A DNA stretch of 64,000 bases from Parapedobacter koreensis (GTDB taxonomy: Bacteria > Bacteroidota > Bacteroidia > Sphingobacteriales > Sphingobacteriaceae): assembly GCF_900109365.1 (NCBI RefSeq), contig NZ_FNZR01000009.1:124001-188000 (forward strand). Direction: 5' to 3'. The notes beneath the pieces were generated by a model that was not told the DNA's origin, did not search any database, and was given only the letters and a program-made list of their open reading frames with translations. Shown in pieces: positions 1-64,000 of the stretch. Every line of letters begins with the position of its first letter. Positions within the stretch are counted from its first letter, which is position 1. The position numbers were made by a program, and so were the translations under genes.

Positions 1-2586
1 GGGGTGGCCGTATCGAGTGTAAACGGTGAGCCAGGCCAAGCCCCCCGTATCCGCATTCGTGGAGGTACGTCAATTAACGCAAGCAGCGAACCGCTGTACG
101 TAGTTGACGGTTTTGCAGGCGGTTCGCCCCCTCCTCCGGAAGACATCCAGTCCATAGACATCCTGAAGGACGCTTCGGCCACAGCGATCTATGGATCTCG
201 CGGAGCCAACGGCGTTGTACTGATTACAACAAAAAGCGGTAAAGCCGGAAAAACCCAAGTGGGGTTTAGCAGCTCCTATTCTATCCAAGAAATAGGCAAG
301 AAGTTGACACTGCTCAACGGAGAACAGTTTGCCCAATACATCAACGAAATCTATCAAAATGACGGATCGTCCATTGTACCTTATCCCAACCCCGAGCAAT
401 ATGGCGCGGGTACAAATTGGCAAGATGCGGTTTTCCGGACGGGTGGATTGGGGAATAGCCAGCTTTCTGCCAGCGGAGGTACCGACGGAATCAAATTTTA
501 TACATCCGTCGATTACTTCAACAATAAAGGGATCATAACCAATTCGCTGTTCGATCGCATATCTGGTATGTCCAACTTGGACATCAAGCTAAATGACCGT
601 GTACGGTTCGGCACGAAGATGTTCTATTTACGTTCGAAGAGCGATGGCGTTTTGACACAAGAACCCAGCGGCGGGTCTACGGGTACCGGTGTGATTATGG
701 CCGCGCTAAAGTTCGAGCCTGTCCAGGACATCTTTGGCCCGGACGGGACGTATACGCTGTCTCAGGTTGGCGACCCGCACGACAACCCGGTAGCGGTTGC
801 CAGGGAACGCGAAAGCGGCAGGATAACCGATTTGTTCCAAGGCAATGCTTACGCCGAGCTGGATCTGTGGCGTGACCTGACATTTCGATCGACTTTTGGT
901 ATCCAGACCAACAATTACCGAACGGGCGAATATATCCCTACCACGTTGAATGCGGGAAGAAATTACGGGGGGATCGGCTCTATTGCCGCAAATAAGCAAA
1001 CGATGGTCATCAATGAAAATTATTTGACTTATGACAAACGCATTGACGAGTCAAATAGGCTCATGGTGATGGGCGGCTATTCCTATCAGTTTTCCCGGGG
1101 CGAATACTGGCGGGCTTCCAATCAGAATTTTGTCACCAATTCATTCTCGTATTGGAACCTGGGCGGCGGCTCTAACTACCAAAACGCTGCATCGAGCCTT
1201 ACCGAATGGGTACTATCGTCGTTCTATGGGCGATTAAACTACAACTTCAAGGACCGGTACCTGCTTACCTTCACCGGACGATACGACGGCTCCTCCCGTT
1301 TCGGCGCTAACAATAAATGGGCTTTTTTCCCATCCGGCGCCGTCGCATGGAACATAAAGGAAGAACCCTTCCTTCGGGATGCCGACATATTATCGCTGTT
1401 CAAAATCAGGGCAAGCTATGGGGAGACGGGGAATACAGAGATCGGCTCTTACCGATCCCTCGCCAAATTCTCGCCGTCGTTTACCATTATTAATGGCAAT
1501 CCCGTCAATGCCGTCTTGCCTACCGATGTGGCCAATGCCAACCTGACTTGGGAAAGCACCCAACAGACCGATATCGGGATAGATGTAAGTTTCTTCAACA
1601 GCCGGTTGTCTTTCACAGCCGACTACTATAATAAGAAGACCATGCAACTGCTTTATGACGTGCCGCTTCCTGAATACTCCGGGTATACAACCTCACTGCA
1701 AAACATAGGAAGCCTGCGCAACAAAGGGTGGGAATTTGCATTGTCTACCATAAACTTGGATCGCGACTTTAAGTGGAATACCGATTTCAATATTTCCTTC
1801 AACCGCAATAAGATCCTGAAATTAGCTGGGGGTGATTTGCTATACTCTACCGCCCCGGGGCATATGCTTTCTACGGATTCGCAGATCCTACGTGAAGGGC
1901 AAGTTATAGGGGCGTTCTACGGTTGGGTATTTGACGGCATTTATCAAACAAACGACGATTTCAGTGCGGAACCCCACAAAAATCCAGGAGATGTCCGGTA
2001 CCTGGATATCACAGGCCGGGACGCCGAAGGCAACCTTACCGGTGTTCCCGATGGCGTGGTGAATAATGACGACCGCCGGATTATCGGCAATCCACATCCC
2101 GATTTCGTGTTCGGGTTCAATAACGACTTCCGATTCAAAAACTTCGATTTCAACGTCTTTTTCCAAGGGAGTGTGGGCAATGACATGATGAACTATACCC
2201 GATTGGAACTGGACTGGATGGCGGGCAAGAGCAATGCAACAATTGATGCCTTGAACCGGTGGACGCCGACGAATACAGACACAGATATCCCAAGAGCCTC
2301 GGGCGCCAACAAATCGGAAGTATCATCCCGCAGCGTGGAAGACGGGTCTTACCTTCGGTTGAAGAACCTGACGATTGGATACAACATAGAAGAACCAAAA
2401 TTGCGGCATTTGGGCGTGTCAACGCTGAGGGTATACGTCAGTGCCCAAAATATCTGGACGGTCACCAACTATTCGGGCTATGACCCGGAAGTAAGTTTCC
2501 AAGATTCCAACATTAATGTGGGATTAGATTATGGGAGTTATCCCAATGTCAAATCATGGACATTAGGAGTCCGTATCGGTTTTTAG
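1..2586 (+). CDS. SusC-like TonB-dependent outer-membrane receptor, 5' end missing
   Basis: This is the C-terminal 861 codons of a SusC/RagA-type TonB-linked outer-membrane transporter. The frame is open from the first base, so the signal peptide, the carboxypeptidase-like domain and the TonB box lie upstream of the window. The visible part opens in the plug domain, with the family signatures RIRGG, YVVDG, ILKDASATAIYGSRGANG and VLITTKSG in the first 80 residues. A 22-strand-type beta barrel follows and ends in the aromatic terminus VRIGF. It lies 20 bases before a SusD gene and is read with it, so the pair should form a lidded importer for oligosaccharides. The neighbouring GH88 and lyase genes suggest a uronate-containing ligand; this is inference. 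Confidence 0.95.
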   Translation, partial: GVAVSSVNGEPGQAPRIRIRGGTSINASSEPLYVVDGFAGGSPPPPEDIQSIDILKDASATAIYGSRGANGVVLITTKSGKAGKTQVGFSSSYSIQEIGKKLTLLNGEQFAQYINEIYQNDGSSIVPYPNPEQYGAGTNWQDAVFRTGGLGNSQLSASGGTDGIKFYTSVDYFNNKGIITNSLFDRISGMSNLDIKLNDRVRFGTKMFYLRSKSDGVLTQEPSGGSTGTGVIMAALKFEPVQDIFGPDGTYTLSQVGDPHDNPVAVARERESGRITDLFQGNAYAELDLWRDLTFRSTFGIQTNNYRTGEYIPTTLNAGRNYGGIGSIAANKQTMVINENYLTYDKRIDESNRLMVMGGYSYQFSRGEYWRASNQNFVTNSFSYWNLGGGSNYQNAASSLTEWVLSSFYGRLNYNFKDRYLLTFTGRYDGSSRFGANNKWAFFPSGAVAWNIKEEPFLRDADILSLFKIRASYGETGNTEIGSYRSLAKFSPSFTIINGNPVNAVLPTDVANANLTWESTQQTDIGIDVSFFNSRLSFTADYYNKKTMQLLYDVPLPEYSGYTTSLQNIGSLRNKGWEFALSTINLDRDFKWNTDFNISFNRNKILKLAGGDLLYSTAPGHMLSTDSQILREGQVIGAFYGWVFDGIYQTNDDFSAEPHKNPGDVRYLDITGRDAEGNLTGVPDGVVNNDDRRIIGNPHPDFVFGFNNDFRFKNFDFNVFFQGSVGNDMMNYTRLELDWMAGKSNATIDALNRWTPTNTDTDIPRASGANKSEVSSRSVEDGSYLRLKNLTIGYNIEEPKLRHLGVSTLRVYVSAQNIWTVTNYSGYDPEVSFQDSNINVGLDYGSYPNVKSWTLGVRIGF

Positions 2587-2606
2587 TCAACTAAATAACG
2601 AAAAAA

Positions 2607-4118
2607 ATGAAACGCATTATAACCTACTTATTTATCATTGCGACTGCGTTGGTACCCGTGGCCTGTACTGACTTGGAGGAAAACCCACAAGGTATCTTGG
2701 CACCCGAATCATTTTTCAAGACCCAGGCTGATGCCGAAGCTGCGGTGATGGGTGGGTATTCCTGGATAGCCAGTGAATACCTGTATGGCCGTAGGCTACT
2801 GATTGGACTACAGCTCCTGAGCGATATGTGTGACATCGGCGATATCGGTACCGCTTCCGAACGGGTACAAATGAATAACTTCCAGACCGATGGCAACAAT
2901 GGAATTGTGACTACGCTTTGGCCCTATTTTTATCAGGTGATCGGCGCCGCGAATGCAGCCATAGACGGTATCCCCGCCGTCAGCATGGACGAAAACTATA
3001 AAAACCAGTTAATCGCTGAGGCAAAGATGTTGCGTGCCTTATGTTACTACCATTTGGTGCAGCTTTGGGGTGACATCCCTTACATCGGAGCATTTGTTTC
3101 CGACCCCAGTCAGATTTCGTCTATCTCGAAAACGCCGGCAGCAACGATTTACCAGCATATCATCGCCGATTGCGAAGACGGTATGCAGTACCTGCCCAAC
3201 ACGTATACCAACAACATCAGGAGTAGGCCCACGAGAGGCACAGCCCAGACGCTGCTGGCTTCCGTATACCTCACCATTGGCGATTACGGCAAAGCCCAGC
3301 AACATGCCGAGGACATCATCAGTAACGCAGGAACTTATGGATATGGACTGATGGAAGATTACCAAGACCTATGGCGAGCGGATTTGGGCGACCACAAGGA
3401 GCAGGTTTGGGCGGTAGATTTCAAAGGGAGTGTGCAGGGCTCCACTTATCCGCAAAATGTTGATTTCATGGCTCCAATTACAGGCGTGCGCGATGCCGAC
3501 ATGAACGGCTGGAGTGTTGTGGTAGCCTCTCCGGGTGTTTATGACAGTTTCGACGACCGGGATTATCGCAAAAAAGTCAGTTTCTTAACGGAAACGCCGG
3601 TCAACGGTGTAATGACGCCCTATACCGAATGGCGATGGCCCCGAATACACATTGCAAAGTGGTGCCTGTATCCGGGCGCCAACGCTACCGAAGATGGCAC
3701 CTTGTCAGATCATAATTACACGATTTTCCGCTATGCAGAAGTCTTGTTGATTGCGGCGGAAGCGATCAATGAAGCACAAGGCGGGCCAAATGCCAGTGCC
3801 TATGCATACATCAATGCCGTACGGGCACGAGCCAGAAATTCTGGTGGCACGCCTGCCGCCTTCCCGGCAGACCTGCAGCCGGGCATGTCGCAGGAAGCGT
3901 TCCGCGCGGCCGTACGCGAAGAACGGCGCGTAGAACTTGCGTTTGAATGGAAACGATGGTATGACCTCGTGCGCTGGGATATTGCCGAGGAAGCATTCAC
4001 CGGGCCAGATTCGTACGAACCACGGCCTAATTTCCGAAAGCACCATACTTTGCTGCCTCTTCCACAGGACGAGCTGAACCGGAATCCAAACCTCCTTCCT
4101 CAAAACGAAGGATATTGA
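2607..4118 (+). CDS. SusD/RagB-family glycan-binding lipoprotein
   Basis: This 503-residue surface lipoprotein has a short signal peptide ending in the lipobox VACT, so Cys20 should be lipidated. The body follows the SusD plan: an N-terminal SusD-like domain with TPR-type helices, and a C-terminal region with the hallmark EERRVELAFEWKRWYDLVRW and the tail LLPLPQDELNRNPNL. SusD proteins sit as a lid over their SusC partner and capture glycan. It is the partner of the receptor just upstream (20-base gap) and is followed 27 bases later by a GH88 gene on the same strand. The three are probably one transcript. The start is the only ATG compatible with the signal peptide. Confidence 0.95.
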   Translation: MKRIITYLFIIATALVPVACTDLEENPQGILAPESFFKTQADAEAAVMGGYSWIASEYLYGRRLLIGLQLLSDMCDIGDIGTASERVQMNNFQTDGNNGIVTTLWPYFYQVIGAANAAIDGIPAVSMDENYKNQLIAEAKMLRALCYYHLVQLWGDIPYIGAFVSDPSQISSISKTPAATIYQHIIADCEDGMQYLPNTYTNNIRSRPTRGTAQTLLASVYLTIGDYGKAQQHAEDIISNAGTYGYGLMEDYQDLWRADLGDHKEQVWAVDFKGSVQGSTYPQNVDFMAPITGVRDADMNGWSVVVASPGVYDSFDDRDYRKKVSFLTETPVNGVMTPYTEWRWPRIHIAKWCLYPGANATEDGTLSDHNYTIFRYAEVLLIAAEAINEAQGGPNASAYAYINAVRARARNSGGTPAAFPADLQPGMSQEAFRAAVREERRVELAFEWKRWYDLVRWDIAEEAFTGPDSYEPRPNFRKHHTLLPLPQDELNRNPNLLPQNEGY

Positions 4119-4145
4119 AACGAATTACGTAGTTAAATACCAACA

Positions 4146-5384
4146 ATGAAAAATAGTATGTTCAGTTTAATATTGGCAATCTTCTTCTGCTCGGTTGACT
4201 CATTGGCACAGGAACAAGTGGGACAACGGCTGTCCGAAACATTTGTTAGGCAAAAGCTGGATGACGCCATACAACAATATCGGATACTAATTCCGCAGGT
4301 TCCTGATGGATTTTTCCCCAGCACTTATCGCAAGGATGACGATTCATTAGGATTGGTAGAAAGCAAATCATGGGTGTCGGGTTTTTACCCCGGCACCTTA
4401 CTGTACCTGTATGAATACAGCGGGAATGACGATTTACTCGCGGAAGCTACCAAACGGCTCAACCTATTGGAAAAAGAAAAAAACAACACGGGCACACATG
4501 ATCTGGGTTTCATGCTTTATTGCAGCTTTGGCCATGCCCTACGCCTTACGGGTAGTCCGGACTACGAGCGGGTGCTGTTGACGGGCGCTGAGTCCTTGGC
4601 TTCGCGGTATCATCCGAAGGCGGGCTGTATACGATCCTGGGATACCAATGCCGCAACCGACCAATGGCAGTTTCCGGTCATCATTGATAATATGATGAAC
4701 CTCGAGATGCTGAATTGGGCATCACGCTTTTCAGGAAACCAAACGTATCAGGTTATTTCCGAAAGACATGCCAATACGACGCTGGAAAATCATTTCCGCG
4801 AAGATAACAGTTCCTACCATGTCATCGATTACGACACGCTGTCCGGAAAAGTAAGGCATAAACATACCCATCAAGGTGCCCATCACGAATCGGCATGGGC
4901 ACGCGGTCAGGCGTGGGGGCTCTATGGTTATACGATGATGTATCGGGATACGCAGAAAGAAAGCTATCGTCAACAGGCCAAAAAAATTGCCGATTTCATC
5001 CTCAATCATCCCAACTTGCCGGCAGATAAAGTACCCTATTGGGATCTAAGTATCGCACCGGAGGCCAATACGCCCCGCGATGCTTCCGCCGCCGCCATTA
5101 CAGCCTCTGCATTATTGGAGTTGTCCGGCTACGTAGCGGAGCAAGAAAAAGAAACTTATGAAAAAGCTGCGGAACAGATGATATTCAGCTTATCGCAAAC
5201 GCCCTATAGTGTCGAAACGGGCGCTTGCGGAGGATTTATCCTCGACCATTCCACAGGCCACCTACCCGCGAACCGCGAAATTGATGTGCCGCTGTCTTAT
5301 GCCGACTATTATTACGTAGAGGCGTTGACCCGATATTTACGGATGTTGCAGGGGAAACCGATCATCGCTTATCCAAAATACTGA
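4146..5384 (+). CDS. GH88 unsaturated glucuronyl hydrolase (first copy)
   Basis: This 412-residue enzyme has a Sec signal peptide (cleavage near DSLA-QEQ). It belongs to glycoside hydrolase family 88, which hydrates and so removes 4,5-unsaturated uronic acids left on the non-reducing end by polysaccharide lyases. The two aspartates used by this family are present: Asp119 in THDLGF and Asp181 in IIDNMMN. The WARGQAWGLYGY segment and the aromatic-rich (alpha/alpha)6 barrel also fit. Length is normal for the family. It closes the susC-susD-GH88 transcript, and the next gene has its own promoter. The periplasm is the likely location. A second GH88 copy at 14522 suggests that two linkages or substituents are handled. 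Confidence 0.93.
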   Translation: MKNSMFSLILAIFFCSVDSLAQEQVGQRLSETFVRQKLDDAIQQYRILIPQVPDGFFPSTYRKDDDSLGLVESKSWVSGFYPGTLLYLYEYSGNDDLLAEATKRLNLLEKEKNNTGTHDLGFMLYCSFGHALRLTGSPDYERVLLTGAESLASRYHPKAGCIRSWDTNAATDQWQFPVIIDNMMNLEMLNWASRFSGNQTYQVISERHANTTLENHFREDNSSYHVIDYDTLSGKVRHKHTHQGAHHESAWARGQAWGLYGYTMMYRDTQKESYRQQAKKIADFILNHPNLPADKVPYWDLSIAPEANTPRDASAAAITASALLELSGYVAEQEKETYEKAAEQMIFSLSQTPYSVETGACGGFILDHSTGHLPANREIDVPLSYADYYYVEALTRYLRMLQGKPIIAYPKY

Positions 5385-5410
5385 TTGACTGATGGGGGGT
5401 ATGAACAATT

Positions 5411-5468
5411 TTCACCCCCTATTCAATCGATTACTACCCCAAAAGATGCTTGCGCCAGCGTATCTTTA
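5411..5468 (+). promoter_or_regulatory. Candidate HTCS operator and promoter of the GH2-lyase gene
   Basis: Two ACCCC boxes (5414-5418 and 5436-5440) are spaced exactly 22 bases apart, with TTCAA between them at 5422-5426. A near-consensus -7 box TATCTTTA (5461-5468) follows 20 bases after the second box, so that box occupies the -33 region. No TTTG -33 element is present, as expected for an activator-dependent promoter. The same arrangement occurs at 9101-9156 upstream of the second susC, with the second ACCCC starting 74 bases before the start codon here and 75 there. The repeat is seen in the sequence; its use by the HTCS at 15783 is inference. Confidence 0.6.
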
Positions 5469-5509
5469 CGCTTCAATTATGATAACCTGTAACATAGCAT
5501 TAGTTAATT

Positions 5510-8500
5510 GTGAAAAGCGCTCGATTCATTACCGTATCTTTACTCCTATTATGCGTTGCCTCTATATCCCTGGCCCAACAAAAACACCGCCTGAATGAAA
5601 ACTGGGAGTTCGTGCGGCAGGACCTCGGTGGCACCTGGGAGGCTGTAAGGCCTTACAAACCGGGTGATCCGGAAGCTTCCCCCAGTTGGACAGCGGTGAC
5701 CTTACCGCATTGCTTCAATGCCACGGATGCCGTAGCTCCTGATGTCAATTACTACCAAGGGCCCGGTTGGTACCGTACGACGCTCCCCATCAACAACCCT
5801 TATGAAAACGGTCGCGTCCTGCTCCACTTCGAAGGTGCCGGACAAAAAACGGAAGTTTATATCCATACCCAGAAAGTCGCCGAACATGTCGGCGGCTACG
5901 ATGAATGGACGGTTGACATTACCGATGCTGTCGCGGCATTCAAAACTTCTAAGGCCTTTACCGAACAATTCAACAAACAGGTGCCGTTGGTTATCCGTTG
6001 CGACAATTCCCGCGATCTGGAGCTCATCCCATCCGACTTGTCGGACTTCAACCTCTATGGTGGCATCTATCGCTACCTCAACCTGGTGTACGTCCCTGCG
6101 CTATCCATAGCTCAGTTATTCGCCTCGGCCACGACGGAGGCCGATGGCACCAACGGCCAGGTCACGCTAAATGCCCGTTTACATAATCCAAGCCAAGTAC
6201 GGGAAGCCGCTATCACGGCACAACTTGTAGACCCAAAAGGCATGGTCGTTGCAACCCATCAGCAGCACCTCACGGCATTCAACGACCAAATTGACCTCTC
6301 AGGGTTCACCGTAAAACGCCCCGCAATGTGGTCGCCAGCGCAGCCACAGCTTTACACTGTCCGCATCGTCGTAGCGTCCGGCCAAGATACCTGCGTCCAT
6401 ACCGAACGCATTGGCTTCCGTCATTTCGAGTTTGCTACCAAAGGTCCATTTTACCTCAACGGCCAGCGACTGCTGCTCCGGGGTACCCATCGCCATGAAG
6501 ACCATGCCGGTGTGGCTGCAGCCATGACGGAAGACCTGATCTGGCAGGAAATGCACATGATGAAGGAAATGGGCGTCAATTTTATCCGCCTGGGCCACTA
6601 TCAGCAGTCGCGCATCGTGCTGGAAGCCTGTGACAGCCTTGGCATCCTCGTGTGGGAAGAAATCCCCTGGTGCCGCGGCGGTCTCGGCGGCGAGCAGTAC
6701 AAACAGCAGGCCCGCCGGATGCTTACCAACATGATTGAGCAACATTACAACCATCCCGCGGTAATTATCTGGGGGTTGGGCAATGAAAACGATTGGCCCG
6801 GCGATTTCGAGGTGTTCGATCAGCAGCAAATCCGCACCTTCATGAAGGAGTTACACGACTTATCACACCGGATCGACCCTTCACGCAAGACGGCCATCAG
6901 GCGCTGCGATTTCTGTAAGGACATCGTGGATGTCTACTCGCCCTCTATCTGGGCGGGTTGGTACCGGGGTATCTATACGGATTACAAAACCGCTACCGAA
7001 GCTGAATTTGACAAGGTTGATCACTTCCTTCACGTGGAATGGGGCGGCGATAGCCATGCCCGGCGGCATTCCGAAAACCCGGACAATGGACTATCAACCG
7101 TCATGCACAGCACCACAGCTGATGAGCGGGCGGGCGACGCGTCGCTATTCGGTGGTCCTGCACGTGTATCCAAAGACGGCGACTGGAGTGAAAGCTACAT
7201 CTGCAACCTCGTCGATTGGCACCTCAAGGAGCAGGAAACCATGCCTTGGCTCACCGGTACCGCCTACTGGCCATTCAAGGATTTCTCCACCCCCATCCGA
7301 CCGGAAAACCCGGTGCCTTATGTCAACCAAAAAGGTGTTGTGGAGCGCAATTTCAACAAAAAGGAATCGTACTACATCTTCCAGTCCTATTGGACCGAAA
7401 AACCTATGGCCCATATTTATGGCCATAGCTGGCCTGTCCGCTGGGGTGAGCAAGGGGAAGAAAAGATGGTGAAGGTCTATTCCAATTGCACGGAAGCCGA
7501 GTTGTTTGTCAATGGTGTAAGCCACGGTATCCGTAAGCGTGACAGTCCGGATTTCCCCGCAGCGGGTCTACGGTGGATGGTCGTCTTCCAAGAAGGTGAA
7601 AACAAACTGGAGGTCGTAGCGAAGAAAGATGGAATCACCGTGACAGACAGCATCATCCAGCATTACCAGACAGCCAAATGGGATGCCCCATCATCTGTAC
7701 GGCTTCGCACACTGAACGTCCACGCAGATACGCTAACCATTGAAGCGTTGCTGGTAGACAAAAACGGCGTACCCTGTCTCGATGCCGTAAACAACATCCA
7801 TTTCTCTGCCGCAGGCGATGGCTACCTGCTTGCTGATTTGGGCACATCGGACGGCTCACGCAAGGTACAAGCCTACAATGGACGCGCCCTCATCCGGCTG
7901 AAACGCACGGGCAGCCACGTGATAGCCACCGCCGCTGTCGAAGGACTGGAAACGGCGATATTGCCGCTTCCCACTCCCTATTCACGGGATACGATTGCAG
8001 CCACCATCATCCATACCTTGCGGGAGAAAACGTTACAGGACGCCCAATGGGCGCTCACGCAACAACCCGAAACTGTTACCGCCAATATCGCCAAGCGCAG
8101 TGCAGGCAGCAAACATGATTTCTACTCGGAAGGCGATTATTGGTGGCCAGATCCCAATAATCCCGATGGGCCGTACATCCGCAGGGATGGGCTCACCAAT
8201 CCGGACAATTTCGTCGATCACAGGCTGGCCATGATCCGCTTCAGTCGCATCGTCGGGGCGCTGGTGTCTGCCTGGAAACTGACCGGCGACGAACACTATA
8301 TCCGTCATGCCCTCCAGCATATCATAGCATGGTTTATCGACCCGCGCACCCGGATGAACCCTTCCCTGCTTTATGCGCAGGCCATCAATGGGCATGTCAC
8401 GGGAAGGGGAATCGGCATCATTGATACCATCCACCTTATCGAGGTGGCTCAAGCCTTACGGTTACTGGAAGAAGCCGGACTACTGGATGACGATATCCTG

Positions 8501-9091
8501 CATGGCACAAAAAAATGGTTCAGCGATTACCTCTTCTGGCTGTCCACCCATCCCTACGGGATTGAGGAGATGAATGCCAAAAATAATCATGGCACATGCT
8601 GGGTAATGCAGGTAGCCGCCTTTGCCCGCTATACACAAAACAACGTCTTGCTCCGCCGATGCGCCGAACAGTATAAGACCGTTCTGCTGTCCCAGCAAAT
8701 GGCAAGCGATGGAAGTTTCCCACTCGAAACCGAACGTACCAAACCTTACGGGTATTCACTGTTCAATTTGGACGCCATGACGACGATTTGCCATTTGCTG
8801 TCAGACAACGGAAACAACCTCTGGACGTACCAACTAGACGACGGCCGCTCCATTGAAAAAGGAATCCATTATATGCTTCCGTATGTACAGGATAAAAACA
8901 GGTGGCCGTATAGCCGGGACGTCATGTATTGGAATGAATGGCCCGTTGCTCAGCCGTTCCTGTTTCTGGGCGCGCTTGCCTACGGCCATACGGAGTTGTT
9001 GAACACCTGGGTTGCATTAGAGCACCGCCCATCGGAAGACGAAGTCATTCGCAATCTACCCTTGCGTTATCCCCTGTTGTGGCTTCCTTGA
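5510..9091 (+). CDS. Secreted GH2 glycosidase fused to an alginate_lyase-type polysaccharide lyase
   Basis: This is a 1193-residue protein starting at GTG, with a Sec signal peptide (cleavage near SLA-QQ). Residues about 25-690 are a GH2 enzyme with jelly-roll, Ig-like and TIM-barrel domains. The acid/base is Glu426 in WGLGNEN and the likely nucleophile is Glu510 in HVEWGGD. An Ig-like linker follows. Residues about 828-1193 form a complete alginate_lyase-type (alpha/alpha) toroid with YWWPDPNNPDGPYIRRDG, NNHGTCW (Asn1026/His1027) and YGYSLFN (Tyr1082), a set like that of PL5/PL38-type lyases. The frame is continuous, with no sign of a missed stop. The lyase half would cut uronate chains and the GH2 half would remove a beta-linked sugar. 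Exact substrates are unknown; GH2 covers galactosidases, glucuronidases and mannosidases. Confidence 0.88.
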   Translation: MKSARFITVSLLLLCVASISLAQQKHRLNENWEFVRQDLGGTWEAVRPYKPGDPEASPSWTAVTLPHCFNATDAVAPDVNYYQGPGWYRTTLPINNPYENGRVLLHFEGAGQKTEVYIHTQKVAEHVGGYDEWTVDITDAVAAFKTSKAFTEQFNKQVPLVIRCDNSRDLELIPSDLSDFNLYGGIYRYLNLVYVPALSIAQLFASATTEADGTNGQVTLNARLHNPSQVREAAITAQLVDPKGMVVATHQQHLTAFNDQIDLSGFTVKRPAMWSPAQPQLYTVRIVVASGQDTCVHTERIGFRHFEFATKGPFYLNGQRLLLRGTHRHEDHAGVAAAMTEDLIWQEMHMMKEMGVNFIRLGHYQQSRIVLEACDSLGILVWEEIPWCRGGLGGEQYKQQARRMLTNMIEQHYNHPAVIIWGLGNENDWPGDFEVFDQQQIRTFMKELHDLSHRIDPSRKTAIRRCDFCKDIVDVYSPSIWAGWYRGIYTDYKTATEAEFDKVDHFLHVEWGGDSHARRHSENPDNGLSTVMHSTTADERAGDASLFGGPARVSKDGDWSESYICNLVDWHLKEQETMPWLTGTAYWPFKDFSTPIRPENPVPYVNQKGVVERNFNKKESYYIFQSYWTEKPMAHIYGHSWPVRWGEQGEEKMVKVYSNCTEAELFVNGVSHGIRKRDSPDFPAAGLRWMVVFQEGENKLEVVAKKDGITVTDSIIQHYQTAKWDAPSSVRLRTLNVHADTLTIEALLVDKNGVPCLDAVNNIHFSAAGDGYLLADLGTSDGSRKVQAYNGRALIRLKRTGSHVIATAAVEGLETAILPLPTPYSRDTIAATIIHTLREKTLQDAQWALTQQPETVTANIAKRSAGSKHDFYSEGDYWWPDPNNPDGPYIRRDGLTNPDNFVDHRLAMIRFSRIVGALVSAWKLTGDEHYIRHALQHIIAWFIDPRTRMNPSLLYAQAINGHVTGRGIGIIDTIHLIEVAQALRLLEEAGLLDDDILHGTKKWFSDYLFWLSTHPYGIEEMNAKNNHGTCWVMQVAAFARYTQNNVLLRRCAEQYKTVLLSQQMASDGSFPLETERTKPYGYSLFNLDAMTTICHLLSDNGNNLWTYQLDDGRSIEKGIHYMLPYVQDKNRWPYSRDVMYWNEWPVAQPFLFLGALAYGHTELLNTWVALEHRPSEDEVIRNLPLRYPLLWLP

Positions 9092-9100
9092 ACATTTTTT

Positions 9101-9156
9101 ACCCCACTTTCAAACAATAATTACCCCATGGGGCGCGTCGCCACCCCTTACTTTTG
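9101..9156 (+). promoter_or_regulatory. Candidate HTCS operator and promoter of the second susCD operon
   Basis: ACCCC boxes at 9101-9105 and 9123-9127 are 22 bases apart with TTCAA between them, matching the site at 5414-5440. A perfect Bacteroidota -7 box TACTTTTG lies at 9149-9156. The ATG at 9198 follows after a leader of about 35 bases. No TTTG is found at the -33 position, where the second ACCCC box sits instead. This fits a promoter that needs an activator bound as a tandem dimer. Confidence 0.65.
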
Positions 9157-9197
9157 CTCGCTGTAACTATTTTATAAACTCATATAAACCTATACAG

Positions 9198-12100
9198 ATG
9201 AGCATACGTTCTACAACAAGACGAAGCTACGCCTTCGTAATCACACTGCTGGTTTGTTGGGCAAGCATCGCCTACCCACAGACGCCCATTACTGTGACAG
9301 GAAAAATCACTTCCCAAGATGGGACACAGGCGTCCGGTGTCAGTGTATCCGTTAAAGGCACGAGTACAGCTGCCGCATCGGACGCCGAAGGCAACTACCG
9401 TATCAACGCACCGGGCAACGGCATCCTCGTTTTTACGCAACTGGGCAGTGTCTCGCAGGAAATTCCAATCGACAACCGTACCGTTATCGACGTCACATTG
9501 GCAGAAGACGTCTCCACGCTCGATGAAGTAGTGGTGGTCGGGTTTGGTACACAGAAAAAAGTGAACCTGAGCGGCGCCGTAGCCCAGGTAACCGGCGCGG
9601 AGATTGCCAATAGACCCACACCCAGCCTTACCGGCGCCCTGCAAGGTGTGCTGCCGGGTGTTACGGTTATCCGCGGCAGCGGCCAGCCTGGCGATGAAGG
9701 ATTAAATGTACGTATCCGCGGTTTTACCTCGGCAAATACCGCTCAAGCCTTGGTGCTTGTAGACGGTATCCAAATGGACATGAACCTATTGAATCCCGAC
9801 GATATTGAGTCGATATCGGTACTAAAGGATGCTTCGGCGAAAGCCATTTATGGCGCACGGGCCGCAGCCGGTGTCATCCTCATCACCACCAAAAGGGGAA
9901 AAGAAGGCCGCACCCGTATCAACTTCAACAATTATTATGGGATAAACATTACCGCCCGCCAACCCCAGCGCCTCAACTCGTGGGATGAACAAACGCTCAT
10001 TGACGAATCCCGTTTTAACGCCACAGGTACCCCTGAGTTCAGCGAGGAGCAAATTGAATGGTTAAAAAACCCAAATTTCTCCTATCGGCCCAACCCTGCA
10101 CAAGATCGCTGGGAATATTTTGACAACAACAACTGGCTGAAGGAAGGCATGGACAAGGTCAATACCATGCAAAACTACTCCCTCTCCGTAGGAGGTGGAA
10201 CCGATCGGCTCAATTACCTCGTCTCCGGAAGTTACTACCAGCGTGACGGGGTATTGCGTTACGGCCCTGACGACAATTCCCGCTATAACCTGAAAGCCAA
10301 TATCAATGCGGAACTGAACAAATACCTGAGCGTGGAAGTAGTTGCGGGTTACATCGGCTCTTATATCAACCGGAATGCCTTCGGAACCGAACAAATCATC
10401 AATCGGCTATATCGAAGTAGGACGCGCCAAAGCCTGTATACACCCGAAGAGGACATGACCGGGCAGCCTTACAACGGCGACCTTCAAATCAATCCCGTTG
10501 ACATCCAGAAGAACGGCGGCTTGGAAACACGCGACTATGAGACTTTCACGGGTAGGCTGAACCTCAAAGTAAAAAACGTCGTGAAAGGACTCACATTGGA
10601 TCTGGTAGGCTGGCGAAACCAGGACTATTATTCCATGGAAAACAATAGACGGAGCATTACGTGGTGGGGTCGGACAACCAATACCACTCGTTTCCAGGTA
10701 AACGTACCCAACAGCATGAGCATGACCAAAAACCGGGGTTACCACAACAACCTGCAAGGCTACCTGACTTACAACCTCCAGTTGGCTGACAGCCATAATT
10801 TCACGCTGATGGGCGGCGCGTCGTTTGAAGAATACCGCAAGGATGAATTTGGAGCAAGCGCTCAATCCATGATTACAAACGATTTCTTCAGTTTCAACTT
10901 TGCGGACCCGCTCACCAAAACCAACCGCGATTTGGTGGAAACCTGGGCTATGGGTTCTTTTTTCGGGCGGTTGAACTACAACTTCCGGGAAAAGTACCTG
11001 TTTGAGGCTTCTTTCCGCTACGACGGCAGCTCACGCCTGGCACCCGAAAACCGCTGGGAGATCTTCCCCTCATTCTCCGCTGCCTGGCGTATTGACCAAG
11101 AAAACTTCATGCAGGACCAATCCGTTATTTCTGCACTTAAGCTTCGGGGGTCATGGGGGCGGTTGGGTAACGGTTCTGTCCTAGGATTGTACGACTATAT
11201 TCCGTTGCTGATTAGCGGATTGACTGTGACAAACCAATCGAATTTGGTTTTCAATGACTTACGGACGCAATACTTTTTCCAGAACACCTTGGCCTCACCC
11301 CAAAAAACCTGGGAAACCGTGCAGGAAGCCAATGTCGGTATTGATGCGGGTTTCTTGCGGGATCGATTGACACTCACCGCCGATTATTACGTAAACCGCA
11401 ATAAAAATATGCTGGCCCAATTGAATGTACCGAATATCATTGGTGTAGGTGTATCCAGCGTGAACATCGGCGAGCTGAAAAGCTGGGGCTGGGAGCTGGA
11501 TGTCAAATGGCGCGACAACATCAATAACCTGGGCTACCGCTTAGGGTTCAACATTTCGGACAATCAGAATGAGTTGGTCAAATACGATGGCCGCAATTCG
11601 ATAGGCAACGGCGGAGCCGTTAGTCTTCTGGAAGGTTATCCCCTCAATAGCGTATGGGGCTATCGTACCGATGGTTATTTCCAAACACAGGAAGAATACG
11701 ATGCCTACAAAAGCAATGTATCCACGCCATTCTTTCCCGGCAACGCGGGCGCTGGTGACGTAAAATACCTCGACCTGAACGGCGATGGCGTCATCTCCGC
11801 AGGCGAAGGCACACCCGAAAACCCCGGCGACTTGGTTTACTTAGGCACCACCAATGCTCGTTATACCTATGGACTGGATCTGGGGCTCAATTGGAAAAAT
11901 TTCGACCTGTCCGTCTTTTTCCAGGGAGCGGCCAAACGGGCATTCCTGATTGATGAAGGCACGCTATCTCCCATGCTGGGTACGGCCGACATGCCGTGGA
12001 CTATCCATATGGATCGGTGGACGCCCGAAAACCCCGATGCGCTATTCCCACGGATGTACCAGACCAGTGCACATAACTTCCGGCCTTCAGACAAGTGGGC

Positions 12101-12323
12101 GCAAAATGGCAGCTATATCCGCCTGAAAAACGTGCAACTGGGTTACAACATCCCGATAAACCGCAGCTATGTGCAGCAGATGCGGGTCTTTTTTTCCGGC
12201 CAGGACCTTTGGGAATACACCAAGGTACTGAGTGTCTTTGATCCGGAAGTAGGAAATAACGTAGAGGCTACAGCCTATCCGTTCTTCCGTACCCTTTCCT
12301 TTGGTTTAAATGTCACCTTCTAA
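9198..12323 (+). CDS. SusC-like TonB-dependent outer-membrane receptor (second)
   Basis: This is a full-length 1041-residue SusC/RagA transporter. It has a signal peptide to about residue 28, a CarboxypepD_reg-like beta-sandwich at about 30-105 (VTGKITSQDG), a TonB box DEVVVVGFG at 109-117, and a plug with VRIRG, LVDGIQ and LKDASAKAIYGARAAAGVILIT. A 22-strand barrel follows and ends in SFGLNVTF. It imports oligosaccharide across the outer membrane using TonB/ExbBD energy. It opens an operon with susD, a lipoprotein, a GH88 enzyme and the HTCS, all on the plus strand with gaps of a few tens of bases or less. The candidate operator at 9101 precedes it. Confidence 0.97.
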   Translation: MSIRSTTRRSYAFVITLLVCWASIAYPQTPITVTGKITSQDGTQASGVSVSVKGTSTAAASDAEGNYRINAPGNGILVFTQLGSVSQEIPIDNRTVIDVTLAEDVSTLDEVVVVGFGTQKKVNLSGAVAQVTGAEIANRPTPSLTGALQGVLPGVTVIRGSGQPGDEGLNVRIRGFTSANTAQALVLVDGIQMDMNLLNPDDIESISVLKDASAKAIYGARAAAGVILITTKRGKEGRTRINFNNYYGINITARQPQRLNSWDEQTLIDESRFNATGTPEFSEEQIEWLKNPNFSYRPNPAQDRWEYFDNNNWLKEGMDKVNTMQNYSLSVGGGTDRLNYLVSGSYYQRDGVLRYGPDDNSRYNLKANINAELNKYLSVEVVAGYIGSYINRNAFGTEQIINRLYRSRTRQSLYTPEEDMTGQPYNGDLQINPVDIQKNGGLETRDYETFTGRLNLKVKNVVKGLTLDLVGWRNQDYYSMENNRRSITWWGRTTNTTRFQVNVPNSMSMTKNRGYHNNLQGYLTYNLQLADSHNFTLMGGASFEEYRKDEFGASAQSMITNDFFSFNFADPLTKTNRDLVETWAMGSFFGRLNYNFREKYLFEASFRYDGSSRLAPENRWEIFPSFSAAWRIDQENFMQDQSVISALKLRGSWGRLGNGSVLGLYDYIPLLISGLTVTNQSNLVFNDLRTQYFFQNTLASPQKTWETVQEANVGIDAGFLRDRLTLTADYYVNRNKNMLAQLNVPNIIGVGVSSVNIGELKSWGWELDVKWRDNINNLGYRLGFNISDNQNELVKYDGRNSIGNGGAVSLLEGYPLNSVWGYRTDGYFQTQEEYDAYKSNVSTPFFPGNAGAGDVKYLDLNGDGVISAGEGTPENPGDLVYLGTTNARYTYGLDLGLNWKNFDLSVFFQGAAKRAFLIDEGTLSPMLGTADMPWTIHMDRWTPENPDALFPRMYQTSAHNFRPSDKWAQNGSYIRLKNVQLGYNIPINRSYVQQMRVFFSGQDLWEYTKVLSVFDPEVGNNVEATAYPFFRTLSFGLNVTF

Positions 12324-12335
12324 GTTGAAAATGTC

Positions 12336-13988
12336 ATGAAAAGAATCATTCATAATATCCTGTTTTTATCGAGTCTAGCGATTTGCTTCGGCAGTTGCAG
12401 CCTAGATCGGTTCCCCGAGAGCGAATTTTCAGATGCCGATTTTTGGAACACCGAGTCAGATCTGATAAACGCTGCCAACCGACATTACCAATTGCTTGCC
12501 GGTTTTCAGTTAGACAGTCGGGCTGAAGACAACGTCAATCAGACGCCCAACCAAACAAGCAACGGAAGCCGTACCATTCCCAACACGAGCGACGACTGGA
12601 ACCATCCCTACCGTGATATTTTCACGGCCAATAATATCCTGGAAAAAGGCGGCAGAGCGCAGGTATCCGAAGCTGTCCGCAATCGCTACTTCGGAGAAGC
12701 GCGTTTTTTCCGTGCTTATGCGTATTTCAGGTTGGTACAGAAGTATGGCGACGTTCCCCTCTTGCTGGAAACGCTGGACATCACCGATGAAGCACTGAAC
12801 ATGGGCCGTACACCCAGGGCTGAGGTGGTACAGGCCATCTACGACGACCTGGATTTCGCCGCGCAATGGCTTCCCTCGCGCGACGAACTGCCCGCCGCAC
12901 AATACGGGCGCGTGACCAAAAGCACCGCCTGGTCGTTGAAAGCGCGTATCGCCTTATATGAGGGCACGCGGGCTAAATTCCACAACGACGGTGATTGGCA
13001 GCAACACCTCACCTTGGCGGTGCAGGCAGCGAGTGAAGTGATGGGGCAAGGCCATGTTCTGTATCCAGACTACGGCGCGCTCTTCCAGCACGAAGCCGAA
13101 GGGCCCAACAACACGGAAAACATCTTCGTCAAAATCTATGGCGTCAGCTCGGACAACCTCATCGTGGGGCACAACACGTCCCGCGATATGGAAAACGGCC
13201 GCAATGCGCCCACACGCAACCTCCTGCGCCAGTACCTCTATGCCGATGGCCTGCCTGCATTCACCGCCGAAAACACGCCATCCAATACGCGGTCTGTGTT
13301 CTTTGTAGAAGAAAGTGAGGAGACGAGCTATAACACCATCTTCGAAAACCGCGATCCGCGTATGAGCATGACCCTGTTCCGCGCCGGCGAAGAAGCCTAC
13401 CTGGGGCCCTGGATCCCGCGCACATCCCTTGGATCACGGTCGGCCTATGCCGCCAAAAAAGGATTCAGCATTCTCGATAGGCAGGTAAACGGCGCAGCTA
13501 CCGTGGATAAAATACTCATCCGCTACGGCGAGGTATTGCTCACGTATGCCGAAGCCAAGTATGAGCTGGATGGCGCTATCAGTGATGCCGACCTCGATCT
13601 CACCATCAACGCCTTACGGCAACGTGCAGGTTTTGACGCGCGCCTTACGAATGCGTTTGCCTCGGCCAACGGATTGGACATGCGCGAAGAAATACGCCGG
13701 GAACGTACCGTGGAGTTGGCGTTGGAGGGATTCCGGTATGACGACCTTATACGCTGGAAAACCGCCGAGAACCTGCTTCCCAGCCAGTTGCTGGGAGCCA
13801 AGTTCAATGCAGATGAATGGTTGGGAGCTGATCAATCCAGCCTCAACCTCAACGAAAATGAAATCCTCATTGTCGAAGATACTAACGTCCGCGCATTCAA
13901 CCCTGCACGCGACTACCTCTACCCCATCCCGTTCAATGAAATTACCCTGAGCGGAGGCAACGTGATACAAAACCCCAATTGGCAATAA
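12336..13988 (+). CDS. SusD/RagB-family glycan-binding lipoprotein (second)
   Basis: This 550-residue lipoprotein has the lipobox FGSC (Cys20) followed by the usual SusD opening with the motif DADFWNTESD. The central region has TPR-type helices (FRAYAYFRLVQKYGDVPLL), and the C-terminus carries RRERTVELALEGFRYDDLIRW and the DYLYPIPFNEI segment typical of the family. It starts 12 bases after its SusC partner. It should bind glycan at the cell surface and close over the SusC barrel. It is longer than the first copy (503 residues), so the two importers probably take different fragments of the same polymer. Confidence 0.95.
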   Translation: MKRIIHNILFLSSLAICFGSCSLDRFPESEFSDADFWNTESDLINAANRHYQLLAGFQLDSRAEDNVNQTPNQTSNGSRTIPNTSDDWNHPYRDIFTANNILEKGGRAQVSEAVRNRYFGEARFFRAYAYFRLVQKYGDVPLLLETLDITDEALNMGRTPRAEVVQAIYDDLDFAAQWLPSRDELPAAQYGRVTKSTAWSLKARIALYEGTRAKFHNDGDWQQHLTLAVQAASEVMGQGHVLYPDYGALFQHEAEGPNNTENIFVKIYGVSSDNLIVGHNTSRDMENGRNAPTRNLLRQYLYADGLPAFTAENTPSNTRSVFFVEESEETSYNTIFENRDPRMSMTLFRAGEEAYLGPWIPRTSLGSRSAYAAKKGFSILDRQVNGAATVDKILIRYGEVLLTYAEAKYELDGAISDADLDLTINALRQRAGFDARLTNAFASANGLDMREEIRRERTVELALEGFRYDDLIRWKTAENLLPSQLLGAKFNADEWLGADQSSLNLNENEILIVEDTNVRAFNPARDYLYPIPFNEITLSGGNVIQNPNWQ

Positions 13989-14006
13989 TCAAAAAGATAG
14001 ACAACC

Positions 14007-14522
14007 ATGAAAACACGAAATATATTCATTACCTTGCTGCTGCTATCCAGCGGATGGTTCTTTGCCTGCGAGGATAAGGATTACCCTGCCGGACTTCCGG
14101 AATATGAACACCATTACTATATTGTGTACGTACCCAACAACAACAGCGGCGTAACGATCAATAGGACACAAACCGATTTGGTCAAATTTCCCGTTCAGTT
14201 TTATTCCGAATTTACACGCAATTACGATGCGGTGGCCCACTATGCCGTGGTGACGCCTGATGTACCCAATCCGGCTGTGCTTGGCGAAGACTTTCAAATC
14301 GTGGACAGGGATGGGAATACCATCCAGCCCAACAGTCAGGGAAAATTTTCCCTGACATTCCCACAGGCCAGAAAAGCAACGGATACGGTGTATGTGAAGC
14401 TCCTCAATAACCCCGAGCCGGGAAGCCGTGTGGTTGAAATCAACTTCGAAGACCACATTACGCCGGAGTACCGGGTCGATATTTTTTCCACCGCTTTCAG
14501 GCGGACGTTAACCATAGATTGA
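14007..14522 (+). CDS. Small surface lipoprotein of the polysaccharide locus (SusE/DUF4843-like)
   Basis: This 171-residue protein has a signal peptide and lipobox FFAC (Cys21). The rest is beta-rich, with a Calx-beta/Ig-like look (YVKLLNNPEPGSRVVEINFE) and a conserved-style ending of the kind seen in DUF4843 or SusE-position proteins. Such proteins downstream of susD are usually surface glycan-binding accessories. There are no catalytic motifs. It lies 18 bases after susD. Its TGA stop (14520-14522) shares one base with the ATG of the next GH88 gene, which implies translational coupling. The family assignment is tentative; the lipoprotein nature is clear. Confidence 0.7.
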   Translation: MKTRNIFITLLLLSSGWFFACEDKDYPAGLPEYEHHYYIVYVPNNNSGVTINRTQTDLVKFPVQFYSEFTRNYDAVAHYAVVTPDVPNPAVLGEDFQIVDRDGNTIQPNSQGKFSLTFPQARKATDTVYVKLLNNPEPGSRVVEINFEDHITPEYRVDIFSTAFRRTLTID

Positions 14523-15745
14523 TGCAACACCTCATTAAAACAAGTTTAATCTCCGGATTGCTGCTCCTGTCCCGCATCGGCGTTTCCCAAGACCTCGATG
14601 TGGGGCGGGTAATCCGTTTCAGTGAGGGCCAAATAGGACTCCTGCTGGAAGAAACGCGGTTGCTGACTTCTTCGGACGGACGGGTATCCCCGCGTACGCT
14701 GGATGCCGACGGCCGGTTACACCTGGTAGCACCCACCGATTGGACCAGTGGCTTTTTCCCGGGTATCTTGTGGCAGTTGTACGCCTTTACGGAAGCCGAT
14801 AAATGGCTGGATGCCGCCCGGGAAATGACCACCAAGCTGGAAAATGAAAAATTCAATGGCCGCACACACGATATGGGATTCAAAATCTACTGCAGTTATG
14901 GACAGGGCTATCGCCTGACGGAAGATCCCCGCTATCGGGACGTAATCGTTCAGGCCGCACGAACTTTGGCTACGCGTTTCAATCCCAATGTCGGCTGTAT
15001 CCGCTCCTGGGACCACAATAGCCACCGCTGGGATTTTCCCGTGATCATTGACAACATGCTCAATCTCGAACTGTTGTTTGCGGCTACCAAGCTTACCGGC
15101 GATTCCTCATTTTATTACATAGCTGTGTCCCATGCCAATACCACCTTGAAGAACCATTTCAGGCCGGATGGCGGCTCCTACCATGTCATCGACTACCATC
15201 CTGAAACGGGCGAGGTAGCACACCGCAATACCCATCAGGGATATAGCGATGAGTCGACCTGGGCGCGTGGACAGGCTTGGGCGCTGTATGGCTACACGAT
15301 GTGCTATCGCGAGACGAAGGATGAAAAATACCGGCATAAAGCACTGGCCATTGCACAATGGCTGATGCGGCATCCGCACATGCCCGCGGATGGCGTCCCT
15401 TACTGGGATTTCGATGCTCCAAAAATTCCCGATGAGCCACGTGACGCTTCAGCTGCGGCCGTTATCGCCTCGGGCCTGTACGAACTCTGTACATTCACCA
15501 CCGATTCGCTGGCATTGAAGCAATACGCAGACCATGTAGTCCATAGCCTTGCTACCCATTACAAAGCCGATGCCGACACCCATCATGGATTTGTATTGCT
15601 GCACAGTACCGGCTCCAAGCCGGCAGGTTCAGAGGTGGATGTGCCCCTCGTCTATGCCGACTATTACTTTCTGGAAGCACTTTCGCGCAAGCAACGGTTG
15701 GAGCGGTCAGGCGATCCTTCCTTGGCGTTGCTTTTGACAAGATAA
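14522..15745 (+). CDS. GH88 unsaturated glucuronyl hydrolase (second copy)
   Basis: This 407-residue GH88 enzyme has a Sec signal peptide (cleavage near GVSQ-DLD). The ATG at 14522 is preferred over the in-frame TTG at 14519 because it forms a one-base stop/start overlap with the preceding gene. The catalytic pair is conserved as Asp117 in THDMGF and Asp177 in IIDNMLN, together with WARGQAWALYGY. It is clearly paralogous to the enzyme at 4146 and similar along its length, but diverged. It removes the unsaturated uronic acid produced by a lyase, most simply the one fused to GH2 at 5510. The two copies may differ in linkage or in tolerance of sulfation or acetylation, which cannot be told from sequence alone. 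Confidence 0.92.
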   Translation: MQHLIKTSLISGLLLLSRIGVSQDLDVGRVIRFSEGQIGLLLEETRLLTSSDGRVSPRTLDADGRLHLVAPTDWTSGFFPGILWQLYAFTEADKWLDAAREMTTKLENEKFNGRTHDMGFKIYCSYGQGYRLTEDPRYRDVIVQAARTLATRFNPNVGCIRSWDHNSHRWDFPVIIDNMLNLELLFAATKLTGDSSFYYIAVSHANTTLKNHFRPDGGSYHVIDYHPETGEVAHRNTHQGYSDESTWARGQAWALYGYTMCYRETKDEKYRHKALAIAQWLMRHPHMPADGVPYWDFDAPKIPDEPRDASAAAVIASGLYELCTFTTDSLALKQYADHVVHSLATHYKADADTHHGFVLLHSTGSKPAGSEVDVPLVYADYYFLEALSRKQRLERSGDPSLALLLTR

Positions 15746-15782
15746 TTGTTGATATTGCGGGCTTTTAACAAACCAATTGACC

Positions 15783-18700
15783 ATGCGGATAAGTCCGGCT
15801 AACTTTTTAATGCTTGCCCTTGTACTCCTTACGGGCCAGTTGCTCTTTGGTCAAGCGACTGACAAAAACCTGCGGTTTACACGTATTGGCTTGAGGGACG
15901 GCCTCTCACAAAGCAGCGTCTTCTCCATCTGTCAGGATTACCTGGGCTTCATGTGGGTGGGTACGCGTGACGGGCTTAATCGTTATGACGCTCGCAACAT
16001 CAACATTTACCGCAACATTCCCACCGATAGCGCATCGTTGACAGACAATTACATCCTGTCGCTCCTCGAAGACAGCAAAAAGCGCCTGTGGGTCGGTACC
16101 GCTGCCGGGCTCAACCAATATGATCGGCAACGTGATCGGTTTGTACGGTTTCCCTTAGCCAATAACCAATCGGGAAACACCACGTCCGAGCCTATCATAT
16201 CGGCTATTGTCGAAGACCGGCATGGCCGCGTGTGGGTAGCGACTTCTCACGGGCTATACTGTTGGGACGAGCATGCTGATGCACAACAGCTTATACAAGT
16301 ATTTGATGCCAACATGTACAGCAATCGGGGAGTCCCGCTGGGCAGTAATAATGTGCAGTCTTTCTATGAAGATGCGACAGGTAACATCTGGCTTGGTACA
16401 GTAAATGGCGTGCTGATATTTGCACCGTATCAGTCACGCCAGCCATTACGGCTCGCTAAACATTTTCGCCGCGTTCCCGGGGAGCTCAATAGTGAAGATG
16501 TACGGGTGGTACAGGAAGTGGGCGATGGCATCTTCTGGATGGGCACCAAACAGGGTGGCATCAATGTGTATGACACACATACAAAAACCTTTACCTACCT
16601 CCAACATCAACCGGATGCCAACGGTCGATCCTTGGCCAACAACGACGTGCGAAGCATCATCAATGATCGCTTCGGCGGCTATTGGATTGGCACCATCAAT
16701 GGCCTCAATTATTACACCGAGGAAACGGGCTTTACCACGTACACGGCAAATGACCATGACCAATTTTCACTCAGCAACAATTCCATCCGGCCCATCTTCC
16801 AAGACAAGCGGGGTTCTGTTTGGATCGGGACCTATTACGGTGGGATATGCGTGTACGACCGGCATATTCCCGTTTTTCAGAACTACGCACACAGTCCCTA
16901 TGTAAGTAGCCTCAGCTATAATGTCATAAGTGGCCTACTGGAAGACGAGGCCCACAACCTTTGGATAGGTACGGAAGGCGGTGGCCTGAACTACATGGAT
17001 CGTGCCGGCAACGTATACAACCATTTCAAGCACGACCCCAAAATACCGGGTTCGCTGAGCCACAACCATGTCAAGTCGTTACACCTAGACAGACAGGGCA
17101 ACCTTTGGGTAGGTACCTACAACGGCGGGCTTAACTTGCTGACAAAAGGGACATCCTACTTCCAGCATATCAAGCACGACCCTGCAATCGCTCACTCCTT
17201 GTCAAACAACAACGTCTATGCCATTAAAGAAGATGCACAGGGTAATATGTGGTTTGGCACTTATGGCGGTGGCCTGAATCTCAAAAAAAATAGGGCCGGC
17301 ATGCACTTTGAAAGCTACCGCGCAGGAAAAACGGGCCGCTACCACATCAGCTCCGATCTGGTAAGGACCGTTTTTATCGACAGCCGAGGCAATCTCTGGG
17401 TCGGTACCGAAGATGGGCTCAATCTCCGACGCGCAGGATCGGATCAGTTCGAGGTATTCCGTTTTTCGCTGGATGATCCGGGCAGCATCAGTGGCAATAT
17501 CATCATCAGTATATTTGAAGATGCTGAACATCGGATATGGTTTGGCACTTACAAAAACGGGCTCAACCAGTACCACTACGATACCGGAACCTTTACCCAC
17601 CTAACCGAGGACGACGGCTTGCCGGGCAATAATATCTTCGGCATATTGGAAAACGAGGGACTGCTATGGCTGAGCACAAACAATGGCATCTGTGCGTTTG
17701 ATCCCACGTCAGGGGATATCAAATCATACAATACCAAGGATGGCCTGGGGGGCAATGAATTTTCCATCGGCGCGTACTGCAAGACCTCAGACGGCCAACT
17801 TATATTTGGTGGCTCACACGGGATTACCTGCTTCAATCCACACGATTTCAGCGCGAGCACATACGTGCCGCCTATTATCTTTACGGATTTCCGCCTTTTC
17901 AATAAACCCGTCACCCCCGGCGGCAACAGCGTGCTGAGCAAGCCAGTGTCCATGACGGACACCATCGTGCTCTCCCACGCCCAAAACATTTTCACAGTGG
18001 AGTTTTCGGCCATCAATTACGTGCTTCCCGAAAAAAACAAATATGCCTACCGACTGGAAGGCTTGGAAAGCGAGTGGAACTATGTCCAGACGCCCACGGC
18101 TACCTATACCAACCTCGATGCCGGGACGTATACGCTCCTGGCCAAAGGAGCGAGCAACGATGGCATCTGGAATGAGGTGCCTGCCCGCCTTACGATTAAG
18201 ATATTGCCTCCGCCGTGGAAAACATGGTGGGCTTACCTTGGCTATGCCTCATTAGTGGCCGTAGGCATTTATTTGATTATCCGGTTTACCAAAATCCGGA
18301 GCCGTCTTGAACATCAACTGGAACTGGAACACCTGGAAAACGAAAGGCAGCGGGAGATCAACGAAATCAAGCTCAACTTTTTCACCAGTATTTCCCATGA
18401 ATTCCGCACGCCGCTCACACTGATCCTCGCGCCTGTACAGCACCTGCTCACACATGCAAAGCTGGAAGAACACGCACGGACGATGATGAGCACCGTCAAA
18501 AATAACTCGTTGCGGCTGCTCAACCTGATCAACCAGTTGCTGGACTTCCGCAAGCAGGAAAGTGGGAATTTCCAGCTTGCCGTGACAGCCCATGACCTGG
18601 TGGCATTCGCCGACCGCATTGTCGCCGAATTCGGCCCCTATGCCGACGAACAGCACATCCGTTTTGAATACCGTAAGCCGGCATCACCCATTGACGTGTG

Positions 18701-20015
18701 GTTTGACCCCGATCAATTAGAGAAAGTGGTGTACAACCTCTTATCAAATGCCTTCAAATTCGCGCCTGTCGGCGGCAACGTTCGTTTCAGTATTGAAAAA
18801 ATCGGCGCCTCCGAAAAATACAGCCAAGGAGCAGCCGTCCTGCGGGTGTGGGATAATGGCGAAGGAATACCGGGCGATAAGCTGGCTTCCATCTTCGAGT
18901 TTTATTACCAGCTTCGTACAGGCGGCGAGCAGCACCGGAGACACCTTGGTTCGGGCATCGGACTGGCACTTGTCAAAAACATTACGGAATTGCATGGCGG
19001 AACGATTTATGTAGACAGCCAATATGGCGAAGGAAAACCTACTTACACTTGCTTTACTGTTGAGCTACCATTGGGTGATACGCATTTCAACGGGGAGAAC
19101 GTCATACGCCAACCGATCGAAACATCCGAAAAGGCAGCAGTATCCGATTCGGAAAATACAGCAGACGGCGATACCTACCCGGCGATTTCGGTAGCTATTG
19201 CCGAGCAGACCAGCGTACATCAACCGATTATCCTCGTGGTAGAAGACAATACAGAGATACGCACGCTGATTGCTCAAGCATTGCACGGCACATATACGGT
19301 ATTGCAAGCGGCCGACGGGCACGAAGGGTGGCAGCTCGTCCAAGCCAAATTGCCCGACCTCGTGATTTCCGATATCATGATGCCGGTAGCAGACGGCATA
19401 TCGCTGCTTAAAAATATCAAGCAGAGCGTGGAAACCAACCACATTCCGGTCTTGTTGCTCACGGCGCGCACATCGATTGAAAATGTGGTTGAGGCACTGC
19501 AATACGGAGGCGACGACTACATCACGAAGCCCTTTCACCTCGACGTATTGACACTGAAAATCCGCAATAGCCTTGCCGCGCGCGAACGCTTTCGCAAGAA
19601 ATTTATCCGGGATTATGTATTGACGCCCCGGCAGGTTCTTGATGAACCGTCGGCAGACCGACGCTTTCTGCAAAAAGTTATCCAGCTTATTGAAGATAAT
19701 CTCTCGGAAACACAATTCAACGTCAACAGATTGGCCAGCGAGCTGGGCATGAGCCGCCCCGTATTATACCGCAAGCTGAAACAAATGACAGACCTAAGCG
19801 TCATTGAACTTATCAATGTCCTACGGCTCAGAAAAGCGGCACAACTGCTTGCGCAAGGCAATCTCCCGGTAAGCCAAGTAGCTTATCACGTTGGCTTCAG
19901 CGATCCCAAATACTTTGGAAAATCATTCAAGGCCTATTTCGGGAAATCGCCAAGCGAATACGCGGCGCTGGATGCCACAGCACAGGAAGGTTTACTCTCC
20001 AAGGAACCGTATTGA
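15783..20015 (+). CDS. Hybrid two-component system sensor-regulator (HTCS)
   Basis: This 1410-residue one-protein signalling system starts at the ATG at 15783; an upstream in-frame TTG is unlikely. After a signal peptide come two seven-bladed propeller halves (residues about 30-680) with repeated D..GN.WVGT..GLN motifs, and a Y_Y_Y domain. A membrane helix lies at about 816-838. The kinase has phospho-acceptor His872 (ISHEFRTPL) and an ATPase domain with LSNAFKFAP and GSGIGLALV. The receiver has Asp1197 (VISDIMMP) and Lys in TKPF, and a C-terminal AraC-type helix-turn-helix begins at about 1306. The periplasmic propeller should bind an oligosaccharide from the target glycan and activate the locus. 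It is the last gene of the second susCD operon. No promoter of its own was seen. Confidence 0.96.
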
Positions 20016-20079
20016 GCATTGCCCCGTTTTATGAGACAAAACCAACAAATGCCCGTACCCAAATTTCAAGATTAATCCC

Positions 20080-20087
20080 TAACTTTG
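20080..20087 (+). promoter_or_regulatory. -7 box of lipA, almost touching the start codon
   Basis: TAACTTTG matches the TAnnTTTG consensus exactly and ends only 5 bases before the ATG at 20093. Transcription should start at or within a few bases of the start codon, giving a leaderless or nearly leaderless mRNA. The box also decides the lipA start, because the longer in-frame opening from 20012 would begin inside the end of the HTCS gene and upstream of this promoter. No clear TTTG is seen at -33. Confidence 0.6.
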
Positions 20088-20092
20088 CCTTT

Positions 20093-20974
20093 ATGATTGA
20101 ACTTCCTGTCATCCCAGCACACCAATTGCAGCGCAAGCCCGATTGGTTGCGCGTCAAGCTACCGGTAGGCAAAGAATATAGGCATGTCCGCGGATTGGTA
20201 GATGAACATAAGCTCCATACCATCTGCGAGAGTGGCAACTGCCCGAACATGGGTGAGTGCTGGGGCGCTGGCACGGCTACGTTCATGATATTGGGCAATA
20301 TCTGCACACGTTCCTGCTCATTCTGCGCCGTGGCTACAGGAAGACCGTTAGCAGTCGATCTGGATGAACCCAACCGGGTGGCTCAATCGGTGAAGCTCAT
20401 GCAGGTAAAACACTGCGTGATTACCTCCGTAGATCGCGATGACCTTAAAGATGGGGGATCCACCATTTGGGCGGAGACGGTCAATGCCATCCGTCGCGAA
20501 AGTCCCGGTACTACGCTGGAAACCCTCATCCCCGATTTCAAGGGGCAATGGGATAATTTGGATCGTATACTTGCCGTACGGCCGGAGGTCGTATCGCATA
20601 ACCTGGAAACCGTGCGCCGCCTCACCCGTGAGGTACGTATACAAGCCAAATATGATCGCAGCCTGGAGTGCCTGCGCCGCATTTCAGCTGCCGGGCTGCG
20701 CACCAAATCAGGCATTATGCTCGGCTTCGGCGAGACCGAGGCTGATGTCATCGAGGCAATGACGGACCTTTATGAAGCTGGCGTGCATATCCTTACCCTC
20801 GGTCAATATTTACAACCCACCAAGGCACATCACCCCGTAGTGGAATGGATTACGCCCGACCAATTCAAATATTACCAAGAGATAGGGCTACGCATGGGCT
20901 TTAAGTACGTAGAAAGCGGCCCGCTGGTACGATCGTCTTACCACGCCGAGAAACACTTATTTGATATGCAATAA
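20093..20974 (+). CDS. lipA: Lipoyl synthase
   Basis: This is a 293-residue radical-SAM enzyme that inserts two sulfurs into the octanoyl group carried by lipoyl-dependent enzymes such as pyruvate dehydrogenase and the glycine cleavage H protein. The auxiliary, sacrificial 4Fe-4S cluster ligands are Cys45, Cys50 and Cys56 ([12 protein letters not shown]). The radical-SAM cluster ligands are Cys71, Cys75 and Cys78 (CTRSCSFC). The terminal RSS motif that caps the auxiliary cluster is present in VRSSYHAEK. Length and start (MIELPVIP) fit the family. The protein is cytoplasmic. The gene faces the bestrophin gene tail to tail with a gap of 10 bases. No lipB is visible nearby. Confidence 0.97.
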
Positions 20975-20984
20975 GCGCCGCCTC

Positions 20985-21866
20985 TCAGCGGATGATTTCC
21001 GCTACATGTTTATTGATATTCTCCGCGATCTTGTCGATGGGCAGGTCATCCGGATCTTCCCCAAATGGATCTTCGATGGATTCGGCAATGATTTCCAACG
21101 ATGCCATCACATAAAATACGAAGGGCACGGCCGCTATCACAAAATAACCCATTGAAAACACATAACCCAGCGGCAGCGTGACGACGTAAAGGATGATAAA
21201 CTTCTTGATAAACGAGCTATATGACCAAGGTATGGGTGTATTCTTTATCCGCTCGCAAGCCCCACAGACATCGGTCAATGCCAGCAGCTCGTTATTGACC
21301 ACAATCAACTGGTCGCCTGTGAGCAGCCCTTCCTTATACAACCGATTGGCACGGCTGTACATCAGCGCAGCCACCTGATTGGGACCGTGCTTGCGATTGT
21401 CCAACCCCTCAAATTCGGGATGGTGTTTCTCATCCAGCATAAATTTCGTCCTATTCGAACGCAGGTGCTCAAATAAGGTGTGCGCATACATGGCGATGGT
21501 TTTTCGGAAAAAGTCCCGGCTGGCCTCATCCTGCGGCGTAAGGAATGCATTTAGCTTGATGGCCATATTGCGGCTCGCATTGGTAAGTGCACCCCATTGC
21601 TTCCGTGCCTCCCACCAGCGGTCATACGCCGTGTTTGTGCGGAATACCAGTAAAATGGACATCACAAATCCCAGCAAATTGTGCAAGATGGTGATGTTTC
21701 TTACCCAACTCCGTTCAGAAAGTTTCAGGTATTCCAGTTCCCAATAAGCAATCCCTCCTGAATACAGCCCCATAAGCAATAGCAAGGGAAATAGCTTACG
21801 TATCGTATCCGATTTATGCAGCGTAAACGTGGCGTGGAACCAGTCTTTGGAACTATAAACAATCAT
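20985..21866 (-). CDS. Bestrophin-family membrane channel
   Basis: This 293-residue integral membrane protein belongs to the bestrophin/UPF0187 (YneE) family of pentameric anion or cation channels. Supporting signs are the N-terminal LHKSDTIRKLFPLLLL helix, the family-typical LLVFRTNTAYDRWWEARKQWGAL segment at about residues 75-97, two later hydrophobic helices (about 215-265) and the acidic C-terminal IEDPFGEDPDDLP. Bacterial members are inner-membrane channels of uncertain physiological role. The start at 21866 is supported by a -7 box at 21871-21878 that leaves only four bases before the ATG. Confidence 0.92.
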   Translation of the reverse strand: MIVYSSKDWFHATFTLHKSDTIRKLFPLLLLMGLYSGGIAYWELEYLKLSERSWVRNITILHNLLGFVMSILLVFRTNTAYDRWWEARKQWGALTNASRNMAIKLNAFLTPQDEASRDFFRKTIAMYAHTLFEHLRSNRTKFMLDEKHHPEFEGLDNRKHGPNQVAALMYSRANRLYKEGLLTGDQLIVVNNELLALTDVCGACERIKNTPIPWSYSSFIKKFIILYVVTLPLGYVFSMGYFVIAAVPFVFYVMASLEIIAESIEDPFGEDPDDLPIDKIAENINKHVAEIIR

Positions 21867-21870
21867 AATG

Positions 21871-21878
21871 CAAACATA
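21871..21878 (-). promoter_or_regulatory. -7 box of the bestrophin gene; leaderless transcript expected
   Basis: On the minus strand TATGTTTG (21878 down to 21871) matches TAnnTTTG, and only CATT separates it from the ATG at 21866. With the usual distance from box to transcription start, the first transcribed base should be at or beside the A of the start codon. Confidence 0.55.
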
Positions 21879-21896
21879 GCGAATTGGTAGGATTCA

Positions 21897-23087
21897 CTAT
21901 GTGGTTATTTTTTCTTGACCGTCGCTGCGCCGATAATTCAGCAAATATAACCAAGCCATAACAGCAATACCTGCAGTTCCATATAAAATAAAGGGTATAC
22001 GGATAATCACATCGTGGTATATCCAGCCCGCCATCAGCGCTCCCACGCCAATGCCTGCCTCCAGCGCAATGTACATGGTCGCCATTGCCTTGCCACGATG
22101 TTGGGGATGGCTAAGGTCTATCGTCCAGGCATTCACCGCCGGAGAGAGGATACCCGTGGCAATACCATAGATGGCAGCCCCCACCATTAACCAAAACAGG
22201 CTATCACCCCATCCCAGCACACACAACGACAGTACCAGAATGACGAGTCCGTACTTGATGATCACTACCCGGCCATACCGATCGGACAGCCGCCCGGCGA
22301 CAAAACGAATCAACAATGAGGCAACCGTAAAAGCAACAAAAAACAATCCCCGGTTAGTCACGCCCAAATGGCCCGTCCAATCGGGAATCAAGGTGAGAAT
22401 GACACCATAAGCCACGTAAGACAGCAGCGTGACGACAGCTGCCGGCATCACTCGGCTATCAATAATGTCCGTCCGCGCGATACGGAAAGATGACCACCGT
22501 AGCCGCTGCCGTTGCTGCTGAGGCAGTGTCTCTTTCATGTTCATCAAAATGACGATGGAAAGCAGTGCAAAAGCCGACGAACAGTAAAACAAAGCGTTGA
22601 TGGAATAATATTGACTGATAGCACTGCCTACCGCAGGGCCGATAGCCATCCCCATGCTAAAGCACAGCCCATGAATACCCGCAGCCTCCCCCCACCGCTC
22701 ACGTGGCACGATATCGGCTACATAGGCGGCCGTAGCGGTAGGCTTGAAACCCGTGGAAAAACCATGAATAAGCCTTAAAAACAGGAACCCCGCTACGCTG
22801 CCCAACACGGGATAAAGAAATCCGCATACAAAGCATACGATAGAACCCACAGCCATCACAGGCACCCGACCAACCGTATCGGTCAGCTTCCCGCTGAATG
22901 GCCTCGATATCCCGGCCGTAAGTGTGAAAAGCGCGATGATAAGCCCCTTGTATTCTCCACCGCCCAAGCTACTCAGGTACGCGGGCAACTCCGGTATCAG
23001 CATGTTGAAGCTCGCCGAAAACAGCAGGGAGCTGAGGCAAAGCAAGGCAAACGGGACGTTATAGATGGGATGCGAAAGGTGCTGCAT
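21897..23087 (-). CDS. MFS drug/solute exporter
   Basis: This 396-residue major facilitator superfamily transporter has about 12 hydrophobic helices. The cytoplasmic loop signature between helices 2 and 3 is present (GKLTDTVGRVPVM), with a weaker second copy in the second half (GRLSDRYGRVVII). The profile fits drug:H+ antiporter or sugar-efflux types; the substrate is not determined by the sequence. The ATG at 23087 is preferred to an upstream in-frame TTG because a perfect -7 box lies between them (23096-23103). The gene is divergent from ogt, and the two promoters lie within 60 bases of each other. Confidence 0.88.
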   Translation of the reverse strand: MQHLSHPIYNVPFALLCLSSLLFSASFNMLIPELPAYLSSLGGGEYKGLIIALFTLTAGISRPFSGKLTDTVGRVPVMAVGSIVCFVCGFLYPVLGSVAGFLFLRLIHGFSTGFKPTATAAYVADIVPRERWGEAAGIHGLCFSMGMAIGPAVGSAISQYYSINALFYCSSAFALLSIVILMNMKETLPQQQRQRLRWSSFRIARTDIIDSRVMPAAVVTLLSYVAYGVILTLIPDWTGHLGVTNRGLFFVAFTVASLLIRFVAGRLSDRYGRVVIIKYGLVILVLSLCVLGWGDSLFWLMVGAAIYGIATGILSPAVNAWTIDLSHPQHRGKAMATMYIALEAGIGVGALMAGWIYHDVIIRIPFILYGTAGIAVMAWLYLLNYRRSDGQEKITT

Positions 23088-23095
23088 GGTGGCGG

Positions 23096-23103
23096 CAAAG
23101 TTA
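23096..23103 (-). promoter_or_regulatory. -7 box of the MFS gene
   Basis: TAACTTTG on the minus strand (23103 down to 23096) is a perfect TAnnTTTG box. It leaves eight bases before the ATG at 23087, so the leader would be only a few bases long. Confidence 0.55.
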
Positions 23104-23136
23104 AGGAAATCATCCAGCAACCTGACGGAATTTCCG

Positions 23137-23144
23137 TATCATTG
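23137..23144 (+). promoter_or_regulatory. Possible -7 box of ogt
   Basis: TATCATTG differs from TAnnTTTG at one position and ends three bases before the ATG at 23148. It is offered because its position repeats the near-leaderless layout of the neighbouring lipA, bestrophin and MFS promoters. Alone it would be weak evidence. Confidence 0.35.
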
Positions 23145-23147
23145 CAT

Positions 23148-23633
23148 ATGGAATATCAAGAAGCCTTCCTGCGCACGCCCCTCGGCATCACGGCCATTAA
23201 AGGTCATGCACATGGCCTTGTTTCCATTTCCGTTTTAAACACAAGTGCTGTGGAACCTACTGCTGCTATCCCTGATGATTTGAGACCAGCCGTGGAACAA
23301 CTACGGGAGTATTTTGCAGGTAAGCGCAGCGCATTCGATCTTCCATTGGATTTCAAGGGCACAGACTTCCAGCGGCGTGTTTGGCTAGCGTTGTTGGACA
23401 TTCCCTTTGGAAAAACCTGTTCTTACTTAGAACTTGCCAAAAAACTCGGCGACGTGAAAGCTATCCGTGCGGTGGCCGCAGCCAACGGGCAAAACCCCTT
23501 TTGGATTGTCGTGCCCTGTCATCGGGTCATTGGCAGCGACGGCTCGCTCATTGGCTATGCAGGCGGGCTGTGGCGCAAGAAGTGGTTGTTGGAACACGAA
23601 AGTCCATATAAGCAACAAGCGCTGTTTCCATAA
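23148..23633 (+). CDS. ogt: Methylated-DNA--protein-cysteine S-methyltransferase
   Basis: This 161-residue suicide repair enzyme transfers alkyl groups from O6-alkylguanine or O4-alkylthymine in DNA to its own cysteine. The acceptor is Cys124 in IVVPCHRVIG. The DNA-binding helix-turn-helix segment TDFQRRVWLALLDIPFGKTCSY and the arginine-finger region AIRAVAAANGQNP are present. The ATG at 23148 gives a normal-length protein; an in-frame ATG 78 bases upstream would add residues unlike the family and overlap the MFS gene. It contrasts with the alkyltransferase-like protein at 43477, which lacks the acceptor cysteine. Confidence 0.95.
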   Translation: MEYQEAFLRTPLGITAIKGHAHGLVSISVLNTSAVEPTAAIPDDLRPAVEQLREYFAGKRSAFDLPLDFKGTDFQRRVWLALLDIPFGKTCSYLELAKKLGDVKAIRAVAAANGQNPFWIVVPCHRVIGSDGSLIGYAGGLWRKKWLLEHESPYKQQALFP

Positions 23634-24042
23634 AGAAGAAGGAATAAAAGGCTTGGAAATATATCCAATCTTCCTTAACTTAGCACTCAATCCTATCTAT
23701 TAACCTTTTCCGTAAGCTTTTTATAACCTGCCCGTACCAACGTCGTACCTGCTTCATACCTTATTCGCCGTGAAGGCATATTGTATTCACCATGCATCCA
23801 AGGTGAGTCCAGGTTTTTCCGCAAAAAGGTGGACTCACCCTGGACTCAAGGTGGACTCACCCTGGATTCACTCCGAAGCAAGTACGAATAGGGTATCTAG
23901 TCGGTTCGGACGTAACCGAAGAAAAGTAGGGAATATATGAATCGAAAAAGCATAGTAGGTTTTGGTGAGACAAATATAACCAATTTCTTTGATATCCCCG
24001 TTTAATTCATAAAATTGCTATCTTCATCCCTGAAAACACGCG
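23634..24042. other. Gene-free stretch between ogt and addA
   Basis: These 409 bases hold no credible reading frame. The middle part (about 23737-23895) carries an 11-base-periodic repeat block, listed separately for its strongest core. The last 100 bases are AT-rich and must contain the addA promoter. A loose TATCTTCA at 24019-24026 is the only -7-like string and is not convincing. Confidence 0.7.
23801..23873. repeat. 11-bp helically phased repeat TGGACTCA with an inverted copy
   Basis: Four tandem 11-base units start at 23830, 23841, 23852 and 23863: TGGACTCACCC, TGGACTCAAGG, TGGACTCACCC and TGGATTCACTC. The inverted copy GGTGAGTCCA lies at 23802-23811, so GGTGAGTCC (23802-23810) can pair with GGACTCACC (23831-23839) in a 9-bp stem around a TTTTT/AAAAA-containing loop. 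More degenerate 11-base units flank it on both sides (TACCTGCTTCA and TACCTTATTCG on the left; CGAA-ending units on the right). It has no coding content. The function is unknown; it could be a structured repeat element or a protein-binding array. Confidence 0.75.
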
Positions 24043-27000
24043 ATGATGCCCACTGTACCACCACTGAAAATACTCAAAGCCTCGGCTGGTTCCGGTAAGA
24101 CCTTCAGCCTTACGGCACATTACCTCACGCTGTTGTTTTCGGGTGAAAACAAATACCGCGAGATACTCGCTATTACCTTTACCAACAAGGCCACGGCCGA
24201 GATGAAAGGCCGGATATTGGAAGTGCTGGTGGCACTGGCCACGGGAGATGGCCAACAGGAAGACCATGCCTCCGGCTACCGCGAAATCCTGCTAGGAGCC
24301 TATCCCCAATGGGATACCTTCTTCCTACAACAGCGTGCGGCGGAGGTATACCGCAAAATCCTGCATGACTACAGTCGCTTTTCGGTGAGCACGATCGACG
24401 GTTTTACGCAAAAAGTCATCCGTGGATTCACATTTGAACTGGGCATCGATGCCGGATACAAGCTGGAGATGAATATCCGTAAGGTGAAAGCCGATCTCGT
24501 ACTGCGCCTCAACCGTTTGCTCGACGAACGGCCCGACCTGCTGCAATGGATTATGGACTACGCACAGACGCGGATAGATCGGGATGAAAACTGGAATTAC
24601 CGTTGGGCGTTAAGTGACCTCGCCTCGGAAATTTTCAAGGAGGATTTCCAGGACTTTGATAAGGCGGTGTCCGACATCCCCGAACAGGAACTTTTCGCCA
24701 GCTTAGACAGCTATTGCAAGGAAACCGTCAAACAGTTTGAAGAGGCGTTTGAGCAGCAGCTCAAAACAGCAGCCGACACCTTTGCGGCATCAGGCGTAGA
24801 TGTGATGGACTTGGCCGGCAAATCGCGCAGCCAATTGGGCAAGTTGCCGAGTCTCTCCGCCCAAAATCCTTATGACACCATCAAAAAGCTCGAAAAATAC
24901 ATCCATATGCCGGATGAATGGCAGAAAGGCAGGCTGTCCGGGCAGATGGCCGTGTTATACCACGATTTGAATCCCCTACTCGAACATTTGTATACGCTAT
25001 ATACCGAACGAAGCGGAGCATATTACCTTGCCAAAGCTATCGACGAAAACCTGTACTACCTGCGCTTGCTCAAAGAGATGAGTACCTTGCTGGCCGAATG
25101 GCGCAGGGATAATGCGGCACAGCTCATCAGCGATGCGCAAATCCTGCTCAACAACATCGGCACCAACGAGTCCGGCGATCCGACTTTCATCTGGGAGAAG
25201 ACCGGCAACCGCTTCCGGCATTTTCTCTTTGATGAGTTTCAAGACACTTCCCGGAAACAGTGGGACAATTTGCGGCCCCTACTCATCAACGCCATGGGCA
25301 ATGCCTCCGGTAAACGAAGTGAACATCTCATCGTGGGCGACGTGAAACAAAGCATCTACCGCTGGCGCAATGGCGATTGGCGCATCCTGCTCGACCGCGC
25401 AGAGCAGCAAATCGGTACGGCATTCAACACAGCTTACACTTCGTCTCTCATCGAAAGTGAAACACTGGAAGTCAACTATCGCAGCCATGAAAACATCGTG
25501 GCTTTCAATAACGCCATTTTCGATCATGCGCCTAAATGGTTGCAGCAACGGCTGAATGACCATATCTTGAACGAGCTGGGCGAAGAACAATACGAACGCT
25601 GGTGGAAAACCTCCGGCAACCACGACACCATCGTCCGGGCCTACCAAGACAGTCGCCAGCGCTTGCCGCCGACCACACAAAAGAAAGGCGGCACGGTGCA
25701 AGTAGATTTTATCGACGTGGAAAGCAACAACCACCGCGCCAGCGCGGTGAAGGAAGAGGCTTTGATCCGTTTTGCGGATACGCTCTTGGAATGGGTGTCT
25801 TCGGGCACTTACCGCCCTGGCCAAATCAGCATCCTCGTACGAACGAACAACGAGGCCCGCGAAGTCATCCAATACTTGCTCGATCGGCAGCGGGAATCCT
25901 CCGTTACCTTTGACGTCATCTCGGGTGATGCGCTGGCCTTGACCAACCATCCTGCTATCCGGCTGCTGATCGACACCCTGCGCGCACTGGTGGGCAAACT
26001 GCCCGATGCGGTGCTGTACATGGCCAACTGCGTCCACCTGTATAACCAACTGCTGCGCCGGGAAACGGTCTCGCCGGATGAATGGGTGCGGCTAAGCGCC
26101 TGTAAGCCGGCCGAACTGACCGGACTGCTGCCGGAGCCGCTGTGCAGCAATTGGGAAATGTGGGCTCAGCTGCCGCTGGCGGAGCTCATCGAATCGCTCA
26201 TCGTGGCCTACAGGCTCCAAACGAATGACGAAAGCATCCCCTATCTCCTGGCTTTCCGTGACCTCGTTGCCGCATTCACCGCCAACGGCGAACGCGGGAT
26301 ACCGGCATTCTTAGCTTATTGGGAAGAGGAAGGGATCGACAGGGCCCTTCCTGCCACTGGCCAAGCCGATGCCGTAGAAGTGCTGACCATCCATAAGTCT
26401 AAGGGATTGGCATTTGATGTGGTCATGATTCCGTTTTGCAGTTGGCCCATCGATGGACGCACCAACGGCAATTTTTGGGTAAGTACGGAAGACACCCCTT
26501 ATGCTCTTTTACGCAAAACACCGGTGAAGTATAAAAGCGATCTCGGCAAGTCACGTCTCTATCAGGCATATTTTGAAGAGATGCTGTTCAACTATATGGA
26601 TGCCCTGAATACGCTCTATGTGGCGACCACCCGAACACGCAAACACTTATACATCACGGCACCCGGTAAGAAAGGCACCGGAGAGATCAATGCTTTACTT
26701 GCCGGCGACCTGCTCCTGGAAGTGCTGCCCGGTATCGAAGATGAGTTGCACACCGTCTTTCATGGCGGCATACAACTGGGAGACACCCCAGAACTTATCC
26801 ACACGGAGCATAAGCCTGGCCGAACTGGCTGGTCATTTAGTCACTATCCCGCTTCCGCCCGCATGAAGGAAGAGTTGGCTCGACCGGAAATACAGGCCGA
26901 ACTGGACATCGTGCGGCTGGATGCAGCTAAACGCCATGGGCAACTGCTGCATGAGCTAATGGCAGATACGGCTTCTGCCATGGAGCTGGAAAGCCGATTG

Positions 27001-27348
27001 GATGCCCTGCAAGCGCAGGGATTGCTCCGGGAGGAAGAACGTGCGGACGTACTGACCCTTGCTCAAAACACGTGGAGCCACCCGCAATTGGCGCAGTGGC
27101 TCAATGGCGATTATGCACACTGGAATGAGCGGAGTATCATCCTGCCCGGTGGTAAGACATTGCGCCCGGACAAGGTCTTGGTACGCCCCGATGAAACCAT
27201 TGTGCTGGACTTCAAATTCACCCAACATGAAGATGAAGCGCACCTCAAGCAGGTGGTCAACTATCAGTTGCTCCTCCGTGAAATGGGTATGCCCAATGTA
27301 AAAGGGTATGTGTATTATGGAGCGCTGGAAAAGTTGGTGGAGGTGTAA
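24043..27348 (+). CDS. addA: AddA-type UvrD-family helicase with C-terminal nuclease domain
   Basis: This is an 1101-residue superfamily 1A helicase-nuclease. Walker A is ASAGSGKT (residues 13-20), the TFTNKATAEMK motif follows, and Walker B is DEFQD at 397-401. Later motifs include EVNYRSHENIV, LTIHKSKGLAFDVV and TTRTRKHLYIT. The C-terminal PD-(D/E)XK nuclease has LDFKFT, with Asp1056 and Lys1058. It should pair with the AddB-type protein encoded at 28823 to process double-strand breaks for RecA loading. Usually the two genes are adjacent; here about 1.5 kb of decayed regulator and toxin-antitoxin sequence separates them. An ATG at 24046 is an equally possible start. Confidence 0.9.
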   Translation: MMPTVPPLKILKASAGSGKTFSLTAHYLTLLFSGENKYREILAITFTNKATAEMKGRILEVLVALATGDGQQEDHASGYREILLGAYPQWDTFFLQQRAAEVYRKILHDYSRFSVSTIDGFTQKVIRGFTFELGIDAGYKLEMNIRKVKADLVLRLNRLLDERPDLLQWIMDYAQTRIDRDENWNYRWALSDLASEIFKEDFQDFDKAVSDIPEQELFASLDSYCKETVKQFEEAFEQQLKTAADTFAASGVDVMDLAGKSRSQLGKLPSLSAQNPYDTIKKLEKYIHMPDEWQKGRLSGQMAVLYHDLNPLLEHLYTLYTERSGAYYLAKAIDENLYYLRLLKEMSTLLAEWRRDNAAQLISDAQILLNNIGTNESGDPTFIWEKTGNRFRHFLFDEFQDTSRKQWDNLRPLLINAMGNASGKRSEHLIVGDVKQSIYRWRNGDWRILLDRAEQQIGTAFNTAYTSSLIESETLEVNYRSHENIVAFNNAIFDHAPKWLQQRLNDHILNELGEEQYERWWKTSGNHDTIVRAYQDSRQRLPPTTQKKGGTVQVDFIDVESNNHRASAVKEEALIRFADTLLEWVSSGTYRPGQISILVRTNNEAREVIQYLLDRQRESSVTFDVISGDALALTNHPAIRLLIDTLRALVGKLPDAVLYMANCVHLYNQLLRRETVSPDEWVRLSACKPAELTGLLPEPLCSNWEMWAQLPLAELIESLIVAYRLQTNDESIPYLLAFRDLVAAFTANGERGIPAFLAYWEEEGIDRALPATGQADAVEVLTIHKSKGLAFDVVMIPFCSWPIDGRTNGNFWVSTEDTPYALLRKTPVKYKSDLGKSRLYQAYFEEMLFNYMDALNTLYVATTRTRKHLYITAPGKKGTGEINALLAGDLLLEVLPGIEDELHTVFHGGIQLGDTPELIHTEHKPGRTGWSFSHYPASARMKEELARPEIQAELDIVRLDAAKRHGQLLHELMADTASAMELESRLDALQAQGLLREEERADVLTLAQNTWSHPQLAQWLNGDYAHWNERSIILPGGKTLRPDKVLVRPDETIVLDFKFTQHEDEAHLKQVVNYQLLLREMGMPNVKGYVYYGALEKLVEV

Positions 27349-27363
27349 TAGCATGTTAAAACA

Positions 27364-27925
27364 ATGGACAACCTTTTAAAATACATTCATTCGCTAACAG
27401 ATTTTTCTGACGAAAGCTGGAATCTACTGCAACCTGCATTGACAAAACGGGGATTTAAGAAAAATGAATGCTTATTAAAACAGGGCCAGATTTGCCATTC
27501 ACTGTTTTACATCGACAGTGGTTACTGCAAAGTTATTACGAAATCGACGGAGTCGTGAAAAATACTGGCTTTTTCTTTGAAAATGAGATTGCAACAAACA
27601 TCAGCAGCTTTGGTAGCGGACAAAAATCCGAATTTAACATCGTGGCTTGTGAACCGCTAAGCACCGTAGTTTTTGACAAGGATAAATTGTTTCAGGCAGC
27701 CAAGCAAGCCAGCGAAATAGAAACTTTGGGACGAAACTGCATACGCCTGTTTGCGACGAAACAAGAAGAATTTTCAACATTGTTCAAGCGCTTTTCAGCA
27801 CAGGTACGATTGGAATATTTAGCGGCCAACTATCCTGAAATTTTACAACGGGTTTCACTTTCTCAATTAGCTTCTTTTCTTGGGGTGGCAAGAGAAACGT
27901 TAAGCCGGATTAGAAAACGTAGCGT
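27364..27925 (+). pseudogene. Frameshifted Crp/Fnr-family transcription regulator
   Basis: The first frame (27364-27558) encodes a typical Bacteroidota Crp/Fnr N-terminus (LLKQGQICHSLFYIDSGYCK) and stops after 64 codons. The sequence continues in another frame from about 27530 (SYYEIDGVVKNTGFFFENEIATN) through the sensor domain to the helix-turn-helix LSQLASFLGVARETLSRIRK. Restoring the frame needs one extra base, most simply an A in the AAA at 27529-27531. The second frame has no normal ending: it runs through the palindrome at 27926 and stops at 28034, so the true 3' end seems lost too. One possible origin is a deletion. A sequencing error could explain the frameshift but not the missing end. 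Confidence 0.8.
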
Positions 27926-27967
27926 GCTGAGTTCATCCTGTGACGATCGTCACAGGATGAACTCAGC
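27926..27967. promoter_or_regulatory. Perfect 42-bp palindrome with a CRP-type core
   Basis: The two 21-base arms match without a mismatch (GCTGAGTTCATCCTG... mirrored). The centre reads TGTGACGATCGTCACA (27939-27954), which fits the classical CRP half-site pattern TGTGA-N6-TCACA. It sits directly after the helix-turn-helix of the broken Crp/Fnr gene and directly before a -7 box at 27970-27977. Its centre is about 37 bases upstream of the expected transcription start. It is probably the operator through which the lost regulator activated or repressed the lost downstream gene. Confidence 0.7.
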
Positions 27968-27969
27968 TA

Positions 27970-27977
27970 TATTTTTG
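27970..27977 (+). promoter_or_regulatory. -7 box of the decayed VOC-family gene
   Basis: TATTTTTG matches TAnnTTTG and begins two bases after the palindrome. The ATG of the residual reading frame is at 28003, giving a leader of about 20 bases. The promoter seems intact, although the gene behind it is reduced to 23 codons. Confidence 0.5.
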
Positions 27978-28002
27978 ACCTTTGTTGAAAATTCTCAGCG
28001 CT

Positions 28003-28074
28003 ATGCCAGCAGGATTTATTGCCATCATCATTGACACCGAAGGAAACAGGGTCGGGCTCCACGCCGAGCAATAA
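28003..28074 (+). pseudogene. 23-codon remnant of a VOC/glyoxalase-family gene
   Basis: The frame from ATG 28003 to TAA 28074 encodes 23 residues ending in GFIAIIIDTEGNRVGLHAEQ, which is the usual C-terminal strand of VOC (glyoxalase/PhnB-like) proteins, where the glutamate binds metal. The 100 or so residues that should precede it are absent. An internal deletion that joined the start region to the C-terminus would explain this. The identification rests on this short tail and on the operator and regulator beside it. Confidence 0.5.
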
Positions 28075-28093
28075 CACGGCTTGCGACAATTGA

Positions 28094-28127
28094 TTGCGTA
28101 ATTATACGGATACTTTTAATATATTTG
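28094..28127 (+). promoter_or_regulatory. Promoter of the DUF6364-PIN toxin-antitoxin operon
   Basis: TTG at 28094-28096 and TATATTTG at 28120-28127 have the 26-base offset expected between the Bacteroidota -33 and -7 elements. The ATG of the antitoxin at 28148 follows after 20 bases. This is one of the two best-formed promoters in the window. Confidence 0.6.
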
Positions 28128-28147
28128 TACGTATTACAAGAATTGCC

Positions 28148-28399
28148 ATGGACACAAAGTTGACACTCAAATTGGATAAAGGCGTTATTGAAAGGGCGAA
28201 GGATTATGCGAAGCATAATCAGACAAGCCTCTCGCAACTAATCGAAAATTATTTAAGCTCGCTGACGGTCAATCCTGAGAAAAAAGCCAAACGAAAGGTT
28301 AGCCCCTTAGTCGAAAGGCTAACTGGCATCATACCTGATGAAGGCGTGAAAGATTATAGAAGTGAATATTATGAATATTTATCGAAGAAGTATTCTTAA
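28148..28399 (+). CDS. DUF6364-type antitoxin
   Basis: This 83-residue protein has an N-terminal ribbon-helix-helix-like segment (LTLKLDKGVIERAKDYAKHNQTSLSQLIENYL) followed by a basic, flexible tail that would wrap the toxin. The layout fits the DUF6364 antitoxins that pair with PIN toxins in Bacteroidota. The ATG at 28148 is preferred over one 54 bases upstream because the promoter -7 box lies between them. The TAA stop overlaps the ATG of the toxin (TAATG), so the two are translationally coupled. Autorepression of the operon is likely but not shown by a visible operator. Confidence 0.8.
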   Translation: MDTKLTLKLDKGVIERAKDYAKHNQTSLSQLIENYLSSLTVNPEKKAKRKVSPLVERLTGIIPDEGVKDYRSEYYEYLSKKYS

Positions 28400-28812
28400 T
28401 GAAGAAGCTATTCATCGATACAAATATCGTGATAGACCTGTTGGCCAAGCGTGCGGATTTTTATAAAGATGCACAGGAATTATTTTCCCTGCCGGACTAT
28501 AGCGACACCACACTCTATATATCCGCGCTGACTTTTGCCAATACGAACTACCTGCTTTTGAAACATTATAAGCCCAAGGCAGTTCGCGGTATCCTCGTCC
28601 AATTTAAAGTTCTGGTCAATATACTTACCACCGATGACCGGATTATCGAGTTGGCGTTGGGATCTGACTTTGATGATTTTGAAGATGCTACCCAACATTA
28701 TACGGCGTTAGTTCATGATATGGATGCGATTATTACGAGAAATAAAAGGGACTTCAAAACCGCCAATCTTCCTGTTATGACCGCAAGGGAATTGCTTAAC
28801 ACGGCACCATAA
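28399..28812 (+). CDS. PIN-domain toxin (VapC-like ribonuclease)
   Basis: This 137-residue PIN-domain protein has the first acidic residue at Asp7 in LFIDTNIVIDLL and late acidic residues in DMDAIITRNKRDF. The central position that is Glu in classical VapC reads FANTNYLL here, as in a Bacteroidota sub-group where it is not conserved. Such toxins cut RNA in a metal-dependent manner and are held inactive by the antitoxin encoded just upstream. The pair sits between addA and addB with a well-formed promoter, in contrast to the decayed regulator beside it. This suggests a recent insertion or active retention. Confidence 0.87.
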   Translation: MKKLFIDTNIVIDLLAKRADFYKDAQELFSLPDYSDTTLYISALTFANTNYLLLKHYKPKAVRGILVQFKVLVNILTTDDRIIELALGSDFDDFEDATQHYTALVHDMDAIITRNKRDFKTANLPVMTARELLNTAP

Positions 28813-28822
28813 TCCGATAACC

Positions 28823-31723
28823 ATGCCCCCATTTCTCCGACAAGTTGCAGCAGATTTATTGTCCCGGTTTGATGATGACCTGAAGGACGTGGCGGTGGTA
28901 CTGACCAATAAACGACCCATTGTCTTCCTGCGCAAGCACTTAGCCGATCTGGCGGGTAAGCCGCTTTGGAGTCCTTCGTTTTTCACGATACAGGAGTTCC
29001 TCCGCCAATCTACGACTATACCGGAGGCCAGTTCGCTCATGCAATTCTTCATCCTGCACCAACTGCATAATGCATTGCTCCGCGAGGAGGGTCGCCCGGA
29101 GGAAACACCGGATGAGTTTTATCCATTGGCCGAAACCATCCTGAGCGACTTTGCCCAATTGGATTACGATCTGGCAGCACCGGAAGATGTTTATGCCGAA
29201 CTGCGCGACATCGCCCTGCTCCAACAACGATTCCCACACCTGTCTGCCGAGCAGCAACGCTTCATGCGGCAGTTCTGGGAGTCTTTCTCTGTCGGTAAAC
29301 AAACGGCTATCCAACAGAAATTCCTCCAGCTGTGGGGGCGCTTGCCGACCCTTTACCGACGGTTTAAGGATGAGCTTATCCGGCAAGGGCTGGCTACTAC
29401 AGCGGGTATCTACCGCGACCTCGTGGAAGGCCGTGCCACCAATCCCGATTTTATGGTTGCATACAAGCAGGTGGCATTCATCGGTTTCAACGCGCTTAAC
29501 CGCTGCGAAGTGCGTCTGTTCGTCCAATGGCAGGAGGTCGGTAAAGCATTATTCTATTTTGATGCAGACAGTTATTACCTGGATGACGACCTGCAGGAGG
29601 CGGGATTGTTTCTACGCAAAAACATCCGGCAATATGGATTGAAGCAAGCTTTGGGTGATGTTCCAGCCTTATTGGCCGCCAAAACCGGGCCAATAGACAT
29701 CCGTGCTACTTCCGGCAAAGTGGCGCAAGCCAAATTGTTAGCTACTTTGATTGCGGATCGGCCTGCCGACAGGGATGCCCCCACCAGCACGGCTATCATC
29801 TTGGCCGACGAAAGCCTGCTGATTCCGGTGCTGCAAAGCCTGCCCGAGGGCATTGACTTTAATGTCACCATGGGCTATCCCTTGATACAGTCGACACTCT
29901 TCGGTTTCGTAGACCTTTGGTTGGGTGTCCAACAACAACTGGCTGCCAACCAAGGCCGCACTGTGCATCACCTCGACGTAGAAGCCGTCCTCACCCATCC
30001 ACTGAGCGGTGTATTAGTTGACGAACGCGACGCATTGCAGAAAAAAATGGTCGCCAATGAATGGCTGGAAGTACCTGCAAGCGAACTCCAATTTGAAACA
30101 GGCAGCTATCCTGCGTTTTTTGTACCACAGACCAGCAATGATGCACTCCTTCAAGCCCTGCATATACTGTTGGATGGCGTGCTCCGACAACGCCAGGAAA
30201 CCCATAGTCTCCGGCACATTGAAGCGGTGCTCATCCTTGCCGTGAAGAAAGCCCTTAACCTGTTGCAGGAGGGACTAGCTCACTATTCCGAACTGTCTTT
30301 GCCTTTCCTGTGCGCGCTCATCCGAAAAGCACTTCAAAGCATATCGGCGCCTATTGAAGGCGAACCCCTGAAGGGTATCCAGGTTATGGGATTGCTCGAA
30401 AGCCGCTGCCTCGACTTCGATGAGGTATACCTCATTGGCGCCAACGAGGGTACATTGCCCAACATCACGGCAGCGCCAACCTTCATCCCCGACTCCATCC
30501 GGCGCGCCAATGGCCTGCCCGTGCTGGAAAACCAGGACGCGCTTTCGGCTTATTTGTTTTACCGTCTGCTGCAACATCCTCGGCACATCACGGTCGTATA
30601 CAACGCTGTGGTAGACGACAATAACAGCGGCGAAGTGAGTCGATTCATCCGCCAGTTGACTTTTGAAAGCCGGTTTACCTTCGTACGCCGCAGCCAGCAG
30701 CAACCCATCAAAACCATTCCTGCACCGTCGGCGCTCAGCGTGCCCAAAACCGGAGCAGTAGGACACAAATTGAGTCGCTACCTGAATGATACCAACACCG
30801 ACCGTCCAAAATTGTCGGCCTCTGCATTGACCACTTACCTGCAATCGCCGCTCCTTTTTTTCCTTAAATACATCGCTGGCATCAAAGAACCACCCCGGGT
30901 GGCCGAAGAGTTTGAGATGAATAGGCTGGGTAGCGTCGTACACCAAGCGATGCAAGACACCTATGAGCAGTTAAAAGCAGAAAGCGACACCATCACGGCC
31001 TCCGCCATCCACCGGAAAATCAAGACCCTGCCCCAAATTTGTTTGCAGGCGTTGTCGAAGGAGTTATACGGCGAAGCAGGAAGGATACAGGCTCCTAACA
31101 GCATGCAGCGCATCCTGCTCAAGGTCGCCGAGGAATATGCCGCAGTGTTCCTGCATTATGACGCGACGCATGTAGCGCCGCTGCGCATTGTGGAACTCGA
31201 AAACGAGCGCGACTATTCCGTCGAATTTCCGATTACGGTGCAGGGTGAACTTCGGACGGTCAAGCTCTATGGCATCATCGATAGAGTTGATGAGGTAAAT
31301 GACAAGACGCGCATCGTGGATTATAAGACAGGACGGGATGAGGTGAAGTTCCAAGGGCTGGACACGCTGTTTGCGCCCGCCTCGGCCAAGAGTAATAAGG
31401 CGATGATCCAAACGCTGTTTTATACCTATGTGTACGAGCAGGTGACGGGCAAACGCGGGGTAGAACCCAACCTGTACATTGCTCGCAAGCTTCGCAAGGA
31501 GGGGTCATTGTTCTACATGGGCGGTCGAGGGGGCAATTTCCTTGCTGAGGGAGCCGCATTGGAAGACATCAAGGATCAGTTTGTGGCCTTCCTGCGCCGG
31601 ACATTGGAAGAGCTGTTTGATCCGGACGTGCCCTTCCGGCACAACCCTGATGCGGTGCTGTACCCGAATGACCCCTACCGGGAGTTTATCGGACAGGAAA
31701 TGCTCGATAACGACGAAAGCTAA
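28823..31723 (+). CDS. addB: AddB-type PD-(D/E)XK nuclease/helicase-like subunit
   Basis: This 966-residue protein has a degenerate helicase-like body and a C-terminal PD-(D/E)XK nuclease with RIVDYKTGRDE (Asp833, Lys835). The N-terminus FLRQVAADLLSRF and the segment LESRCLDFDEVYLIGANEGTLP are typical of the AddB/RexB-like family of Bacteroidota. With the AddA-type protein at 24043 it should form the break-processing helicase-nuclease that replaces RecBCD. No iron-sulfur cysteine set (as in Bacillus AddB) could be recognised at the nuclease. It starts 10 bases after the toxin gene and may share that operon's promoter as it now stands. Confidence 0.88.
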   Translation: MPPFLRQVAADLLSRFDDDLKDVAVVLTNKRPIVFLRKHLADLAGKPLWSPSFFTIQEFLRQSTTIPEASSLMQFFILHQLHNALLREEGRPEETPDEFYPLAETILSDFAQLDYDLAAPEDVYAELRDIALLQQRFPHLSAEQQRFMRQFWESFSVGKQTAIQQKFLQLWGRLPTLYRRFKDELIRQGLATTAGIYRDLVEGRATNPDFMVAYKQVAFIGFNALNRCEVRLFVQWQEVGKALFYFDADSYYLDDDLQEAGLFLRKNIRQYGLKQALGDVPALLAAKTGPIDIRATSGKVAQAKLLATLIADRPADRDAPTSTAIILADESLLIPVLQSLPEGIDFNVTMGYPLIQSTLFGFVDLWLGVQQQLAANQGRTVHHLDVEAVLTHPLSGVLVDERDALQKKMVANEWLEVPASELQFETGSYPAFFVPQTSNDALLQALHILLDGVLRQRQETHSLRHIEAVLILAVKKALNLLQEGLAHYSELSLPFLCALIRKALQSISAPIEGEPLKGIQVMGLLESRCLDFDEVYLIGANEGTLPNITAAPTFIPDSIRRANGLPVLENQDALSAYLFYRLLQHPRHITVVYNAVVDDNNSGEVSRFIRQLTFESRFTFVRRSQQQPIKTIPAPSALSVPKTGAVGHKLSRYLNDTNTDRPKLSASALTTYLQSPLLFFLKYIAGIKEPPRVAEEFEMNRLGSVVHQAMQDTYEQLKAESDTITASAIHRKIKTLPQICLQALSKELYGEAGRIQAPNSMQRILLKVAEEYAAVFLHYDATHVAPLRIVELENERDYSVEFPITVQGELRTVKLYGIIDRVDEVNDKTRIVDYKTGRDEVKFQGLDTLFAPASAKSNKAMIQTLFYTYVYEQVTGKRGVEPNLYIARKLRKEGSLFYMGGRGGNFLAEGAALEDIKDQFVAFLRRTLEELFDPDVPFRHNPDAVLYPNDPYREFIGQEMLDNDES

Positions 31724-31798
31724 CTAAACGGAAGCCTTTATTTTCAATTTCTGAAAAAAATCATTAACTTTATCTCAAGCAGTTAAACGGAGAACACC

Positions 31799-32029
31799 AT
31801 GAAGGGTTTGGAACGCATCACACTTGATCCGAATGTAATGGGAGGTAAACCCTGCATAAGAGGCATGCGAATAACAGTGGGCACGCTCGTAGGGTTACTT
31901 GCTTCAGGTTATTCTAATAAAGATATCTTGAAAATGTATCCTTATTTGGAAGAAGAAGACCTGCGCGAAGCGCTGACTTATGCCGCATGGCGATCGGAGG
32001 AGTTTGAAGCTCCGCTCATTATTGCATGA
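31799..32029 (+). CDS. DUF433-family antitoxin
   Basis: This 76-residue protein of the DUF433 (VapB45-like) family has the signature ITLDPNVMGGKPCIRGMRITV, followed by a winged-helix-like segment (YSNKDILKMYPYLEEEDLREALTYAAW). Family members are antitoxins for DUF5615 PIN-like toxins. The stop overlaps the next ATG by four bases (ATGA), which is typical coupling. A TAACTTTA at 31765-31772, one mismatch from the -7 consensus, is the likely promoter. It is the second toxin-antitoxin-type pair within 4 kb. Confidence 0.88.
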   Translation: MKGLERITLDPNVMGGKPCIRGMRITVGTLVGLLASGYSNKDILKMYPYLEEEDLREALTYAAWRSEEFEAPLIIA

Positions 32030-32391
32030 AAGTACTGATTGACATGAACCTGTCACCCGACTGGGTACAAGCTTTTGGCCTTCATGGGATAGAAGCTGTA
32101 CATTGGACAACTGTAGGCAGGTTTGATGCTCCCGATAGCATGTTGATGGATTGGGCCCGTGAAAATCAGCACATTGTTTTTACCCACGACTTGGATTTTG
32201 GTACAGCATTAGCGTTGACTAAAGCCGAAAAACCCAGTGTCATCCAAGTACGAACGCAGAACGTCACTGTGGAGTACCTAAGTCGAATAGTAATTACAAC
32301 AATAAACGATTATCAAGCGATTCTGAAAAAGGGAGCATTGATTATCATTGATGAGCATAAAAAAAGAATCCGGATCCTACCCCTAAAATAA
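32026..32391 (+). CDS. DUF5615 PIN-like toxin
   Basis: This 121-residue PIN-like protein has the DUF5615/Mut7-C pattern: VLIDMNLSPDW at the start (Asp6), HGIEAVHWTTVG, and FTHDLDFGTALAL with paired aspartates. The acidic residues would form the metal site of a ribonuclease. It is paired with the DUF433 antitoxin by a four-base overlap. It ends 32 bases before the tail of the thiamine operon, which comes from the other strand. Confidence 0.88.
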   Translation: MKVLIDMNLSPDWVQAFGLHGIEAVHWTTVGRFDAPDSMLMDWARENQHIVFTHDLDFGTALALTKAEKPSVIQVRTQNVTVEYLSRIVITTINDYQAILKKGALIIIDEHKKRIRILPLK

Positions 32392-32423
32392 TGCTACGAC
32401 CTTACACCGACACGGATAGTCGC

Positions 32424-33467
32424 TCACCCCAACCGCTCCGCATATGCCGTGACGCCATGTTGTTTGGCTAACTCTACCGCCAAACGGCTCCGCTTGCCAG
32501 AAGTACAAAAAAAGACAATCGGGCGCCCGCTAACCACCCATTCATCCATACGGTGCGGCAACTCATACAATGGGATATTGATGTGGGCGCCGTCGTGACC
32601 TTCTGCGTACTCCCACGGTTCGCGTACATCTATCAGCAACGCATTATCCGTTGGGGCTACCACCTTGTCTGCCGCCACCTCATCCTGCGAAAATGCATCT
32701 TGCGGCTGTAGTGCCTGGATGTGCTTATTTTCTTCCATGGCCGAAAAGCTGAACAGTTGATAACCATTGCCGCTCACGTCTATCAACAACAGCTTGCCTG
32801 CCAGTACCTCACCGTAGCCACCCAGCACCTTTAGTGCCTCGTTGGCCATCAGCGTGCCGACAATGCCGGGCAGCACATTGAGTACACCATCGATGGCGCA
32901 TGAACCACATACAGCGGGCGGCTCAGGGTATAGGCAGCGATAGGTAGGGCCTCCTGCGTAGTTGAACACGGATACCTGTCCGGTGTAGCGGTCTATCGCT
33001 CCCGAGACGAAGGGCACCTGCTGGATGACGCAAGCATCGTTGACCAGGTACCGGGTCTCGAAATTATCCGTACCATCCACTACCAAATCATGCGCACCGA
33101 TGAGCGCCAGCGCATTGTCCACGGACAAAGCGTCTATATAGGCGGTGAACTGCACCAAAGGTTGCTGAGCCGATAGCCTTTGCACGGCGGTCTCTGCCTT
33201 ATTTTTCCCGACATCCATCGGTGAAAACAGCACCTGTCGATGTAAATTGTGGTAGCTTACCGTATCGGGATCAATGACGCCAATATGGCCTACTCCTGCC
33301 ATAGCGAGGTATTGTAAGACCGGACACCCCAACCCTCCTGCCCCCACCACCAGTACACGGGCAGCCCTTAGTCGCTGCTGAGCCTCCCGGCCAAAGCCGG
33401 CCAGCTTCAAGTGGCGATCGAAATAATGTGCTTCCGTTGGGGTGAGCGGTTGTACTTGCTGTGCCAT
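32424..33467 (-). CDS. thiF: ThiF/MoeB-type adenylyltransferase with C-terminal rhodanese domain
   Basis: This 347-residue protein should adenylate the C-terminal glycine of ThiS so that sulfur can be loaded. The nucleotide-binding loop is VVGAGGLGCPVLQYLA. The E1-like core continues with DNLHRQ-type NLHRQVLF, TDNFETRYLVND and VLPGIVGTLMANEALK. A rhodanese domain follows with the active-site loop FFCTSGKRSR and could pass the sulfur. The zinc CxxC pairs seen in MoeB are not conserved (TYRC instead of CYRC, and no second pair). The ATG at 33467 gives the usual N-terminus; an upstream in-frame ATG would overlap thiH. It is the last gene of the thiamine operon. Confidence 0.85.
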   Translation of the reverse strand: MAQQVQPLTPTEAHYFDRHLKLAGFGREAQQRLRAARVLVVGAGGLGCPVLQYLAMAGVGHIGVIDPDTVSYHNLHRQVLFSPMDVGKNKAETAVQRLSAQQPLVQFTAYIDALSVDNALALIGAHDLVVDGTDNFETRYLVNDACVIQQVPFVSGAIDRYTGQVSVFNYAGGPTYRCLYPEPPAVCGSCAIDGVLNVLPGIVGTLMANEALKVLGGYGEVLAGKLLLIDVSGNGYQLFSFSAMEENKHIQALQPQDAFSQDEVAADKVVAPTDNALLIDVREPWEYAEGHDGAHINIPLYELPHRMDEWVVSGRPIVFFCTSGKRSRLAVELAKQHGVTAYAERLG

Positions 33468-33489
33468 TGATACAAAGATAAGATTTCGT

Positions 33490-34599
33490 TTACAACTGCA
33501 ATGCGTGGTCCCAGTCTTTCCATACGGGCTCATACCCTGCGTCCTTAATGACTTGCGCGATGGCGGCCGGGCTTCGCCCGTCATCTATTTCGAACTGCTC
33601 CAAGCTTTGGGGTTCAACGGCGTAACCACCGGGATTGGTCTTTGAGCCCGCACTGATGGACGTGATACCCAGCTTGATGATATGGTCGCGGAAGCGGGGG
33701 CTTTCCCGCGTAGACATGGATAGCTCCACGTCGCCGTTGAACAGCCGCCACGCACAGATCAGCTGCACCAATTCGCGATCGGTAATGACCGACTTAGGCT
33801 GCAAACTGCCAACATGAGGGCGCAGGCGGGGAAACGACACCGAAAACTTGCTTTGCCAATAGGTCTTTTCCAGGTACTGCAAATGCAGTGCCGCGAAAAA
33901 GCTGTCCGCCCGCCAGTCGTCAAGCCCCAACAATGCACCGATACCAATTTTGTGGATGCCTGCCCGGCCGATGCGATCGGGACATTCCAGCCGGTAATCG
34001 AAGTTTGATTTTTTGCCCTTCGGATGGTGCGTCCGGTAATCTTCCCGGTGGTAGGTTTCCTGATAGACCAAAATGGTATTTACCCCCAACGTATGCAGTT
34101 CGGCATAGTCAGCCTCGTCCAGCGGCTGTACTTCCATGGCGATGTGTTGGAAATGCTGCTTCACCAAAGGTAGCATCTGGCGGAAATAAGGCATACCCAC
34201 CTGTTGTTGGGCTTCACCCGTCACCAACAGAATATGCTGATAGCCCATCGCCTTCACAGCAAGCAGTTCTTGAAGGAGTTCTACCGCTGTCAACGTTTTG
34301 CGCGGAATCTTGTTATCGAGGCTAAAGCCGCAATACGTACAGATATTCTGGCATTCGTTTGAAAGGTACAGCGGCGCATACAGTTGGATGACCTTACCGA
34401 AGCGTTTTTGTGTAGCCTGTTGGCTCAGCCAAGCCATCTGTTCCAAATAAGGTGCCGCAGCAGGTGAAATTAGTGCCTTGAAATCGGTTAATGTCCGCTG
34501 CTCCCGTGCTAATGCACGCTGCACATCTCCTTCCGTCATCCCATAGATGGATCGCAGCTCATTGTCCCAGTTGTATTGATTGAATATCGGTGTAAACAT
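33490..34599 (-). CDS. thiH: 2-iminoacetate synthase (tyrosine lyase)
   Basis: This 369-residue radical-SAM enzyme cleaves L-tyrosine to dehydroglycine and p-cresol and supplies the two-carbon unit of the thiazole ring. The CX3CX2C cluster motif is CQNICTYC. The regions ILLVTGE, QETYHREDYRTHHPKG and SMSTRESPRFRD are characteristic of ThiH. It stands between thiG and thiF, which is the expected neighbourhood. Use of ThiH in place of the oxygen-dependent glycine oxidase ThiO means this thiazole branch works without oxygen. The start is the ATG at 34599, 69 bases after the end of thiG. Confidence 0.96.
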   Translation of the reverse strand: MFTPIFNQYNWDNELRSIYGMTEGDVQRALAREQRTLTDFKALISPAAAPYLEQMAWLSQQATQKRFGKVIQLYAPLYLSNECQNICTYCGFSLDNKIPRKTLTAVELLQELLAVKAMGYQHILLVTGEAQQQVGMPYFRQMLPLVKQHFQHIAMEVQPLDEADYAELHTLGVNTILVYQETYHREDYRTHHPKGKKSNFDYRLECPDRIGRAGIHKIGIGALLGLDDWRADSFFAALHLQYLEKTYWQSKFSVSFPRLRPHVGSLQPKSVITDRELVQLICAWRLFNGDVELSMSTRESPRFRDHIIKLGITSISAGSKTNPGGYAVEPQSLEQFEIDDGRSPAAIAQVIKDAGYEPVWKDWDHALQL

Positions 34600-34625
34600 G
34601 TTTTTTCTTTTGCTTTAGGCAGCAG

Positions 34626-34667
34626 GCTGTAAGCTTACGGCTTATAGCTTGTAGCCTATTGCTTATC
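34626..34667. repeat. Heptanucleotide repeat, six units, between thiG and thiH
   Basis: Reading the plus strand from 34626, six 7-base units follow without interruption: GCTGTAA, GCTTACG, GCTTATA, GCTTGTA, GCCTATT and GCTTATC. They fill most of the 69-base gap and stop one base before the thiG stop codon. It is a degenerate short tandem repeat with no coding role visible. Confidence 0.7.
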
Positions 34668-34668
34668 A

Positions 34669-35442
34669 CTAATCCAAAAAAGCCGTGAGCGGGCTTGTTG
34701 CTATGGCGGCGGCCTGCTGGCCGGGAAGCCCTGCTATAAAAGCCTGCCGTCCGGCCTTTACGGCCCACTTGAATGCCTCGGCAATACCTGCTGGATCGCC
34801 CGCCGTAGCCATCGCCGTATTGACCAGCACCGCATCCGCCCCAAGCTCCATCGCCTGAGCGGCATGGCTGGGCGCACCAATACCCGCATCTACCACGACC
34901 GGTACATGGGATTGGTCAATAATGATACGTAACATCTCTTGCATGGCCAACCCTTTGTTACTGCCGATAGGTGCCCCCAATGGCATCACGGCGGCCACGC
35001 CTACCTCCTCCAGCCGCTTGCATAACACCGGATCAGCGTGGCAATACGGCAAGACCACAAAACCTAGTTTCACCAATTGCTCCGCTGCGGCTAGGGTCTC
35101 CACGGGATCGGGCATCAGGTATTTGGGATCGGGATGGATTTCCAGCTTCAGCCAGTTGGTCTCCAGCGCTTCCCGTGCCAATTGGGCCGCAAATACCGCT
35201 TCTTTGGCATGGCGTACGCCCGATGTGTTGGGTAACAGGTGCATGTGACCATGCGCCAAGTGCTTCAATAAAGTATCTTGCTCCTGCGCAGCATGTTCCA
35301 CGCGTTTCAATGCTACGGTTACCAATTCCGTTTCGGAAGCCAGCAGCGCCTCTTCCATGATTCGATGATTGCCAAACTTCCCAGTACCTGCAAACAGGCG
35401 TGACGAAAAAATCTTGTCGGCTATTTTCAGTGTGTCTTTCAT
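34669..35442 (-). CDS. thiG: Thiazole synthase
   Basis: This 257-residue (beta/alpha)8-barrel enzyme forms the thiazole phosphate ring from deoxyxylulose phosphate, dehydroglycine and the thiocarboxylate of ThiS. The Schiff-base lysine is in VTVALKRVE. The phosphate-binding end of the barrel shows [28 protein letters not shown]. Length and start ([23 protein letters not shown]) are normal. Its ATG overlaps the stop of thiE by four bases, so translation is coupled. Confidence 0.96.
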
Positions 35443-36113
35443 TTTTTTGATAATGCGTGATCGGTGGTCAGTAACTGGTGATCAGTGGCCAGTAGTGCCG
35501 CAATAGCTTGGCATGCCGCTACCTTATCCGCGGCGTTGTGTATCGCTCCTGAGACCGCCACGCCATATATTCCGGTTTCCTTCAGCTTGTGGATATCCCC
35601 GGACATAATCCCGCCAATGGCAATTAGAGGAACATGGACGCCTTGAGCCCTCGCTGCGGCAACGATCCGGTGGATACCCATCAGTCCTAAAACCGGACTA
35701 AGCTTTTCCTTAGTCGACGTAAAGCGAAAAGGGCCCACTCCGATGTAATCGATATCATATCGGCTAAGCCGAAGCACATCTTCCAAGGTATTGGCCGTAC
35801 AACCAATGATTTTCCCGGGGCCTAGTATATGCCGTGCATCCGCGGGGTGCATGTCTTCCGCGCCGATATGCACGCCATCAGCATCCACTACCTTGGCTAC
35901 GTATACGTCGTCATTAACGATTAATTTGGCACCATAGCGTTTCAACCGCGGATATATTTCCAGCGCAGTGGCCAACCGTTCGTCCGTACTGGCTTGCTTC
36001 ATACGCAACTGCACCCACATACAACCGCCTTTACAAACATCTTCCACCTGCTGGACGATGGGATAATCGGCCAGCGAATGGGTGATATAATGCATTTTAT
36101 TGATATGTTCCAT
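35439..36113 (-). CDS. thiE: Thiamine-phosphate synthase
   Basis: This is a 224-residue TIM-barrel enzyme that couples HMP pyrophosphate and thiazole phosphate to thiamine phosphate. Motifs include VQLRMKQAS (pyrophosphate contact), [43 protein letters not shown] and IAIGGI. The ATG at 36113 is chosen because longer readings overlap the neighbouring ThiE-like gene and look non-coding; MHYIT at 36095 is an alternative. The last 14 or so residues ([14 protein letters not shown]) are encoded by a heptanucleotide repeat at 35458-35492, so the C-terminus has been extended by repeat DNA. Confidence 0.94.
35458..35492. repeat. Heptanucleotide repeat, five units, inside the 3' end of thiE
   Basis: On the plus strand the units are TGATCGG, TGGTCAG, TAACTGG, TGATCAG and TGGCCAG. 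They are read in thiE as a TDH-containing tail beyond the normal TIM-barrel end. It is the second degenerate heptamer tract in this operon, with a different motif from the first. Confidence 0.65.
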
Positions 36114-36150
36114 TTTTCTTTTGCAATCAAATACGTGATTAAACCTCCGG

Positions 36151-36753
36151 TTAGCATGCCGAAGAGGCCAACGGCAGGTCTGCGACGGCAGCCTGGCATG
36201 CCTCAAAGCGCTGCCGAGATCGCCCGGCTTCCCAAATATATCCCATGACAGCGGCAGCTTTGAAGCCATGCCGATACACGGTAGGCAAATGCTCGGGCGT
36301 GACCCCTCCCAACGCCACCCACAGCGTATTTCCTTCAGGCCTTGGGATGGTGAGTAACGATACATTGCCGGCATACCCCTTTTTGGAAATACTATCAAAT
36401 ACCGGGCTGATAAATGTGCGGTCGGCTACCTGAGCAGCGGCCTCGACCTCCGCTTGGGTATGCGCCGAGCAGGAAATTTGTCCCTTATTCTGCATGCCTC
36501 CTTTTTCAAGCAGTATACCCAAAGGAAGATGTACCCCCAATAGATCAAACTCGTCAAATAATGTAATATGGCTATGCATAATGATACATTTGTGAAAACA
36601 GGAATCGATTCTGCGTAGCAGCGCCCGCATCTCATAACGGCTTGCATGCGGTTTGCGGAGGTGAAGCCCCGTTAAACCCGCTTCAAATAGATCGTTGAGT
36701 GCATCTGCCTCCCCTTTGAAAAAATCCTCCCGCGTGATGACCGACAGCTGCAT
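36151..36753 (-). CDS. ThiE/TenI-like thiamine-phosphate synthase paralogue
   Basis: This 200-residue TIM-barrel protein is related to ThiE and TenI, with LSVITRE, GLHLRKPHAS, FDLLGVHLPL, ISCSAHTQAE, TFISPVFDSISKKGY and ALGGVTPEHL. The HLRKP segment replaces the QLR.K of true ThiE, and the ND pair is replaced by MHSH, so phosphate and metal contacts differ from thiE next door. It could be a thiazole tautomerase (TenI-like), which would aromatise the ThiG product, or a diverged synthase. It lies nine bases after thiC and before thiE in the operon, so a thiamine role is well supported even though its reaction is not fixed. Confidence 0.82.
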   Translation of the reverse strand: MQLSVITREDFFKGEADALNDLFEAGLTGLHLRKPHASRYEMRALLRRIDSCFHKCIIMHSHITLFDEFDLLGVHLPLGILLEKGGMQNKGQISCSAHTQAEVEAAAQVADRTFISPVFDSISKKGYAGNVSLLTIPRPEGNTLWVALGGVTPEHLPTVYRHGFKAAAVMGYIWEAGRSRQRFEACQAAVADLPLASSAC

Positions 36754-36762
36754 ACCTTTCCC

Positions 36763-38861
<2,099 letters not shown>

Positions 38862-38920
38862 ATCGGCATGTTCATTAATTTCATGCCTTAGGAAGCCACC
38901 AAAAGGTGTGAGGACTCCGG

Positions 38921-39004
38921 TACTTTTCCCTTCGCAGGCATTATCCTGAGCAGGTTATGAGGGTTATTCTCAGCCTCCGCAATCACATGCGGAAAGCACC
39001 CCTA
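38921..39004 (-). ncRNA. TPP riboswitch (THI element)
   Basis: Read on the minus strand, the element has the conserved THI core: GGGGTGC at the 5' side, GGCTGAGA, an ACCC-containing turn, ACCTGCTCAGGATAATGCC and CGAAGGGAAAAG. These bind the pyrimidine and pyrophosphate parts of thiamine pyrophosphate. It lies between the expected transcription start (near 39010) and thiS. Downstream, a short CACC-TTTT-GGTG hairpin stands before thiS without a U-tract, which favours control of translation start over termination. Ligand excess should shut the thiamine operon. Confidence 0.95.
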
Positions 39005-39016
39005 AAGCATTGGAGT

Positions 39017-39024
39017 CAAAGGTA
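39017..39024 (-). promoter_or_regulatory. -7 box of the thiamine operon
   Basis: On the minus strand TACCTTTG (39024 down to 39017) matches TAnnTTTG and would start transcription about seven bases later, just at the 5' edge of the riboswitch. No TTTG is seen at -33. Confidence 0.6.
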
Positions 39025-39059
39025 GGTTTTTTTTGGATAATATTAATCGCTGATTGGGA

Positions 39060-39655
39060 AAAATGAAGGTTTTATTTTGGCAATTTCTGCTGGCCGCAGG
39101 GCTTTTTGTCGCTCGCCGCGACTTGGCGTTACTTTCTGGCCGCAGAAAGTAACCAAAGACTCGCCGCTTGGATCTTTTGCTACAAGGGTAGTGCATCAAC
39201 GTGCTTACCGCAAAATCTCCTATGCGGCATTTGACGGTGTACGGTGGGTTGCTGCGCACAGCCGCATAGACTTACGTTCGGAGCGGGACCGATCCTCCGT
39301 ACTGGCAGGAAATCTTCATTCGAAGCCGGACCGGCCTGAAAGTATATCGCCGCAGTGAGCAGCAAGATGGCACCAACCTTATTCCATTGCCGGAGGCATG
39401 CCGAAGATAAGCAGACCGACGAAGCGAAGGGCAGATGCCTGTGCAGGAGGGCGGCTGCGGGATGCGCCGGGCCAGCTGCAAACAACTGCAAGATAGGCTT
39501 TCCAGCCGAGCACCTTGGGTACTTGGGTGCTTCCAAGTACCGAGCCCGCCCGGCGGTGAGGGCAAAAGACCTGCGCGGCATCGCGCAAAAAGAAAGTCGC
39601 TTCCAGCGACAAAGAGCGTGTACGGCTCAACGTGCATAAATAAAACCTTCGTTTT
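39060..39655. mobile_element. MITE-like non-coding element with 18-bp terminal inverted repeats
   Basis: The ends AAAATGAAGGTTTTATTT (39060-39077) and, inverted, AAAACGAAGGTTTTATTT (39638-39655) match at 17 of 18 bases. They bound a 596-bp GC-rich block that differs from the AT-rich flanks. Inside are a perfect hairpin with 11-bp arms GTTACTTTCTG/CAGAAAGTAAC around GCCG (39128-39153) and a 9-bp one GGTACTTGG/CCAAGTACC (39518-39541). Several frames are open for 60-133 codons but resemble no protein, overlap on both strands and share no start signals. No clear target duplication was found. It could be a non-autonomous transposon or a REP-type intergenic element. Confidence 0.55.
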
Positions 39656-39690
39656 ACGACAACAACAATCGGAATAAAGGGCGACGCCGA

Positions 39691-40752
39691 TTACCCTACA
39701 GCTTGCGCAATGGCCAATTGCTGCGCTACCTTTCCGGCAATGTCTAAAAATGCGGCAGCGGCGGGGTTATCTTCGTCCATCATCACGGGAAGGCCGTTGT
39801 CACCAGAATCACTGATGCCTTTTACCAACGGTATCTCACCGAGAAATGGCGCATTGAAGCGCTCAGCTAAGCGTTTGCCTCCGTCTTTACCAAAGATGTA
39901 GTACTTGTGGTTCGATAATTCAGCCGGCGTGAAGTAGGCCATATTTTCTACCACACCAAGGAGTGGAATGTTGATGGTGTCCATCAAGAACATGCCGATG
40001 CCACGCACGGCATCAGCCAGTGCCACATTTTGTGGTGTGGTCACGATCACAGCCCCGGCGATAGGGAAGCCCTGTGCTACGGTAATGTGCACATCGCCCG
40101 TACCGGGGGGTAAATCCACTACTAAGTAATCCAGCTCACCCCAGTCGGCATCATTAAACAGTTGCTTGACAGCGGTACTTACCATGGGGCCACGCCATGG
40201 AACGGGTTGGTTTGGATCCGTAAAGAATCCGATGGATAATAATTTCAGCCCATACTTTTCAATCGGTTCAATCTTTGTCTTGCCATCCGCCGTTTTGGAA
40301 GCCCTGGGATGCGCCCCTTCCAGCCCGAACATGATGGGCAATGAGGGTCCGTAGATATCGGCATCAAGAAGTCCCGTGCGGGCACCCGTAGCACCCAATG
40401 CCAGTGCCAAATTGGCTGCAACGGTAGATTTGCCTACGCCACCCTTGCCGGATGCAACGAGGATGATATTTTTGATATTGGATAGTTGGCTGCGCTTGGA
40501 GCCAATCACATGGGATGTCATATTGATTTCTACGGCGATATCTTTATCTATAAATAAAGCGATGGCATTGCGGCAAGCATGCTCAATAGGACCTTTCATA
40601 GGGCATGCCGGTGTGGTAAGCACCACATCGAAACGAATTTTCGATGGCGTGATTTCCACGTTTTTAATCATATTGAGCGTTACCAGATCTTTTTTGAGAT
40701 CGGGATCGTCTACATGGCTCAGCGCATGCAACACTTGTTCTTTCGTAATCAT
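39691..40752 (-). CDS. Mrp/ApbC-type P-loop ATPase, Fe-S cluster carrier
   Basis: This 353-residue protein has an N-terminal MIP18/DUF59 domain (residues about 1-95, with the cluster-related Cys in TTPACPMKG) followed by an Mrp/NBP35-type ATPase domain. The deviant Walker A is ASGKGGVGKSTVAANLA, with LLDADIYGPSLP and VVDLPPGTGDVH. The family transfers iron-sulfur clusters to apo-proteins. The CxxC pair found near the C-terminus of many Mrp proteins is not evident here. The ATG at 40752 is supported by a -7 box 23 bases upstream; longer readings add non-family residues. Confidence 0.93.
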   Translation of the reverse strand: MITKEQVLHALSHVDDPDLKKDLVTLNMIKNVEITPSKIRFDVVLTTPACPMKGPIEHACRNAIALFIDKDIAVEINMTSHVIGSKRSQLSNIKNIILVASGKGGVGKSTVAANLALALGATGARTGLLDADIYGPSLPIMFGLEGAHPRASKTADGKTKIEPIEKYGLKLLSIGFFTDPNQPVPWRGPMVSTAVKQLFNDADWGELDYLVVDLPPGTGDVHITVAQGFPIAGAVIVTTPQNVALADAVRGIGMFLMDTINIPLLGVVENMAYFTPAELSNHKYYIFGKDGGKRLAERFNAPFLGEIPLVKGISDSGDNGLPVMMDEDNPAAAAFLDIAGKVAQQLAIAQAVG

Positions 40753-40775
40753 CGCTCCTATCACTGTTTGCAACG

Positions 40776-40783
40776 CAAAACTA
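40776..40783 (-). promoter_or_regulatory. -7 box of the mrp gene
   Basis: On the minus strand TAGTTTTG (40783 down to 40776) is a perfect TAnnTTTG. It predicts a leader of about 16 bases and supports the ATG at 40752. Confidence 0.55.
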
Positions 40784-40877
40784 CGGAAAGCCAAACACAA
40801 ACTTGTCATATCTTTGTTTTTAATGATATTTATCCCGTATTTAGGCGCCAGAATAAGCCGGCATTGTTGCGAATTAT

Positions 40878-42962
40878 ATGTTTAGGGAACTTTTAAGTAA
40901 AATCACCAAAAGACAGCTTGTCATCGGGGGGAGCATAGTGGCTGTATTAGTGGTGGGCATCATTATCGCCTTTGCGATTGCATACAACAAACGTGAAGCG
41001 ATGCTGGCATCTACTATTGCCCGAATACAAGCTGCCTTGGCTGAAAACCACCAGCTAGATCTCACGATAGGAAGCGCCTATTTTTCAGGGCTGACCACGG
41101 TGACACTCGAAGATGTCAAAGCGATTCCCAAAGGCAAGGATCAGCTGGCTGGCGTGAAGGCAGTTTCTGTGAGCGTAAAATTGTTTCCACTGATTACGGG
41201 CGACGTAAGGTTTGGCCGTTTACGTGTACAGGATGCCCATATTCAGCTTGTCAAAAAAGACAGCATCAGCAATTATGACTTCATTTTCCAAGCGACAGAT
41301 ACCTTAGCCATCGATACTGCCGAACTTATGGAGCATACGGAAGAGTCCAACGTCAATATGGCCAGAACTGCCAACCGTATGCTCAACAACATCCTTTATA
41401 AAATTCCCGAAGACATGGAGTTGCGCAATTTCTTGCTGACCTATCGCGACGATAGCATCCAGCAGCGTATCAGTGTCCCTAAAGCGGATATCGACAACGG
41501 TAATCTTGCCTCTGCTGTATTTCTCAACGACAGCGAAGCGGCTTGGCAGGTATCCGGGAAGCTCAATCCGGGCAAACGACAGCTTTATGTAAAGATCCAT
41601 GCCAACGGGCAGCAAATCGCGTTGCCGTTGCTTGAGGAAAAATTCGGATTGAAATTGAGTTTCGACACGATTGAAACGCGCCTACGGGAGGTCTACTGGA
41701 CTAACAATGAATTACTGCACATTAAAGGCGAATGGGCTGTAAAAAACCTAAACGTCAACCATTGGCGAATTGCCCAAAAAGATGTGGCAGTTCCCGATGC
41801 ACATATTGATGCCGAAGTAATCGTGGGCAACAATTATGTGGAGCTTTCTAACGAATCAACGGTAACCGTCAAAAAACTGCAAATCCATCCTTATGTCCGT
41901 TATACCACTTCACCCAGCAAGACCTACGCCGTCGCGCTGGAAACTCCGGAAATGGAAGCACAGGATCTATTTGACGCATTTCCCGCTGGGCTTTTCGAGT
42001 CATTGGACGGCATACGTGTATCTGGCAATATCCAGTATAAACTGGAGGCTTTTCTTGACTCCAGCAATCCGGATAGCGTCCAATTCAGCTCCAAGATGGA
42101 ACAGGAGGACTTTAAAGTCAACGCATGGGGCAAGGCCAACATTCCAAAGATCAACACAACTTTTGTGTATACACCCTATGAAGAGGAAAAACCCGTACGC
42201 GACATTGTGGTAGGCCCGGAAAATCCAAATTTCATTCCGATTGCGGAGATTTCACCCAATCTTAAGCATGCCGTTCTTACGACAGAAGATCCTTCTTTCT
42301 TTAGCCACCACGGCTTTGTAGAAGATGCCATACGCAGCTCAATTGCCATCAATTATAAAGAAAAAGCGTTCAAGCGCGGTGGCAGCACCATCTCCATGCA
42401 GCTCGTCAAGAACGTATTTCTGAACCGGAATAAAACGATAGTGCGCAAGCTGGAAGAGATACTCATTGTCTGGCTGATGGAAAGTACACGGGCCGTAAGT
42501 AAAGAACGAATGTATGAGGTATACCTTAATATCATTGAATGGGGGCGCAATGTATATGGCATTAGTGAGGCAGCACGCTATTATTTCAGCAAGCACCCCT
42601 CGCAGCTCACATTGGGAGAGAGCATTTACTTAGCAAGCATTGTGCCCAGGCCCAAGACCGGCTTGTATTCTTTCGATTATGATGGCCGCCTTAAACCGTA
42701 TATTTCGCCCTATTTTAATTATATAGGTGACATTATGGCCAGGCGCGGTTTAGCCCCTGCCGACTCTTCGGGAGCCTATGGTTTTTATGCAGTAAGCTTG
42801 CGCGATGCCCTGCGCCCCGAGAAACCCGCCTCCGCAGATACCTTGCAACTGCAAATGCCCGCTACTGATTTTGAAGTAGAACTGGAGGAAGTCCGCGGCT
42901 TATTGGAACGTATATTCGGCAAGGATAAAAAACAAGAAGAAAACCCACCGGATCACCCATGA
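40878..42962 (+). CDS. AsmA-like/GT51 monofunctional peptidoglycan glycosyltransferase
   Basis: This 694-residue protein has one N-terminal membrane helix (about 14-36), a long AsmA-like beta-rich periplasmic region (about 40-430) and a C-terminal GT51 glycosyltransferase domain. GT51 motifs are TTEDPSFFSHHGF (catalytic Glu470), KRGGSTISMQLVKNVFL, RKLEEILIVWLME and VYLNIIEWGRNVYGI. There is no transpeptidase domain. It would polymerise lipid II into glycan strands at the outer face of the inner membrane. The N-terminal part resembles the AsmA family, which bridges the envelope to carry lipids, and is not found in classical MtgA. Its last four bases overlap the hpt start. Confidence 0.88.
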   Translation: MFRELLSKITKRQLVIGGSIVAVLVVGIIIAFAIAYNKREAMLASTIARIQAALAENHQLDLTIGSAYFSGLTTVTLEDVKAIPKGKDQLAGVKAVSVSVKLFPLITGDVRFGRLRVQDAHIQLVKKDSISNYDFIFQATDTLAIDTAELMEHTEESNVNMARTANRMLNNILYKIPEDMELRNFLLTYRDDSIQQRISVPKADIDNGNLASAVFLNDSEAAWQVSGKLNPGKRQLYVKIHANGQQIALPLLEEKFGLKLSFDTIETRLREVYWTNNELLHIKGEWAVKNLNVNHWRIAQKDVAVPDAHIDAEVIVGNNYVELSNESTVTVKKLQIHPYVRYTTSPSKTYAVALETPEMEAQDLFDAFPAGLFESLDGIRVSGNIQYKLEAFLDSSNPDSVQFSSKMEQEDFKVNAWGKANIPKINTTFVYTPYEEEKPVRDIVVGPENPNFIPIAEISPNLKHAVLTTEDPSFFSHHGFVEDAIRSSIAINYKEKAFKRGGSTISMQLVKNVFLNRNKTIVRKLEEILIVWLMESTRAVSKERMYEVYLNIIEWGRNVYGISEAARYYFSKHPSQLTLGESIYLASIVPRPKTGLYSFDYDGRLKPYISPYFNYIGDIMARRGLAPADSSGAYGFYAVSLRDALRPEKPASADTLQLQMPATDFEVELEEVRGLLERIFGKDKKQEENPPDHP

Positions 42963-43498
42963 AAGTAACCATCAATCAAAAAACATTCGAACGCATCATT
43001 GATTACAACCAAATCAAAAAGCGGATTCGGCTCATCGGTATCCAATTGAATGTGACTTATGAGCACCAGCACCCTGTTTTCATCGGCGTGCTCAATGGAT
43101 GTTTTATGTTTATGGCCGATTTGATGAAACAAATCCATATGGCCTGTGAGGTGTCTTTCATCAAACTTTCATCATACGACGATTCATCACGGCGGGACAA
43201 GGTGGATGAGCTTATCGGCCTGGACACCAACCTTGAGGGCCGGGAAGTCATTATTGTCGAAGATATCGTAGATACCGGCAACTCCTTAAAGCATACACTT
43301 GATTTGGTAAATAAACAAAAGCCTGCTTCGGTGGCAGTGTGCACATTATTGATGAAGCCCAATTCGGTGCAGTATACGTTTGACAATATCGCCTACGTAG
43401 GATTCGAAATCGCCGATGACTTTGTGATTGGGTATGGCCTTGACTACCAAGGTATGGGACGGACTTTGCCCGATATCTACAAAGAAATCACTTCTTGA
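42959..43498 (+). CDS. hpt: Hypoxanthine phosphoribosyltransferase
   Basis: This 179-residue type I phosphoribosyltransferase salvages hypoxanthine and/or guanine using PRPP. The PRPP-binding loop is VIIVEDIVDTG (about residues 99-109). The substrate-side elements VLNGCFMFMADLM, SYDDSSRRDKV and DDFVIGYGLDYQGMGRTLPDI match the family. The start overlaps the end of the preceding gene by four bases (ATGA), so the two are co-translated. The 3' end overlaps the alkyltransferase-like gene on the other strand by 22 bases. Confidence 0.96.
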   Translation: MKVTINQKTFERIIDYNQIKKRIRLIGIQLNVTYEHQHPVFIGVLNGCFMFMADLMKQIHMACEVSFIKLSSYDDSSRRDKVDELIGLDTNLEGREVIIVEDIVDTGNSLKHTLDLVNKQKPASVAVCTLLMKPNSVQYTFDNIAYVGFEIADDFVIGYGLDYQGMGRTLPDIYKEITS

Positions 43499-43821
43499 GG
43501 ATCCCAGAAAACGGCACTAAAGTTTACCACTTTGTCATCCACCACTTCCACGCCTTCATTTTCCAGTAACTGCTGCATCAGTGATGGGCTTCCAAACGCC
43601 ATCTTTCCGCTCAGCACGCCAATCCTGTTGACCACCCGGTGAGCCGGTATGGGTGGGTTGGCCCGATGTGCCGCGCGCATCGCGTATCCAACCATACGCG
43701 AAGAACCCGCAGTACCCAATGCACGGGCAATTGCGCCATAGGAGGTGACCCGCCCTTCCGGAATCTGCCGGACGATTTCGTACACCCACTCAAAGAAGTT
43801 GGTTTCGTTATTTGCCTTCAT
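43477..43821 (-). CDS. Alkyltransferase-like protein (ATL), MGMT fold without acceptor cysteine
   Basis: This 114-residue protein has the DNA-binding domain of O6-alkylguanine transferases (FFEWVYEIVRQIPEGRVTSYGAIARALG, SSRMVGYAMRAAHR), but the active-site motif reads PAHR instead of PCHR. ATL proteins of this kind bind and flip O6-alkylguanine without repairing it and recruit nucleotide excision repair. The ATG at 43821 gives the usual length. The window also encodes a catalytic Ogt (23148), so the two proteins are probably complementary. It is convergent with hpt, overlapping it by 22 bases. Confidence 0.9.
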   Translation of the reverse strand: MKANNETNFFEWVYEIVRQIPEGRVTSYGAIARALGTAGSSRMVGYAMRAAHRANPPIPAHRVVNRIGVLSGKMAFGSPSLMQQLLENEGVEVVDDKVVNFSAVFWDPQEVISL

Positions 43822-43865
43822 ATTGCTTACGACATCGTTTTCGTAAAAAAACGCTACACAACTTG

Positions 43866-43911
43866 TACTTTTGCCTCGAAAAATCGTTATAATTGAAAAA
43901 ATCAATTATAA
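43866..43911 (+). promoter_or_regulatory. Promoter and 5' hairpin of the DUF1080 lipoprotein gene
   Basis: TACTTTTG at 43866-43873 matches TAnnTTTG. Right after the expected transcription start lies a perfect 10-base inverted repeat, TTATAATTGA / TCAATTATAA, around AAAAA (43887-43911). It could be a 5'-stabilising stem in the mRNA or an operator placed for repression. The coding start is at 43962, so the leader is about 80 bases. Confidence 0.5.
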
Positions 43912-43961
43912 TCAACGACAGCAAAGCTAACTATTTATTTGATTAACTTACCGATAGCGTT

Positions 43962-45362
43962 ATGAGCACTTCTTTATACAGCAAAGGTTTACGATTAACG
44001 GGCTTAGTTGCGATCACGTTGGCGTGTACCGTACTTATTTCGTGCACTTCCAACGAGGCAAGCGATGGATGGCAATCCCTATTTGACGGCGAAACACTGG
44101 ATGGATGGCGATCTGTAGGAGGCAATGCTCCTTATGCAATCGAAGATGGCGCCATTGTAGGGACGATGACCGCGGGCACCCCCAATTCATTCCTGATTAC
44201 CGAAAATGAGTATGGCGACTTTATCCTTGAATTGGACATCAAGCTGGAAGGCGAAACGACCAATTCTGGCGTCCAGACGCGTAGCCACATCGACGAAACG
44301 GCCAATAACGGCCGGGGCCGTGTATATGGCAGGCAGGTGGAGATAGACCCTGCACCCCGTGCATGGACCGGTGGCATCTATGATGAAGCCCGCCGTGGCT
44401 GGCTTTATCCGCTTGATCTGAATGAAGCAGCCAAGGCGGCTTATAAAAAGGAAGCATACAACCATATCCGTATCGAAGCCATTGGCAACGAAATGAAAAC
44501 CTGGGTGAATGACATCCCGGTAGCCCATGTGGTGGACACCATCGACGCCACCGGATTCATTGGCTTACAGGTGCACAGTATCGGCGATTCTGCGTTGGCG
44601 GGGAAAAAAGTATATTTCAAAAACATACGGATACAGACCGAAAACCTGCAACCGCAGGATTTCCCCCAGGGTATCTATACGGTAAACTTGACACCAAATA
44701 GCCTCACGGCCTACGAAACGCAAAGCGGGTATGAACTACTGTTTGACGGGCAAAGCAATGCCGGCTGGATAGGCGCATACCAAGACACGTTCCCAACGAA
44801 GGGGTGGGAAATAAAAGATGGTAACATCACCGTACTACCTGCCAATGGCAGCGAATCCACCAACGGAGGTGATATCGTGACCACGGAACAGTTCGGCGCT
44901 TTTGACCTGTCATTCGAATTTAAACTTACTGAAGGTGCCAATAGCGGGGTGAAATATTTCGTCACATTGAGCGAACAGAATACCGGGTCGGCCATCGGGC
45001 TTGAATACCAGGTACTGGATGACGAACGCCACCCTGATGCCAAGATGGGCAAAGACGGCAACCGTACACTGGCTTCGCTTTATGATTTGATCCCTGCCCA
45101 GAAAACCAACCGCTCAACACGTCCGATCGGGGAATGGAACAAAGGCCGTGTTGTCGTCGCACCGGACAACACGGTAACCCACTACCTAAACGGTGAGAAG
45201 GTATTGCAGTATGAACGAGGTTCGGATGAATACAAAAAACTGGTCAGCGAAAGCAAGTATAAAAACTGGGACAATTTCGGCCAAGCGGACAGCGGACATA
45301 TTTTGTTGCAGGATCATGGAAATAGGGTAAGTTTCCGCAACATAAAAATCAAGCGCTTATAA
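43962..45362 (+). CDS. Lipoprotein with two tandem DUF1080 (3-keto-disaccharide hydrolase) domains
   Basis: This 466-residue protein has a signal peptide and lipobox LISC (Cys28). Two homologous concanavalin-like DUF1080 domains follow at about 36-225 (SLFDGETLDGWRSVG, NSGVQTRSH) and 258-465 (LLFDGQSNAGWIGA, NSGVKYFVTL, GLEYQVLDDERHPD). Members of PF06439 cleave 3-keto-glycosides in the periplasm. In single-domain enzymes the C-terminal copy pattern with EYQVLDD is the more conserved; the N-terminal copy has VEIDPAPRAW there and may be an accessory or binding copy. Substrate is unknown. No keto-sugar dehydrogenase gene is seen nearby. Confidence 0.87.
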   Translation: MSTSLYSKGLRLTGLVAITLACTVLISCTSNEASDGWQSLFDGETLDGWRSVGGNAPYAIEDGAIVGTMTAGTPNSFLITENEYGDFILELDIKLEGETTNSGVQTRSHIDETANNGRGRVYGRQVEIDPAPRAWTGGIYDEARRGWLYPLDLNEAAKAAYKKEAYNHIRIEAIGNEMKTWVNDIPVAHVVDTIDATGFIGLQVHSIGDSALAGKKVYFKNIRIQTENLQPQDFPQGIYTVNLTPNSLTAYETQSGYELLFDGQSNAGWIGAYQDTFPTKGWEIKDGNITVLPANGSESTNGGDIVTTEQFGAFDLSFEFKLTEGANSGVKYFVTLSEQNTGSAIGLEYQVLDDERHPDAKMGKDGNRTLASLYDLIPAQKTNRSTRPIGEWNKGRVVVAPDNTVTHYLNGEKVLQYERGSDEYKKLVSESKYKNWDNFGQADSGHILLQDHGNRVSFRNIKIKRL

Positions 45363-45404
45363 AACCATTGATTTTTAACTAACTTTACTGCCTTAATTCG
45401 ACTT

Positions 45405-46391
45405 ATGGCAATAAAGTGGTGGTTTGTATTGGTAATCGGCTTGTGGTGTGCCCATTCAACCGCTGTTTTTGCGAGTGCCTCAGCTTTTTTGCCACAAAAT
45501 CCATCTGCCGTATCCGTCCGGGATTCGATCAGGCAAGCACAATTGGCCGAAAAAAAACGGATGGCGGATTCTGTAGCGCGCATACAAGATGCCTTACGCA
45601 TGCAGTACATCGGTTTGCCGGATCCTGGGCGGCCCAACCAGTTTGTGGATAGTTTGCGGAAGCTGGTGGTGGTAGAAAAAGGAGATTTTATCCGGTGGAT
45701 CGCATTCGCTCGTTCGCTTGAAAAACACACCGAAATGGACAATGAGAAAGCCACGCGGGAGCCTTGGATGATCATTGCCGCGGGCTTGTTGCTACTTTTC
45801 CTCGGGATCATTCGGGCTGCTTTTCCCAATGAGGTGGTATCCATTATTCACGCATTTTATAGCGATCGCGTGTTGCTGCAAATCAACAAGGAAGACACCT
45901 TATACAGTTCTTGGCCATTCGTTTTTCTATATATATTATTTGGTTTTGCGCTCGGCCTGTTTCTCTATGTATGTAACCTATACTATGTCACGCATAGCCG
46001 CAACAATGGCATAGAATCATTTTTGGGGATATCCATATTCGTGATGTTGCTGTTTATCCTGAAAATCATAGCCACACGGTTTTTGGGATTCGTTTTTGAT
46101 GTACAGCGCCTCGTGCGTGAGTACATCTCTATATTATATTTAAGTTATTTTAATGCTGCTTTGGTGTTTTTGCCCACGATATTGGCATTAACTTTAGTCC
46201 CACAAAACCAAATGGTTTGGATTATCCCCCTATCACTTACCATTGTGTTGTGTTTGTTTCTTTTCCGCCTTACAAAAACGGTCGCCAACCTATTGACCAA
46301 TCATCGATTTTCAAAATTTTATTTATTTATGTATCTTTGCTGCCTCGAAATCGCTCCGGTACTTATTTTGGTAAAAGTACTCAACAATTAA
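45405..46391 (+). CDS. DUF4271 membrane protein
   Basis: This 328-residue protein has a signal peptide (ending near TAVFASA), a soluble extracytoplasmic segment to about residue 120, and about six to seven hydrophobic helices in the C-terminal two thirds. It matches the Bacteroidota-specific DUF4271 family, which is regularly encoded just before hemD. No catalytic motif is visible, and its function is unknown. It ends 10 bases before hemD, and a -7 box for hemD lies inside its last codons. A TAACTTTA at 45380-45387 is its possible own promoter. Confidence 0.8.
   Translation: MAIKWWFVLVIGLWCAHSTAVFASASAFLPQNPSAVSVRDSIRQAQLAEKKRMADSVARIQDALRMQYIGLPDPGRPNQFVDSLRKLVVVEKGDFIRWIAFARSLEKHTEMDNEKATREPWMIIAAGLLLLFLGIIRAAFPNEVVSIIHAFYSDRVLLQINKEDTLYSSWPFVFLYILFGFALGLFLYVCNLYYVTHSRNNGIESFLGISIFVMLLFILKIIATRFLGFVFDVQRLVREYISILYLSYFNAALVFLPTILALTLVPQNQMVWIIPLSLTIVLCLFLFRLTKTVANLLTNHRFSKFYLFMYLCCLEIAPVLILVKVLNN
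46332..46339 (+). promoter_or_regulatory. Internal -7 box upstream of hemD
   Basis: TATCTTTG is a perfect TAnnTTTG located inside the 3' end of the DUF4271 gene, 63 bases before the hemD start. It could give hemD extra, independent transcription. A TTTG at -33 is missing, so the call is tentative. Confidence 0.35.
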
Positions 46392-46401
46392 CGTAAAAAA
46401 C

Positions 46402-47175
46402 ATGCAAGTGTCAGAAGCAGATAGAGCAAAGAAAGTAAAAAGCATTTTAGTAACGTTGCCTAAGCCCGAAAATGAGAAGTCACCGTACTTTGCTTTGGCG
46501 CAAAAATACAACCTAAAGCTTGATTTCAGAGCCTTTATCCATGTGGAAGGGGTTCCTGCACGTGAGGTGCGAAAAGAACAGCGTGTCAATCTCGCAGATT
46601 TCACCGCGGTCATCTTCACCAGTCGGAATGCTGCAGATCATTTTTTTCGCATTTGTGAAGAGATGCGTTATGAAGTGCCCGCAGACTTGAAATACTTCTG
46701 CCTCTCTGAAACCATTGCCTTATACTTGCAAAAATACATCCAATACCGTAAGCGTAAAATTTTCTTTGGCAAGCAAACGGCTAAAGATTTGGCCGATGTA
46801 TTGAAAAAACATGCCAAAGAGAAGTTTTTATACCCATGTTCGGACGTGGCCAACGAAGAAACTTATAATTGGCTTCAGGAAAATGGCTATAATGTCACAC
46901 CTGCAGTACTTTTTCGTACCGTCGTCAGCGATTTATCGGATTTGAAAGATGTTTTTTATGACATCATCGTCTTTTTCAGCCCATCCAGCGTACAATCCTT
47001 GTACGAAAACTTCCCTGACTTCAAGCAAAATAACACACGTCTTGCCGCCTTCGGATCCAGCACCCACCAAGCTATACTGGACAGGGGTTTGATTTTGGAT
47101 ATTGCAGCCCCCACACCGGAGGCCCCAAGCATGACCATGGCGGTTGAGCAATATATTAAAGCGGCAAACAAGTAG
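46402..47175 (+). CDS. hemD: Uroporphyrinogen-III synthase
   Basis: This 257-residue protein has the two-lobed HemD pattern: SILVTLPKPENEKSPY at the start, TAVIFTSRNAADHFFRIC in the first lobe, and DIIVFFSPSSVQSLYENFP and RLAAFGSSTHQAILDRGL in the second. It closes hydroxymethylbilane to uroporphyrinogen III with inversion of ring D, at the branch to haem. HemD sequences are poorly conserved, but motif order and the DUF4271 neighbour agree. The cytoplasmic enzyme starts at the ATG at 46402. Other hem genes are not in the window. Confidence 0.88.
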   Translation: MQVSEADRAKKVKSILVTLPKPENEKSPYFALAQKYNLKLDFRAFIHVEGVPAREVRKEQRVNLADFTAVIFTSRNAADHFFRICEEMRYEVPADLKYFCLSETIALYLQKYIQYRKRKIFFGKQTAKDLADVLKKHAKEKFLYPCSDVANEETYNWLQENGYNVTPAVLFRTVVSDLSDLKDVFYDIIVFFSPSSVQSLYENFPDFKQNNTRLAAFGSSTHQAILDRGLILDIAAPTPEAPSMTMAVEQYIKAANK

Positions 47176-47237
47176 TCCGTTTGCATTGTGCTAAGCCGTG
47201 CTGAAAATGACTTTTTTAAAATTATCTTTTTCTTCAT

Positions 47238-47257
47238 AAAGAAATATCATTTCTTTT
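47238..47257 (+). terminator. Weak AT-rich terminator after hemD
   Basis: AAAGAAAT and ATTTCTTT pair around ATC and are followed by T and an AT-rich run. The stem is eight pairs with only one G-C pair, so efficiency should be low. It is the only hairpin between hemD and the gld promoter. Confidence 0.35.
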
Positions 47258-47323
47258 AATAAATTTATGCCGTTATTCCGATAAGGAATGGCGGAGAATT
47301 TCATCTACTTATAAAACGTTATT

Positions 47324-47357
47324 TTTGAGCATATTGGAAAAAAGATATTTACATTTG
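47324..47357 (+). promoter_or_regulatory. Promoter of the gldKLMN operon
   Basis: TTTG at 47324-47327 and TACATTTG at 47350-47357 have the ideal spacing (26 bases between starts) for the primary-sigma promoter of Bacteroidota. The gldK leader would be about 160 bases long and holds no obvious hairpin. A second, isolated -7 box TAATTTTG at 47388 may give a shorter transcript. Confidence 0.65.
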
Positions 47358-47522
47358 TGCGAATGGAGCAAGCAAGCTATTTAACTATAATTTTGGTTTG
47401 AAATTTGCTATCACAAAGCGTTATTGATCATGGACTTTATGAATAAATCATTAAAGTTGTTTATAAAATCGGGGAAAATGGTTAATGATCATGTAATTTC
47501 GCACCACAATCATGAAATCTAA

Positions 47523-48830
47523 ATGAACAAAAGATATTTACCGCTACTATCCATTGTTATATTAACGATTTTTTCAGTTGGTTGTAGCAACTCCGGGGGA
47601 GGCGAGTTAGTTGGGGTAAAACGTGAGCGCCTAAAAACCAATCGGGCTCCCTACGGGATGGTGCTTGTTCCCGGAGGCACATTTATTATGGGGCAATCCG
47701 ATCAGGATATTACATTTGCCCAAGTGGCTCAGAATAGACAGGTGACCATCTCGTCGTTTTATATGGACGAAACCGAAATATCCAACAGTGAATACAGGCA
47801 GTTCGTCAATTGGGTACGTGATTCCATCTTGATATACAATTTTTTACAAGATGACAGTTACTTTGTCGAAGTAGAAGGCACCAATGAACGATACATCGAT
47901 TGGTCCAGGGTAAACAACGGCAAGCGATCGTTATGGAATTCGAGGGATCAGGCCGTCCGTGAGCGTACACGGGAGATGTATTATCAAGGTGAAGACCGTA
48001 TTTTCGGCAAAGAAGAACTCGACGTACGCCTATTGCGCTATCACTATGAGTGGTACGATTTGCGCGCTGCTACCGCAGCAAAAAACGATCCTACGAAGAC
48101 ACGCTCCGATTTTATCAGGCGGGATACTATCCTGGTATATCCCGATACGACTGTATGGCTCAATGATTTCAGCTATGCACAGAATGAACCCATGGTCGAG
48201 GGCTATTTTTCGCACCCGTCGTTTGATGAATATCCGGTAGTGGGTGTCACCTGGCGCCAAGCCCAAGCCTTCAACACGTGGCGTTCCCGGCTTTTCGAAA
48301 ATCACCAACGGAGCCGAAGGGGAGGAAACCGGGAAATCAGACAGCCTTATATGCTTCCATCCGAAGCGGAATGGGAATATGCAGCACGGGGCGGCCGCGT
48401 AGGTTCGCAATACCCTTGGGGCGGTCCATCCGCACGGAATGCGAAAGGCTGCTTGATGGCAAACTTCAAACCAGGAAGGGGAAATTACATCGATGACGGC
48501 GCTGGTTATACGGCTCCTGTTTACTCCTATTTTCCTAACGATTTCGGCTTATATAACATGGCTGGCAATGTGGCAGAATGGACTTCTTCCTCTTTCAACG
48601 AGTCTGCTTCTTCGTTTGTCCATGACATGAATCCTACTTATCGATATGACGCCGAACCCGGGGATCCCCAATCCTTGCAGCGTAAGGTCATACGGGGTGG
48701 TTCTTGGAAAGATGTCGGGTATTTCCTGCAAAATTCTGCACGTGCTTATGAGTACCAGGACACTGCCAAATCTTACATTGGTTTCAGAAGTGTGTCGGCT
48801 TATCCGGGAGTAGACCCAATGAATAATTAA
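47523..48830 (+). CDS. gldK: Type IX secretion/gliding lipoprotein GldK
   Basis: This 435-residue lipoprotein (lipobox SVGC, Cys21) has a formylglycine-generating-enzyme-like (FGE-sulfatase) fold: MVLVPGGTFIMGQSD, MDETEISNSEYRQFVNW, RLPSEAEWEYAARGG-like PSEAEWEYAARGG, FGLYNMAGNVAEWT and VIRGGSWKD. In the GldK/PorK family the fold is structural; with GldN it builds the periplasmic ring under the outer membrane. It is first in the gldK-L-M-N cluster, which is always kept in this order. The gap to gldL is 51 bases. Confidence 0.95.
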   Translation: MNKRYLPLLSIVILTIFSVGCSNSGGGELVGVKRERLKTNRAPYGMVLVPGGTFIMGQSDQDITFAQVAQNRQVTISSFYMDETEISNSEYRQFVNWVRDSILIYNFLQDDSYFVEVEGTNERYIDWSRVNNGKRSLWNSRDQAVRERTREMYYQGEDRIFGKEELDVRLLRYHYEWYDLRAATAAKNDPTKTRSDFIRRDTILVYPDTTVWLNDFSYAQNEPMVEGYFSHPSFDEYPVVGVTWRQAQAFNTWRSRLFENHQRSRRGGNREIRQPYMLPSEAEWEYAARGGRVGSQYPWGGPSARNAKGCLMANFKPGRGNYIDDGAGYTAPVYSYFPNDFGLYNMAGNVAEWTSSSFNESASSFVHDMNPTYRYDAEPGDPQSLQRKVIRGGSWKDVGYFLQNSARAYEYQDTAKSYIGFRSVSAYPGVDPMNN

Positions 48831-48881
48831 GAAATTTTACAATCAACTTTCACATAATTTATTTTATTATCTATCACTACC

Positions 48882-49679
48882 ATGGCAGAAAAACGCAAAT
48901 TAAAATTCGGCATTAACACACTCATCTCATGGGGAGCCTCTGTGGTTATCGTTGGCTTGATGTTCAAGATATTACATTTCCAGGGAGGAGAATGGATGAT
49001 TGCTATAGGGCTGACTGTAGAAGCATTATTATTTTTCGTCTTGGGCTTCCAAGCCGAAGCTAAAGAACCCGATTGGACACGCGTATATCCCGAATTGGCG
49101 GATGGCTACCAAGGCGAATTGCCGAAAGCATCTACCAGGTCAGGCGCCAGCGTGGGTACCACCGCTGCACTTGACAAAATGCTTCAAGATGTACAAATAA
49201 CGCCCGATTTGATTGGAAACCTGGGCACAGGGCTTCGCTCATTCGGCGATAAGGTGGCTGCCATATCCAACGTATCGGATGCTTCGTTGGCTACCACCCA
49301 ATTTACAGACAAACTAAAAGTAGCTACTTCCGGATTTGATAAACTGAACACCGCCTTTGAAAAGGCGTCCAATGATCTCGCCAATATCGGTAGTGCCAGC
49401 GCCGATGCAAAAACTTACCAAGAGCAAGTAGGCAAACTTGCGAATAACCTGCAACAACTCAATACCGTATACGAGCTGGAACTCAAGGAATCCGGAACGA
49501 AGCTGAAAAGCATCACCCAACATTACGACAGCATTGCGCAGACGTTGAAAAATTTCAATGAATCGGCAACAGATACCCATCAGCTTAAAGAGCATGTAAG
49601 CCATCTGAACAAGAACCTCGCTTCACTCAATGCCATCTATGGGAATATGCTGGCCGCAATGAACCAACCCCGTGTATAA
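48882..49679 (+). CDS. gldL: Type IX secretion/gliding motor protein GldL
   Basis: This 265-residue inner-membrane protein has two N-terminal membrane helices (about 12-31 and 38-56) and a long coiled-coil cytoplasmic tail. The charged residues essential to the proton-driven GldLM motor are present: Lys29 in the first helix and Glu47 in the second (LTVEALLFF), equivalent to the Flavobacterium Lys27/Glu49 pair. With GldM it forms the 5:2 rotary unit that powers secretion and gliding. The spacing of 54 bases to gldM is AT-rich. Confidence 0.95.
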   Translation: MAEKRKLKFGINTLISWGASVVIVGLMFKILHFQGGEWMIAIGLTVEALLFFVLGFQAEAKEPDWTRVYPELADGYQGELPKASTRSGASVGTTAALDKMLQDVQITPDLIGNLGTGLRSFGDKVAAISNVSDASLATTQFTDKLKVATSGFDKLNTAFEKASNDLANIGSASADAKTYQEQVGKLANNLQQLNTVYELELKESGTKLKSITQHYDSIAQTLKNFNESATDTHQLKEHVSHLNKNLASLNAIYGNMLAAMNQPRV

Positions 49680-49733
49680 CATAAACAAATTATAAAGAAA
49701 ATTAGTTAATCTAAAAAAAAATAATTTGTTACA

Positions 49734-51254
49734 ATGGCAGGCGGAAAAGAAACCCCAAGGCAGAAAATGATCGGAATCTTATATTTGGTGCTACTGGGTT
49801 TGGTAGCATTGAATGTAAGTGATTCCGTACTTGATGCCTTTAAGAACTTAGCAACAAGTTTGGGCACATCGACACAGAACACCCAGACGGGTATAGATAA
49901 TATGTTCAGTGCGTTTCGGGAAACTAAACTCAAAGACGAACCTGAACGAGCAACTCCCATATTGGCCAAAGCAGAGGAGGCCAGCCAATTGGCGAATACC
50001 CTTTCTTCCCATGTAGATTCGCTGCAGGCGCTGTTGACGGAAGCCGGTGGCGGAGAAAATGAAGCTACAGGTGATCTAAGGAACAGGAGCAGTACGGACA
50101 TTAGTTTCCGGCTGATGGTACGTGGAAAACGGGCTGAAAAGCTACGTGCGCTCATCAGCGAAACGCGCGAAAAACTGCTGGCTATATCAAATAACGAGGT
50201 TGGATTTTCATTAGATGCCCAGGATCCGCCACCACGTGCTGGTATAAAGAAAAATTGGGAGGAATCCAACTTCGGTGATGGTATACCGCTCACGGCAGCT
50301 ATTACCTCGCTGGAAAAAATAAAGGCCGACGTCAAAAATGCGGAAGCAGCCGTAGTCAAACACATCTTCGGTGAAATGGACATGGCTGTTGTAAACCTGG
50401 ACAGGTTTGCCGCGGTAGCTGTGGCCCCTTCGTCGTATATTATACAAGGGCAGCCGTATACGGCCAAAGTATTCCTGACGGCCTATGATTCCAAGGCCAA
50501 TCCTGAAATTTACGTGGGGAATAGTCCATTGCCTGTGACTGATGGGCAAGCCAATTACTCCGTCAACACAAACAGCGAGGGTGTTTTCAATTGGACAGGC
50601 ACCATCCGCGTAAAACAGACCGACGGTACAGTCAAAGAATACGTCACCGAACCCCAGACCTATCAAGTAGCCCGGCCATCGGCAGTGGTATCGCCAGATG
50701 CGATGAACGTCCTTTATATCGGTGTCGACAACCCCATTTCCGTGTCTGCACCAGGTATCCCCAAAGAGAGTTTGTCCGTAAGTGGACAGGGCGTAAGTGT
50801 ATCTGGATCGGGTGGCAAATATGTAGCCCGCGTAACCCAGACTGGCACGGCAAGTATCAATGTATCTGCTAATATAGGCGATAAAACACAATCCCTTGGT
50901 TCTACTAATTTCCGTGTAAAGCGCATTCCGAAACCGCAGGCACGCGTAGCTGGCCGGTCAGGGGGAACTGTGGCTGCAGCTCAAATCAAAGGACAGAACC
51001 GTATTTTTGCGGCGCTTGACGATTTTGAGTTTGATGCCAAATTTAACATTTCCCGTTTTTCAATGCTGATACAGAAACCGAGGGTCGATCCGATGGGGCC
51101 GTACCAAGGCACGGACGGAACGCTTTCCGCCCCCATGCAAAACGCTTTAGGTTCTGTCTCACAAGGCTCTTTTGTATTCTTTTATGGCATCATTGCTGTA
51201 GGACCTGATGGTGTACAGCAAGAATTAGATCCAATTTCGTTTAGAATTAATTAA
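49734..51254 (+). CDS. gldM: Type IX secretion/gliding motor protein GldM
   Basis: This 506-residue protein has the conserved start MAGGKETPRQKMIGILYLVLLGLVALNVS, whose hydrophobic part is the single membrane helix that enters the GldL ring. Four Ig-like periplasmic domains follow (for example SYIIQGQPYTAKVFLTAYD and VLYIGVDNPISVSAPG), ending in QELDPISFRIN. It transmits motion from the inner-membrane motor to the GldKN ring. Length is typical. The stop is about 20 bases before gldN. Confidence 0.96.
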   Translation: MAGGKETPRQKMIGILYLVLLGLVALNVSDSVLDAFKNLATSLGTSTQNTQTGIDNMFSAFRETKLKDEPERATPILAKAEEASQLANTLSSHVDSLQALLTEAGGGENEATGDLRNRSSTDISFRLMVRGKRAEKLRALISETREKLLAISNNEVGFSLDAQDPPPRAGIKKNWEESNFGDGIPLTAAITSLEKIKADVKNAEAAVVKHIFGEMDMAVVNLDRFAAVAVAPSSYIIQGQPYTAKVFLTAYDSKANPEIYVGNSPLPVTDGQANYSVNTNSEGVFNWTGTIRVKQTDGTVKEYVTEPQTYQVARPSAVVSPDAMNVLYIGVDNPISVSAPGIPKESLSVSGQGVSVSGSGGKYVARVTQTGTASINVSANIGDKTQSLGSTNFRVKRIPKPQARVAGRSGGTVAAAQIKGQNRIFAALDDFEFDAKFNISRFSMLIQKPRVDPMGPYQGTDGTLSAPMQNALGSVSQGSFVFFYGIIAVGPDGVQQELDPISFRIN

Positions 51255-51265
51255 TTTAGCGATTT

Positions 51266-51272
51266 AAGGAGG
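51266..51272 (+). promoter_or_regulatory. Strong Shine-Dalgarno sequence before gldN
   Basis: AAGGAGG is a full anti-16S complement, unusual in Bacteroidota, where most starts lack one. It is only two bases from the ATG at 51275 but eight bases from the in-frame ATG at 51281, so it points to 51281 as the real start. Confidence 0.6.
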
Positions 51273-51280
51273 TTATGACA

Positions 51281-52234
51281 ATGAAAGTGTATGTTTTTTT
51301 GGTTTCAATGTTCATTGTGCTTACCACGTCAGCCCAACAGGGTAATCTTTCTAATAGCACAACTCCAATTACGGCGGAAGAACCCCCTGTAGACGGCTAT
51401 TACGTCAAATCGGACATATTGGGCAGGGAGGTCATTCCTTACCCCATCATACGTCCCACGGATGTGGCTTATGTAAAGCGGATATGGCGTGAGTTTGATA
51501 TCCGTGAGAAGATGAACAGTCTCTATGCTTCACCAAAGTCCAGGCTGATAGACGTAATTATGGAGGCCGTATTGGCAGGTGAGCTTACGGCATATGATCC
51601 GACACCCACCGAGGACGATCCTACTGGTGATAGTTTCAAGACACGGCTTGCCCCTGACCAGGTATTAGGTAGGTTCGGTACGGACAGTACGCTAGTGGAA
51701 GAGTTTGATGAAAATGGCAACGTGGTTGCTTCCCACTTTGAGGCAGCCACCTTCAACCCTGAAGACATCGTTCGTTTTCGCATCAAAGAAGACTGGATAT
51801 TCGACAAACAACGCTCCGTGTTCGAACCCCGTATCATTGGCATCGCTCCACTGATTACACCAAAAATTGATGAAATCATGGGTGGGGCTACTGACGATAT
51901 CGGGGCAGGTGCACCCGCGGACGTCCCCAGCATGGGTGCGGCAGATAATCCTTCTATCGCAGCAGATGCCTACCCAGCCTTTTGGATTTATTTTCCAGAA
52001 GCCAGGCACGTCTTTATAAATAAGGAGGTAACATCTCGCCAGAATGATGCAACGGGGTTGAGTTATGACGACGTATTCATTAAACGTCTATTTGCCAGTT
52101 ATATCGTTAAACAGTCCAATCCCGAAGATTTGCGTATTCGGGATTACATTGATAATGGGCTGAACCGCTTATATGAAGCTGAACGCATTAAAAAGGGTTT
52201 GGTTGATTTTGAACAAGACCTGTGGTCTTATTAG
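51281..52234 (+). CDS. gldN: Type IX secretion/gliding protein GldN
   Basis: This 317-residue periplasmic protein has a signal peptide (MKVYVFLVSMFIVLTTSAQ). The body is GldN/PorN-like: VAYVKRIWREFDIREKMNSLYASPKSRLIDVIMEAVLAGELTAYDP in the first half and FRIKEDWIFDKQRSVFEPRIIGIAPL in the second. With GldK it forms the ring bound to the outer membrane. The ATG at 51281 is preferred to 51275 because of Shine-Dalgarno spacing. It ends the gldKLMN run; no terminator hairpin was seen after it. Confidence 0.93.
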   Translation: MKVYVFLVSMFIVLTTSAQQGNLSNSTTPITAEEPPVDGYYVKSDILGREVIPYPIIRPTDVAYVKRIWREFDIREKMNSLYASPKSRLIDVIMEAVLAGELTAYDPTPTEDDPTGDSFKTRLAPDQVLGRFGTDSTLVEEFDENGNVVASHFEAATFNPEDIVRFRIKEDWIFDKQRSVFEPRIIGIAPLITPKIDEIMGGATDDIGAGAPADVPSMGAADNPSIAADAYPAFWIYFPEARHVFINKEVTSRQNDATGLSYDDVFIKRLFASYIVKQSNPEDLRIRDYIDNGLNRLYEAERIKKGLVDFEQDLWSY

Positions 52235-52365
52235 GAATAGCGGAAAAAAATGATTTTCATCACATAGCACTGGCTTTTTACTTTTTGGCACGTAAATCGT
52301 TATTACCTTTTTATAATGCGAATGTAAAATTGGTGTATACGAAATTGGAGCATATGAAGTTTTTC

Positions 52366-52387
52366 TAAGTTTGCATTAACGCGTTAA
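52366..52387 (+). promoter_or_regulatory. Promoter of the cupin/JmjC gene with a palindrome at the start site
   Basis: TAAGTTTG at 52366-52373 is a perfect -7 box, and TTG at 52345-52347 may serve as the upstream element. The 12-base palindrome TTAACGCGTTAA (52376-52387) covers the predicted transcription start, a position suited to a repressor. The GTG start codon is at 52417. Confidence 0.45.
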
Positions 52388-52416
52388 CAATTAGCTTTAC
52401 AAACAAATATTAAGTC

Positions 52417-53283
52417 GTGCAATTAAAAAAAGTAGAAAAAATCTCCGGGATAAGCTCGGCTGACTTTGTCAAAAATTACCTCGACAAAGGCGTCCCTGTC
52501 ATTATGGACGACTTTGTTAGTAAGGATAGCCCTGCTTGGACCAAGTGGAGTTATGACTATTTCAAGGAAATAGCCGGAGATGCCCAAATTTCCCTCCACG
52601 GACGGGAAGACGCTTCGAATGATCGGGCGGCCAGTGCTCCTGTGACAAAGATGAAATTCAGTGAATATTTGGATCTGATCGAACGCCAACCAACGGATTT
52701 GCGTATTTTCTTATTCAATCTGATGAAGTTGAAGCCGGAGCTCAACCATGATCTAATTTACAACGATGTGACAGGTGGAAAAGTATTGCAATGGCTACCT
52801 TATCTTTTCTTTGGGGGAGAAGGTTCCAGCACCCGCAATCACTTTGACATTGATATGTCCCATGTCTTTATTACCCAATACAAGGGGATTAAGAAAATTT
52901 GGTTATTTCCACTGGAGCAATCGGATCTGATGTATAAATTGCCCTACAATTTCCACAGCATTGCCAACCTCAAAAATCCGGATTATGCAAAGTTTCCGGC
53001 ATTGAAGTATTTGAATGGTTATGAAGCAGAGATACATCCAGGTGAAACCTTATTCATGCCTTCGGGATGGTGGCATTATATCCAATACGTCACGGAAGGG
53101 TATTCCATCAGTGTAAGGGCACTGCCTTCGAAAGCATACGATAAATGGCGTGGATTCCGCAATCTGGTCATTACCCGTAATTTTGACAATACCATGCGGA
53201 AGATTTTCAAAGATCGCTGGTTTAATTACAAAATTAGTGCTGCAAACAGGCGTGCCGAAAAAGCCCTGCGAAGGACGAAATAG
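52417..53283 (+). CDS. Cupin-like/JmjC-type 2-oxoglutarate dioxygenase
   Basis: This 288-residue protein starting at GTG has the Cupin_8/JmjC double-stranded beta-helix. The likely iron triad is HFD (His and Asp in RNHFDIDMSHVF) and the distal His in MPSGWWHYIQY. GVPVIMDDFV near the start and KKIWLFP in the centre are typical of this family. Proteins of this type hydroxylate protein or small-molecule substrates; the target here is unknown. The basic C-terminus (NRRAEKALRRTK) could bind nucleic acid or ribosomes. It has its own promoter and is closed by a strong terminator, so it is probably a one-gene transcript. Confidence 0.83.
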   Translation: MQLKKVEKISGISSADFVKNYLDKGVPVIMDDFVSKDSPAWTKWSYDYFKEIAGDAQISLHGREDASNDRAASAPVTKMKFSEYLDLIERQPTDLRIFLFNLMKLKPELNHDLIYNDVTGGKVLQWLPYLFFGGEGSSTRNHFDIDMSHVFITQYKGIKKIWLFPLEQSDLMYKLPYNFHSIANLKNPDYAKFPALKYLNGYEAEIHPGETLFMPSGWWHYIQYVTEGYSISVRALPSKAYDKWRGFRNLVITRNFDNTMRKIFKDRWFNYKISAANRRAEKALRRTK

Positions 53284-53306
53284 GCCTTTCCAAGTAATAA
53301 GGAAAA

Positions 53307-53345
53307 AACAACCATCCCGGAGGCCTCCGGGATGGTTGTTTTTTT
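53307..53345. terminator. Strong intrinsic terminator after the cupin/JmjC gene
   Basis: AACAACCATCCCGGAGG (53307-53323) pairs perfectly with its mirror at 53324-53340, and a run of seven T follows (53339-53345). An A-run precedes the stem, so it would also stop transcripts from the opposite strand. It is the clearest terminator in the window. Confidence 0.9.
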
Positions 53346-53373
53346 CCGCTAACTGCCGTAACTTCGTAGTATC

Positions 53374-53514
53374 ATGTATTTTTTCAGAAAAAAAGATCCC
53401 AATAGGCCTGACAGCTTCAATCTTCGGGTCATGCATGCGATAAACGCAACAGCCATCATCCTATTTTTGCTGGCTATCTTATACAAAATTATATCACTTT
53501 TTTTTTTCGCCTGA
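53374..53514 (+). CDS. 46-residue single-pass membrane protein (DUF6728-like)
   Basis: A short frame from ATG 53374 to TGA 53514 encodes a basic, hydrophilic start (FFRKKDPNRPDSFNLR) and one membrane helix (about residues 24-45, rich in I, L, F and A). The charge pattern implies that the N-terminus stays in the cytoplasm. The sequence recalls the small DUF6728 proteins of Bacteroidota; this is from memory of the family's RKKDPNRP opening and not verified. A TAACTTCG one mismatch from the -7 consensus lies just upstream. It is isolated from the cupin gene by the terminator and precedes ridA by 40 bases. Function unknown. Confidence 0.7.
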   Translation: MYFFRKKDPNRPDSFNLRVMHAINATAIILFLLAILYKIISLFFFA

Positions 53515-53554
53515 AGATGAACTAAAAAATTCATCCCGTACATACCATAAAACG

Positions 53555-53944
53555 ATGTCCATCAACAAAGAAATCATCAACACCACACAAGCACCGGCCC
53601 CCATTGGGCCTTACAACCAGGCAATCAAAGCGGGCAATACGCTCTATGTGTCTGGTCAGATCGCACTTATACCCGATACTGGAGAATTGATCCAAGGTAC
53701 CGTCTCCGATGAGGCACATCAAGTGCTTAAAAACATCAATGCGGTATTAAGTGCTGCCGGATATACCTTTGCAGATGTTGTGAAGACCACCATCTTTCTA
53801 CGCGACATGAATGATTTTGCCGCAGTCAATGCCGTCTATGGGGAGTATTTTATCGAGCAAGCGCCTGCGCGGGAAACCGTTGCCGTGGCGGGGTTGCCCA
53901 AAAACGTCCATGTAGAAATTTCCGTCATTGCCTATAAACCATAA
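53555..53944 (+). CDS. ridA: RidA-family enamine/imine deaminase
   Basis: This 129-residue YjgF/YER057c/UK114 protein hydrolyses reactive 2-aminoacrylate and related imines formed by PLP enzymes. The family features are APAPIGPYNQAIKAGNTLYVSGQIAL at the start, and the catalytic arginine in APARETVAVAGLPKNVHVEISVIA, which ends with the conserved glutamate. Length is standard, and it acts as a trimer in the cytoplasm. The stop is directly followed by the ATG of the EamA transporter gene, so the two are likely to be co-transcribed. Confidence 0.95.
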   Translation: MSINKEIINTTQAPAPIGPYNQAIKAGNTLYVSGQIALIPDTGELIQGTVSDEAHQVLKNINAVLSAAGYTFADVVKTTIFLRDMNDFAAVNAVYGEYFIEQAPARETVAVAGLPKNVHVEISVIAYKP

Positions 53945-54844
53945 ATGCAGGGCCGCATAGCGTATTTCTCCGCAGCTTTTTTCGCTGCGGCACTTTGGGG
54001 CTTTATGTCCATTCCTTTGCGGGCCATCCAAGCATGGCCGGCGGGAGATATCCTTTATTACCGCATCTTTGTTTCGACGCTATTCATTTGGTTATTCATT
54101 TTGGCCTTCCGTAGAAGCCAGTTGCGATCAGATGTTCGGCATGTCAGGCAGCTCCCGCCAATACAGCGAAGACAATTGGCCTGGCTCACCGTGGTTGCCT
54201 CGCTACTCATCATGGGCAATTGGTTTTCATTTATCTATGCCGTCAACCATGTGAGCATCCAATCAGCTGCCTTTGCCTACTTAGTCTGTCCGCTGCTTAC
54301 TACCCTGGCTGGATTTGCCATTCTCAAGGAGCAACTGTCTACCCTCAAAAAAATCAGTATCGGTGTCGCCTTTGTCAGTGTTGCCATGCTGGCCCAAGGT
54401 TCTTTTTATGAAGTATCATGGTCGGTAGGCATTGCGTCATTTTACGCCCTATACTTAGTTGCCCAGCGCATCATCCGGCAAGTAGATAAACTGAACGTGT
54501 TGGCAGCACAGCTGACCCTATGTAGCCTGCTCATCTTACCATTGCTGCTCTGGCAACAACATCCGCTCCCACTTGATCCAAAATTTTGGACCAATATTGT
54601 CATCATCGCCATTCTATTTACTATCATTCCGCTCTACATGAGCATGTATGCGCTTAATGGTTTGTCTTCAACAACCGTGGGCATCATGATTTACATCAAT
54701 CCCATTATTGCTTTCATCGTAGCGGTTGTCTATTTTCAGGAACATATCACTGCGCATCAATTAATGGCCTATATGGTATTGTTGGTAGCGGTATTCTTAT
54801 TTAATTGGGGTACACTTCGGAAGGTTTTTCATAAATTCGCATAA
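53945..54844 (+). CDS. RarD-like EamA-family transporter
   Basis: This 299-residue membrane protein has ten hydrophobic segments in two EamA repeats. The first repeat shows ALWGFMSIPLRAIQAWPAGDILYYRIFVS and NWFSFIYAVNHVSIQSAAFAYLVCPLLTTLAGF. The second shows STTVGIMIYINPIIAFIVAVVYFQEHIT. The pattern is closest to the RarD subgroup (drug/metabolite transporter superfamily). The substrate is not predictable. It starts right after the ridA stop and ends 25 bases before recG. Confidence 0.88.
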   Translation: MQGRIAYFSAAFFAAALWGFMSIPLRAIQAWPAGDILYYRIFVSTLFIWLFILAFRRSQLRSDVRHVRQLPPIQRRQLAWLTVVASLLIMGNWFSFIYAVNHVSIQSAAFAYLVCPLLTTLAGFAILKEQLSTLKKISIGVAFVSVAMLAQGSFYEVSWSVGIASFYALYLVAQRIIRQVDKLNVLAAQLTLCSLLILPLLLWQQHPLPLDPKFWTNIVIIAILFTIIPLYMSMYALNGLSSTTVGIMIYINPIIAFIVAVVYFQEHITAHQLMAYMVLLVAVFLFNWGTLRKVFHKFA

Positions 54845-54869
54845 AAACCGTTGAAATCAAAAGACTGGT

Positions 54870-56975
54870 GTGGCACCATTCAGCTCCATAACTCCCATTG
54901 AATACCTCAAAGGTGTCGGCCCCAGCCGTGCCGAAGTACTCAAAAGCGAATTGAATGTCCATACGTTCGGCGACTTGCTGAAGCATTACCCTTTCCGTTA
55001 CATCGATCGCACACAATTCCACAAAATCCAGCAGGTGCATCCCGATATGCCTGCCGCGCAGGTCATCGGACGGCTGACCCATTTGGAGGAAATCGGTGAA
55101 CGTAAGGGGAAACGCCTTGTAGGACATTTCAAAGACGATACGGGCATCATGGAATTGGTATGGTTTCAAAGCATCAGTTGGCTGAAAAAATCGTTGAAGG
55201 TGGGCGCTGCTTATGTCATTTATGGAAGGCCCAGCGTATTCAATAATCAGCTGTCGATGACGCATCCCGAAATGGAACTTTATCATCCGGGCGTCAAGCA
55301 GGCCGGCAATATGAGCTTACAGCCGGTGTACAACTCCACCGAGAAGCTAAAAAAATTTACGCTTGACAGTCGGGGGATCCAAAAGTTACAGGTAGCATTG
55401 CTGGAAAGTATTGCCCATCAGTTACAGGAAGCATTGCCTGATTACTTATTGCATGAGCACCGTCTCATGCCGTTGCCAAGCGCACTGGTAGCCATCCATT
55501 TTCCCCGCGACCAACAGGAACTCGCTCAGGCTATCCATCGGCTCAAATTTGATGAACTGTTTTTCATCCAATTAAAACTCTTAAAGAACAAGCTGCTCAA
55601 CACCCATAAATTCAAGGGCCATCATTTTGATGTGGTAGGCAACAGGTTTAATACGTTTTACAATGAACACCTTCCCTTCTCGCTCACCAATGCCCAAAAA
55701 CGGGTCATCAAGGAGATCCGGAAAGATACGGCTTCGGGAGCGCAGCTCAACCGGCTTGTACAGGGCGATGTAGGCAGTGGGAAAACAGTGGTAGCGCTGA
55801 TGAGCATGCTGCTTGCCGTAGACAACGGCTTCCAAGCCTGCTTAATGGCCCCTACGGAAATACTCGCCCAGCAACACTACCACAGCATCAAAAAATTATT
55901 GGGCGAAGGTATTGCTTCCGTACAGCTGCTTACTGGCTCTGTTGCCAAAAAAGACCGTCGGATTATCCACACACAACTGGAGGATGGCACATTGGACATC
56001 CTTGTAGGTACCCATGCCTTGATTGAAGATACCGTACGATTTAAAAACCTTGGCTTTGTCGTGATTGATGAGCAGCATCGTTTCGGCGTGGAGCAACGGG
56101 CTAAACTCTGGCGCAAGAACAGTACGCCCCCCCATATGCTGGTGATGACAGCCACCCCTATTCCGCGCACGTTGGCCATGACCTTATACGGTGATCTGGA
56201 TATCTCCGTGATCGACGAGCTACCTGCTGGCCGCAAGCCCATCAAGACATTGCACCTTTATGAAAGCAGTCGTTTGCGCATGTTTGGCTTCATGAAAGAA
56301 GAAATCACGAAAGGAAGGCAGGTATATATTGTGTATCCGCTCATCAAGGAAAGCGAGAAAATAGATTTGCTGTACCTCGAAGCCGGACTGGAAACGCTGA
56401 TGAATGAATTTCCGCTACCGCAATACCGCATCAGCATTGTGCATGGTAAAATGCCCGTAAAGGATAAGGAATTTGAGATGCAGCGATTCGTCAAGGGAGA
56501 GACACAAATTATGGTTGCGACTACCGTAATCGAGGTGGGGGTGGATGTTCCAAACGCTTCGGTAATGGTCATCGAAAACGCAGAACGTTTCGGTTTGTCG
56601 CAATTGCATCAGCTACGCGGTCGCGTAGGGCGCGGCGCAGAGCAATCCTATTGCATCCTGATGTCAGGCAGCAAGCTGAGCAAAGAAAGCAAACTTCGCC
56701 TAGAAACCATGGTGCGTACCAATGATGGCTTTGAGATCGCCGAAGTAGACCTCCAATTGCGTGGCCCCGGCGACATCGCGGGCACGCAGCAAAGTGGCGT
56801 ATTGGATCTCAAGCTGGCCGACCTCACCACCGACCAGGCTTTATTGACCGAGGTACGCAATAGCGTCATTGGTATTTTCGAAGCTGACGGCCAGCTGGCC
56901 AAGCCAGAAAATGCACGATTGCGGGAATACCTTACTGAGCGCGAGCCGACCGTCGCTTGGGAAAAAATATCTTAG
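54870..56975 (+). CDS. recG: ATP-dependent DNA helicase RecG
   Basis: This 701-residue branch-migration helicase remodels stalled forks and Holliday junctions. It starts at GTG with the usual SSITPIEYLKGVGPSRAEVL. The wedge/OB domain occupies about residues 1-250. The helicase has Walker A GDVGSGKT (about 299-306), the DEQH box at 400-403, MTATPIPRTLAMT, and VATTVIEVGVDVPNASVM, followed by QLRGRVGRG. It is full length, with LQLRGPGDIAGTQQSG near the end as in the family. Translation of the GTG start may be coupled to the preceding transporter. Confidence 0.97.
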   Translation: MAPFSSITPIEYLKGVGPSRAEVLKSELNVHTFGDLLKHYPFRYIDRTQFHKIQQVHPDMPAAQVIGRLTHLEEIGERKGKRLVGHFKDDTGIMELVWFQSISWLKKSLKVGAAYVIYGRPSVFNNQLSMTHPEMELYHPGVKQAGNMSLQPVYNSTEKLKKFTLDSRGIQKLQVALLESIAHQLQEALPDYLLHEHRLMPLPSALVAIHFPRDQQELAQAIHRLKFDELFFIQLKLLKNKLLNTHKFKGHHFDVVGNRFNTFYNEHLPFSLTNAQKRVIKEIRKDTASGAQLNRLVQGDVGSGKTVVALMSMLLAVDNGFQACLMAPTEILAQQHYHSIKKLLGEGIASVQLLTGSVAKKDRRIIHTQLEDGTLDILVGTHALIEDTVRFKNLGFVVIDEQHRFGVEQRAKLWRKNSTPPHMLVMTATPIPRTLAMTLYGDLDISVIDELPAGRKPIKTLHLYESSRLRMFGFMKEEITKGRQVYIVYPLIKESEKIDLLYLEAGLETLMNEFPLPQYRISIVHGKMPVKDKEFEMQRFVKGETQIMVATTVIEVGVDVPNASVMVIENAERFGLSQLHQLRGRVGRGAEQSYCILMSGSKLSKESKLRLETMVRTNDGFEIAEVDLQLRGPGDIAGTQQSGVLDLKLADLTTDQALLTEVRNSVIGIFEADGQLAKPENARLREYLTEREPTVAWEKIS

Positions 56976-56979
56976 CGTC

Positions 56980-57402
56980 TTATTGTTCTTCGGTAACCGG
57001 TTCATCCCAAACCAATTTTGGCTTACCCCCTTCACAAATAATACGGTCCGGCGGCAATAGCAGCATACAATCTGATACCACATCCCACTTGCGATTATAT
57101 TCCTTCTGCAGTTCGGTATAGGTGGCTACTTTTATTAAAAATGCTGTCGTATCCATTTGCGTGGAATAAGCAATGAACCCAGCAGGGCCGCCGCAAGCCT
57201 TCTCGCCTATCGCTGTAAAACGCCATTGCTCCACATCCGCACAGGAATATTGGGCAGCCAGCGAATCAACCTCTTGGCGCAGGGCTTCCAATTGTAGACT
57301 TTCTGCCTCAGGGCTCCCCATGAGGGTCTGCTTTTCGCATGCCAATGCGATCATTATTGTACACAGCCCTGTCAGAAATATCAACTTTCTATACATACCC
57401 AT
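56980..57402 (-). CDS. Hypothetical lipoprotein with conserved cysteines
   Basis: This 140-residue protein has a signal peptide and lipobox IALAC (Cys22). The mature part has four further cysteines (YSCAD, KACGG, SDCML, IICEGG) that could form two disulfides, and a hydrophilic coiled opening. I do not recognise a family with certainty. The ATG at 57402 or 57396 (MYRKLI) gives a normal signal peptide; the longer in-frame opening would run into the repeat array upstream. It converges on recG with a gap of four bases and is divergent from the secreted helical protein at 57619. Confidence 0.6.
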   Translation of the reverse strand: MGMYRKLIFLTGLCTIMIALACEKQTLMGSPEAESLQLEALRQEVDSLAAQYSCADVEQWRFTAIGEKACGGPAGFIAYSTQMDTTAFLIKVATYTELQKEYNRKWDVVSDCMLLLPPDRIICEGGKPKLVWDEPVTEEQ

Positions 57403-57416
57403 TATCCTTTTCTTAG

Positions 57417-57586
57417 TAGACGAAAATACCGAATTTTTGCTACAGCTCAAAGGTGCGTCTCCGGGTGTATCTTTCGTCTACGAAAATATGCCTTTCGTCT
57501 AATGCCTTATCCATTCGTCGACAATTACGGGCCTTTGGTCTATTATCACCTATTTCCATGCAACGTTTTTCGCGATCTGTCGTCTT
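57417..57586. repeat. Phased TTTCGTCTA-like repeat array in a divergent promoter region
   Basis: Nine-base units lie on the plus strand at 57472 (TTTCGTCTA), 57493 (TTTCGTCTA), 57513 (ATTCGTCGA) and 57534 (TTTGGTCTA), spaced 21, 20 and 21 bases. A looser CGTCT lies at 57456 and another at 57581. An inverted copy TAGACGAAA lies at 57417-57425, next to the divergent lipoprotein gene, and TTTCGTCTACGAAA (57472-57485) is itself an inverted repeat. The two-turn spacing of 9-base direct repeats suggests a regulator binding one helix face, as LytTR-type regulators do. The regulator is unknown. Confidence 0.6.
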
Positions 57587-57618
57587 ATCAACAGAAAACA
57601 ACGTAAAAAAGTATAGTT

Positions 57619-58203
57619 ATGAAATCAATCGTATTGAGCGCCGTGATTTGCGCAACAGTAGTAGGACATAGTGTAGCAAGCACTTATGCCGCTAATGATG
57701 TAACGAAAGGTCATGTTAAAGAACTCGTAAATGACCAAAAAAGTGTCGAGGCATTTAAACAGGCAATCGGATTTCACGAACGCAATGTAGATGTTCTATG
57801 GGAACAATACGGGCTGGCTGAGGCGCGTATCCGGGAAAGTCGGGGCAACCATGCCGAATTGGATCGCGATAAAGACTTCTTCACGGGTGTATACCAAGAA
57901 GATATCAACAAAGGCATCCGTGTAGATGAAAGCAAGAAAGCCATCGAAGAAATTAAAGCAATGTACACTGAAAAACACGCCCAGCGGGATGCGTACGAGA
58001 AAAAAGAAGTGACGCGGTTGCAAGCACAGCTGAAAGCCGAATTGAATGGCGAGAAAAAAAGGTTCGACAAAGCCAAGAAAAAATATGCTGGCTTGGTCAA
58101 TGAAGAAACCTTGCCCCTATTGCGTAAAGCAGAAGAACATTTTGCAAAGGCTATCGATCGTGCAAATAGCTTCCCCTCGGATACTGCTATTGCGGCACGA
58201 TAA
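57619..58203 (+). CDS. Secreted alpha-helical/coiled-coil protein of unknown function
   Basis: This 194-residue protein has a Sec signal peptide (cleavage near STYA-AND) and no lipobox, so it should be periplasmic or secreted. The mature part is nearly all helix, highly charged, with heptad-like runs (YEKKEVTRLQAQLKAELNGEKKRFDKAKKKY). No enzyme motif and no recognised family. The phased TTTCGTCTA array immediately upstream shows that it is probably tightly controlled, perhaps by an envelope or environmental signal. The gene stands alone, followed by miaE with its own promoter. Confidence 0.75.
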   Translation: MKSIVLSAVICATVVGHSVASTYAANDVTKGHVKELVNDQKSVEAFKQAIGFHERNVDVLWEQYGLAEARIRESRGNHAELDRDKDFFTGVYQEDINKGIRVDESKKAIEEIKAMYTEKHAQRDAYEKKEVTRLQAQLKAELNGEKKRFDKAKKKYAGLVNEETLPLLRKAEEHFAKAIDRANSFPSDTAIAAR

Positions 58204-58285
58204 GTAGGCCTCCAAGGCATCATATAGCTCATATGGCAGCCCCTTTTCAACAAGGATGGCTGCCATTCTTGTTGGAAAATATACG

Positions 58286-58293
58286 TAAGTTTG
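58286..58293 (+). promoter_or_regulatory. -7 box of miaE
   Basis: TAAGTTTG matches TAnnTTTG and lies 19 bases before the ATG at 58313, giving a leader of about 12 bases. TTG triplets at 58269 and 58272 are too close to serve as a standard -33. Confidence 0.5.
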
Positions 58294-58312
58294 CTTAAAA
58301 GACAATACCGCT

Positions 58313-58894
58313 ATGCTTGGACTCAAATTGTTGACCGACCCACGTTGGGCCAATGTTGCTGAAACTAACCTGGAAGAAATCCTGACGGATCATGCTTGGT
58401 GCGAACAGAAGGCAGCCTCCAATGCCATCTCGTTGATTACCCAAAATTCCGAGCATCAAGATCTGGTGCATGAGTTGACGGCCATCGCCATCGAGGAGAT
58501 GCAGCACTTCGAAATGGTCATTGACATCATCAAACAGCGCGGCTACACGCTCGGCCGCGAGCGGAAAGACGATTATGTAAACCAGCTCATGAAATTTACC
58601 AAGAAAGACGGCAGCCGCAATACCGCCTTTATTGATCGGTTGCTCTTTGCAGCCATGATAGAAGCGCGCAGCTGCGAACGGTTCCGCGTACTCTCCCAAA
58701 ACATCCATGACGAAGAACTGGCCAAATTTTATCATGACCTGATGGTGTCAGAGGCCAACCATTATACCACCTTTTTGAATTTTGCCCGCCGCTATACCGT
58801 TGACGTCAATATCGAACAACGTTGGAAGGAATGGCTGGAATTCGAAGGGGAACTGATTAAGTCATACGGCAAGAAAGAGCATATCCATGGGTGA
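58313..58894 (+). CDS. miaE: tRNA-(ms2io6A)-hydroxylase-like di-iron protein
   Basis: This 193-residue ferritin-like protein of the MiaE family hydroxylates the isopentenyl group of ms2i6A at tRNA position 37, an oxygen-dependent step. Carboxylate-bridged iron ligands are visible as IAIEEMQHFEM (ExxH), EARSCERF and SEANHYTTF (ExxH). Length and the opening LGLKLLTDPRWANVAETNLEEILTDHAWCE fit the family. It has its own -7 box and is followed by a bidirectional terminator shared with the convergent susD gene. Confidence 0.93.
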   Translation: MLGLKLLTDPRWANVAETNLEEILTDHAWCEQKAASNAISLITQNSEHQDLVHELTAIAIEEMQHFEMVIDIIKQRGYTLGRERKDDYVNQLMKFTKKDGSRNTAFIDRLLFAAMIEARSCERFRVLSQNIHDEELAKFYHDLMVSEANHYTTFLNFARRYTVDVNIEQRWKEWLEFEGELIKSYGKKEHIHG

Positions 58895-58916
58895 TTAATC
58901 ATTAGCCATCTGCATA

Positions 58917-58944
58917 AAAAAGGGACACCGAAATGTCCCTTTTT
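58917..58944. terminator. Bidirectional intrinsic terminator between miaE and the third susD
   Basis: AAAAAGGGACA (58917-58927) and TGTCCCTTTTT (58934-58944) form an 11-bp stem around CCGAAA. T-runs are present in both reading directions, as expected between convergent genes. Confidence 0.88.
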
Positions 58945-58950
58945 CAATGA

Positions 58951-60414
58951 TCACCGCTCCCACCATACTTTGGTATGGAAATCATCCGCCCCCATGCGCT
59001 GTACAGCTTCCTGATATTTCTCGGCATTGAACCGACGCACGTCCGTATGGTACATGAAACGTGTAGGCATCCGGCCCTCATACAGCATGTAAGGTGTTTT
59101 TGGCAATTCAGGATATCCCGTACGCCGGTATTCAAACCATTGCTGGTAATCGTTGAAAAATAGCGCCAAGTATTTTTGATTCATTATACGGGCAAAGGTT
59201 CCGTCAAATCGAGCTGCTTCATTCTCAAAATAATTGTCCGGCATCACTCCGCCTTTCCACTGTGTAACCGCTGCCGTCACTCCCCGCTGATATGCCGCTT
59301 CCGCGGCTGTTTCATCCCCTTGGAAAAATGCCACTTCGGCCTTGATAAACTCGACCTCGGCATAGCTCATCATGACCTCAATGATCTCCGTACCCAAGGT
59401 CGTGTATACCATCAAATCACCATTAGGCGTGCTGGGATCGTAATTATATTGCGACGCATCTCCCGAATGTGCACTCGGTATGCCGCGATAACCCAAATCC
59501 ACGTATTCACCGTTTTCCAACCGCCTGGCGCGGGTCATAAACAATGGTCGACGTGGATCTTCCAATTCGTTCAGCATGTCTACAAAAAACTCCGCCATTG
59601 CTTCGAAATTGACGTAATCTTGCCGCCTTCCCCAGGCATAATCATAAGGCGTCAGCCCAGAAATAGGCACCAACGCCGCGTCTTCATTGGAGGTAAACAC
59701 CGGATATTCGTCCGGGTTAGCAATTATTGCCTGCAAGCGCACATAGCTGTTCTGTTCGGTGCGCTTGGACATCCGCAGAATCATTCGCATCAACAGGGAG
59801 TTATTGAACCGGCGCCATTTCGTTGCGTCATTGCCATAAAGCAGGTCATTGCCAGCCATATTGCCACCGGCCGCATAGACGCGGTTTGCTTCCTCCAATT
59901 GGTCGATAAGGCTGAGGTAAATTTCCTCTTGCGTATCAAACCGTGGTTGGTTGAGCCCTTCCTCTGCTTGCATGGCCTCGCTAAACGGCACGTCCCCGAA
60001 ACTGTCCGTGAGTATCCCTACGATGTAAGCACGCAGCGTCGCCGCCACCGCTTTGTATATCGGCTGCCCGTATTCATCGGCGGCATCATCCATTTCGCGT
60101 AGATTGCGTAACAGGCGGTAACACGTGTTCCATGTGCCATTACCGGAATTTTCCTGCATATAGTACCAGTGCACGGCATTGCCCGAGCTGGGATGCGGCA
60201 GTGCAACCTGCATCAGTTGCCACGTAAAATCATAGCTCCTCACCGTGAAATAGGTACTCATTCCATAAATCGTCGGGGTGAGCATACTACCCGGCGTTAC
60301 CTTCTCAATCTTATTGGGGTCGGTATTGATTTCCTCAAATTCATGCGTACATGATGTAGCCAGCAGCATGATTACCAAGCTTCCCGTTAGCGTATTGCGA
60401 TTCAAAATATTCAT
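58951..60414 (-). CDS. SusD-like lipoprotein (SusD-like_2 type), third pair
   Basis: This 487-residue lipoprotein has the lipobox ATSC (Cys22). It shows the SusD-like_2 subtype: THEFEEINTDPNKIEKVTPGSMLTPTIYG at the mature start, IVGILTDSFGDVPFSEAMQ, and a C-terminal LALFFNDYQQWFEYRRTGYPELP. This subtype is common in pairs that import non-starch or peptide/glycan ligands. The ATG at 60414 is chosen over an in-frame TTG at 60420. It follows its SusC after 28 bases. No carbohydrate enzyme is encoded on its visible downstream side, so the ligand cannot be inferred. Confidence 0.93.
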   Translation of the reverse strand: MNILNRNTLTGSLVIMLLATSCTHEFEEINTDPNKIEKVTPGSMLTPTIYGMSTYFTVRSYDFTWQLMQVALPHPSSGNAVHWYYMQENSGNGTWNTCYRLLRNLREMDDAADEYGQPIYKAVAATLRAYIVGILTDSFGDVPFSEAMQAEEGLNQPRFDTQEEIYLSLIDQLEEANRVYAAGGNMAGNDLLYGNDATKWRRFNNSLLMRMILRMSKRTEQNSYVRLQAIIANPDEYPVFTSNEDAALVPISGLTPYDYAWGRRQDYVNFEAMAEFFVDMLNELEDPRRPLFMTRARRLENGEYVDLGYRGIPSAHSGDASQYNYDPSTPNGDLMVYTTLGTEIIEVMMSYAEVEFIKAEVAFFQGDETAAEAAYQRGVTAAVTQWKGGVMPDNYFENEAARFDGTFARIMNQKYLALFFNDYQQWFEYRRTGYPELPKTPYMLYEGRMPTRFMYHTDVRRFNAEKYQEAVQRMGADDFHTKVWWER

Positions 60415-60442
60415 GTTCAAAAGCGTTGTAAGTCCTTTTACT

Positions 60443-63400
60443 TTAAAATTGCAGCCTCAAATTTACGCCCCATGTCCTTGGCGTGGGCAACTGCCCCATC
60501 TCTACCCCGGGTACGATGGTGGCCCCATTAAGGCTTGCCGTCTCGGGGTCAAAAATTGGAAAGTCCGAAATCATCGCCAGATCCCGGCCATACACGGCAA
60601 TGCTTGCCCCAGCCAAGCGCCAGCGCGACACCACCGATACCGGCAGGTTGTATTCCAAGCGGACTTCCCGCAGCTTCAGGTAAGACGCATCAAAGCTGTT
60701 CGTCTCGATATTGGCCCGCCGATAATAATCAGCATACCACGTTTGGATCGGAACCGGCATGGTATTGGGCGAATAACTACCATCGTCATTCATCACGACA
60801 CCCTCGCCGATGACGGTCATGGTTTCCCGGCCCAGCAAGGTATGCCGCAGTTTTCCCTGTTCGGTCATCTTGTGGTGGCTCTGCGAATACAATATCCCAC
60901 CGTATTGTCCATCAACAGTAGCGCTTAGCCGCCAGTTCTTATATTGGAATTCATTGACCAGGCCAGCTTTCCAATCGGCATAGGCATTGCCAATCTTGGT
61001 GATATCACTGGGCTGTAGTGCCAGCCCCGTTGTGCCGTTAAATACGACCTGCCCATCGGAATTCCGCACCAACCCATACCCCCATATATCGCCGATACTA
61101 CCGCCCACGGTAGCTAACAACGTGGCCGTACCACTGGTAGCGATAATTTGTTCTTCGCCTTCCACATCATCGCTCAACGACAGGATTTTGTTGTCATTGG
61201 TAGACCAGGTAGCCGTAGCTGTCCACGAAAACAGATCGTTTTTTACCGGACTTCCGCTCAACATCACCTCAATACCCTTATTGCGGATTTCACCGGCATT
61301 GATGAACGCACTGCTATAACCCGTTGTGATATCTAAAGGCACCGAGAGCACTTGGTTTTCGGTCGTAATGGCATATAAATTCACATCGGTATTAATACGG
61401 TTGTTGAACAATGCTACGTTTACACCAGCTTCCCATGACCGTGATATCTCGGGTTTCAAATCTGCATTATGGAGTACCGATGGGGCTTCAGCAGAACCCG
61501 GGAAGCTGGTCTTGCTGTAATACTTTGCCGTGCGGTAAGGATAGGTGTCATTGCCTACCATTGCCCATGAAAGGCGGGCTTTAGCAAAGCTGACCGCTTC
61601 AGGCAGTGAAAAAATATCGCTCAGGATATAGCTGCTGCTTACTGAGGGATAAAAATAAGAATTATTGCCATTGGGTAATGTAGAAGACCAATCATTCCGT
61701 CCGGTGATATCCAAGAAAACCAAATCGCGGTACGAGAAGTTGACAAAGCCATATACGCTGTTTGTACGACGCCGCTGCAAATCATTATCGGCCAAGGCTT
61801 GTTCCAAGGCATTAGACAGCTTGTAAATACCGGGCAGCAACAATCCTCGGGCGATGGCGTTATTGGTCTTGGACTCATAGCGCATCGCATTTGCCCCCAA
61901 CGAGGCGCGCAAATCGATAGCCGGCGTAATTTTATTCTGGTAAGTGAGCAACATGTCGGTATTTGATTCGAAGAAATAGACATCTTGTTCTTTGTAGTAT
62001 CCCTGCGGGAAATTTGCCGTGTTGTAGGGTCTGCGGTTATCCCGTTTGTCCTGCCGCATATTTAGGCCCGACCGCACCATGAGGCTCCATCGGTCATCAA
62101 ACGTATAGATTCCCTGCAAGTTGCCTTCCACGGTGTTGCTCTTCAACCCATTGGTCATTTCATAGGCTATGAGGTAGGGATTTTCAATATACGAGCTGAA
62201 GGGGTGAATTTGTTCCAATTGCTCCCTACCTTGTTTCCAGGTGGGACGGTACCATTCCAGATCAACGTTTGGATTCTGGAATATCATGAAATAGCCGATA
62301 GATTGGTTGTTGTAGCCCGTACCCGGTAGATTGTCACTACTTTTAGACGTATAGCTCATCTTGGCATTCACCTGTAGTTTTTCCGAAAGATGGGCGCTGC
62401 TATTTAATGATGCCACGATACGTTCAAATCCCGTATTGGGCATGATCCACTCATTTTTTGTATGGGTAAGTGATGCCCGTGCCGAAAAGCGGTCTGTCGC
62501 CCCATCCAGCGCGACACTATTGGTCAAATTGAGTCCCGTACGCCAAAACCCCTTGATATTGTCGGTATACGGCTGCCACAACTGCCGTTCGGCAGATTGC
62601 CCTTCTACGGTAGGATCATACTGGAAATAATATTGACCATCAAACTTTGGACCGAAAGCACTGGAAGTTGACCCTGTATTGGCGCCATCCTCCGACAATT
62701 GATAGGAATAATACAAATCACCGTCTGCATTACGGTTGTTGTTGCCTTGTCCATATTCGTACTGCCAGTCTGGCCATCGCAGCACATCCTGGATGCTGGT
62801 ATTGGAGTTGATGGTGATACCAATACCCCCCTCCCGCTTACGGCCGCTTTTGGTAGTAATAATTAGCGCACCGTTGGCGGCGCGGCTGCCGTAGAGCGCC
62901 GATGCTGCTGCGCCTTTTAAAACCGTTACGGATTCGATATCATCGGGATTAATGTCCGAGAGCCCGTTGCCAAAATCAATCGGAATATCTTTATCGACAC
63001 CGCTTGCTCCGGCACCATAAGCTTGGTCTACGCCCGAGCTGACCCTTCCATTGATCATCGGGATGCCGTCTATGACTACCAATGCCTCATTACCGGCTAT
63101 ATCCAGCGATCGATCCCCCCGCAGGTTAATCCGAGTAGCGTTAAGCGGTCCAGAACCGGTCTGCGTAAGGTTCAAACCCGCTACCTTACCCTTCAAAGCG
63201 TCCGACCAGTTGTTTGAGATCGCATCCGTGAGGTCTTCGCCTTTCACCACCGACACGCCGTAGCCCAATGCTTTCTCTTCACGCTTAATGCCCAGGGCGG
63301 TCACTACCACCTCGGATAATGCTTGGTTGTCTTCTTGCAACACCACATCCAACTGGGCACGGCCCGACAACGGTACTTCCTGCCTTACATATCCAATAAG

Positions 63401-63928
63401 CGAAAACACCAACGTGGCATCTTCAGGCGCAGCAATGGTATACTGGCCGTTTATTCCTGTGGACACTGTAGTGGCCACTCCCTTCACGCTCACCGAGACA
63501 CCGGCCAATGGCTCCCCTTCTCCCGATGTGACCCTGCCCTGCACCGTCATTTGCTGATGGATCACGGGATTGCTGCTGGCTCCGTCAGCCACATCTCCGG
63601 GGAAGACTACCAACAAATCGCCTTCTATCCGATAGGTGAGCCCCGTCTCGGACAGCACTTCCGCCAGTAATCGCTCTGGCGGCAATCCGGTACGCGCCGT
63701 ATGTGCTTGCTTGCCTTCCAATTGCCTGGCATCATATACCAATTTCTTATTGATGCGTGAAGCAATTTCTTTCAATACTTGTTCGAGTAAAATACCCGTG
63801 CGTACATGTTGTGCCGGCACATGGTTGGCTCGTGCATACTGCTGGGCAGCCACCGGCCCCCAACATACGGACAAAAATGTCCCGTACAGCAATGCGCGTT
63901 TTGTTAAATACTGTCGATTTGATTCCAT
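60443..63928 (-). CDS. SusC-like TonB-dependent receptor with N-terminal STN signalling domain
   Basis: This 1161-residue receptor has a signal peptide (to about AAQQ, residue 30), an STN/secretin-type domain at about 46-112 (GILLEQVLKEIASRINKKLVYDARQL), a carboxypeptidase-like domain at about 127-212 and a TonB box SEVVVTALG. The plug carries INLRGDRSLDIAGNEALVVIDG and VTVLKGAAASALYGSRAANG, followed by a barrel ending in GVNLRLQF. The STN domain is typical of receptors that signal to a FecR anti-sigma factor and ECF sigma. Those genes would lie beyond position 64000. This differs from the HTCS-controlled pair earlier in the window. The 72 bases upstream show no -7 box, consistent with an ECF-type promoter. 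Confidence 0.96.
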   Translation of the reverse strand: MESNRQYLTKRALLYGTFLSVCWGPVAAQQYARANHVPAQHVRTGILLEQVLKEIASRINKKLVYDARQLEGKQAHTARTGLPPERLLAEVLSETGLTYRIEGDLLVVFPGDVADGASSNPVIHQQMTVQGRVTSGEGEPLAGVSVSVKGVATTVSTGINGQYTIAAPEDATLVFSLIGYVRQEVPLSGRAQLDVVLQEDNQALSEVVVTALGIKREEKALGYGVSVVKGEDLTDAISNNWSDALKGKVAGLNLTQTGSGPLNATRINLRGDRSLDIAGNEALVVIDGIPMINGRVSSGVDQAYGAGASGVDKDIPIDFGNGLSDINPDDIESVTVLKGAAASALYGSRAANGALIITTKSGRKREGGIGITINSNTSIQDVLRWPDWQYEYGQGNNNRNADGDLYYSYQLSEDGANTGSTSSAFGPKFDGQYYFQYDPTVEGQSAERQLWQPYTDNIKGFWRTGLNLTNSVALDGATDRFSARASLTHTKNEWIMPNTGFERIVASLNSSAHLSEKLQVNAKMSYTSKSSDNLPGTGYNNQSIGYFMIFQNPNVDLEWYRPTWKQGREQLEQIHPFSSYIENPYLIAYEMTNGLKSNTVEGNLQGIYTFDDRWSLMVRSGLNMRQDKRDNRRPYNTANFPQGYYKEQDVYFFESNTDMLLTYQNKITPAIDLRASLGANAMRYESKTNNAIARGLLLPGIYKLSNALEQALADNDLQRRRTNSVYGFVNFSYRDLVFLDITGRNDWSSTLPNGNNSYFYPSVSSSYILSDIFSLPEAVSFAKARLSWAMVGNDTYPYRTAKYYSKTSFPGSAEAPSVLHNADLKPEISRSWEAGVNVALFNNRINTDVNLYAITTENQVLSVPLDITTGYSSAFINAGEIRNKGIEVMLSGSPVKNDLFSWTATATWSTNDNKILSLSDDVEGEEQIIATSGTATLLATVGGSIGDIWGYGLVRNSDGQVVFNGTTGLALQPSDITKIGNAYADWKAGLVNEFQYKNWRLSATVDGQYGGILYSQSHHKMTEQGKLRHTLLGRETMTVIGEGVVMNDDGSYSPNTMPVPIQTWYADYYRRANIETNSFDASYLKLREVRLEYNLPVSVVSRWRLAGASIAVYGRDLAMISDFPIFDPETASLNGATIVPGVEMGQLPTPRTWGVNLRLQF

Positions 63929-64000
63929 ACTGATGTGTTATATATGTCGTGAATAATCTTGATTAAAAATTGCGTTCGCGCAGGACAATGGCTGAGCCGC

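Follow-up and report, generated by a model that had tools for sequence, protein, structure and literature searches.

A fused GH2-PL38 gene in a polysaccharide utilization locus of Parapedobacter koreensis, with predicted activity on glucuronate-containing glycans

Why would a GH2 glycosidase and a polysaccharide lyase be joined in a single protein chain, and on which glycan would such a protein act? The question is raised by a gene of Parapedobacter koreensis, a soil-type bacterium. The gene lies in the stretch of 64,000 nt analysed here, hereafter the window (NZ_FNZR01000009.1 of assembly GCF_900109365.1, positions 124,001-188,000, forward strand). In window coordinates, the gene, its parts, and its neighbours are as follows.

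4..4118, + strand: second SusC/SusD pair, upstream of GH88a (Pfam; the window begins inside the SusC gene)
4146..5384, + strand: GH88a, unsaturated glucuronyl hydrolase family (Pfam, similarity search)
5510..9091, + strand: GH2-PL38 fusion gene, 1193 aa, GTG start, single intact frame
5510..5575, + strand: probable Sec signal peptide (MKSARFITVSLLLLCVASISLA/QQ), read by eye
5576..7978, + strand: GH2 beta-glucuronidase-like half, residues ~23-823 (Pfam; 6d7j, 1215 bits; 6dxu fold match)
6782..6787, + strand: N425-E426, GH2 acid/base region (alignment with E. coli UidA)
7037..7039, + strand: E510, GH2 nucleophile (alignment with E. coli UidA)
7325..7336, + strand: N606-x-K608-G609, NxKG motif by which beta-glucuronidases are recognised (alignment with E. 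coli UidA)
7976..8014, + strand: junction, residues ~823-835, short and poorly conserved (comparison of fused frames; model)
7985..9088, + strand: PL38-like half of Alginate_lyase fold (PF05426), residues ~826-1193 (Pfam, sequence and fold matches)
8582..8590, + strand: N1025-N1026-H1027, lyase active site (H1027 aligns with H243 of BoPL38)
8753..8755, + strand: Y1082, lyase catalytic tyrosine (aligns with Y298 of BoPL38)
9198..12323, + strand: SusC-like transporter, following the fusion in 12/12 genomes (Pfam, locus comparison)
12336..13988, + strand: SusD-like lipoprotein (Pfam, locus comparison)
14007..14522, + strand: 171-aa putative lipoprotein, conserved in the module (locus comparison)
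14519..15745, + strand: GH88b, unsaturated glucuronyl hydrolase family (Pfam; in the module of 7/12 fusion loci)
15777..20015, + strand: hybrid two-component sensor-regulator, HTCS (Pfam)

An earlier note on this DNA had claimed that a complete GH2 enzyme and a complete alginate-lyase-type toroid share one unbroken frame, in company with two GH88 enzymes, and each part of this claim holds. The frame of 1193 aa accommodates the two halves at residues ~22-822 and ~826-1193, and both GH88a and GH88b are present. The domain check proposed there gives the same picture: Pfam finds the complete GH2 domain set in the N-terminal half and a PF05426 match spanning profile positions 3-275 of 275 in the C-terminal half. 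A helix begins at residue 826 in the predicted structure.

The structure nearest to the GH2 half is the Parabacteroides merdae beta-glucuronidase 6d7j (1215 bits over residues 22-823), and beta-glucuronidase 3 of Bacteroides uniformis (6d1p) matches with 1068 bits. N425-E426, E510, and N606-x-K608-G609 are invariant in the alignment with E. coli UidA, in which we take E426 and E510 to be E413 and E504, respectively. Glu426 and Glu510, previously named as the GH2 catalytic pair, thus both align with catalytic glutamates of that enzyme. The P. merdae enzyme for which kinetic values are available is presumably identical to the 6dxu protein. Its kcat on pNP-glucuronide, 0.088, is the lowest of the rows shown in PMC6351562, and such a low value would suit a polysaccharide enzyme. 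Both catalytic glutamates, the preceding asparagine, and the NxKG motif are among the residues marking beta-glucuronidases, according to an extract of PMC6712278, which also states that carbohydrates are substrates of glucuronidases with more open sites but not of Loop 1 enzymes. The score of the GH2 half against the NCBIfam equivalog BetGlucuronLacZ4 lies well below the cut-off (304 vs 950 bits), which rules out this equivalog alone and not beta-glucuronidases as a class. Confidence in the predicted model is low in the GH2 catalytic region (~513-612). Overall, its sequence suggests that the GH2 half is beta-glucuronidase-like, with a predicted activity to match. The earlier proposal of a GH2-sensitive residue alternating with or decorating a uronic acid chain therefore stands in part: a uronic-acid glycan is indicated, but a beta-glucuronidase-like enzyme would most likely remove glucuronate, which makes a separate decorating sugar less likely.

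In sequence and fold, the nearest relatives of the lyase half are PL38 structures, with 3nfv/3nnb nearest, followed by BoPL38 (8bdq); the title of 8bdq names PL38, and that of 3nfv/3nnb says alginate lyase only. The catalytic bases of BoPL38 are Y298 and H243 (PMC13169297, in part), the counterparts of Y1082 and H1027. Five residues mutated for crystallography in BoPL38 (Y91, D108, Q173, N242, and Y298; names taken from structure titles, with the numbering of Y91 and D108 counted by hand) are identical in the aligned lyase half. A further one, H297, is replaced by G1081, so the specificity of the lyase half may differ from that of BoPL38. It appears to be a PL38-like enzyme, for which beta-elimination is predicted. 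Substrates reported for PL38 are alginate, glucuronan, HA, and CS (extracts of PMC13027841 and PMC11790493).

Is the fusion real and does it recur? It was found in 12 genomes, comprising 4/9 Parapedobacter and 8/93 of a second genus in the family, with fused frames of 1191-1229 aa (n=12). The same fusion in 12 genomes rules out an assembly artefact or frameshift. In a search of 400 genomes from across the order, which scored two candidates in each and listed matches down to 1239 bits, at least 12 genomes were fused, and these were the identical set. The phylum and class samples (395 genomes each, partly shared, with two candidates per genome) showed the window's fusion alone, a result that leaves aside long GH2 frames in G1051 (1089 aa) and G644 (903 aa). 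Nineteen listed GH2 matches that end at ~820 within frames of 1219-1685 aa were rejected on inspection as further fusions. Of these and one further copy (20 in all), 19 are separate neighbouring GH2 and lyase frames and one (L139) is GH2 only in the stretch examined. A PF05426 scan of 296 genomes gave 36 matches in 22 genomes, 4/36 of them in frames >550 aa: the window, a GH88-PL38 protein (G659), and two in one stretch of G605, a pair rejected as a fusion because the stretch contains stops.

The genes around the fusion recur with it. A SusC/SusD pair, CAZymes, and a regulator lie in one co-oriented cluster, the arrangement that defines a polysaccharide utilization locus. Orthologous SusC, SusD, 171-aa lipoprotein, and HTCS genes follow the fusion in 12/12 genomes (SusC is split over two frames in G227), and GH88b precedes HTCS in 7/12. 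The 171-aa putative lipoprotein, without a match in Pfam and NCBIfam searches, is perhaps involved in surface glycan binding. In the other loci (G005, G006, G097, G074, and G155), no further carbohydrate enzyme is encoded from the start of the fusion to HTCS, and these genomes carry GH88 genes elsewhere.

That the two halves are normally separate proteins, as previously supposed, is evident in relatives, which carry separate, often adjacent, genes. Lyase loci outside Parapedobacter (n=79) were taken from the best 80 of 590 matches minus P. indicus, and some end at contig ends. Among these best matches, the same GH2 occurs in 28/79 loci, always on the lyase strand; GH88 in 49/79, 48 of them same-strand; and both together in 24/79. 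In 7/79 the lyase match follows the end of the GH2 match within 500 bp. Such a GH2 is absent from the stretch examined in 51/79, including L026, where SusC, SusD, and the 171-aa lipoprotein (U171) are orthologous. A further 45 loci (L103-L147), picked from the order search as best matches or long frames, comprise 8 fused loci, 32 with GH2 directly before PL38, often then GH88, and 5 with GH2 only in the stretch examined.

Other members of this gene set have also been joined. GH88-GH2 fusions occur in G513, where Pfam finds both domains, and by BLAST in G472, G760, G487, and G483 (the last reaching a contig end), and Pfam identifies the GH88-PL38 fusion of G659. The trio of GH2, PL38, and GH88 is thus fused pairwise in all three ways. 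KduI and SDR genes lie near the G513 fusion, and the G472 fusion has PfkB kinase and KDPG/KHG aldolase genes in its vicinity, neighbours that are consistent with unsaturated uronate catabolism. A sulfatase gene is also present near the G513 fusion. In another Parapedobacter (G004), PL38 is joined to PL8, and the GH88 that comes next shares 65% identity with GH88a, more than any other GH88 in the loci scanned; a Hepar_II_III gene is found in the same locus.

How often the GH2-PL38 fusion arose was addressed with FastTree phylogenies, both accompanied by long-branch warnings. In the lyase tree, the 12 fused halves lie on one side of a branch with support 92. In the GH2 tree, they fall in one clade (support 99) that encloses an unfused Parapedobacter copy (G008). 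The single branch and single clade disfavour independent fusions in the two genera, and the trees are best read as one fusion event and one loss, in G008. Both halves are constrained: 11 checked active-site positions are identical in 12/12 fusions, and dN/dS is 0.025-0.118 for the GH2 half (7 of 11 pairs computable, the rest saturated) and 0.026-0.095 for the lyase half (6 of 11 pairs computable, all three window pairs saturated). These values make it very improbable that one half has lost its activity and serves merely as a binding module, an idea that the change of BoPL38 H297 to G1081 might encourage; 3nfv also has glycine at this position.

A more credible alternative, which we consider plausible but short of probable, is that the fusion is functionally neutral. 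Co-operon enzymes would have been joined by loss of a stop codon, their reactions would be uncoupled, and the fusion would have been lost again in some lines. Supporting this, the two halves are joined by a short stretch with little conservation, the tandem genes of relatives appear to do the same job, and the unfused G008 copy nested in the fused clade indicates that the fusion can be lost. The fused clade nevertheless covers two genera with both halves constrained, although constraint on both halves supports the activities rather than their linkage.

The interpretation that we favour, and hold to be likely, is a bifunctional, export-targeted, probably periplasmic GH2-PL38 enzyme for a glucuronate-containing glycan, a true fusion of enzymes that come from neighbouring genes in many relatives. 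Its probable location follows from the signal peptide read by eye. In the proposed order of action, GlcA-rich oligosaccharides from a beta-GlcA-rich glycan would enter via SusC/SusD and be sensed by HTCS. The PL38-like half would cut internal bonds next to glucuronate by beta-elimination (Y1082, H1027), leaving unsaturated ends that a GH88, beside the fusion or elsewhere in the genome, would remove. The GH2 half would act as a retaining exo-beta-glucuronidase (E426 and E510, with N606/K608 binding the carboxylate), removing saturated non-reducing beta-GlcA. Coupling would come from the fusion, which would hold both cutting activities together in equal amounts. Several observations fit this model less well: GH88 is not adjacent to the fusion in 5/12 genomes, L026 and other lyase loci (51/79 among the best 80 of 590 matches) show no such GH2 in the stretch examined, and the BetGlucuronLacZ4 score (304/950 bits), the H297 to G1081 change, the low model confidence in the GH2 catalytic region, and the saturated lyase-half pairs of the window also count against it.

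Which glycan is targeted? A uronic-acid glycan is indicated as the class, with a Mucorales-type polyuronide, a GAG-like polymer, or a bacterial exopolysaccharide as candidates. Neighbour genes of relatives were compared in the same 79 lyase loci (best 80 of 590 matches; proteins clustered and one representative of each identified), which contain GH29 (20/79), GH31 (19/79), GH95 (16/79), GH3 (8/79), and PF14592, a chondroitinase-B-like family that we take to be PL6 (16/79). A similarity search of 181 records with the GH18 of G231 matched second-genus loci and five unfused loci beside PL38, GH2, or GH88. GH18 lies directly upstream of the fusion in 3/8 second-genus loci (G231, G303, and G180) and not in G387 and G227, whose genomes have no GH18 genes; each of six genomes with GH18 beside PL38/GH2, chosen for having a match, has 1-4. 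The GH20 of G003, which follows HTCS and ends that locus, had matches in 2 of 181 records, the unfused one being L028, where GH20 follows PL38. A SusC/SusD-sulfatase group lies upstream of the fusion in G097, G074, and G155. These neighbours (GH18, GH20, GH29, GH95, sulfatase) do not single out glucuronan and weaken a GlcA homopolymer as sole substrate, and nothing ulvan-specific was found among the genes examined at the window locus and relatives' loci.

A Mucorales-type polyuronide, in which beta-1,4-GlcA chains occur with fucose, mannose, and galactose and the surrounding wall is of chitin/chitosan, is a possible but less than likely target. The fusion would take the GlcA chain and accessory enzymes elsewhere the remainder. 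Such exopolysaccharide is described as essentially beta-1,4-linked GlcA with 9-25% fucose, mannose, and galactose, the wall containing chitin/chitosan (extract of PMC6433966), and, among PL38 enzymes already characterised, two act as lyases on beta-1,4-glucuronan (extract of PMC13027841). The GH29, GH95, GH31, and GH3 genes of relatives and the GH18 genes adjoining fused and unfused copies agree with this target. Conversely, the same extract of PMC6433966 gives the GlcA of mucoran as alpha-linked, the upstream sulfatases do not fit, and neither a fucosidase nor a GH18 or GH20 belongs to the module of the window, the genome's one GH18 being on another contig.

Sulfatase and GH18 neighbours, together with GH20 in the G003 and L028 loci, would be easier to reconcile with a GAG-like polymer of alternating GlcA/N-acetylhexosamine (hyaluronan, chondroitin, heparosan, or a bacterial capsule), a target that we regard as somewhat doubtful. 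RiPL38 degrades HA and CS (PMC13027841, in part), and Amuc_0778, a PL38, with the GH105 Amuc_0863, is active on all GAGs but 'heparin sulfate' (PMC11790493, in part). The G004 locus, with its PL8-PL38 fusion, GH88a-like GH88, and Hepar_II_III gene, points the same way. This target leaves GH29 and GH95 unexplained, and GH20 was seen at only 1/12 fusion loci with one GH20 query, which distant GH20s could escape. More speculatively, and in our view rather unlikely, the fusion may make both internal and terminal cuts in a beta-GlcA glycan, possibly that of Mucorales, in the 5/12 genomes where it is the lone module enzyme, and the trio may mark an uncharacterised glucuronan-type pathway of Bacteroidota.

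In the open-access literature, no description of a GH2-PL38 pairing in one protein and no paper naming 6D7J were found; papers that mention both families are, judging by title and opening of the abstract, mainly surveys of genomes or CAZymes. The fusion looks like a new combination, all of whose parts come from known families. Through it, GH88, the polyspecific PL38 family, and a beta-glucuronidase clade that includes gut enzymes of solved structure are linked in a single pathway. Provided that both activities are real, the fusion would offer a test of substrates for the GH2 and PL38 clades, gut species included, and a natural two-step enzyme for the breakdown of glucuronic-acid polymers.

Among known systems, the P. 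merdae (6dxu/6d7j) and B. uniformis (6d1p) enzymes resemble the GH2 half over its full length, with 54-62% identity in fold alignments and a domain end at ~822, but their crystallised chains (830 and 814 residues) have no lyase domain. BoPL38 of Bacteroides ovatus CP926 (8bdq, 9fh/9fi entries) and BACOVA_01668 (3nfv/3nnb) share the fold and catalytic His/Tyr of the lyase half but are chains of ~380-404 residues, and H297 of BoPL38 is Gly in the fusion. Pedobacter, Mucilaginibacter, Hymenobacter, and other Bacteroidota have the same families on the same strand, often in the order GH2-PL38-GH88, as separate genes. The GH88-GH2 and GH88-PL38 fusions (L157-L160, L162, and L163) draw on the same trio but join a different pair, and the GH2 of the GH88-GH2 fusions is ~38-42% identical to that of the window. 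Finally, PL17 loci with GH2, GH105, and GH30_4, described in an extract of PMC5966431, combine a lyase, a GH2, and an unsaturated-uronyl hydrolase in one polysaccharide utilization locus, as here, but with another lyase family and in separate genes.

GH88-GH2 fusions are encoded in five other Bacteroidota genomes, where their GH2 part shares about 40% identity with that of the window and a separate PL38 gene adjoins each fusion. L-numbers denote locus stretches from relatives' genomes, with coordinates counted within each stretch:

L157:5123-8671, GH88-GH2 fusion
L158:4906-8451, GH88-GH2 fusion
L159:6120-9674, GH88-GH2 fusion
L160:4377-7907, GH88-GH2 fusion
L163:5604-8714, GH88-GH2 fusion, truncated by the contig end

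A free-standing DUF4861 gene lies close to the L157 fusion. In L161, a GH2 from the same broad group is itself fused to DUF4861, and this gene is flanked by GH88 and two PL38 genes. The relatives' loci also hold three other fusions and one long GH88 protein:

L161:5466-8753, GH2-DUF4861 fusion, 1095 aa
L162:7869-10145, GH88-PL38 fusion, 758 aa, adjoined by a separate GH2
L099:7664-10918, PL8-PL38 fusion, in another Parapedobacter genome
L164:2789-5488, GH88 within an 899-aa protein

The PL8-PL38 fusion is followed by a Hepar_II_III gene and a GH88 with 65% identity to GH88a, the gene upstream of the window's fusion. The C-terminal ~480 aa of the L164 protein are without match to any Pfam family. 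At five loci, GH18 genes carrying a DGVDIDWE motif adjoin PL38, GH2 or GH88 genes:

L109:5133-6266, GH18
L121:306-1430, GH18
L009:2622-3749, GH18
L026:9160-10308, GH18
L073:10354-11475, GH18

Within the module of the GH2-PL38-like fusion, the SusC gene of one genome (G227) is broken into two frames (L175:2677-5801). Two more features belong to the window: a putative lipoprotein of the fusion module and, at the window's far end, a separate SusD-like_2/TonB-receptor pair, which lies about 39 kb off and outside the fusion locus:

58951-63928, (-), SusD-like_2/TonB-receptor pair
14007-14522, putative lipoprotein, 171 aa

The putative lipoprotein has no Pfam or NCBIfam match. It is conserved downstream of SusD at each of the 12 fusion loci, as well as at some unfused loci, and is a candidate glycan-binding protein.
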